Source of the DNA: Acidiferrobacter sp.
Lineage (GTDB): Bacteria; Pseudomonadota; Gammaproteobacteria; Acidiferrobacterales; Acidiferrobacteraceae
DNA length: 32,083 bases
Assembly (NCBI GenBank): GCA_027335965.1
Contig: DAHWGZ010000002.1
Coordinates: forward strand, 1 to 32,083
Reading direction: 5' to 3'
Position numbers and translations under genes: made by a program. Positions 1-32,083 of the stretch are shown one piece after another (position 1 is the stretch's first letter; each line of letters starts with the position of its first letter). Below the pieces are notes generated by a model. That model searched no databases and was not told where the DNA came from. It worked only from the letters and a program-made list of their open reading frames with translations.

Positions 1-1
1 T

Positions 2-493
2 CTTGCCGCAGCGTTTGCTTTTGATGAAAGCAAGACCGCGTTGCTGGTCGATTGCCGCCTGCGCGATCCCCAGCAGGATCGTCTGGCTGGCGGTGACATT
101 CACTACGGACTGACCGACTACCTCGAGGCTGAAGACGTCGAGGTGGGCCAGATCATACACGAAGGAGGGTTGCCGCGCTTTCGGCTGATCCCGGCCGGCC
201 GCAAAAGCGATGCCGGGACCGAGCATCTCGACTCACGGCGCATGCGTGATCTGATCGCGCACTTGCGGGACCGCTACCCGGATCGCTACATCGTCCTCGA
301 TGCCGCTTCTCCAGCGGAATCCGCCGACGCCTCCGTGCTGGCCGAGATCGCCGACTTCGTATTGCTGGTCGTTCCCTACGGCAAGGTGACGGAGTCGCAG
401 ATCTGGGGCGTGGCGAAAGGAATTGACGAGGAGAAATTCCTGGGCGTCGTCTTCAACGACGAGCCGCAGCCACGTCGCGTCATCTGGAATTAA
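2..493 (+). CDS. CpsD/Wzc-type tyrosine kinase of polysaccharide export (5' partial)
   Basis: C-terminal part of a BY-kinase/ParA-like P-loop ATPase that, in this family, autophosphorylates on tyrosine and controls chain length and export of polysaccharide at the inner membrane. The frame is open from base 2 without a start, so the gene begins upstream and its Walker A motif is outside the window. Visible are the Walker A'-like segment LLVDCRLRDP near the start, the Walker B-like segment YIVLDAASP, and the family-typical FVLLVVPYGKVTESQIW and FLGVVFND stretches. The protein stops at VIWN with no C-terminal tyrosine cluster, so it may be phosphorylated elsewhere or act only as an ATPase. The order kinase, beta-barrel, ATPase matches XrtA-associated EPS loci (known of those loci). 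Family assignment is fairly sure; substrate is unknown. Confidence 0.8.
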   Translation, partial: LAAAFAFDESKTALLVDCRLRDPQQDRLAGGDIHYGLTDYLEAEDVEVGQIIHEGGLPRFRLIPAGRKSDAGTEHLDSRRMRDLIAHLRDRYPDRYIVLDAASPAESADASVLAEIADFVLLVVPYGKVTESQIWGVAKGIDEEKFLGVVFNDEPQPRRVIWN

Positions 494-497
494 TGGC

Positions 498-1889
498 GTG
501 CGTAAATTTAAAAAATCTACCCGCATTGCTAGGGTGCTGGGATTAGGGTCGTTTGCCCTTATGGCCATGTCCATGAGGGCAAACGCCGCTCATATCGAGT
601 ATGGGCTAGGCTACAACGGGATCTATACGAACAACATTTATAGATCCAATACGAACCAGCAAAACGAATATATCAATGTGTTTCGCGGGCTTTTTTCCTA
701 TCAAAAGCACGGTCGGCATCTCGATACCCATTTAGATCTTGAGGCTATGGGGCGCGTGTTCACGCGCGGGACATACGGGAACGATGTGTTATTTGGGGTG
801 AACTCGCTCACTCATTACATCGTCCTGCCGAAGGTGTTTAGTTTGTCTGAGCGCGACATCTTTACGCAAGCACCGATAGATCCGCGGTTTGTGATGACGC
901 CGACGAACCTTCAAAACACCAACGCGTTCTCGGCGGGCCCCAATTTTTCTTGGTATGTCGATCCGATCGACGCCTTCAAAGTCGACCTGCGTTACCGCAA
1001 CTTCTATTACCAGAAAGAGCCGTCGACCTTTCCGCAGACCTATTCCACCAGCAACTACCGGTGGCTGGCCGAGACCCGCTTCGTGCATGCGTTTTCGCGC
1101 ACCACGGAGGCGTCTATCAATTATGTGCCGTCGATAGTGCGCTACAACAACACCATCGTGAACCCGGATTATCGGCGTCAGGACATGTTCTTGGGGCTTG
1201 ATACGCGCATCGATGGCGTCGGCGTCACAGCCCAGGGAGGCCGTACCCGCATCGAGCAGACAGGGCAAAGCCATACCTTGAATGGCACGCTCGCGCGCAT
1301 TGCCCTGACCGACCGGCTGGGTCCGCGCTCGCGTCTCACGGCAGCGGCCGACCGCAGCTATGGGGACGCCGGCCGCTATGCGCTTTTGGAGGCGCCAGCG
1401 CCAAACCTGATCGTGCCCATCGCCACGAATCCCTCGCAAATCGTCGGCGGAGGCCTGTACTACGGGCGCATGGCCAATCTTGGTTATGAGTATCGTCGTG
1501 CCTATGGCGTGGACCGCGTCACCGCCTTTTGGCAACACCTTCACTATTTGACCACAACCCTGAGTCAGCAGCTCGAGGGCGGCGTGTTCAACATCGGCTA
1601 CGACATTTCCGAGCGGTGGACGGATTCATTGTTTGGGGACTACGTCAAAGTGCACTATTTGGATTACAACGCCAATACGCGTGATTACGGCGGCGGCATG
1701 CGTGTCCGCTATCGTCTGTCGCCGGATCTGAGCGTAAGCCTAGAGGGGATGTACGATCGAGGCATAAGCACGGACTCGGTGCTTTCCTATACCGAGTGGA
1801 GGGCCATTGTGGGGATCTCGTACCTCACGAACCCGAACCGCATGCGCACCGATCCTTTCGTTCATTACACCAACTCGATCTTCTACTAG
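498..1889 (+). CDS. outer-membrane beta-barrel protein of the EPS locus (TIGR03016-like)
   Basis: Predicted outer-membrane protein of 463 residues. The GTG start at 498, five bases after the kinase stop, gives a clean signal peptide: basic n-region (RKFKKSTRIAR), hydrophobic core, and cleavage after MRANA before AHIEY. Starting further upstream would overlap the kinase with a non-secretory sequence. The mature part is rich in alternating aromatic and polar residues and in Tyr and Asn, and it ends in aromatic residues (SIFY), as expected of a barrel assembled by BAM. Size and position beside the ExeA-like ATPase match the uncharacterised PEP-CTERM-associated outer-membrane family; it may help move or anchor the polysaccharide. 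It is more AT-rich than the genes downstream. The barrel call is likely; the exact family is from context. Confidence 0.75.
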   Translation: MRKFKKSTRIARVLGLGSFALMAMSMRANAAHIEYGLGYNGIYTNNIYRSNTNQQNEYINVFRGLFSYQKHGRHLDTHLDLEAMGRVFTRGTYGNDVLFGVNSLTHYIVLPKVFSLSERDIFTQAPIDPRFVMTPTNLQNTNAFSAGPNFSWYVDPIDAFKVDLRYRNFYYQKEPSTFPQTYSTSNYRWLAETRFVHAFSRTTEASINYVPSIVRYNNTIVNPDYRRQDMFLGLDTRIDGVGVTAQGGRTRIEQTGQSHTLNGTLARIALTDRLGPRSRLTAAADRSYGDAGRYALLEAPAPNLIVPIATNPSQIVGGGLYYGRMANLGYEYRRAYGVDRVTAFWQHLHYLTTTLSQQLEGGVFNIGYDISERWTDSLFGDYVKVHYLDYNANTRDYGGGMRVRYRLSPDLSVSLEGMYDRGISTDSVLSYTEWRAIVGISYLTNPNRMRTDPFVHYTNSIFY

Positions 1890-1891
1890 CC

Positions 1892-2977
1892 ATGTATCTC
1901 GATTATTTCCATTTGAAGGAGCACCCATTCCAAATCACGCCGGATTCGGATTTCCTGTACATGAGCGCCGCGCACTCCCGGGCCAAGGCGTACATGGATT
2001 ACAGCATCCGCAATCGCGACGGATTCGTCGTCATAACGGGCGAGGTCGGGGCCGGGAAAACGACGCTCATAAGAAAGCTTCTGTCGGAGTTCGACGACTC
2101 TGTGGTCGTGGCAAAGATCTTTCAGACGCAGCTCGATGAGACCCAGTTTCTGCAGGCGGTGCTTGTCGAGTTCGGGCTGAATCCGTTCAATGCCGGGAAG
2201 GTCGAGCTCATGGATATGCTGTCGTCGTTTCTCGTCGAGAGCTTCCTCAAAAGAAAGCAGCTTGTGCTCATCGTTGATGAGGCTCAGAACTTAAACAGGC
2301 GGGTGTTGGAGGAGATCCGCATGATGTCGGGCCTGGAGACAGAGAAGCAAAAAATCCTCCATGTCATTTTGGTGGGCCAACCCGAGCTGAACGAGACTCT
2401 CGATGCGCCTGGGCTTGAGCAGCTCACGCAGCGGGTGCGGCTGCGTTTTCATATTGCGGCGCTCACGGAAGCCGAGGCAGCAGACTATGTGTACCACAGG
2501 CTGCGTATAGCCGGGGCCGTGAACCCGGAGGCCTTGTTTGCGCGTGATGCCATTCCGGTCATTTATGAGTACACCGGAGGCATACCGCGCCTCATAAACA
2601 CCCTGTGTGATACGGCGCTGACCTGTGCCTTTGCCGACGATAGCGAGGGGGTCGATGAGGTGATGGTAAAGTCCGCCGTCCTCGAGCTGCAATGGAAGCC
2701 GTTTAGCGCCCGTTCGCGTCAGGCGCCGCGAGCGACGCCGTCCATGGTCGGCGATGGCGCCCCCGGTACGCGTGATCGAGATCTTGAGGATATTGCTAGG
2801 GCGGTGGCGTCCATGGAGCCGCGTCTCGATGGCATAGAGACGCTATTAAAAGGCATGGTGACCATTCTCCAGCGGCGCAATCGCATATCGCTTAGGGTTA
2901 GTGAAAACCAGGTACAGCAATTTTTGAAGCAGGTGAGCGCCGAGATGGAAAGGCTTTACACACACCACCAGGCTTGA
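1892..2977 (+). CDS. ExeA-like AAA ATPase of EPS/PEP-CTERM loci (TIGR03015-like)
   Basis: Cytoplasmic ATPase of 361 residues, starting two bases after the upstream stop. The N-terminus MYLDYFHLKEHPFQITPD is the hallmark of the ExeA/GspA-like AAA family. Walker A is GEVGAGKT (about residues 50-57, Lys56) and Walker B is LVLIVDEAQ (Asp129-Glu130). A sensor and arginine region follows (GQPELNE, then EYTGGIPRLINTLCD). After about residue 270 comes a linker and a charged, probably helical tail (EDIARAVASMEPRLDGIETLLKG). There is no membrane segment or peptidoglycan-binding domain, unlike ExeA itself. In XrtA clusters this ATPase neighbours the tyrosine kinase and the beta-barrel; a role in energising or assembling the export complex is assumed, not shown. 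Confidence 0.85.
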   Translation: MYLDYFHLKEHPFQITPDSDFLYMSAAHSRAKAYMDYSIRNRDGFVVITGEVGAGKTTLIRKLLSEFDDSVVVAKIFQTQLDETQFLQAVLVEFGLNPFNAGKVELMDMLSSFLVESFLKRKQLVLIVDEAQNLNRRVLEEIRMMSGLETEKQKILHVILVGQPELNETLDAPGLEQLTQRVRLRFHIAALTEAEAADYVYHRLRIAGAVNPEALFARDAIPVIYEYTGGIPRLINTLCDTALTCAFADDSEGVDEVMVKSAVLELQWKPFSARSRQAPRATPSMVGDGAPGTRDRDLEDIARAVASMEPRLDGIETLLKGMVTILQRRNRISLRVSENQVQQFLKQVSAEMERLYTHHQA

Positions 2978-2988
2978 GAGGGCGACGT

Positions 2989-4962
2989 ATGTGCGGTATC
3001 GCGGGAATAGTGGCCTTTTCAGGCGGCAAGCCGCCGGCAAAAGCCGAGGTGGATGACATGGTGTGGCGCATTCGCCATCGGGGTCCGGACGGCCAAGGAT
3101 GTTATATCGACAGCTGCTGCTGTCTTGGGCACGCGCGGCTTAGCATTATCGATATTGCCGGCGGTACGCAGCCGCTGGCCAACGAAAGTCGCAGCGTCTG
3201 GGTGACGTTCAACGGCGAGATATTCAATTACATAGAGCTGCGGCGGCTGCTCAAAAAGCGTGGTCATGCGTTTTCAACGCACAGCGACACCGAAGTCATC
3301 GTGCATCTCTACGAGGAGTACGGCGACGATTTCCCCCGGCACCTGAATGGGCAATTCGCCATCGCAATTTGGGATGTCCGGCGGCGAAGGCTGGTGCTGG
3401 CGCGGGACCGGGTAGGCATACGGCCACTTTTTTTTCACCGCGCGCGCTCGCGTGTGTATTTCGCGTCCGAGGTGAAGGCCTTATTCGCCTGCCCGGAGAT
3501 TCCGCGCGCGCTCGATTGGGGTGGCGTGGCGCGGGTCTTTACCTACTGGGGTGTGCCGGAGCCTGGGAGCGTGTTTGCTGGCGTGCAAAGCGTGCGCCCG
3601 GGGTGTGTGGTGGTATTCGACGCGGACGGTCGTCAGCGGCAGCACCGTTACTGGGATTGGGCATTCACGCATCGCGCGGCCACCGACATGCGGAGCCGCG
3701 AGGAATGCGTGACGGGCCTGGATGAGACCTTGCGGGCGGCAATCGAGCGTCAGGTGCGTTCCGACGTGCCGGTCGGCGCTTATGTAAGCGGCGGCATAGA
3801 TTCCGCCATGATCGTGGCGTACATGACGGAAATCCTGAATGTCCCGCCACCTACATTCTCCCTGCGCTTCGCGGATCGGGAGTTCGACGAGGGTGTCTAT
3901 CAGCGCGCGGTCGCGGACCGTCATGGCACGCGCCACACCGAGGTCACGGTGACCACCATGGACATCGCGAAAGCCTTCGCGCGCACCGTATGGCATGCCG
4001 AAAGCCCGATGCTGCGCACGGCGCCCGTTCCCATGATGCTTTTGTCGCGTCATGTGCATGAGGCCGGCATCAAGGTCGTGCTCACGGGAGAAGGAGCCGA
4101 CGAGACGCTGGCCGGCTACGACATATTTCGCGAGGCGCGGGTGCGCCGTTTCTGGGCGCGCGTGCCGCGATCGCGCATGCGGCCCGCGCTCCTTACGCGC
4201 CTCTACCCGTACCTGAACGCCCATCCGGCGGCGTCCGCGGCCTATGCGCAAAAATTCTTCGGGCAGGGTCTCGAGCAGGCTGGATATCCGGGTTTCGGGC
4301 ACTGGCCGCGGTGGCAGACGACGCGGCGCAGCCTGCAATTTTTCCATCCGGATCTGAGGGCGGCCATGGATTTCGACTATGTGGAGGAGGGGCGGACCTT
4401 GCTGCCGGCCGATCACGGCGCTTGGGATGCCTTGTGTGTCGATCAATGCATCGAGGCGCGTACGCTACTGTCTGGCTATCTTCTTGGCTCGCAAGGAGAC
4501 CGGGTCGCGCTGGCCAATAGTGTCGAGACGCGCGTGCCTTTCCTCGATACCAAGGTCATCGAGTACGCCAATCGGTTGCCGGCGCGCTATAAGCTCATGG
4601 GCCTGAAGGAAAAATACATCCTAAAGCGCCTGGGGCGCGGACGCATACCCGACGTTATCTGCGACCGTCCCAAACAGCCGTATAGGGCCCCCGATAGCGC
4701 AAGTTTCTTCCATAAGGGGATCCCTGACGAGGGCGTGGCGCGCGCCTTTGAAAAAAAGCGACTCCTGGAAGTCGGATACTTCGATGCTGAGGCCGCCGGT
4801 AAGCTGTTCGAGAAGTGCCGCCAGGGAAAGGCAATAGGTTTCGCGGACAACATGGCCTTTGTGGGCATCTATTCCACGATGCTGCTTCACGAGCAGTTCG
4901 TGGAGGGCGATGCCTCCGGGACGTGCATGATAGATGAGCTGCCAAGTGTGCGGGCAGGCTGA
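2989..4962 (+). CDS. asparagine-synthase-type glutamine amidotransferase
   Basis: Class II glutamine amidotransferase fused to an ATP pyrophosphatase domain, 657 residues. The ATG at 2989 is chosen because it puts Cys at position 2 (MCGIAGI), the N-terminal nucleophile that hydrolyses glutamine; GAGAGGG lies just upstream. The glutaminase half shows RGPDGQG, GEIFNY and SDTEV. The synthetase half carries the PP-loop SGGIDS at 267-272, then LTGEGADE and a late RVPFLD. Such enzymes adenylate a carboxylate and transfer ammonia to it. It is longer than E. coli AsnB (about 554) and nearer the exosortase-associated EPS amidotransferases. Relatives in O-antigen loci (WbpS, WbtH) are linked to amidated hexosaminuronic acids, and a UDP-HexNAc dehydrogenase is encoded at 20807-22087. 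Amidation of a sugar or acyl carboxylate is inference; ordinary asparagine synthesis cannot be excluded. Confidence 0.85.
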   Translation: MCGIAGIVAFSGGKPPAKAEVDDMVWRIRHRGPDGQGCYIDSCCCLGHARLSIIDIAGGTQPLANESRSVWVTFNGEIFNYIELRRLLKKRGHAFSTHSDTEVIVHLYEEYGDDFPRHLNGQFAIAIWDVRRRRLVLARDRVGIRPLFFHRARSRVYFASEVKALFACPEIPRALDWGGVARVFTYWGVPEPGSVFAGVQSVRPGCVVVFDADGRQRQHRYWDWAFTHRAATDMRSREECVTGLDETLRAAIERQVRSDVPVGAYVSGGIDSAMIVAYMTEILNVPPPTFSLRFADREFDEGVYQRAVADRHGTRHTEVTVTTMDIAKAFARTVWHAESPMLRTAPVPMMLLSRHVHEAGIKVVLTGEGADETLAGYDIFREARVRRFWARVPRSRMRPALLTRLYPYLNAHPAASAAYAQKFFGQGLEQAGYPGFGHWPRWQTTRRSLQFFHPDLRAAMDFDYVEEGRTLLPADHGAWDALCVDQCIEARTLLSGYLLGSQGDRVALANSVETRVPFLDTKVIEYANRLPARYKLMGLKEKYILKRLGRGRIPDVICDRPKQPYRAPDSASFFHKGIPDEGVARAFEKKRLLEVGYFDAEAAGKLFEKCRQGKAIGFADNMAFVGIYSTMLLHEQFVEGDASGTCMIDELPSVRAG

Positions 4963-4975
4963 ATTGGGGGCAGGG

Positions 4976-6589
4976 ATGCTGTTGCAGGATGCATTTGCAA
5001 GAAGGGCCGCGGAGAATCCAGACGCACAGGCGTTGGTGTCGGCGGAAATACGGGTCAGTTACCGGGAGGTCAGCCGGCGTAGCGACGCGCTGGCGGCGTC
5101 GTTGGTGAAAGATGGAGTGGGGCGTGGCGATCGCGTCGCGCTGTTCATGGACAATTCGGTGGCGGCGGTCGTCGCGCTTTATGCGATCCTGAAAGCAGGC
5201 GCGGTTATGGTGCCAATCAATCCGCTTACCAAGTGCGATAAGCTTGCATTCATCCTTGCGGATGCCGAGGCTACGGCGTTCATAGGCGATAGCCACCTGC
5301 GGCGCGTCTTCGAAAGCGCTTGGGAGACCTACAGGCCGCGGGTGGTGATCGTAAGCGGTGGCGATGGGCACGACGCAAAAGACGGCGAGCGTGTCATGGA
5401 CGAGATGACGACCACCGGCGCATGCCCGGCGGTGGGCACGATCGACCAGGATCTTGCCGCGATCATCTATACATCCGGCTCCACAGGCACACCCAAGGGC
5501 GTGATGTTGACGCATCACAACATGGTGAGCGCGGCGCGGTCGGTGTCTGGTTATCTCGGCCTCATTGCGGCCGACCGCATTCTATGCGGCCTGCCGCTTG
5601 CCTTCGATTACGGACTTTATCAGGTTTTGATGGGCTTTATGGTCGGGGCCAGCGTGATCCTGGAGCGATCGTTTGCGTTTCCGGCGGCGGTCGTAAAGGT
5701 CATGGCGCGCGAACGGGTCACGGTATTTCCGGGCGTCCCGACCATATTTTCCATGCTGCTCGGGCACGAGGGCATGCTGGATGCTTATGACTGGAAGGCC
5801 GTGCGCACGATTACCAATACCGCGGCAAGTCTCCCGCCTGGGCACATAAAGCGCCTGAAGGCGCGTTTTCCCAAGGCCCGGATCTTTTCTATGTATGGCC
5901 TGACCGAGTGCAAGCGCGTGACCTACCTGGCGCCGGAAGAGATCGAGAATCGGCCCACCAGTGTCGGCCGGGGCATGCCCAATCAGGAGATCTATCTGAT
6001 TGACGCCGATGGCCGCCGCTTGCCGCCGGGCTCCGTCGGGGAGCTCGTGGTCCGTGGCAGTCACGTCATGCGCGGTTATTGGCGGCGTCCCGAGGAGACG
6101 GCGCAGCGCTTGAAGCCCGGCCCTTATCCGGGCGAGCGGGTTCTGCACACGGGGGACGTTTTTCACATGGATGAGAACGGTTATCTCTACTTCGTGGGAC
6201 GTTCGGACGACATCATAAAAAGCCGCGGCGAGAAGGTGAGCCCGAAAGAGGTGGAGAACGTCCTGTATGCCATGCCTTCGGTCCGCGAGGCGGCGGTCAT
6301 AGGCGTGGATGATGAAGTCCTGGGTCAGGCCATCCACGCGTTCGTGGCGGTCGACGCCAAGGCGCCGGTCACAAAGCAGGATATCGTGCGCCACTGCCAT
6401 GAGCATCTGGAGAGCTACATGGTGCCGAAGGTCGTGCACATCGTGGCGGCGCTTCCGAAGACGGACACGGGAAAGATCCGTAAGACCGGTCTTGCCGCGG
6501 CGGCGCGCGCGCAGGAAAAAGACGAGGCGGGCGCCGCCGCGGCACTGGCAAAACAACCTGTTAAGGCAGAGCGGGAGCACGTGCGATGA
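4976..6589 (+). CDS. AMP-forming acyl-CoA/acyl-ACP ligase
   Basis: ANL-superfamily adenylating enzyme, 537 residues, that activates a carboxylic acid as acyl-AMP and passes it to a phosphopantetheine thiol. Motifs in order: the ATP loop TSGSTGTPKG (about 166-175), YGLTECKR (A5), the GRSDDIIKSRGEKVSP hinge region (A7/A8), and PKTDTGKIRK with catalytic Lys500. ATG 4976, after a GGGGGCAGGG stretch and 13 bases past the amidotransferase stop, is preferred over an upstream ATG at 4934 that would overlap that gene. Its stop overlaps the ACP start (ATGA), so the natural acceptor is probably that carrier protein rather than CoA. It resembles the acyl ligases found in exosortase A loci. The acid used cannot be read from the sequence. 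After the catalytic Lys there is an Ala/Lys-rich tail of about 35 residues. Confidence 0.88.
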   Translation: MLLQDAFARRAAENPDAQALVSAEIRVSYREVSRRSDALAASLVKDGVGRGDRVALFMDNSVAAVVALYAILKAGAVMVPINPLTKCDKLAFILADAEATAFIGDSHLRRVFESAWETYRPRVVIVSGGDGHDAKDGERVMDEMTTTGACPAVGTIDQDLAAIIYTSGSTGTPKGVMLTHHNMVSAARSVSGYLGLIAADRILCGLPLAFDYGLYQVLMGFMVGASVILERSFAFPAAVVKVMARERVTVFPGVPTIFSMLLGHEGMLDAYDWKAVRTITNTAASLPPGHIKRLKARFPKARIFSMYGLTECKRVTYLAPEEIENRPTSVGRGMPNQEIYLIDADGRRLPPGSVGELVVRGSHVMRGYWRRPEETAQRLKPGPYPGERVLHTGDVFHMDENGYLYFVGRSDDIIKSRGEKVSPKEVENVLYAMPSVREAAVIGVDDEVLGQAIHAFVAVDAKAPVTKQDIVRHCHEHLESYMVPKVVHIVAALPKTDTGKIRKTGLAAAARAQEKDEAGAAAALAKQPVKAEREHVR

Positions 6590-6858
6590 CAAGCGTAAGG
6601 GATTGCGTCAAGGATTACATCTCGGAGAATTTCCTCATGGGCCTGAAGGACGGGGCGCTCACGGGCGACGCCTCGTTTCTGGATCTCGGGATCATAGACT
6701 CCACGGGGGTGATCGAGCTCATAGCCTTTCTCGAGGAGCGTTATGGAATACGGGTCGAGGACGCGGAAATGACCCCGGACAACCTCGACAGTCTCGATGC
6801 GATCGAGCAGTTCATTGCGCGCAAGACGTTCCGTCGAGCGTCGTCCATGACCGCTTAG
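6586..6858 (+). CDS. acyl carrier protein
   Basis: Stand-alone carrier protein of 90 residues with a PP-binding fold. The phosphopantetheine site is in FLDLGIIDSTGVIEL, with Ser39 as the attachment residue; the preceding Asp38 and following hydrophobic helix II fit the family. Helix I (VRDCVKDYISENF) and the C-terminal segment (DSLDAIEQFIARKTF) complete the four-helix pattern. The start overlaps the ligase stop by four bases, implying translational coupling and roughly matched synthesis. It needs a phosphopantetheinyl transferase from elsewhere in the genome. It is not the fatty-acid ACP, because it lacks the classical DSLD site and fab neighbours. It probably carries the acid activated by the ligase for an acyltransferase of this operon. 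Confidence 0.88.
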   Translation: MTSVRDCVKDYISENFLMGLKDGALTGDASFLDLGIIDSTGVIELIAFLEERYGIRVEDAEMTPDNLDSLDAIEQFIARKTFRRASSMTA

Positions 6859-6868
6859 GAGTCACGCC

Positions 6869-7867
6869 ATGGAAGCGGCCAAGGAACTCGAGGGAAACGC
6901 GCTGCTCGCTCTCGATTACGATCGGGAGATAGGGGCGATCGCGAGGCGATTCAAGGAGACCGTGGTGCGTTTTCGTAAACGCGGCGCGGTGGTGGCCGTG
7001 TCGGGGGGCGTGGACAGCGCGGTATGCTGCGCGCTCGCGGCACATGCCTTGGGGCCGCAGCGCGTGCTCGCGCTGTTGCTGCCCGAACGGGAGTCCTCGG
7101 CCGATTCCGAGCGGCTCGCCATGCAGGTGGTCGACGTGCTGGGCGTGCCCCATGAGCGCAAGGACATCACGGGCGCGCTCGAGGCGCTCGACTGCTATGA
7201 GCGACGCGATGCCGCGATTCGCGCCGTGGTCCCCGAGTATCGTGATGGGTGGCGCAACAAGCTCGTGATCACAGGCGGCCTGTCCGGGCAATTCAATCAT
7301 TTCCACGTCATCGCGGCCAAGCCCAATGGCGAGCGCATCGAGCGGCGTCTGGGCCTCAAGGAATATCTCGAAATCGTGGCGGCCACCAATTTCAAGCAGC
7401 GCACCCGCAAGAATGTCGAGTATCACCATGCCGACCGGCTCAACTACGTGGTCGTGGGCACGCCCAACAGGCTCGAGTACGATCAGGGGTTTTTCGTGAA
7501 GAACGGCGACGGCGCGGCCGATATCAAGCCCATAGCGCACCTCTACAAGACACAGGTCTATGGGCTCGCCCGGCATATGGGCCTGCCGCCCGAGATCGTG
7601 GCGTCGATCCCGACGAGCGATACTTACAGTCTCCCCCAGGAACAGGAGGATTTCTATTTCGCGCTGCCTTACGCGCAGCTCGATGTGGCGCTTGCCTACC
7701 GGGATGCGGGCCGCAGCGCCGCCGAACTCGCCGCGGCCTTGAGGGTGGGCCAGGTGGCGGCGGCGCGCATCTATGCCGATATCGAGGCCAAGCGCAGGAC
7801 GACACGCTACCTGCATGAGCCCCCGATCCTTATGGGGGCTAGTGAAACGCCATGCGATACGAAGTGA
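6869..7867 (+). CDS. NadE-like ATP pyrophosphatase (NAD synthase family paralogue)
   Basis: N-type ATP pyrophosphatase of 332 residues related to ammonia-dependent NAD synthase. A good ribosome site (AGGAG, 6857-6861) precedes ATG 6869. The PP-loop SGGVDS is at residues 45-50. The second family region is clear: VGTPNRLEYDQGFFVKNGDGAADIKPI (in the family, G-T-x-N-R-x-E and a GDG-D-x-x-P-I block), followed by LYKTQVYGLARHMGLP. There is no nitrilase glutaminase domain, so ammonia would come from outside, possibly from the neighbouring amidotransferase. The stretch between about residues 125 and 185 is unlike textbook NadE. It could be a true NAD synthase, but its place between an ACP and an acyltransferase, overlapping the latter by 16 bases, argues for a specialised amidating or adenylating role. 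The family is sure; the role is not. Confidence 0.8.
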   Translation: MEAAKELEGNALLALDYDREIGAIARRFKETVVRFRKRGAVVAVSGGVDSAVCCALAAHALGPQRVLALLLPERESSADSERLAMQVVDVLGVPHERKDITGALEALDCYERRDAAIRAVVPEYRDGWRNKLVITGGLSGQFNHFHVIAAKPNGERIERRLGLKEYLEIVAATNFKQRTRKNVEYHHADRLNYVVVGTPNRLEYDQGFFVKNGDGAADIKPIAHLYKTQVYGLARHMGLPPEIVASIPTSDTYSLPQEQEDFYFALPYAQLDVALAYRDAGRSAAELAAALRVGQVAAARIYADIEAKRRTTRYLHEPPILMGASETPCDTK

Positions 7868-8454
7868 AGGCGGTGGTCGTATCGCTCGTCCATTTCGTCA
7901 CCTGGCCGTTTTGGGTCCCGTCGGTCCTGGCCTATCGCGTGTTCGGCTCGGAACGGGCCTTCGATGTCTCGGCGAAGCTTTTGAGCCTGTGGCCGGGGCG
8001 CATCGGCCAATTTCTTCGGGCATCGTTTTACATGAAGACGCTCAAGGTGTGCCACTACGACCTGGCGGTCGGCTTCGGCTCGTTTTTTTCCCACCCAGAG
8101 GCGGAGGTCGGAAAGGGCGTGGGCATCGGCAGCTTTACCATCATCGGGACGGCGCGCTTGGGCGACCGGGTCATGGTGGCGAGCCGGGTGTCGGTATTAA
8201 GCGGCAAGTACCAGCATGGAGGCGGCCGGCGGGGGCGCGACTTCCGCGCCAATGACCTCCATCTGGAACCGGTTCGGATCGGCGATGGGAGCTGGCTTGG
8301 CGAGGGGTCGCTGATCATGGCCGATGTCGGTAGTCAGTGCATCGTTTCCGCCGGGAGCGTGGTCACCAAGGCCATGCCCGGCGGCTCGACGGCGGTTGGC
8401 AATCCGGCGCGATTCCTGCGTTACGCGGACAAGGCCGAGGTCGCGGCCGGCTAA
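7852..8454 (+). CDS. hexapeptide-repeat acyltransferase (WcaF/WbbJ-like)
   Basis: Left-handed beta-helix acyltransferase of 200 residues. About 80 N-terminal residues with hydrophobic patches (VVVSLVHFVTWPFWVPSVLAY) precede imperfect hexapeptide repeats: VGKGVGIGSFTIIG, LGDRVMVASRVSVL, IGDGSWLGEGSLIMADVG and SAGSVVTKAMPGGS, then the usual NPARFLR ending. It probably acts at the cytoplasmic face of the membrane, moving an acetyl group from acetyl-CoA or, given the neighbours, another acyl group from the ACP to a sugar hydroxyl or amine. Its ATG lies inside the end of the NadE-like gene. A catalytic His is plausible in KYQHGGGRRG but is not in the commonest sequence setting. Donor and acceptor are unknown. 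Confidence 0.78.
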   Translation: MRYEVKAVVVSLVHFVTWPFWVPSVLAYRVFGSERAFDVSAKLLSLWPGRIGQFLRASFYMKTLKVCHYDLAVGFGSFFSHPEAEVGKGVGIGSFTIIGTARLGDRVMVASRVSVLSGKYQHGGGRRGRDFRANDLHLEPVRIGDGSWLGEGSLIMADVGSQCIVSAGSVVTKAMPGGSTAVGNPARFLRYADKAEVAAG

Positions 8455-8538
8455 AGCACGCTCACAGCCCACGGATGGGCGGAGATCTTGCATGAATGGA
8501 GCATGGGCACGAGACGCTACGCCAGCCGAGGCTTATGC

Positions 8539-9936
8539 ATGGCGGAACGCCAAAGCGGGGACGCCGTGACGCTTCGCGAAATCATGCGTTACGCGGGCAC
8601 CTTGTATGGCGCCAATGTCGCGGCCTCGGTGGTGACCTTCGGTCTTACGGTCCTCATAAGCCGCGACATGTCGCGCGCCGACCTGGGAATCTACGGCTTG
8701 TTTCAGGCGTATTTTCTGTTCGGCGCCTACGCATCGAGCTTTGGGCTCGCGCCGGCGACCGTCAAGTGGGTGGCGAGCGGGGCGGTGGACGACGGGGAAT
8801 TCCTCGCGTTCATGGTGCTCAGGCTGGCCGGGATCTCGGGCCTCTTGTATGTCGCCGCGGGCGTGGCCTATCTCCTGTCGTTCAAGGTCCTGGCGGCAGC
8901 GCTGTTCGCGCTGCCCGCCTATCAGGTCTTCAGCGTCGGCTTGAGTGCCGCGCGCGCCCGCCTGTGGAGGCGCCGCGAGGCGCTCGTGCTGGTGTTCGCC
9001 TCGCTCGTGACCTCGGCGTGGATATTCGCGCTGCTGCTTGCCGATCACGGCTATTGGGCCCCCATACTCGGCCAGGTGCTGGGGGCCTATAGCACCGCTT
9101 TCGTCATGGTGGCCTATGGGCTCACGCGAAGATTGCCGCGGCTGCGTTGGCCCGGTGCCTGGCGGCGGGCGTTCTGGGGCACGGCCATGCCGGTGTTTCT
9201 GGGATCCGCGGTGTTCGCCATAGGGGAGCTGGCCGACCGCCTGGTGATACGCCACGTCCTGGGGCTTGCGGATCTCGGCGTCTATGTTCTCGCGCTCACC
9301 TTGTTCAACGTGCTGAACAAGCCCGTCCATATGCTCTCGCGGGTATTGCTGTCGCACTTTTCGCAGGCCGATCACGGCGCCGGTCACGCCCAGGCCCTGG
9401 AGATCGTGCGTATCAATCTCGCTGTTCTGCCGCTCATGGGCCTCGCCGCGGCCGCCGTCCTGCCGTGGGTCATGCCGCTCGTCTTGAACCGCAATTACAC
9501 GCAGGCCTTCCCGGTGTTCGCGGTACTCACCGCGGTGATCCTCGTGAAGGCCGTCGAGCTCGTGCAGTCGAGTCTCGCCGTGGCGCGCGATTCGGCCACG
9601 AGCAACATGCGCGCGCAGGTCGTGGCGCTTGTCATCTACGCCTCGGCGGTGTTTTTCCTGGCGCGCGCCTTCGGCCTGATCGGCGTGGCGTGGGCCGTGG
9701 TGCTGCGCTGGACGGTGTTGACCGTGGTCCAGCGCCTCGACATGAAGCGCCGCGGGATCGACGTCCTGCCGTCCCGCCTCTTGATGCGCGCCGCCATCGC
9801 CTATTTCGTGGCGCTGGCCTTTTTCCCGGTAGCGCCGTGGTTCATGGGCATCGCCTATCTGGGTCTTGGAGCCATGCTGCGCCTGTGGTCCGTACCGCGT
9901 GCCTGGCGCCTGGCCGTAGGCCGTGTTCAAAGCTGA
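8539..9936 (+). CDS. polysaccharide flippase (Wzx-type, MOP superfamily)
   Basis: Integral membrane protein of about 465 residues with 12-14 hydrophobic segments spread over its length, as in oligosaccharide flippases that move lipid-linked repeat units across the inner membrane. The N-terminal pattern LREIMRYAGTLYGANVAASVVTFGL followed by ISRDMSRADLGIYGLF is typical of the family. Start choice: ATG 8539 has GAGG seven bases upstream and puts the first membrane helix near the N-terminus; TTG 8488 and ATG 8503 are in frame but their GGA-like sites are too close. A gap of about 84 bases separates it from the acyltransferase, one of the longer gaps in this operon. With the Wzy-like protein downstream it suggests Wzx/Wzy-dependent assembly. 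Confidence 0.82.
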   Translation: MAERQSGDAVTLREIMRYAGTLYGANVAASVVTFGLTVLISRDMSRADLGIYGLFQAYFLFGAYASSFGLAPATVKWVASGAVDDGEFLAFMVLRLAGISGLLYVAAGVAYLLSFKVLAAALFALPAYQVFSVGLSAARARLWRRREALVLVFASLVTSAWIFALLLADHGYWAPILGQVLGAYSTAFVMVAYGLTRRLPRLRWPGAWRRAFWGTAMPVFLGSAVFAIGELADRLVIRHVLGLADLGVYVLALTLFNVLNKPVHMLSRVLLSHFSQADHGAGHAQALEIVRINLAVLPLMGLAAAAVLPWVMPLVLNRNYTQAFPVFAVLTAVILVKAVELVQSSLAVARDSATSNMRAQVVALVIYASAVFFLARAFGLIGVAWAVVLRWTVLTVVQRLDMKRRGIDVLPSRLLMRAAIAYFVALAFFPVAPWFMGIAYLGLGAMLRLWSVPRAWRLAVGRVQS

Positions 9937-9942
9937 GTCGAT

Positions 9943-9950
9943 AAGGAGGA
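9943..9950 (+). promoter_or_regulatory. strong Shine-Dalgarno site
   Basis: The sequence AAGGAGGA lies six bases before ATG 9957 and is close to the full anti-16S complement. It fixes the start of the Wzy/ligase-like gene and is the strongest ribosome site seen in the operon, suggesting efficient independent initiation for this membrane protein. Confidence 0.8.
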
Positions 9951-9956
9951 ATAGCG

Positions 9957-11240
9957 ATGCTAATGCCGCAAGCGGCGCGAACGAAACCGAGACCGGGTGG
10001 CGCCCCCCGCCCGTGGGAGACGGCGCGCATCATCGAGACGCCACTCGCCAACCGCCTGACGCTCGCGTCCATGTTTGTTTTCTTGGCGAAAATCGGCAAC
10101 CTTCCCCATCTCGGGCATTTCGAGATCGGCAAGGTCATGATCGGTCTTTCCGTTCTGGCGCTGCTGTTCGAGGGGGGTGGCTGGAAGGAGGGACTCTTGA
10201 GCCACCCGATCATGCGCGCCTACATGGGGCTATTTTTCATGGGTCTCATTACCATACCGTTCGCGATATGGCCAGGCGGAAGCGCGCGGTTTCTGTTCGG
10301 CAATTACCTAAAGGACATGGTCCTGATCGTTTTGCTGATCGTGACCACGAGGACTCCGAAGGACGTCCGCCGCCTGTTGTGGACGATCATCGTCAATACC
10401 CTGATCCTGGACGCGATCCTTCTGCATTACGGAGATCACAAGATCACGATCGTGCACCTCGGAAAAAACGAGATCGCGATGACCTCGGTGATCGCTTTTG
10501 GCATGCTGCTCGGCCTGCCGGTGAGCGGCATCGGCAAGATCTTCAAGTGGGCGGCCGGAATCATGCTGGTGTTCGCGATCTTCATGAGCGTCTCGCGCGG
10601 CAGCTATCTCGGCATATCGGCGGTGCTTATGTTGTACATGTACATGCGGTTCGGGCGCCGCGCGGGGCTCGCCGTCCTGGGCGGCGCGTTCGTGGCCCTG
10701 GCGGTCGTGGTCGGCGCCTACGAATTTGGGCCGCCCAAGGTACACCATGCGGTGGATACCCTGGTACATATTCAAAACGATTACAACCTGACGGCGCGCA
10801 CCGGGCGCATCGCGATCTGGAAACGCGGCCTGAAGATCATAAAGACCCACCCGATCGGGGTCGGCATGCGCAATTTTCCGATCGCCGAAGGACACATCGT
10901 GGAGGACGTGATCGGCGAGCGCTGGATGGATGCCCACAACGCGCTTCTCGAGGCGACGGCCGAGCTTGGCATCCTCGGGGGGATCGTGTTTCTGACGCTC
11001 TTGAAGCGTGGCATGCAGACCGCCAACAGGCTGCGCAAGAACAAGTCCTACGAGGACATGTCGCGAATCGGCCTATCGCTGGTGTTGGCGCTGTTCGCGT
11101 ACTTCGTGACGGCATCGTTTTTGTCCGAGGCGTACGCGGTGATTCTGTATATACAGATGGGGGCGATCATTGCCGCCGACCGGGTATACCGCTATACGGT
11201 GATGAGGGAAGGAAATGTCATATCTCGACCGGGTGCGTAG
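9957..11240 (+). CDS. O-antigen ligase / Wzy-type polymerase family membrane protein
   Basis: Polytopic membrane protein of 427 residues with about 10-12 hydrophobic segments and one large periplasmic loop (roughly residues 240-330). That loop holds the Wzy_C-type signature: [27 protein letters not shown], then [18 protein letters not shown], with the conserved His-Asn pair. [10 protein letters not shown] before it fits the same family. Enzymes of this type use undecaprenyl-linked glycans, either polymerising repeat units (Wzy) or ligating them to an acceptor (WaaL). Because it sits in an EPS operon beside a flippase, polymerase is the likelier role, but the two cannot be told apart here. Its 3' end overlaps the next gene by 26 bases. 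Confidence 0.82.
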
Positions 11241-11940
11241 GCGCGAGGGACTGCTGGCCGATGCCCTGTACCGCGGCTACAAGGGGATGCAGCGCCTGAA
11301 TGTCCCGGAGGTGCCCTTGCTTTACGCCCTTTTGGCCAAGGAGCGCGTGGCGCGCCGCCATGTCGGGGGCTGGATCAAGCGCAAGCTCTATGACGAACCG
11401 CTATTTCGCCGCCAATGCCAGGCCTGTGGCCGCGGCCTGTGTTTGTTCGATGGCATCCCGTCCATCTGGGGCGGGCTTTCCATAGCCATAGGCGAGAATG
11501 TCGTCATGCATGGCACATCGACGCTGGTGGGCGCCAAGGTATTCGTCAATCCGCGTCTTGTCATAGGCGACCGCAGCCATTGCGGGTCGCACTTTTCGGT
11601 GGCGGTCGGCGCCGATGTCACGATCGGATCGGATGTGTTGATAGGAAACCGGGTCTCGCTATTTGCCTATGACAGCCATCCCCGCGACCCCATGCAACGC
11701 GCGGCGGGCCTGCCGGCGGATCCTTCGAGCAGCCGGCCGATCGTGATAGAAGATGGCGCATGGATCTGCATGGGCGCAATCATCCTGAAAGGGGTGACCA
11801 TCGGCAAAAACGCCATCGTGGCGGCGGGCGCCGTGGTGGTGGAGAACGTGCCGGCAAACAGCGTGGTGGGCGGCAATCCCGCGCGCGTGTTGTCCGGCCC
11901 CCCGGGCCGATCGCGCCGGGCGCGTTCCGGGCAGGTGTGA
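11215..11940 (+). CDS. hexapeptide-repeat O-acyltransferase
   Basis: Second beta-helix acyltransferase of the operon, 241 residues; ATG 11215 follows AGGGAAGGAA. An N-terminal region of about 85 residues, with the Cys-rich stretch CQACGRGLC, precedes the repeats: [57 protein letters not shown] and [31 protein letters not shown], ending NPARVL. The loop YDSHPRDP carries the His expected as catalytic base in NodL/Maa-like acetyltransferases. It probably O-acetylates a sugar in the repeat unit. The gene overlaps its upstream neighbour by 26 bases and is one base short of the next start, so it is co-translated within the operon. A donor other than acetyl-CoA is possible. Confidence 0.82.
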
Positions 11941-11941
11941 C

Positions 11942-13093
11942 ATGCAGGTCATGACTCTGAGGCGTTACCCCCATATCGGCGCGGTGCCGCGCGTCGTGGT
12001 CTTGATATCGACGCGTATCGTCGGAGGGCCGGCCAAGGGACTTTTGCAGGTGATACCCGAGCTGCTCCGGCGTGGCCGGTTCGAGGTCGTGCTGTGCACC
12101 TTTGCCGACGCCAAGGAGTCGGAATCACCGTTCATCGCCGCCGCTCGCGAACGCGGCATACCAGTCACCATCCTGCGTCAGCGCCACCACTGGGATTTGC
12201 GGCCGCTAGCCATATTGCGCGGACTGCTCGACCCGCCGGGCGCGATCATACAGACCCATGGCTATAAAGAGGCGGTATTCGGGCTCGCCGTAAGGCGCCT
12301 GTCGCATCGCCCGTGGATCGCATTCATGCATGGGACCACCGAGGAGAATTTGAAGGTGAGACTGTACCATCGCCTGGACCGCGCGCTGACGAGGCGCGCG
12401 GATATCATCGTGTCGGTGTCGCGTGAGCTTGCCGAGCGCACGGTGCGGCCGCGCCACAGGGCCAAGCTTGCCATCATCGAGAATGCCGTCGAGCGCCCTA
12501 GGGAGGCCTTGGTGGCGCGCCGGACGCTGCGTCAGGCTTGGCAGACGAGGGGTTGGGTGATCGGTTGCATCGGCCGCCTGAGTCGCGAGAAGGGCCAGCT
12601 CATGCTGCTCGAGGCCGCGGGCCGGTTGGCGCGCCAGGGGGCGCGCTTCACTCTGATAGTGGCCGGTGACGGGCCGGATCGGGACGTGCTGCAGGAGAAG
12701 GCCGAGACCGAGGGCGTCGGCGGCCGCGTGCGCTTTTTGGGGCATGTGGCGCACGCCGAGGATATTTACGCCAATATCGACATGCTGGTGCTGCCATCTT
12801 ACCGTGAAGGCATGCCCAACGTCATTCTGGAGGCGATGCAATGGCGATTGCCGATTGTATCGACTGCGGTGGGCGCGGTGCCCGAGATGCTGGTTCATGG
12901 CGTGTCCGGCCTGCTGGTGCGCCCCGGCGACCCCATCGCGCTGGCGCGCGCCATGGCGTCGGTCATGAGTGATCCGGATAAGGCGGGGCGCATGGGCCGC
13001 AAGGCCTGTGAGGCGCTCTATCCGCGCTTCTCCCCGGAGCGGCGTGTCGAGCGTTTCGAGAGCCTTTACAGCCGCGTCCTGGAGGCGGTATGA
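11942..13093 (+). CDS. glycosyltransferase family 4
   Basis: GT-B fold retaining glycosyltransferase of 383 residues. N-terminal donor-independent half: VVLISTRIVGGPAKGLLQVI, the family's glycine-rich start, and IIQTHGYKEAVFG. C-terminal half: IGCIGRLSREKGQ, VAGDGPDRD, and the EX7E motif with Glu289 and Glu297 (YREGMPNVILEAMQ), which binds the nucleotide-sugar donor. It is cytoplasmic or membrane-associated and adds one sugar to a lipid-linked repeat unit. An in-frame ATG at 11951 is an alternative start, but 11942 sits right behind the upstream stop as other genes here do. The stop overlaps the next start (ATGA). Donor and linkage cannot be predicted. Confidence 0.88.
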   Translation: MQVMTLRRYPHIGAVPRVVVLISTRIVGGPAKGLLQVIPELLRRGRFEVVLCTFADAKESESPFIAAARERGIPVTILRQRHHWDLRPLAILRGLLDPPGAIIQTHGYKEAVFGLAVRRLSHRPWIAFMHGTTEENLKVRLYHRLDRALTRRADIIVSVSRELAERTVRPRHRAKLAIIENAVERPREALVARRTLRQAWQTRGWVIGCIGRLSREKGQLMLLEAAGRLARQGARFTLIVAGDGPDRDVLQEKAETEGVGGRVRFLGHVAHAEDIYANIDMLVLPSYREGMPNVILEAMQWRLPIVSTAVGAVPEMLVHGVSGLLVRPGDPIALARAMASVMSDPDKAGRMGRKACEALYPRFSPERRVERFESLYSRVLEAV

Positions 13094-14214
13094 GCGCGTT
13101 GTTCTGGGCGGCGTTTGCGTTCACGGTGTATACCTATGGAGGCTACCCGGCCCTTTTGTGGGTGCTGGCGCGGCGGCATAGGCCAAGCCCCGCCCCGCAT
13201 TGGGATTCGCCGCCGCCCGAGGTCGCGGTCGTGATCCCGGCCTATAACGAGCAATCGGTGATCGCCGACAAGCTGCGTGTGGTGCTGGCCTCGCATTATC
13301 CGCGCGAGCGGTTGCGCGTGCTGGTGGTGTCCGATGGCTCATCGGATGGCACCTTGGCCGCCGCCCGCTCGGTGTCCGATCCCAGGCTTACCGTGATCGA
13401 CCGCGGCGTGCGATGCGGCAAGATGGCGACCGTCAACTACGCCATGAGTCTGGTGCGCGAGCCCATCGTCATCATGACCGACGCCGGGGAGATGTTCGAC
13501 GAGGATACCGTGCCGCGACTGGTGGCGCGTTTCGCCGATCCGGCCCTGGGCGCGGTCTCGGGCGAGCTCGGGCTCGTGGCCTTGCACACGGGATTTAGCC
13601 GCAGCCTCGGGGCCTATTGGCGCTATGAGAAGGCGATTCGCGCCCTGGAGGCGGTCGTGGGATCGGTGGTCGGGGTCACGGGGCCCGCTTATGCCATTCG
13701 CCGTTCGCTGTTTCATCCGATGCCGACCGACACCATTCTCGACGATCTCGCGATCCCGCTCGAGGTCATAAAGCAGGGCTACCGCGTCGGCTATGAGCGC
13801 CGCGCGTTTGCCTTCGAGCGCGCCACCCAGGGCGGTCGCCACGAGTTCGTGCGCAAGCGCCGGACGCTTGCCGGAAATTACCAGATCATCGCCCGCTATT
13901 GGCGCCTGCTGTTGCCGCAAAGCCCGATCGCCTGGCAGTTCTGGTCGCACAAGGTCTTTCGCCTGCTGGTGCCTTACGCGCTCCTGTTCATGGTGGTTGG
14001 CGCCTTCGGCCTGCCAGGGCCTCTGCGCGCCATCGTATTCGCGGCCCAGGCCCTGTTCTATGGACTGGCCTTGATCGCGGTGTTCATGCAGCCCTCGAAG
14101 CGGCCATGGCTCAATATCCCCTACGCGTTCTGCGTGTTGAATTGGGCCGCGATCGCCGGATCGTATTATTATCTGGCGGGACGGCTATCGGTGCGCTGGG
14201 AGAAGGTCAAGTGA
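13090..14214 (+). CDS. membrane glycosyltransferase family 2 (CESA/HAS-like)
   Basis: GT-A glycosyltransferase of 374 residues anchored by one N-terminal hydrophobic segment (about 4-28) and C-terminal membrane segments (about 285-360). Motifs: VAVVIPAYNE at the start of the fold, SDGSSDGT at 81-88, a TDAG metal-binding site near 130-133 in place of the usual DXD, an acidic DDLAIP at 218-223 that fits the base position, and RKRRTLAGNYQ near 255-265, resembling the R/QxxRW element of processive enzymes. It is therefore similar to the N-acetylglucosamine and hyaluronan synthase branch. It could be processive or an initiating or adding transferase in the Wzx/Wzy route. It overlaps the flanking genes by four bases on both sides (ATGA and GTGA). 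Confidence 0.85.
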   Translation: MSALFWAAFAFTVYTYGGYPALLWVLARRHRPSPAPHWDSPPPEVAVVIPAYNEQSVIADKLRVVLASHYPRERLRVLVVSDGSSDGTLAAARSVSDPRLTVIDRGVRCGKMATVNYAMSLVREPIVIMTDAGEMFDEDTVPRLVARFADPALGAVSGELGLVALHTGFSRSLGAYWRYEKAIRALEAVVGSVVGVTGPAYAIRRSLFHPMPTDTILDDLAIPLEVIKQGYRVGYERRAFAFERATQGGRHEFVRKRRTLAGNYQIIARYWRLLLPQSPIAWQFWSHKVFRLLVPYALLFMVVGAFGLPGPLRAIVFAAQALFYGLALIAVFMQPSKRPWLNIPYAFCVLNWAAIAGSYYYLAGRLSVRWEKVK

Positions 14215-15425
14215 GCGCGCCGCGCCGCTATGTGTTCGTGGCCGCGGGCCCCGACTGGGGGCGCCACCCCTGCAGCCTTTCGCACATCATCGGGGTCGTG
14301 GTCCGCGACCATCCGGTGATCTGGATCAACAGCATCGCCCAGCGCAGTCCCCGCCTGTCGCGCCGCGATATCGCGCGGGCCGTTCATAAAGGATGGGCTG
14401 CGCTGCGGCCGGCGCCGCGCCGCGCGCACGATGGTCCGCTGGTCGTCCATCCACGCGCCATCCCTTATCACCGGTTGCCGTCGGTGCGATCGGTCAACGG
14501 GTGGCTCATCGCCCGCCAGTTGCGGCCGGTGTTGGCGCGTTTTGCCGGATACAAGGTGGTATTGGTGGCCACCAACCCGGCCGCCGTGGCGCTTGCCAAC
14601 AGCCTGCGGCCCGACGCCACCCTCTATTTCTGCATGGATGACTATGCCCGCATGCACGACTCGGATGCGCGGCTGATCGAGGTCTGTGAACGGCTGATGC
14701 TGATGCGCGCGGACGCCACGGTGGTCACGGCGCGGGCGCTCGTCGACAGCAAGACCTGGCAAGGGAAACGGCCGATCTATTTGCCGCAAGGGGTGGATGT
14801 CGCGCATTTTCAAAACCCGGGCCCGCCGCCGGCGGCGCTGTCGGCCCTGCCGCGTCCGATCATAGGATTTCAGGGCATCATCGGGGCGCGTGTCGACATC
14901 GCGCTTTTGGAAAAGATCGCGCGCCGGTTCCCCGAGGTCTCCGTGGTCCTGGTCGGCAAGGAAGAGGTGGATATCTCGTTGCTGAAGCGCCTGCCCAACG
15001 TCCACGCCGTCGGACCCGTGGCCTATGCCGAGCTGCCGTCGGTCATACAGGTGTTCGACGTGGGGCTCGTGGCCTACCGCGACGACGGACATGTGGAGAG
15101 CGTGAATCCCTTGAAGCTGCTCGAATACCTGGCTTTGGGCCAGGAGGTCGTGTCGGTCCCGATCCCGGAACTCGCCGCGCATGAGCCGCATGTGCGCCGC
15201 GCGCGCGGCCACGAGCGCTACCTGGCGGTCCTCGAGACGGTGATTTCCCGTTACCCGTTCGATCCGGCGGACAAGGCGCGGCGCCTGGCGTATGCGGCGA
15301 CTCAATCCTGGGAGGCGCGCGCGCGGGATTTCATGGCGCTTTGTGATGAGCTTCTGGGGAAGCCGGGCCTCGGCCCTTCCGACAAAGACCGCGCGCTGGG
15401 CGCGCGCCAAAGGACCGGCTCATGA
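14211..15425 (+). CDS. GT-B glycosyltransferase (TuaH/GT1-like)
   Basis: Predicted glycosyltransferase of 404 residues starting at a GTG that overlaps the upstream stop (GTGA). The start PRRYVFVAAGPDWGRHPCSLSHI and the YFCMDDYARMHDSD segment are typical of a family often called TuaH-like. The donor half shows IYLPQGVDVAHF, IIGFQGIIGARVD, VVLVGKEEVD and the family ending SVNPLKLLEYLALGQEVVS, in which Glu contacts the donor sugar. No membrane segments are evident. It is one of four sugar transferases of the operon, which suggests a repeat unit of at least four residues if each adds one. Its stop overlaps an ATG at 15422 that could begin the small reading frame described next. Confidence 0.8.
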   Translation: MSAPRRYVFVAAGPDWGRHPCSLSHIIGVVVRDHPVIWINSIAQRSPRLSRRDIARAVHKGWAALRPAPRRAHDGPLVVHPRAIPYHRLPSVRSVNGWLIARQLRPVLARFAGYKVVLVATNPAAVALANSLRPDATLYFCMDDYARMHDSDARLIEVCERLMLMRADATVVTARALVDSKTWQGKRPIYLPQGVDVAHFQNPGPPPAALSALPRPIIGFQGIIGARVDIALLEKIARRFPEVSVVLVGKEEVDISLLKRLPNVHAVGPVAYAELPSVIQVFDVGLVAYRDDGHVESVNPLKLLEYLALGQEVVSVPIPELAAHEPHVRRARGHERYLAVLETVISRYPFDPADKARRLAYAATQSWEARARDFMALCDELLGKPGLGPSDKDRALGARQRTGS

Positions 15426-15637
15426 CGGCGATCTTCAGGAAAGGCCGCCGGGTCCGGGCTCCGCGGATGAGGGCGGCGCCGATCGTCCGGGAGGGCGCGG
15501 GGCTTCGCCATCGGGCGCGTCAATCGTCGTCCGGCGTCATGGCAGGGTGCCCGCGGGGCGCGGACGAAAGACGGGAAGGGCCATTGAGGAGTCCTCTTGC
15601 GGCCAGCGCCGCGGGCTTTAACGCGAGGCGTCTATGA
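15422..15637 (+). CDS. possible small basic protein, 71 residues
   Basis: Short reading frame filling the only gap over 100 bases between genes of this operon. Its ATG overlaps the upstream stop (ATGA at 15422-15425) and its TGA overlaps the downstream start (ATGA at 15634-15637), the usual sign of translational coupling. The product is strongly basic and Arg-rich, has no membrane segment, signal peptide or motif that I recognise, and uses many CGG, AGG and GGG codons unlike its neighbours. It may be a real coupled mini-protein, a leader that only carries ribosomes across, or chance in GC-rich DNA. Confidence 0.35.
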   Translation: MTAIFRKGRRVRAPRMRAAPIVREGAGLRHRARQSSSGVMAGCPRGADERREGPLRSPLAASAAGFNARRL

Positions 15638-16740
15638 AGCGACAGGACGTGGTGGTGGAGGTGATTTACGCGCCCCTGGTGGGGGGGTCGGAGATGCTGG
15701 CCTTCAATCTTTGCAAGGAATGGCAGGCCCACGGGATCAAGACGCGTATTTGCTGCCTCTATGAACGCTCGGGGGCCCTGATCAAGGTCTTCGAGGAGGC
15801 CGGCATACCCTACGATCTGCTCGATATCGGCGGACACAGGCTCTTGGGGCGCTGGCTGCGCACGGCGCGCTATTTCTGTCGGACAAGGCCGCGGGCCATC
15901 CATGTGCATCATCTCGGATCATTGGTCAACGTGCTCGTACCCGCCTATTTCGCGGGCTGCTTCAATATCGTCTACACCGAGCATTCCGCCTATACGATCG
16001 CGCGTACGCGATGGATGCAACGCCTGCTTCCGGTCGCAAGCCGCCTGGTGACGCGCTTTACCTGCGTGTCGCGCAATCTCGCCGAGTTTTTCACGACCCT
16101 CGGCGTCCCTCGGGAGCGCCTGCTCACCATTTATAACGGCGTGGACACCGATCGCTACAAGCCGGGGGCCCCGCGCGCGGAGTTTTGCCCCGTGGTGCGC
16201 ATTGGTGCGGTGGGCCGTCTGGTGGCGGAAAAGGATTACCCGACCTTGCTGGCGGCGCTCGCGCTCCTGAAGGCCCGCAACGTGCGTTTTTTCGCCGAGA
16301 TCGCCGGCGACGGACCGCTGTCCGCGGAGCTCAAGGAGCGCGCCCAGGCGCTGGGCCTGCGCGGCCTCGTAAGCTTTCGCGGTTCCTGCGACAACGTCCC
16401 GGCGTTCTTGCGCGAGCTCGACATTTACGTCTTGAGTTCGCGCCACGAGGGCCTGCCGATCGCCGTCCTGGAGGCCATGGCCACGGCCTTGCCGGTGGTC
16501 GCGACCCGCATTACCGCGATCCCCGAGGTCATAGATGACGGCTGCACCGGGATGCTGGTCCCGCCGGGAGATGCCCCGGCCATGGCCGATGCGCTTGCGC
16601 TGCTCGCCGGCGACGGCGCGCGGCGCCGGGCGCTCGGAGAGGCCGCGCGCGACATGGTCCGCATGCGCTACACGATCTCGAACACGAGCCGCTCGTATGC
16701 CGCGGAACTGGGAATACGAACCCGAAAGAAGGCCGTGTAA
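15634..16740 (+). CDS. glycosyltransferase family 4
   Basis: GT-B retaining glycosyltransferase of 368 residues. GAGG lies six bases before ATG 15634. The first half shows the donor-independent start VIYAPLVGGSEMLAFNL and VYTEHSAYT; the second half shows IGAVGRLVAEKDYPTLL, IAGDGPLSAEL and the EX7E motif with Glu272 and Glu280 (RHEGLPIAVLEAMA), which binds the sugar nucleotide. It is closest in style to PelF/WcaL-type EPS enzymes, though the precise donor is unknown. It differs in sequence from the other GT4 of this operon (11942-13093), so the two are not a recent duplication. A spacing of about 45 bases separates it from the hydrolase gene downstream. Confidence 0.88.
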   Translation: MKRQDVVVEVIYAPLVGGSEMLAFNLCKEWQAHGIKTRICCLYERSGALIKVFEEAGIPYDLLDIGGHRLLGRWLRTARYFCRTRPRAIHVHHLGSLVNVLVPAYFAGCFNIVYTEHSAYTIARTRWMQRLLPVASRLVTRFTCVSRNLAEFFTTLGVPRERLLTIYNGVDTDRYKPGAPRAEFCPVVRIGAVGRLVAEKDYPTLLAALALLKARNVRFFAEIAGDGPLSAELKERAQALGLRGLVSFRGSCDNVPAFLRELDIYVLSSRHEGLPIAVLEAMATALPVVATRITAIPEVIDDGCTGMLVPPGDAPAMADALALLAGDGARRRALGEAARDMVRMRYTISNTSRSYAAELGIRTRKKAV

Positions 16741-16785
16741 GCGGGCCTTGGCCGCGGGCGGCGGGTGGACAGCATGAGGAAAGTC

Positions 16786-18621
16786 ATGGAAGACCGATCA
16801 AAACTTGCGTGGCCCGGCCGGCAAAACGGACTCCCCGGTCCGGCACCCATCATCACCAGATGCGGGTATCGATCGCGTCGGCGCGCGCCCATCCGCGCCG
16901 GCCTTGTAAGGGCCGCGGCGCTTGCCGGTTGTCTGTCCTGGGCGGCCACCGCCTGCGCCCATGTGTCCGTGTGGCTCTCGCACAGCACGCACAAGATCCG
17001 CCCCGATGTCCAAGCCCGGATGCGGCCGGCGATTCACCTGTTCGCGGCTCACGGCGAATACGCCGCCTTGCAGATCTCGGTCAGGGCCAACCATCCCTTG
17101 CGGGTGCTGCGCATCGTGCCGACTGCGCTCGAGGATCACGCCTCGGCGATCGGCCGGTGGCAGATGACGGTCTATCGCGAGGCCTTCATAAGGACCGTGC
17201 ATCCCACCAATGTCGTGGCCCCGGTGGGCCTCTGGCCGGACGCCCTGATTCCGACGGTCGACAACTATTACCACGAACGGCGCAATGCCCTGCCGTGGAC
17301 GGTACCGGCGCGGTTCACGCAGTCTTTCTGGATCGAGATCTATGTCCCGCGCACCGTGAGCGCCGGCCGTTATCGGGGCACCGTGGCGGTCATGATCCGC
17401 GCCCATGGGCGCGTTCAGGCGCGAGTGCTGCGCGTGCATTTGCGGGTCCTGCCCTTTGCCATTCCCGCGACATCCTCCCTGCCGTCGAGCTTTGGTTTTG
17501 ACGGCGCGCCGCTTTCGCTCGTGTTCCGCGGCCATTACGGGCGCTTATCGAACGCCCAGCTCATGCACCTGACAAAGCTTTTCAACATCGCGGCGCTCAA
17601 GGATCGCATCGCCCTGGGCGGGGGCTCCGGCATCCCCGCACCCATGCGCTGGGCACGCGGCCGGCTCACCTTGAATTGGCATGAATACGACGAGGAGGTG
17701 CGGCCGTTCATGACCGGCTGCCAGGCCGCCCATGGCGCGCGCTGGCGCATGACCGATGTCCGCTGGCTGACGCATGTGTTCTACCACAAGATGCCGCCAC
17801 GCGAGCAGGTCGCCTATTTCCGGGCATGGGCGCGCCACTTCCGTCACGAGCACTGGCACGTCGGTTTGTATGCGCTGGGGGTCGACGAGCCGCATACGCG
17901 CGCGCAGTTCGCGCTTGCCAACCGGCGCGCGGCCATCATCCGCCGCGCCACGCACGCTATCCGGCCCATGGTGACGACCATCCATGCCCGCAGGCTGGAC
18001 CTCAAGGATTTCGGCATCCTGTGTCCCGTCATAAACGACGTGGACGGGCTCGATGGCGTGAACAAGCGACCCGCGCTTGGGAGGGAGGCCAGGCGGTACC
18101 ACCTCAAACTTTGGTGGTACCAGTCGTGCATGAGCCACGGTTGTTGGGTCGTTGGCAAGCGCAGCAGTCTCGGCTGGCCGAGCTACATGATAGACCAGCC
18201 CGCCATATACAATCGCATCATGCCGTGGCTGACATGGAAGTACAAAATGCAAGGCGAGCTTTACTATGACACGGACATCGGTTTCAGCATGGGTCGCAAG
18301 AATCCCTGGAAGGACCAATATCATTTCGGGGGCAATGGCGACGGTACGCTTTTCTATCCCGGGCGCCCATCGATCATCGGCGGCAAGCGCGACATACCCA
18401 TCCAAAGCATACGTCTCATGATGATACGGGCCGGCTACCAGGACTACGAATATCTGCACATGGCCTCGCGCATGTATGGAAGGCCGGCGGTATTGCGCGT
18501 CATAAATCACGCGATTCGATCCACTCACAGCTGGACCAAAAGTCCGAAAGTGCTACGCGCGCTTAAATGGCGTCTTGCCATGATGATCGCGCGGCGCCTG
18601 AAAAACGGATCCCATGGCTGA
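16786..18621 (+). CDS. exported GH123-like glycoside hydrolase (formerly DUF4091)
   Basis: Predicted glycoside hydrolase of about 611 residues. The C-terminal part matches the GH123 catalytic domain: LWWYQSCMSHGCW, IYNRIMPWLTWKYKMQGELYY, GDGTLFYPG, and PIQSIRLMMIRAGYQDYEYL. The adjacent acidic pair Asp367-Glu368 in YALGVDEPH fits the Asp-Glu pair of GH123, a family using substrate-assisted cleavage of beta-N-acetylgalactosaminides. A hydrophobic stretch after RRRAPIRAGLVR ends at TACA before HVSVW, so it is probably secreted; LAGC or ATAC could be a lipobox. GTG 16765 and ATG 16774 are alternative starts; 16786 has AGGA five bases upstream. It is very rich in His, Arg and Trp. As the last gene of the operon it may trim or release the polymer, like PslG or PgaB elsewhere (inference). 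Confidence 0.78.
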   Translation: MEDRSKLAWPGRQNGLPGPAPIITRCGYRSRRRAPIRAGLVRAAALAGCLSWAATACAHVSVWLSHSTHKIRPDVQARMRPAIHLFAAHGEYAALQISVRANHPLRVLRIVPTALEDHASAIGRWQMTVYREAFIRTVHPTNVVAPVGLWPDALIPTVDNYYHERRNALPWTVPARFTQSFWIEIYVPRTVSAGRYRGTVAVMIRAHGRVQARVLRVHLRVLPFAIPATSSLPSSFGFDGAPLSLVFRGHYGRLSNAQLMHLTKLFNIAALKDRIALGGGSGIPAPMRWARGRLTLNWHEYDEEVRPFMTGCQAAHGARWRMTDVRWLTHVFYHKMPPREQVAYFRAWARHFRHEHWHVGLYALGVDEPHTRAQFALANRRAAIIRRATHAIRPMVTTIHARRLDLKDFGILCPVINDVDGLDGVNKRPALGREARRYHLKLWWYQSCMSHGCWVVGKRSSLGWPSYMIDQPAIYNRIMPWLTWKYKMQGELYYDTDIGFSMGRKNPWKDQYHFGGNGDGTLFYPGRPSIIGGKRDIPIQSIRLMMIRAGYQDYEYLHMASRMYGRPAVLRVINHAIRSTHSWTKSPKVLRALKWRLAMMIARRLKNGSHG

Positions 18622-18730
18622 TCGGGAAACGGCGTCCAAAGGCATGACCGGCGACGGTTGCGCCTGTCTTGCGTGGCTTGGCAGGGGGGCGGGAGAATGT
18701 CGATTCGAGCGGGGTTGCAGGCGCTGCGGT

Positions 18731-18759
18731 AAAATTCGCGCGGCCTCTACGACCGCGCG
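18731..18759 (-). terminator. rho-independent terminator of the KGG gene
   Basis: On the minus strand, seven bases past the KGG stop, CGCGCGG and CCGCGCG form a seven-pair GC stem (18753-18759 with 18737-18743) around a nine-base loop, followed by AATTTT. The T-run is short, so efficiency may be moderate. Confidence 0.55.
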
Positions 18760-18765
18760 CGGATC

Positions 18766-19134
18766 TTACGAGGACTTCTCGCTTTTGGATCCACCGTGGT
18801 GCGTTGCGGCCGCGTCCGTTCCCTCGCCTTCACCGCGCTTGACCTGCGGCTCGCTCTTATGGCCCTCGGAATAGGTCTCGCCACCCTGTCGAGGTCGGCT
18901 CTCCCATCCGCCATGGGAGCTTTCTCCGCCCTTGCGCCCTATGGCCGCCATATGTTCACGATTCTGACTCACGGCCTCGCCACCTTTGCGCCCCGCCTCG
19001 CGCGCCTCCTCTGGCGTAAATTCGTGAGCCGTGCCCTTTTCGTGCGCGGCCTTTCCGCCCTTGCTGGCAATTTCACGCTGCTTGTTGGCGTCCATGGCCG
19101 CGAAACCGCGCTTGCTTTTGCGCTCATTCGGCAT
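18766..19134 (-). CDS. KGG-repeat stress-induced protein
   Basis: Small, very hydrophilic protein of 122 residues, predicted to be disordered. It has three copies of the stress-induced bacterial acidophilic (KGG) repeat: FAAMDANKQREIASKGGKAAHEKG, FTPEEAREAGRKGGEAVSQN and REHMAAIGRKGGESSHGG, then a Gly/Ser/Glu-rich tail ending SEKSS. The start at 19134 is set by AAGGAG nine to ten bases upstream and by the typical N-terminus MPNERKSKRGFAAMD. Relatives such as B. subtilis GsiB accumulate in general stress. It is transcribed against the EPS operon with its own terminator, so it is an independent unit and perhaps a late insertion between EPS blocks. The biochemical function of the family is unknown. 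Confidence 0.88.
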   Translation of the reverse strand: MPNERKSKRGFAAMDANKQREIASKGGKAAHEKGTAHEFTPEEAREAGRKGGEAVSQNREHMAAIGRKGGESSHGGWESRPRQGGETYSEGHKSEPQVKRGEGEGTDAAATHHGGSKSEKSS

Positions 19135-19434
19135 GAATCCCGTCTCCTTTTCGTATGAAGAAATGCTCAAGAACGCACCCCCGTCTGGAGGTGCACGACA
19201 TTGGGGGCAGTCTAGGAGATGCACTTTAGTCCGTCATCGGACAAAGGCCCGATATTGTGTGATTCGTGGGACCAAAAACCACAAATTAATGGTGTGGAAA
19301 CACTACGAATCGCAACATCATAACGAATATGATCGAAATAAAGAGACCCATGACAGATCATTGGTGTGACGGAAATCCCACGGCGCGGGTTGCGAGGCAC
19401 GGCGACATGGGTAGATCTCGGCTGGCGGCAGGCG

Positions 19435-19471
19435 AAAAAAACCTCCGGACTAGGGGGGGAAAGCCGGAGGT
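19435..19471 (-). terminator. rho-independent terminator
   Basis: Read on the minus strand, ACCTCCGG and CCGGAGGT (19464-19471 and 19441-19448) form an eight-pair stem with a 15-base loop, followed directly by a run of six T. It lies about 200 bases past the stop of the GalE-like gene and would end its transcript, or that of a small RNA in between. Confidence 0.72.
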
Positions 19472-19478
19472 CAGAAAG

Positions 19479-19496
19479 GCCTTAAAGGTTTAAGGC
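19479..19496. repeat. 18-base palindrome
   Basis: GCCTTAAA and TTTAAGGC flank a GG spacer, giving eight perfect inverted pairs. It sits just upstream (minus-strand sense) of the terminator at 19435-19471. It could be a dimeric regulator site or a small hairpin; no regulator family is recognisable. Confidence 0.5.
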
Positions 19497-19671
19497 GCCG
19501 CTCAGGGAGGAGGACGAGCGGAAGCGCCATTGTTAGGAAAATCGAAGGTCTTAGGCATCGGACGAAAGTCGGAGTGATCTGGAATGTGGTGGCGAATGGC
19601 AAAGATTCGCGCGCCATGCGATGCGTGGATTCCAGAAAGAAGGCCGCGCGGCGCGCTGGCCCATGGATGGT

Positions 19672-20616
19672 TCAAGTAGCGCAGCGCGCGAGCGGCACGG
19701 TGTCGTGCAAGAGGCACGCAAGGCCCGCGGACAAAAGGGTGTGCGGGACGTAACCGAATGTTCGGCGAAGTTGCGTGACATCGGCGAGGGAGCGGCGAAT
19801 GTCCCCGGCGCGCGGGGCCCTGAAGTCGCGCGCGATCGGTCGGCCGGCGATCCTCTCGAAGGCGCCTACGAGGGCCAGAAGGTCTTGTTCTATGCCGGTC
19901 CCGACGTTCATGACCGCGCAGGACAGATCATCGCGCGCCAATGCGCGCGCCAATATCTCGATCAGATCGTCGATATACACGAAGTCGCGGGTCTGCCGCC
20001 CGTCGCCATATAGGACGAATGGCGCGCCCGTGGCCAGGCGTTCGGCAAACAGGCTGATGACGCCCGAGTAGGGCGAGCTTGCGTCCTGACGGGGGCCGTA
20101 GATGTTGAAGAAGCGAAAGCTCGTGGCGTTCACGCCCCGCGTGCGCGCAAAGTAGGCAAGGTAATGTTCGCCGGCGAGCTTGTCTGCGGCGTAGGGGGAA
20201 AGCGGCGCCAACGGCGCGTGCTCGGGGACCGGGATGGGTGCGTCATCGCCGTAGACCGCGGCCGAGCTCGCATAGAGTATGCGCGACACCCGGCAGGCGC
20301 TGGCGGCCAGCAGGACGTTCAAAGTGCCGCCGAAATTTGTAGCATGAGTGCCGAGCGGGTCGTGCATGCTCGCCTGGACCGAGGCCACCGCCGCGAGGTG
20401 CACGATGGCATCCATGCCGCGGGCTGCGCGCGTCAGCGCCTCGCCATCACGCACGTCGGCGATCACGAGTCGCGCGGCCGCCGCCGGTCCTTGCAGGTTC
20501 TCGCGTTTACCGGTCGAGAGATTATCGAAAATCGTCACGGTGTGCCCGTCGGATACGAGACGGCAGGCCAGATGGGAACCGATAAAACCAGCGCCACCGG
20601 TGATAAGGACTTTCAT
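19672..20616 (-). CDS. NAD-dependent sugar-nucleotide epimerase (GalE/WbpP-like)
   Basis: Short-chain dehydrogenase-type epimerase of 314 residues acting on a UDP-sugar at C4. The start at 20616 gives the canonical MKVLITGGAGFIGS with the NAD-binding GGAGFIG at 7-13; earlier in-frame starts add 5 or 26 unconserved residues. SSAAVYG and Tyr142-x3-Lys146 (YAADK) form the catalytic set. FFNIYGPRQDASSPYSG and YGDGRQTRDFVYIDDL resemble the GalE group that includes WbpP and TviC, so UDP-GlcNAc/UDP-GalNAc interconversion is plausible, but UDP-glucose 4-epimerase is equally possible. It is divergent from the dehydrogenase gene, leaving a shared region of about 190 bases for promoters, where I see no convincing pair of boxes. 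Confidence 0.85.
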   Translation of the reverse strand: MKVLITGGAGFIGSHLACRLVSDGHTVTIFDNLSTGKRENLQGPAAAARLVIADVRDGEALTRAARGMDAIVHLAAVASVQASMHDPLGTHATNFGGTLNVLLAASACRVSRILYASSAAVYGDDAPIPVPEHAPLAPLSPYAADKLAGEHYLAYFARTRGVNATSFRFFNIYGPRQDASSPYSGVISLFAERLATGAPFVLYGDGRQTRDFVYIDDLIEILARALARDDLSCAVMNVGTGIEQDLLALVGAFERIAGRPIARDFRAPRAGDIRRSLADVTQLRRTFGYVPHTLLSAGLACLLHDTVPLARCAT

Positions 20617-20806
20617 GCGCGCACCGTTCATGGCTTTGCGGCCCAGCTGTGGGAACAGGTGCTCATGGTGGGGGCCGGTGGCGTAGCGCGCCATCCTGCT
20701 TTTGGCTTATTGCTGACGGCATCCAAGGCCAGTAGCGTGGCGGGCTGAAGCGGTTGGCCATTGGAATGGCAGACCTGGAAGGTTCATGGATAGACAGGGA
20801 CGCATG

Positions 20807-22087
20807 ATGAAGACAGTGGCGGTGGTGGGGCTTGGCTATGTGGGCCTGCCTTTGGCGGTGGCCTTTGGAAAGAAGTGGCGTACCATAGGTTTCGATCTCG
20901 ACGAACGGAAGGTCGATAGCTATCGACATTTTTGCGACCCGACCGGGGAGGTCACGAGCAATGATTTGCGCGCGGCCGGCGAGCTTATGGTGACAACGGA
21001 TCCGGCGGCGATCGCCGAGGCGGATTATATCGTCGTGGCGGTACCGACGCCGATAGACGCGGCGCACCAGCCGGACTTGGGACCGCTCGTGCGCTCCAGC
21101 CGAACGGTCGGTGAGCATCTGAAGCGGGGCGCCGTGGTGGTATATGAATCCACGGTGTATCCGGGGGCCACGGAGGAGGTCTGCGTGCCCATTCTCGAGC
21201 AGCGCTCGGGACTTGTCTGCGGACGCGACTTCCATGTCGGATATTCGCCGGAGCGGATCAACCCGGGCGACAAGGAGCATACCCTGGCGCGCATCATGAA
21301 AATCGTCGCCGGGGACGATGCCGAGACCCTCGAGAAGGTCGCGGCGCTCTATGGCTCGATCATCGATGCCGGCATCTACCGGGCCTCGTCGATCAAGGTG
21401 GCGGAGGCCGCGAAGGTGATCGAGAACACGCAGCGCGACCTCAATATCGCGCTCATGAACGAGCTATCGATCCTGTTTCACAAGCTGGATCTCGATACCG
21501 GCGAGGTGTTGGCCGCGGCCGGCACCAAATGGAATTTCCTGCCGTTTCGTCCCGGGCTCGTGGGAGGGCACTGTATCGGCGTCGATCCCTATTATCTGAC
21601 CTACAAGGCCGATAAACTCGGCTACCATCCGCAGGTGATCCTGGCCGGCCGGCGCATCAATGACGGCATGGGCCAGTATGTCGCCGAGCAGACGGTCAAG
21701 CAGATGATCCGTTCGGGCAGCGCGGTGAAGGGTGCGCGCGTCAACGTATTGGGGCTCACATTCAAGGAGAACTGTCCGGATTTGCGTAACTCGCGGGTCG
21801 TGGACCTCATAGACGAGCTGCGCTCGTACGGCGCGGAGGTATTCGTGCATGATCCGGTGCCGGCCCAGGACGCGGCGCGCGAGGAATATGGGATTACGCT
21901 GCTGCCTTGGGAGGAGCTGCCGGTCGCGGACGCCATGGTGGTGGCCGTGGCGCACGCGGATTTCCTGGCCCTGGACGCGGAGACCCTGGCGGGCAAGGTC
22001 AGGCCTGGGGGGGTGTTCGCCGACGTCAAGGCGCTATTCGACGCCGCGGCACTTTCGGCATGCGGGCTTTCGGTCTGGCGGTTATAA
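20807..22087 (+). CDS. UDP-HexNAc 6-dehydrogenase (TviB/WbpA/WbpO-like)
   Basis: NAD-dependent UDP-sugar dehydrogenase of 426 residues, converting a UDP-N-acetylhexosamine to its uronic acid. The N-terminus [19 protein letters not shown] binds [25 protein letters not shown] and the substrate region [19 protein letters not shown] follow. Catalytic Cys256 is in [16 protein letters not shown], a sequence seen in the TviB/WbpA branch rather than in typical UDP-glucose dehydrogenases (GxCFPKD). The C-terminal third has [21 protein letters not shown] 20807 has AGGGA at a good distance; 20804 and 20786 (with GGAAGG) are alternatives. It probably supplies the uronic acid for the EPS made by the upstream operon, and the adjacent epimerases fit that pathway. 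The exact stereochemistry of substrate is inferred. Confidence 0.87.
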
Positions 22088-22115
22088 TGGTGCGGTAGGA
22101 CGCAAGGATGGTGAC

Positions 22116-23171
22116 ATGCATATCTTGATTACCGGGACGGCCGGGTTTATCGGCTCGGCGCTTGCCCATAGGTTGCTCGAGCGCGGGGATACCGTGACCG
22201 GGGTCGACAATCTGAACGATTACTACTCGGTGGAGCTGAAGAAGGCGCGGCTTGCGCGTCTCGAGGCGCAGCCGGGCTTTACCTTTCGTCGTCTGGATAT
22301 CGCCGATCGCAAGGCGGTGGCCGAGCTGTTTGCCTCCGGGCATTACGATGCCGTCATGAATCTCGCGGCGCAGGCCGGCGTGCGTCATTCCCTCAAGGAT
22401 CCGCATGCCTATGTCGATGCCAATATCGTGGGATTCGTGAACCTCCTCGAGGGCGCCCGCCACGGCGGGGTCGGGCATTTCGTCTATGCCTCATCGAGCT
22501 CCGTGTACGGATCCAACAGCCGGCAGCCGTTTTCCGAGCACGACGGCGCAGCCCACCCGGTGTCGCTGTACGCGGCCAGCAAGCGCGCCAATGAGCTCAT
22601 GGCGCACAGCTACGCCCACCTGTTCCGCCTGCCGTGCACGGGCCTGCGGTTCTTCACGGTCTACGGGCCGTGGGGGCGTCCGGATATGGCCTTGTTTTTG
22701 TTCACAAAAGGGATCTTGGAGGGCACCCCCATCAAGGTCTTCAACCATGGGCGCATGGTGCGCGACTTCACCTATATCGACGACATCGTGGAAGGGGTGG
22801 TGCGCGTCATCGATCGCCCGGCCCGACCGGCCGAGGGCTGGTCGCCGGCCGCGCCGGACCCGGCAACCAGCGATGCCCCGTTTCGCCTCTACAACATCGG
22901 AAACAGCCAGCCAGTCGAGCTCATGCGCTATATCCATGTGCTCGAGGAGCGGCTTGGCCGCAAGGCCCGATTCGAGATGTTGCCCATGCAGCCGGGGGAT
23001 GTCCCCTCGACGGTTGCCAATGTCGACGATCTGGCGGCCGATCTCGGCTTCAAGCCCGCCACCTCCGTGGAGACCGGTATCGACCGGTTCGTGGAGTGGT
23101 ATGTCGCCTATTACGGGGACGGACACGCGGCGGCCGGCGGGTCCGCCGGCCGCGCGGTGGGCGCGGGTTAG
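22116..23171 (+). CDS. UDP-glucuronate 4-epimerase-like protein
   Basis: Extended short-chain dehydrogenase of 351 residues. Start ATG 22116 follows AAGGA by seven bases. GTAGFIGS (7-14) binds [48 protein letters not shown], Tyr152-x3-Lys156 (YAASK) and [23 protein letters not shown] are characteristic of UDP-glucuronic acid 4-epimerases of capsule clusters. It would turn UDP-GlcA into UDP-GalA; acting on the N-acetylated uronic acid made by the neighbouring enzyme is an alternative. Between the dehydrogenase stop and this start are 28 bases, so the two are co-transcribed. Its stop overlaps, tail to tail, four bases of the convergent cnoX-like gene, and no terminator is visible there. Confidence 0.87.
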
Positions 23172-24031
23172 GTGATCGCGGCGGCGAGCAGGCTGCGGTA
23201 GCGGCGCACGAGATCGCCCTTGCCGCCCAGCATGGTGAAGGCCGCAAGCAACGCCCGGCGCGCGGCATCATCGCCAAAGCGCCGGTCGGTGCGCACGACC
23301 GCAAGCCACTGCTCGAGGGCCTCCTCGTGGCGGCCGGCAAGGAGATAGCGCGCCCCAAGCGTCAGCCGCGCGCGCAGGTCCTCGGGATGCGCGCCGACGC
23401 TTTGCTCGAGATCGGCCAAGGGCGGGGCATCGGCGGCCATGCGCACGAATTCGAGCCGTGCCATCACCGCCCCGATCTCGGCGTCCCCCAGGGCGCGCGC
23501 CGACAGGCCCTTCAGGACCGCCTCGCCATCGGCGAGCCGGCCCTGCTCGCATAAGAGTCGCCCGAGATGGGCGGTCAGCCGGTCGTTTCCCGGATCCGCC
23601 TCATGCGCGGCCTCGAGCCTTGCAAGGGCACCCGCGCGGTCGCCGGCGGCTTCCTCGTTCAAGGCCGCGTCCAACAGCGCATCGGAAGGCCTGTCGATAT
23701 GGGTGTCTAGCAGCTCGCGAATCATCCGCTCCGGCTGCGCCCCCACGAATTGGGCGACCTCCGCGCCGTGCTTGAAGAGCTTCACGGTCGGCAGGCTGCG
23801 CACGCCGAAGCGGGCCGCGAGCCCCTGCTGCTCATCGCTGTTGACCTTGGCAAGAAAAAACCGGCCCTGGTACTCTTCAGCCAGTTTGGCGAGGATCGGC
23901 ATGAGCGATTGGCAAGGCCCGCACCATGCCGCCCAGAAGTCGACCAGCACGGGGGCCTCGCGTGAGCGGGCGAGGACGGCTTGATCGAAGTTGCTTTCGG
24001 TGACGTCGGTCGTGTAAAGCGACGTGGCCAT
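23168..24031 (-). CDS. cnoX: thioredoxin-TPR co-chaperone (CnoX/YbbN-like)
   Basis: Protein of 287 residues: a thioredoxin domain (about 1-110) followed by tetratricopeptide-like helices. The active site is WCGPC with Cys37 and Cys40, so it should be redox-active, as in Caulobacter CnoX and unlike the E. coli protein, whose motif is Sxx[11 protein letters not shown] carries the cis-proline. The TPR part has repeats such as [30 protein letters not shown] and [18 protein letters not shown]. CnoX proteins guard substrates against over-oxidation and hand them to GroEL or DnaK. The start at 24031 is favoured by AGGGGG upstream and the family N-terminus; starts further up add 19 unconserved residues. 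The gene lies just downstream of tRNA-Glu on the same strand and may share its transcript. Confidence 0.88.
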
Positions 24032-24098
24032 GGATCCCCCTTTGATTCGGTTCGGGGGTGATGTGCGGCCGCGGCGCGCGAATATCAAGCGTGGGAAA

Positions 24099-24174
24099 TG
24101 GCGCTCCCTAGGGGATTCGAACCCCTGTTACCGGCGTGAGAGGCCAGCGTCCTAGGCCACTAGACGAAGGGAGC
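24099..24174 (-). tRNA. tRNA-Glu (anticodon CUC)
   Basis: Complete 76-base tRNA on the minus strand including encoded CCA (TGG at 24099-24101). The acceptor strands GCTCCCT and AGGGAGC pair fully; the T arm is AGGGG-TTCGAAT-CCCCT; the anticodon loop CTCTCAC places CTC at 24138-24140 (GAG on the plus strand). The D arm CGTCTAGTGGCCTAGGACG is very like E. coli tRNA-Glu. The isoacceptor reads GAG codons only. It lies 68 bases upstream of the cnoX-like start. Confidence 0.95.
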
Positions 24175-24189
24175 AATGCACGACGATTC

Positions 24190-24217
24190 TTGGTCGCCGG
24201 CGAAGCGGTGCTATTAT
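24190..24217 (+). promoter_or_regulatory. possible promoter of the pcnB operon
   Basis: TTGGTC (24190-24195), a 16-base spacer and TATTAT (24212-24217) lie about 55 bases before the pcnB start. It overlaps the minus-strand tRNA promoter, so the two units may compete for polymerase in the same AT-rich patch. Confidence 0.35.
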
Positions 24218-24241
24218 ACAAGGCTCTCTGCAAATTGAAAC
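24213..24241 (-). promoter_or_regulatory. probable promoter of tRNA-Glu
   Basis: On the minus strand a perfect TATAAT (24218-24213) lies about 39 bases before the mature tRNA 5' end. The -35 region at 16-17 bases (TTTCAA or GTTTCA near 24235-24241) matches the consensus only partly. The perfect -10 box in an otherwise GC-rich context supports it. Confidence 0.5.
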
Positions 24242-24271
24242 AAACTTGAGCTCAGGAGGGTTCTTTTTCCT

Positions 24272-25540
24272 TTGACAGACATCAGTAAGGCGCCGGGGAT
24301 CGTGGATGCCACATCCTACGGCTTGATACCAGGGAGGATCAGTCCGCAGGCCCGTCAGGTCATAGAGCGGCTGAAGGATGCGGGTTATACCGCTTATGTA
24401 GTCGGGGGTTGCGTGCGTGACCTCATCCTGGGGCAGGAGCCCAAGGATTTCGACGTCGTGACCCAGGCGCGGCCCGAGGAGATCCGCCAGGTGTTCCGAA
24501 ACGCGCGTCTGATCGGCCGGCGCTTCCGGCTGGCGCATGTTCACTTCGGGCGCGAGATCGTCGAGGTCGCCACGTACCGCGCGGCGCCCTCCGCGGACAC
24601 GGAAAACGATGACGGCAACGTTTTTGGCACCCTCGAGGAAGACGCCTTCCGGCGCGACTTCACGGTCAACGCCCTCTATTACGATCCCGACGAGGGCCTC
24701 ATTACGGATTACGTCGGCGGCCTTCACGACCTGACGAGCGCCAAGCTGCGGGTCATAGGCGACCCGGAGGCGCGGTTTCGCGAGGACCCGGTGCGCATGT
24801 TGCGCGCCGTGCGCTTTGCCGCCAAATTGCGTCTTCAGTTGACCGAGGATGGGCGCCAGCTGCTGCCCGCCCTGGGGCCGCTTTTGCAAGGTGTCGCGCC
24901 GGCGCGGCTCTTCGAGGAGGTGCTGAAGCTCTTTCATACCGGCAATGCCGCCGCGACTTACGAGACGCTGTGCGAGCACCGGCTGTTCGAGGTGCTGTTC
25001 CCTGGGGTGGCCACGGTCCTGGGTCCCCATTCCGATCGCGACTCGTTGCTTGGGCGGGCGCTCGCCAACAGCGATCGACGCCTGGCCGAGGGCAAACCCG
25101 TGACCCCGGCCTTCCTGTTCGCGGCGCTGCTCTGGGAGGGCGTGCGCGAAGAGGCCATGCACAGCGTCGCCGAGGGCGGGGTCCCGGCCGAGGCCTGGAC
25201 GCAGGCCGCCGAGCATGTGCTGCGCGAACAGCTGCGGGTCATTATGATCCCCAAGCGTTTCAGCGTGCCGATGCGCGAGATATGGGGCTTGCAATCGCGC
25301 TTCGAGCGGCGCGCCGGGCGCCATGCCTTCCGTTTTCTGGAGAGCAAGAGATTTCGGGCGGCCTATGATTTTCTGGGGCTGCGTGCCGACTCCGGCGAGG
25401 CGCAGATGGCGTTGTTCGACTGGTGGACGCGCTTCCAGGAGGTCGCCGCCGAGGAGCGCGAGGCCATGGTGGGGGCCTTGAGCGGGCAAGGCGAGAAGCG
25501 TCCGCGCAAGCGGCGTAGACGGCGTGCGGCCGGCGGTTGA
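24272..25540 (+). CDS. pcnB: poly(A) polymerase I
   Basis: Class II nucleotidyltransferase that adds poly(A) tails to RNA and marks it for decay, 422 residues. The nucleotidyltransferase signature YVVGGCVRDLILG is followed by KDFDVV, with catalytic Asp59 and Asp61, then VATYRAAP and RRDFTVNALYYDP, and the RNA-binding REDPVRMLRAVRFAAKL. The C-terminus is very basic (KRPRKRRRRRAAGG), typical of PcnB rather than of CCA-adding enzyme. The start is a rare TTG at 24272, about 11 bases after AGGAGGG; a GTG at 24302 is possible. E. coli pcnB likewise uses a weak non-AUG start (AUU), which keeps expression low. It is the first gene of an operon reaching panD and overlaps folK by 17 bases. Confidence 0.92.
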   Translation: MTDISKAPGIVDATSYGLIPGRISPQARQVIERLKDAGYTAYVVGGCVRDLILGQEPKDFDVVTQARPEEIRQVFRNARLIGRRFRLAHVHFGREIVEVATYRAAPSADTENDDGNVFGTLEEDAFRRDFTVNALYYDPDEGLITDYVGGLHDLTSAKLRVIGDPEARFREDPVRMLRAVRFAAKLRLQLTEDGRQLLPALGPLLQGVAPARLFEEVLKLFHTGNAAATYETLCEHRLFEVLFPGVATVLGPHSDRDSLLGRALANSDRRLAEGKPVTPAFLFAALLWEGVREEAMHSVAEGGVPAEAWTQAAEHVLREQLRVIMIPKRFSVPMREIWGLQSRFERRAGRHAFRFLESKRFRAAYDFLGLRADSGEAQMALFDWWTRFQEVAAEEREAMVGALSGQGEKRPRKRRRRRAAGG

Positions 25541-26024
25541 CGCCGTCGTGGGGCTGGGCGGCAATCTCGGTGAGACCGCGGCCACCCTGTCGGCCGCGCG
25601 TCAGGCCCTTTCCGACCTTGCGCAGACCACCCTGGTGGCGGCCTCCTCCCTCTATCGGACGGCGCCCATCGGCGGGCAGCGGCAGCCGGATTACCTGAAT
25701 GCCGTGTGCCGGCTGCGGACGGCGCTGACGCCCGAGGGCTTGGCGGATGGGCTTTTCGCCATCGAGAGGCGGCTCGGGCGGGTCCGTACCGGCGTGCGCA
25801 ACGAACCGCGCGCCATCGATGTCGACCTTTTGTACTACGAGGGCGTGACCCAGACGGACCCGGTCTTGAGCCTGCCCCATCCGCGCCTGCAGGAGCGCGC
25901 CTTTGTGCTGTATCCTTGGATGGAGATCATGCCGGATTTTTGCATCCCCGGGCTGGGGGCGCTCGCGGACCTTGCGCGCGCGGTGCGCGATCAGCAGGTG
26001 GAGCGACTCGATAGGAGATGGTGA
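25524..26024 (+). CDS. folK: HPPK, folate pathway pyrophosphokinase
   Basis: 2-amino-4-hydroxy-6-hydroxymethyl-dihydropteridine pyrophosphokinase, 166 residues, transferring pyrophosphate from ATP to the pterin in folate synthesis. VVGLGGNLGETAATL opens the fold, SSLYRTAPIGGQRQPDYLNAVCRL covers the pterin and ATP loops, and RNEPRAIDVDLLYY is the HPPK signature with the two metal-binding aspartates; LPHPRLQERAFVL completes it. The GTG start lies inside the pcnB 3' end, so translation is probably coupled. The pcnB-folK-panBC order is common in Gammaproteobacteria. Confidence 0.93.
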   Translation: MRPAVDAVVGLGGNLGETAATLSAARQALSDLAQTTLVAASSLYRTAPIGGQRQPDYLNAVCRLRTALTPEGLADGLFAIERRLGRVRTGVRNEPRAIDVDLLYYEGVTQTDPVLSLPHPRLQERAFVLYPWMEIMPDFCIPGLGALADLARAVRDQQVERLDRRW

Positions 26025-26034
26025 GGAGGCTTCT

Positions 26035-26712
26035 GTGAAGGGACAGGCGGCGGTGCCGATATCATTGTCTGCGGGATCGTTTCTCGTCATAGAAGGGCCG
26101 ATCGGGGTGGGCAAGACGAGCCTTGCCCGGCGCCTGTCGTTGCGCCTGGGCCTCGAGGGTCTGTTCGAGGAGCCGGAGGGAAACCCGTTTCTCGCGCGCT
26201 TTTACGAGAATCGCCGGGCCTATGCGTTGGCCACGCAGCTCTTTTTTCTGTTCCAGCGCCGCCGCCTGCTGGAAGACCTGGCCCAGGGCGATTTTCTGCG
26301 CGGCGGGGTGGTGGCGGATTTTCTGTGGGCCAAGGACCGGGTATTTGCCCGCATCACGCTAGACGACGACGAATGGCGGCTCTATGAACAGATCACATCG
26401 ACCATGCCCGAGCCGGTCCAGACGCCCGATCTCGTGGTGTTCCTGCAGGCCCCCGTGGACGTGTTGATGGACCGCATTCGCCGCCGGGGCCGCGGCTATG
26501 AGCATGTCGACCGTGATTACCTGGCGGCGCTCGCCGAGGGCTACACGGACTTCTTCCATCGCTATCAGGACTCGCCGCTGCTCATGGTCAATGCCGCCGA
26601 GGCCAATTTCGTCGAAAGCGACGAGGACCTGGTCTCGCTCGTCGAATCGATCCGCGGCATCCACAGCGGACGCCACTTCTTCAACCCCCTGGCATCGAGG
26701 GCCGGATCATGA
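26035..26712 (+). CDS. deoxynucleoside kinase (dNK family)
   Basis: P-loop kinase of 225 residues of the deoxynucleoside kinase family, phosphorylating deoxyadenosine or deoxyguanosine in salvage. Walker A is IEGPIGVGKTSL (Lys27). FEEPEGNPFLARFYENRRAYALATQLFFLFQRR contains the substrate Glu and the aromatic and Gln residues lining the base pocket; VVADFLWAKDRVFA matches the DRS-type region, and RIRRRGRGYEHVDRDYL the lid. The GTG start at 26035 is preceded by GAGGAGG at five bases, much better than any upstream start. Its stop overlaps panB (ATGA). A kinase of this type between folK and panB is a recurrent arrangement. Substrate preference is unknown. Confidence 0.87.
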   Translation: MKGQAAVPISLSAGSFLVIEGPIGVGKTSLARRLSLRLGLEGLFEEPEGNPFLARFYENRRAYALATQLFFLFQRRRLLEDLAQGDFLRGGVVADFLWAKDRVFARITLDDDEWRLYEQITSTMPEPVQTPDLVVFLQAPVDVLMDRIRRRGRGYEHVDRDYLAALAEGYTDFFHRYQDSPLLMVNAAEANFVESDEDLVSLVESIRGIHSGRHFFNPLASRAGS

Positions 26713-27512
26713 CCACGCTCGAGACGGTTACCCTGCCGCGGCTCGCCGCCCTGAAAAGGGAGGGTCGCAAGATTGCCGCCATGACCGCCTATGACGCGAG
26801 CTTCGCGCGCGCCATGGACGAGGCCGGCATGGACGTCGTCCTGGTCGGCGATTCGCTGGGCAATGTGGTTCAGGGCCGCAAGAGCACCGTCCCCGTGACC
26901 CTGGACGACATGGCTTATCACACACGCTGTGTGGCGCGCGCGGTGGGCCGCGCCCTGCTCATGGCCGACCTGCCATTTTTGAGCTTTCAGGGGGGCGCCG
27001 ATCGGGCATTGAATGACGCCGGGGTCCTCATGCGCGCCGGCGCGCACATGGTGAAGGGGGAGGGGGCGGGCCCGTTCGTGGCGAACGCCGCCTATCTCGC
27101 CGCGCGCGGGGTGCCGGTCTGCGGCCATATCGGGCTCACCCCGCAATTTGTCCATAGCCTCGGCGGCTACCGCGTGCAGGGGCGGGGAAGCCACGGCGCG
27201 CGGCTCATGGCCGAGGCCCAGGAGTTGGCCGATGCCGGGGTCTCGCTGCTCGTGCTGGAGGCGGTGCCCGCGGCGCTTGCCGCCGAGATCAGCGCGGCGG
27301 TGGCGGTGCCGACCATCGGCATAGGGGCCGGGCCATCCTGCGACGGCCAGATCCTGGTCATGCATGACGCCCTGGGGATGGGGGCGCGCCGCCCGCGCTT
27401 CGTGCGCGACTTTCTGGCGGGGCAAGGCGGCATCACGGCGGCCTTCGCGGCCTATGTCGCGGCCGTGCGGGAGGGCACCTTCCCGGCCGCCGAAGAGAGC
27501 TATGGTGAGTAG
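26709..27512 (+). CDS. panB: ketopantoate hydroxymethyltransferase
   Basis: First enzyme of pantothenate synthesis, 267 residues: transfers a hydroxymethyl group from methylenetetrahydrofolate to 2-oxoisovalerate. MTAYDASFARAMDEAGMDVVLVGDSLGNVVQG includes the Mg-binding Asp; VMRAGAHMVKGEGA-type sequence, GHIGLTPQFVHSLGGYRVQGR and LLVLEAVPAALA with catalytic Glu follow; IGIGAGPSCDGQILVMHDALGM closes the barrel. Length is normal for the family. It starts within the kinase stop. Its folate cofactor links it with folK two genes upstream. Confidence 0.95.
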   Translation: MTTLETVTLPRLAALKREGRKIAAMTAYDASFARAMDEAGMDVVLVGDSLGNVVQGRKSTVPVTLDDMAYHTRCVARAVGRALLMADLPFLSFQGGADRALNDAGVLMRAGAHMVKGEGAGPFVANAAYLAARGVPVCGHIGLTPQFVHSLGGYRVQGRGSHGARLMAEAQELADAGVSLLVLEAVPAALAAEISAAVAVPTIGIGAGPSCDGQILVMHDALGMGARRPRFVRDFLAGQGGITAAFAAYVAAVREGTFPAAEESYGE

Positions 27513-27557
27513 GCCCGTGGACGCTCGCCCCGTTCCCTCTTGCGCGGCCCGCAGCCC

Positions 27558-28439
27558 ATGATGGTCGTGCGCACGCTCGGCGAGTGGCTGGAGCATCGCG
27601 CCCGGTGGCCGGATGACATCGGCTTCGTGCCGACCATGGGCGGGCTCCATGATGGCCACATGGCGCTCGTGGCCGCCGCTCGCCGCCATGCGCGCGTGGT
27701 GGCGAGCGTCTACGTAAACCCCCTGCAGTTCGGGCCGCACGAGGACTTCGCTGCCTATCCGCGCACCGAGGAGGCCGATTGCGCGCGGCTTGCGAACGCC
27801 GGGGTCGACGTCGTTTTCTTGCCGAGCGAGGACGCCATCTATCCGCACGGCCGCGAGCAGCAGACCGTGGTGCGCGTGCCGGGGCTGTCCGAGGACTTGT
27901 GCGGGCGCTATCGCCCGGGCCACTTCGAGGGGGTGACGACGGTGGTCGCGCGCCTGCTCGGCGTGGTGCGCCCACGAGCCTGCTATATGGGGAAGAAGGA
28001 TTATCAGCAGTGGCGGATCGTGACGCGCATGGTCGCGGATCTGATGCTTCCCTTGACCGTGACCGGCGTCGACACCGTGCGCGAGAGCGACGGGTTGGCC
28101 CTCAGTACGCGCAATACCTATCTCGACGCCGCCGAGCGCGCTCGCGCCCCGGGCCTCTACGAGACCTTGACGCAGACCACGGCGCAGGTGGCCGCCGGCA
28201 TGGCGCCGGCGGATGCCTGCGCCGCGGGCATGGCGCGTCTCGCGGCGCTCGGGTTTGCGCCCGACTACGTCGCCGTGCGGCGCGCCGCCGATCTTGCGCC
28301 ACCGTCTCCCGACGACGACGAGCTCGTGGCGCTGGCGGCGGCGCGCCTTGGGCGCACCCGGCTCATCGATAACCGGGAATTTCGCAGGATCGGGGCGGGC
28401 GCCGGTGGGCATTGGCAGGGATGCGCGAAAGCCGGATAA
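27558..28439 (+). CDS. panC: pantothenate synthetase
   Basis: Adenylates pantoate and joins it to beta-alanine to give pantothenate; 293 residues. The nucleotide-binding FVPTMGGLHDGHM (His31, His34) is the HxGH-type motif, with Gly-Asp where most family members have Ala-Glu. YVNPLQFGPHEDFAAYPRT, GRYRPGHFEGVTTVVARLL, YMGKKDYQQW and RESDGLALSTRN (KMSKS-like) follow in order. ATG 27558 is preferred over TTG 27540; no clear ribosome site is seen, so it may rely on coupling to panB 45 bases upstream. C-terminal dimer region is intact. Confidence 0.95.
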   Translation: MMVVRTLGEWLEHRARWPDDIGFVPTMGGLHDGHMALVAAARRHARVVASVYVNPLQFGPHEDFAAYPRTEEADCARLANAGVDVVFLPSEDAIYPHGREQQTVVRVPGLSEDLCGRYRPGHFEGVTTVVARLLGVVRPRACYMGKKDYQQWRIVTRMVADLMLPLTVTGVDTVRESDGLALSTRNTYLDAAERARAPGLYETLTQTTAQVAAGMAPADACAAGMARLAALGFAPDYVAVRRAADLAPPSPDDDELVALAAARLGRTRLIDNREFRRIGAGAGGHWQGCAKAG

Positions 28440-28446
28440 TACCCCC

Positions 28447-28830
28447 ATGCAGAAAACCATGCTTCACGCCAAATTGCACCGCGTACGCGTCACCCAGGTC
28501 GAGATCGACTATGAAGGGTCGGTGGCCATCGACGCGACCTTGCTGGATGCCGCCGGCATCCGCGAGTACGAGCGTATCGAGGTATTCAATATCCGCAATG
28601 GCGAGCGCTTCAGCACCTACGCCATACGCGGAGAGCCGGCCTCCGGTCTCATCTCGGTCAACGGCGCCGCGGCCCACAAGGCCGCCGTCGGCGATCTCGT
28701 CATCATCTGCGCCTTCGGCATCTATGAAGAGCACGAGCTCCAGGCGATGAAGCCCCGTCTCATCTATGTCGATGCGCACAACCGCATCGTGCGTAGCAGC
28801 CATGCCATCCCCATGCAGGCCGCCGGCTGA
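28447..28830 (+). CDS. panD: aspartate 1-decarboxylase
   Basis: Pyruvoyl enzyme making beta-alanine from aspartate for pantothenate, 127 residues. Self-cleavage occurs between Gly24 and Ser25 in YEGSVAID; HAKLHRVRVTQ, IEVFNIRNGERFSTY, NGAAAHKAAVGDLVIICAFG and PRLIYVDAHNRI match the double-psi barrel family. ATG 28447 places the cleavage site at the same residue number as in E. coli; ATG 28459 is possible. Seven bases after panC, it is the last gene of the operon. Confidence 0.95.
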   Translation: MQKTMLHAKLHRVRVTQVEIDYEGSVAIDATLLDAAGIREYERIEVFNIRNGERFSTYAIRGEPASGLISVNGAAAHKAAVGDLVIICAFGIYEEHELQAMKPRLIYVDAHNRIVRSSHAIPMQAAG

Positions 28831-28972
28831 TCGCTCGGTCCAGGTCCTGGCAAGCCCTTCGAGGAAACGGAAAAACGAGGTGGGCGGCATAGGCCGCGGA
28901 CGGCGGGGATCCCGTGAACCGCAAGCCCGGCCCGAAGGCCGATCGTCCGGGGATTGGGTATCGTGAAAGTCG

Positions 28973-29004
28973 GGGAGGCCAGGACCGGTCGGTCCTGGCC
29001 TCCC
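28973..29004. terminator. perfect 14-pair hairpin between convergent genes
   Basis: GGGAGGCCAGGACC (28973-28986) and its exact complement (28991-29004) flank a GGTC loop, giving a very stable stem between panD (plus) and the efflux gene (minus), eight bases past the latter's stop. Neither side has a real T-run, so it is probably an RNA-stabilising or weak bidirectional terminator rather than a textbook one. Confidence 0.6.
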
Positions 29005-29011
29005 GCGGGTC

Positions 29012-30509
29012 TTACATGAGGTCGATGGGTTCGCCGTGTTCGATGGGGCCCTTGTGCTCCTGATCCTTCTTGGCGGCCGACAGGAGCCCGGCGATGACGT
29101 TGATCACGAGCAGGGTGATCATGACCGGGGCGAAGCCGTGCAGGAAGGCCTCCTTGCGCAGCGCCACCGGCAGATCCTTGAAGACCGTCACCTTGTAGCC
29201 GTGTTGAGCGATATAGCCATGCTCGACCGAGGTGAAGATCACGCCCGAGATATCGACCCCGAAGATGAGGCCGAGGGCGCGCATCATGTTGAGGATGCCG
29301 CCCGCCACGCCCAGGCGCTCGCGCGGGACCGAGCCCATGATGGCCGAGTTGTTGGGGGGCGTGAAAAGACCCATGCCGATGCCCCAGGATGACAAGCTCC
29401 ACGATCAATATCAGCATGTTGGGGGAGCGGCCGGTGAAGATCAAAAGCAGGGTCGCGAGCGCGCACACCGCCATGCCCCACATGGTCATGAGGCGCGAGC
29501 CGTACTTGTCCGAGATATGGCCCGCGAACGGGGCCACGATCGCCATGGCAAGCGGGATGGGCGTGAGGATGGAGCCTGTCACGACCGGGTTGTAGCCGGC
29601 GATCTTTTCCAGATAGAAAGGCATCAGGAAGAGCACGGCAAACAGGACATAATACGACAACAGTCCGGTCAGATTACCCGCCCAGAACGCGTAACGCTTG
29701 AAGAGCGCGAGGTCGATCATGGGGTGCGCGACGCGCATTTCGGTGATCAGGAAGGCGGCGAGCAGGACCGCGGCGAGCGCGAAGTAGGTCAGGATGATGG
29801 GGGCCGTCCAGCCGACGGTCTCGCCCTCATTGACCGCGAGCACCAGGAAGGCAAGCCCCGTGGCGAAAAGCGCGGTGCCCAGATAGTCGATCTTCTCGCG
29901 CGCCTTGCCGGTATGCTCGGCCGCCGGCAGACAGTAGAGCGCCGCGAACGTGCCGATGATGCCGATCGGCACGTTGACGTAGAAGATCGCGCGCCAGCTG
30001 ACCACCGAGATCAGGATGCCGCCGACGAAGGGACCGATCGACATGGCGACCGCCTGCACGGCCCCCTGGATACCAATGGCGCGTCCGCGCTCGTTGGTCG
30101 GGAAGGCGGCGGTGATGATCGCCACCGAGTTGGCCTGGAGGAGCCCCGCGCCAATCGCCTGCAGAATGCGCGCGCCAATCAGGAAGCCGGCCGTGGAGGC
30201 CAGTCCGCAGAGCGCCGAGCCAATGGTGAAGACCACGAAACCGGTGTTGTACATCTTGGTGCGCCCGAAGATGTCGGCGAGGCGCCCAAAGAGCGGGAGG
30301 AAGATGGTGAGGGTGAGCATATAGGCCATCGCCACCCACTCGATGACCGCCATATTGACCTTAAAGTCCCCCTGTAGCGTCGGCAGGGCGACATTCACGA
30401 TACTGACGTCCAGGGCCGACATCGACGCCCCGATCAGCACCGTGATCAGAATGAACCAGCGCCATTTGGGATGCGAACTAAAGTAGGGGTGGGGAAATCG
30501 AGATTCCAC
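29012..30509 (-). pseudogene. DHA2-family MFS drug efflux transporter, frameshifted
   Basis: Fourteen-helix EmrB/QacA-type proton-coupled efflux protein interrupted by a one-base shift. The first part (GTG 30509 with AGGA eight bases upstream) shows SALDVSIVNVALPTL (DHA2 motif), GRLADIFGRTKMYNTG (motif A), RILQAIGAGLLQANSVAII and GPFVGGILISVVSWRAIFYVNVPIG (motif C), then continues to about residue 374. At the four-C run 29382-29385 the frame slips; removing one base joins VELVILG to IGMGLFTPPNNSAIMGSV and restores the remaining helices to EPIDLM at 29012. Without correction the frame runs on antisense through panD. Both halves are well conserved, so a sequencing error or a very recent mutation is likely. 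If intact it would be about 498 residues. No EmrA or regulator gene is adjacent. Confidence 0.8.
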
Positions 30510-31515
30510 GCAATGGTCCTCTCAAAGTCAAGGCCGCAGAGCGCCTTCGACACACCTTGCGGTGGCCGTGGCTTGCCTGAGACCGGCTCAACGGGGATAC
30601 GTCCGCCAATCCGCGAAAGTCATACCCAGGTTACTCGTCGTCCCTTGTCGGATGGCATATCGAACGCGGGGTTCGAAAGGGATCGCAAAAAAGGCGGCGA
30701 TTGAGTTAAATAGTATACGCCGGGCCTGGGGGCGATGCCACCGATTTTTAGCATAAGCTGATATACCAAAAGGAAGGGGTCGGTGCTGTCTTTTGGGGAT
30801 AGCCGTGGGCTTTCGGCGGTCCGGATGCGGGGTTGAGGCGGCCGTACGAATGGCGCGGGCGCCGGTGGCGGTCCCATGGATCGGGGCGCGCGGACCGAGC
30901 CGCGTGCCGCCCCTTTAACCGTGCATCAGGGCCCTTGCCGGGGCGGGGACTTCAGGAAGACGGACGGGACGCCCGCCGTCCGACGAAGCCGCCGGGCTGG
31001 CTATGGCGAGGTTCTCGCGTCGTTTGCGTGTCTTTCGGGGAACGCGCCGCCCTTGTTCGGCGTGGCCCGGCGCGCAGGCGCCGGGCGGACGACCCGGACT
31101 GGCCGCGGGGCCGGTATCCACAAAAGCTGTGGACAAGGGTGTGGATGGCGGCGTGGTATCGGCTATTTGTCGAGGCCGGGCAGGGCGGGGTTGCGGTGTT
31201 GCTGTTTTGGGAGGCGGTCGGGGTTCTGGCGGCTGAGCCGGACCTCCCGGGGCCCCTTCTTCCCGGGGGCGCCATCCAGCGCCGGCGAGGTCTTCGTCGC
31301 ATGATCGAGCCAGCTGGGGGCGGGATGGCTCATCGCGCCCCGGCGTCATGGTCCGGCGGTTCTTGAGAAGGGATTGCGGCGGGTCGCCGCGTCGACCGCT
31401 CGGGTCCGTCAGCCGCGCGCGCCTGGGGATCGCACCCGGGGGCGCATCCGTGGTTCCGGGCGTCCCAAATCCGCGAGGAAGGATCGACGGTGTCGTGCTA
31501 AGTCGTTGTTGTTAT
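30510..31515. other. gene-poor region upstream of the efflux gene
   Basis: About 1 kb with no supported gene. The 5' part must hold the minus-strand promoter of the efflux gene; a TATACT on the minus strand near 30710-30716 is a possible -10 but has no good -35. The rest is GC-rich with overlapping short frames on both strands (for example 30833-31366) that are Arg/Gly/Pro-rich and lack family features. A cluster of DnaA-box-like sequences at 31114-31148 is listed separately. Confidence 0.5.
31114..31148. repeat. three DnaA-box-like 9-mers
   Basis: GTATCCACA (31114-31122, plus) and TTGTCCACA (31136-31128, minus) each match the DnaA box TTATCCACA at eight of nine positions; a third, CCATCCACA (31148-31140, minus), matches seven. 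The first two form the inverted repeat TCCACA-aaagc-TGTGGA. No other replication-origin feature is nearby. Confidence 0.4.
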
Positions 31516-31573
31516 TGGTGCCGGGAGAGGGGGTCGAACCCACACGGTATCTCTACCACCGGATTTTGAGTCC
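31516..31573 (-). tRNA. 3' fragment of tRNA-Leu (CAA), probable attachment-site scar
   Basis: On the minus strand, from the anticodon loop CTCAAAA (CAA at 31566-31568) through a class II variable arm (GGTGGTAGAGATACCGTG), the T arm (GGG-TTCGACC-CCC) and TCCCGGCACCA, this is the 3' part of a leucine tRNA with encoded CCA. Upstream of the loop only three stem pairs survive before the sequence becomes unrelated (TTTTTTGGGA), and no D arm or 5' acceptor strand is present. A clean break at the anticodon stem is the usual footprint of tyrosine-recombinase integration into a tRNA gene. It should not be functional. Confidence 0.85.
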
Positions 31574-32083
31574 CAAAAAAGCCCTTTGTGGAACTGCGCC
31601 TTACAAAAGAACTCGTGAAAAAACCAGGTAATACGATATCGTACTGTATCGTTCGGTATCGCTGTTTCGTGGACCAAGTGGACCAAATTTGGACCAAAGA
31701 ATTATCGAAATGACGACCGCGAGACGTGGCAGGCCGTGCCCCCACGGGCCTGCAATGGGGTCGAACCGCGCCGGCCACGGGGGAGGAGTAGGGTGGTGAC
31801 GCGAATCAGGTGAGGTGGGTGCACGGACCCGAGAGGGCGCCAGGGGCGTCAGGCCCGTAGGGGCGTGTTCGTGCGCGGCTTGTTGTGAGTCGCCCTCAGG
31901 GGCGGGAGCTCCGAGCTTTCCTGCCCGGAGATATATCTCCCGCGGGTTTGGGGCGGGAGCTGTTCGTCGAGCAGGATGCGCCCGACATCAACGCAGGGAT
32001 TCCCGCTTCGTGGGGCGTCCCGGGCCGCGACAATGAGAGACGGCGGCATGGCCGGCGGGTGCCGATGGGGTCGGGGCCGATGC
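31574..32083. other. possible end of an integrated element, no gene seen
   Basis: Bases 31574 to about 31710 are distinctly AT-rich compared with the rest of the window and contain the iterated repeats listed below. After 31710 the sequence is GC-rich again and holds no supported gene. ggggcgggagct occurs at 31899-31910 and 31950-31961, on either side of the perfect palindrome GGAGATATATCTCC at 31927-31940. Confidence 0.5.
31637..31697. repeat. two sets of short direct repeats at about 10-bp spacing
   Basis: TATCG occurs at 31637, 31647 and 31657, exactly ten bases apart; TGGACCAA follows at 31670 and 31679, and TTGGACCAA at 31689 (core at 31690), nine and eleven bases apart. Helical phasing next to a tRNA scar suggests binding sites for an integrase arm domain or excision factor; that role is inference. 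Confidence 0.6.

Follow-up and report, generated by a model that had tools for sequence, protein, structure and literature searches.

A conserved cassette of AsnB-type, AMP-ligase, acyl carrier protein and NadE-like genes within an EPS operon of Acidiferrobacter sp., with a proposed role in forming an amidated acyl group

Results

Organization of the locus

The window analysed here is the whole stretch of 32,083 nucleotides taken from contig DAHWGZ010000002.1 of the Acidiferrobacter sp. assembly GCA_027335965.1. It carries an EPS operon in which five consecutive genes (2989-8454) are embedded, together with the following features.

423..1889, + strand: uncharacterised EPS-operon protein, outer-membrane-barrel-like by reading, without an NCBIfam match
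1886..2977, + strand: XrtA/PEP-CTERM-type AAA ATPase of the EPS operon (TIGR03015, 309.1 bits; cut-off 324.5)
2989..4962, + strand: AsnB-type glutamine amidotransferase, 657 aa (PF00733, PF13537; TIGR01536, 474.8 bits; cut-off 267.1)
4934..6589, + strand, start possibly at 4976: AMP-forming ligase, amino-acid-adenylation-like (PF00501, PF13193)
6586..6858, + strand: acyl carrier protein (ACP), 90 aa (PF00550, 27.6 bits; cut-off 20.8)
6869..7867, + strand: NadE-like N-type ATP pyrophosphatase, 332 aa, taken as marker of the cassette (NF002048/PRK00876, 435 bits; cut-off 313)
7852..8454, + strand: HexA, hexapeptide-repeat acyltransferase, 200 aa, proposed terminal transferase (PF00132)
8488..9936, + strand: Wzx-type flippase of the EPS operon (PF13440)
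9957..11240, + strand: Wzy-type O-antigen ligase/polymerase of the EPS operon (family match)
11215..11940, + strand: HexB, second hexapeptide acyltransferase (family match)
11942..16740, + strand: four glycosyltransferase genes of the EPS operon, order conserved, class read from sequence; the gene at 13090-14214 has no NCBIfam match
20786..22087, + strand: TviB-like nucleotide-sugar dehydrogenase (NF011729, 494.6 bits; cut-off 592)
about 22116-23171: epimerase-like gene, 3' of the TviB-like dehydrogenase

Profile matches, coordinates and conserved order all confirm that the five genes lie intact within the EPS operon, as the initial annotation had it. Its description of the spacing, with gaps of 13 and 10 bases and overlaps elsewhere, also holds: the ACP and NadE-like genes are 10 bases apart, the ligase overlaps the ACP gene, the NadE-like gene overlaps that of HexA and, because the AsnB stop is at 4962, a gap of 13 bases follows if the ligase starts at the ATG at 4976, whereas the in-frame upstream ATG at 4934 would make it overlap AsnB instead. 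The catalytic motifs, which had likewise been described as intact, are present in AsnB (MCG amino terminus, SGGIDS, GEGADE), the ligase (TSGSTGTPKG, GRSDDIIKSRG and the lysine of TDTGK), the ACP (phosphopantetheine serine in the DS motif of LGIIDSTG) and the NadE-like protein (PF02540 fold, SGGVDS P-loop, ATP/Mg residues).

Linkage of the genes across genomes

A search for co-occurrence, which had been proposed as a check, showed that in all 15 Pseudomonadota genomes with this NadE subfamily the NadE-like gene has ligase and ACP genes no more than 10 kb away, and in 14 of them AsnB as well, these counts being based on stop-to-stop frames (ORF calling had in places laid antisense frames across NadE or the ligase) and on models trained on loci L005-L016, with the locus of the nearest genome (G001) in training and the other 14 loci outside it. 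The canonical nadE loci of those genomes, in contrast, had neither ligase, ACP nor AsnB nearby (0/15). The set is thus conserved well beyond close relatives. No AsnB was found in the 20 kb surrounding the cassette of G266, and part of the gene set is absent from three of 12 genome-collection loci (L010, L012, L015). The order AsnB-ligase-ACP-NadE-hexapeptide is conserved in G001 and in all 13 further family genomes with loci examined (the contigs of L091 and L095 begin inside AsnB), which argues against a chance arrangement, and among the loci three gene orders of the cassette were found, a hint, in our view, that the linkage is selected. Our data support AsnB, ligase, ACP and NadE-like protein as a portable four-gene cassette that forms one functional unit. 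The five-gene module originally envisaged therefore stands as a functional unit, with a core of four genes rather than five since the acyltransferase varies between loci.

HexA itself is distant from all named acyltransferase models, the best of which gives 49.6 bits against a cut-off of 243; by its sequence it is of the hexapeptide type and a putative user of acyl-ACP donors. A homologue that is 55% identical directly follows NadE in G283 (L060), where the core order differs. Elsewhere the core has GNAT-like, ketosynthase-III-like or thioesterase genes as neighbours, with thioesterase genes beside the cassette at L048, L054 and L057; among the acyltransferase-like groups, F18 can only tentatively be called GNAT-like because its profile comparison with F11 is weak (17.8% probability over 112 columns).

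Divergence of the NadE-like and AsnB-type enzymes from housekeeping counterparts

In 34 of 34 NadE-like sequences the P-loop is kept, as are the residues that line up with the ATP, Mg and carboxylate sites. Compared with canonical NadE and Francisella NMN synthetase, the majority residue is retained at 55 of 113 conserved canonical columns, whereas eleven other canonical positions are swapped for residues invariant in all 34 NadE-like sequences (e.g., Y82 to E73, A145 to Q177, R199 to Y231), and the strands 129-135, 144-150 and 156-160 of the predicted model fall in a stretch that aligns poorly with canonical NadE. Fold comparison returned NadE, GMP synthase and LarE folds, with no pointer to another substrate class. 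Of the NAD synthase models, TIGR00552 (an equivalog_domain model) was exceeded (138.1 against 63.65), while NF010587 (163.4 against 255) and NF001979 (86.2 against 250) were not reached. Of 398 genomes sampled from the phylum, 15 have an NF002048 match above the cut-off, and databases name the subfamily NAD(+) synthase. All 15 genomes carrying the subfamily (the window's own assembly is not among them) have a separate NAD synthase gene, so that in none of them is the NadE-like enzyme the cell's only one, a possibility raised in the initial annotation, and a NadE-like match is absent from 4 of 18 genomes of the window's family, three of these four being at least 90% complete. Together with the conserved linkage, these observations lead us to reject housekeeping NAD synthesis, and the NadE-like member is probably mislabelled as an NAD-making enzyme.

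In cassette AsnBs the DVTT part of the E. coli AsnB stretch DVTTIRAS, which we take to be aspartate-binding, is missing and RTA is invariant (28/28). Housekeeping asparagine synthesis is rejected on the linkage and on a second AsnB-type gene in G001; the rejection is less firm, as the cassette AsnB is the sole full PF00733 match in three of 15 genomes (G247, G398, G168), so the suggestion that this might be the only asparagine synthase is answered for G001 and not for those three. Eleven phage records matched AsnB, all at below 60% identity.

The ligase pocket and the carrier protein

At the ten adenylation-domain pocket positions the window ligase has the letters DYYPTTMRVK. Asp235 occurs in 17 of 27 cassette ligases, the other ten having Ser, Gly or Ala there, and Lys517 in all 27; both are pocket sites of NRPS adenylation domains (GrsA numbering). 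The FD of the window ligase aligned to gramicidin synthase domains, the nearest solved structures are peptide-synthetase adenylation domains, and the NRPS-type adenylation model TIGR01733 gave 305.3 bits, below its cut-off of 317.4. The pocket appears adenylation-domain-like, in keeping with an amino-acid-like acyl group. A single fixed amino-acid substrate is unlikely, since position 235 varies and the ligase co-varies least with its partners (distance correlation 0.68 for ligase-NadE against 0.92 for AsnB-NadE, although such correlations also reflect shared ancestry). The best model for the ACP is the ornithine-lipid ACP NF052616 (55.5 bits, cut-off 130).

Association with a PrmC-like methyltransferase

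A gene for a PrmC-like glutamine-amide methyltransferase is present at 10 of 30 cassette loci and at none of 15 control loci. Where the ligase has Asp235 it is present at 10 of 17 loci, against none of the 10 others (Fisher p=0.003), or 10 of 13 against none of 9 once near copies are collapsed (p=0.0005), the tests taking loci as independent apart from this collapsing. The linked copies score 165-202 bits with TIGR03534, the model of the PrmC release-factor glutamine methyltransferase, and nine of ten have the NPPY motif, but their profile match begins only at position 45-53 (seven copies) or 24-25 (L011, L016); a PrmC above cut-off, additional to the linked copies, is present in 15 of 15 genomes. 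This linkage suggests that the cassette makes a carboxamide, a clue which comes from other clades because the gene was not found in the window-family loci L005-L009.

Ties to EPS genes

Among 18 genomes of the window's taxonomic family, 14 have both the NadE-like gene and the Wzy polymerase and the other four have neither, and the cassette lies between the ATPase and the flippase wherever family contigs reach that far. Polysaccharide genes also flank the cassette in L052, L057, L058, L059 and L060, and L054 shares those families with L052. No EPS operon is found in the annotated flanks (about 9 kb each side) of the Sinorhizobium meliloti (CP050561 copy) and Nitratireductor cassettes, so that the label of an EPS module, apt for the window's family, is too narrow for the cassette as a whole.

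Discussion

Proposed pathway and alternatives

Our analysis leads to a model in which the ligase would adenylate a carboxylic acid and load it onto holo-ACP; in the window's clade this acid is probably an alpha-amino acid or something closely analogous. AsnB, which has a glutaminase of its own, and the NadE-like enzyme, a recruit from NAD synthase, would then turn carboxylates, one or several, in the acyl unit or in its precursor into carboxamides, giving for example a glutaminyl- or asparaginyl-like acyl-ACP. A locus-specific enzyme would finish the pathway: here HexA may take the group off the ACP and attach it to an EPS repeat-unit sugar, at a hydroxyl or an amine, ahead of flipping and polymerisation, and in other loci the PrmC-like enzyme may N-methylate the amide. 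We infer the acid, the amidation site, the order of steps and the acceptor. We give an even chance to the proposition that the cassette product is an acyl-ACP, amidated and probably derived from an amino acid, and that the hexapeptide enzyme places its acyl group on an EPS sugar. The decoration of a polymer sugar with an amidated or amino-acid-like acyl group, as first suggested, is in this respect consistent with the PrmC-like linkage and the ligase pocket as far as the group is concerned, its transfer to a sugar being conjectural. The model gives no reason why two amide-forming enzymes are needed.

The cassette might instead make a free small metabolite or signal, its placement in the EPS operon being incidental and HexA an ordinary sugar O-acetyltransferase. 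The S. meliloti and Nitratireductor flanks and the thioesterases at L048, L054 and L057, which could release a free acid, agree with this, but the shared presence or absence of the NadE-like and Wzy genes in 18 of 18 family genomes, the constant position between ATPase and flippase and the polysaccharide genes at the further loci (including L054 through L052) make it rather unlikely. AsnB-type enzymes for O-antigen uronamides are known (WbpS and WbtH types), and AsnB, perhaps with the NadE-like enzyme, could turn a nucleotide-linked hexuronic acid into a uronamide by amidation of its C6 carboxylate, the ligase, ACP and HexA acting separately; the TviB-like dehydrogenase and epimerase-like gene of the window could supply UDP-hexosaminuronate, and NadE normally binds a nucleotide-bearing substrate. 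We regard this as unlikely: a ligase and an ACP go with the NadE-like gene in every one of the 15 genomes, no dehydrogenase of this kind is listed in the annotated flanks of the cassette in S. meliloti and Nitratireductor, and the link to PrmC-like genes speaks for an amide of the glutamine type.

Loading of a fatty acid, with a lipidated polymer or a lipid as product, would suit the ornithine-lipid ACP model and the description of S. meliloti SMb20650 as a predicted long-chain acyl-CoA ligase by which SMb20651 is acylated in E. coli (PMC7232532, excerpt). The same excerpt has SMb20650 failing to substitute for FadD on oleate, the nearest solved relatives of the ligase are peptide-synthetase domains, Asp235 and Arg330 would presumably be odd in a fatty-acid pocket and two amide-forming enzymes would go unexplained, all of which renders a fatty acid quite improbable. 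Least credible is a chance placement here of the cell's NAD synthase and asparagine synthetase: the database names, the intact NadE-like catalytic residues and the three genomes lacking another full PF00733 match speak for it, but it is largely refuted by the separate NAD synthases, the family genomes (mostly near complete) that lack the NadE-like gene, the linkage to ligase and ACP and the second AsnB-type gene in G001.

It is possible, although doubtful, that the amidated acyl-ACP pathway is portable across Pseudomonadota, with a dicarboxylic amino acid that AsnB and a NadE turned to a new use amidate on a dedicated ACP or shortly before it is loaded there, that is N-methylated in some clades by a PrmC catalytic domain released from recognising release factors, and that is passed to polysaccharides or other acceptors by interchangeable acyltransferases (hexapeptide, GNAT-like, ketosynthase III). 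If true, the large NF002048 group named NAD(+) synthase would leave NAD metabolism for a defined, reconstitutable four-gene pathway; bacterial polymers would be predicted to carry amide-bearing substituents of a new kind, and a PrmC-type domain to act on targets other than protein release factors.

Comparison with known systems

The core genes of the window's operon are of the same type as those of XrtA/PEP-CTERM EPS clusters, in which a TIGR03099 decarboxylase neighbours the ligase. Ligase and AsnB match the corresponding models strongly, yet all scores fall below cut-off (ligase TIGR03098, 463.5 against 592.35; AsnB TIGR03108, 421 against 816.9; the ATPase likewise with TIGR03015), no exosortase (TIGR02602) was matched in 18 of 18 family genomes and no TIGR03099 decarboxylase exceeded its cut-off in 14 of 14, so we reject membership of an exosortase system. 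The EPS export protein TIGR03027 is found in the relative L007 (182.3 bits, cut-off 180), by comparison with which its gene would lie upstream of the window start. The top-scoring solved relative of the window AsnB is the AsnB-type tailoring hydroxyamidotransferase 7ylz (210.9 bits; E. coli AsnB, 168.3), judging by its name from a different pathway, whereas the window AsnB belongs to a fixed set with ligase, ACP and NadE-like enzyme.

The four-gene set was not found as a published system in the titles and abstract beginnings of open PMC papers; AsnB-like and ACP genes are reported in other non-ribosomal operons, with no mention of NAD synthetase or synthase in the excerpt concerned (PMC2922099). 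The view that no system with this exact set has been characterised is nearly right, except that the ligase/ACP pair of an S. meliloti copy has been studied (PMC7232532, excerpt). pSymB carries the same four-gene cassette in the order asnB-ACP-ligase-nadE, and its one AMP-binding match (strain 1021) lies within it, so that SMb20650 and SMb20651 are, by elimination, the cassette ligase and ACP and a separate pSymB locus is rejected. A PF00550 search of pSymB listed two other matches (677604, 633150) and not the cassette ACP, and no ligase was found in the 14 kb surrounding 677604. The two genes are reported to be cotranscribed and SMb20650 to acylate the holo form of SMb20651 in E. coli (PMC7232532), their functions were said in 2017 to need further investigation (PMC5686131), and the excerpts of these papers do not mention asnB or nadE beside them. 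Should the portable pathway be real, SMb20651, an orphan rhizobial carrier protein, would gain both a role and a set of partners.

Organization of the cassette within the EPS operon

The initial annotation had described a five-gene module inside an EPS operon, and all five genes are present and intact at window positions 2989-8454, as follows:

2989-4962, AsnB-type amidotransferase gene
4934/4976-6589, AMP ligase gene (two alternative starts)
6586-6858, ACP gene
6869-7867, NadE-like gene
7852-8454, gene of the hexapeptide acyltransferase HexA

Within the operon they are preceded by an XrtA-type ATPase gene and followed by genes for a flippase, Wzy, a second hexapeptide enzyme (HexB) and four glycosyltransferases. 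The order ATPase-AsnB-ligase-ACP-NadE-HexA-flippase-Wzy-HexB is conserved in the nearest genome (G001) and in 13 further genomes of the family to the limits of their contigs, two of which begin inside AsnB (L091, L095) and one of which stops in Wzy (L089). These genomes are not near-clones, since identity of the five proteins to those of the window falls to 60-77% in loci L093-L095. The window DNA is 99.8-100% identical to that of the nearest genome (L005/G001) up to about position 6500 and 88-94% identical from 6501 to 12966, and this break near the ACP gene reflects either recombination within the operon or a chimeric assembly.

Further along the window, a TviB-like dehydrogenase and an epimerase-like gene (20786-23171) possibly supply a hexosaminuronic acid for the polymer. 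A tRNA-Glu (ctc; 24099-24174, minus strand) separates the EPS region from the genes that follow. Two genes at 26709-28439, some 20 kb from the ACP gene, resemble panB and panC in their motifs; panB and panC function in the synthesis of pantothenate, and hence of phosphopantetheine. A transporter-like frame of the MFS type (28764-30509, minus strand) has a final third whose translation no longer resembles such a protein, as though the reading frame had been lost.

Linkage of the four core genes across genomes

Models were trained on 12 genome-collection loci (L005-L016), and in each of 15 genomes the locus of the NadE-like gene was compared with that of canonical nadE; 14 of these genomes are independent of training, as the locus of G001 is training locus L005. 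Ligase and ACP were found at 15/15 NadE-like loci versus 0/15 canonical nadE loci, and AsnB at 14/15 versus 0/15, with cassette loci of 16-20 kb and control loci of 20 kb except L071 (12.5 kb) and L075 (16 kb). The full four-gene set occurs in 9 of the 12 collection loci, among which L005-L009 are, judged by length, contigs of G001, G404, G402, G408 and G400 and add no evidence beyond the family; the incomplete loci hold ACP and NadE (L010), lack the ligase (L012) or hold AsnB and NadE only (L015). Three gene orders were found (AsnB-Lig-ACP-NadE, NadE-AsnB-Lig-ACP and AsnB-ACP-Lig-NadE), and distances co-varied most strongly between AsnB and NadE (r 0.92), while ligase and NadE were the least correlated pair (0.68). 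Among 14 control genomes, only that of Methanosarcina acetivorans scored above the cut-off with NF002048; the NadE-like family thus extends to archaea.

A NadE match was present in 116 plasmid records, of which four loci were examined (S. meliloti, Mesorhizobium ciceri, Nitratireductor and Mesorhizobium NBSH29), all with the order asnB-ACP-ligase-nadE, together with pSymB of strain 1021, which also carries all four genes. The S. meliloti cassette at L077 (12508-14431) lies near minCDE on the megaplasmid. The pSymB gene SMb20650 is reported to encode an AMP-binding ligase that is cotranscribed with the ACP SMb20651 and acylates it in E. coli, and that cannot replace FadD (PMC7232532). The only PF00501 match on pSymB of strain 1021 (1452018-1453106) lies within the cassette, and SMb20650 and SMb20651 are therefore assigned to it by elimination.

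Substrate of the ligase and nature of the acyl unit

The closest solved relatives of the window ligase are peptide-synthetase adenylation domains, and its ten pocket positions, in GrsA numbering, read DYYPTTMRVK. All 27 ligases have Arg330 and Lys517, and 17 have Asp235, the residue that binds the amino group in peptide synthetases. The cassette AsnBs all retain SGG[IL]DS and GEGADE (28/28) and share an RTA motif of their own (28/28).

Enzymes of the PrmC/HemK family methylate a glutamine amide. A PrmC/HemK-like gene is present in 10 of 30 distinct NadE-like loci (L005-L016, L047-L060, L077-L079 and L081, with the duplicates L076 and L080 excluded) versus 0/15 control loci, and 9 of the 10 linked copies have the NPPY motif. 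Apart from these copies, a PrmC over the cut-off is present in 15/15 genomes. In the seven extra PrmC-like copies of those genomes the profile match begins only at position 45-53; six of the seven are a few kb away from the cassette, and that of G385, about 24 kb off, is outside the 10 counted. The copies of L011 and L016 match from profile position 24-25. The gene occurs in 10/17 loci with Asp235 and 0/10 without (p 0.003) or, with close copies collapsed, in 10/13 versus 0/9 (p 0.0005), the loci being partly non-independent. We take this linkage to the cassette and restriction to Asp235 loci to mean that a carboxamide is part of the acyl unit; in the Asp235 loci it is probably borne by an amino-acid-like unit.

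Variable neighbours and proposed transfer

The genes adjoining the core vary from locus to locus. A hexapeptide enzyme is found there in the window's family, with a 55% identical one in G283/L060; GNAT-like proteins, grouped by similarity, occur at L014, L016, L055 and L058, with a Pfam match over the cut-off for one at L058, weak matches at L016 and L055 and none at L014. A group of 353-381 aa proteins (L050, L051, L053, L078, L079, L081) gave no Pfam match in the members searched, and we infer that it is GNAT in nature. Other loci have a ketosynthase III (L011, L013) or a PF00975 thioesterase (L048, L054, L057) beside the core. The simplest reading of these varying neighbours is a carrier-bound intermediate with an exchangeable transferase; in the window, HexA would then move the carrier-bound group onto an EPS sugar as acceptor.

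Immediately before the NadE-like gene of L054 lies a further AMP ligase gene (6680-9415), whose product is a fusion with a thioesterase domain; similar long ligase frames occur in L047 and L052. In the EPS-type locus L015 a diguanylate cyclase (GGDEF) gene (5692-6858) immediately follows the NadE-like gene.

Comparison with known systems

Membership of an exosortase system was rejected, as exosortase had no match in 18/18 family genomes and TIGR03099 none over the cut-off in 14/14. Searches of the open-access literature, by gene set or locus tags, found no description of the four-gene set among the papers listed. The cassette is a real and widespread carrier-protein pathway, apparently uncharacterised, whose parts come from known families.
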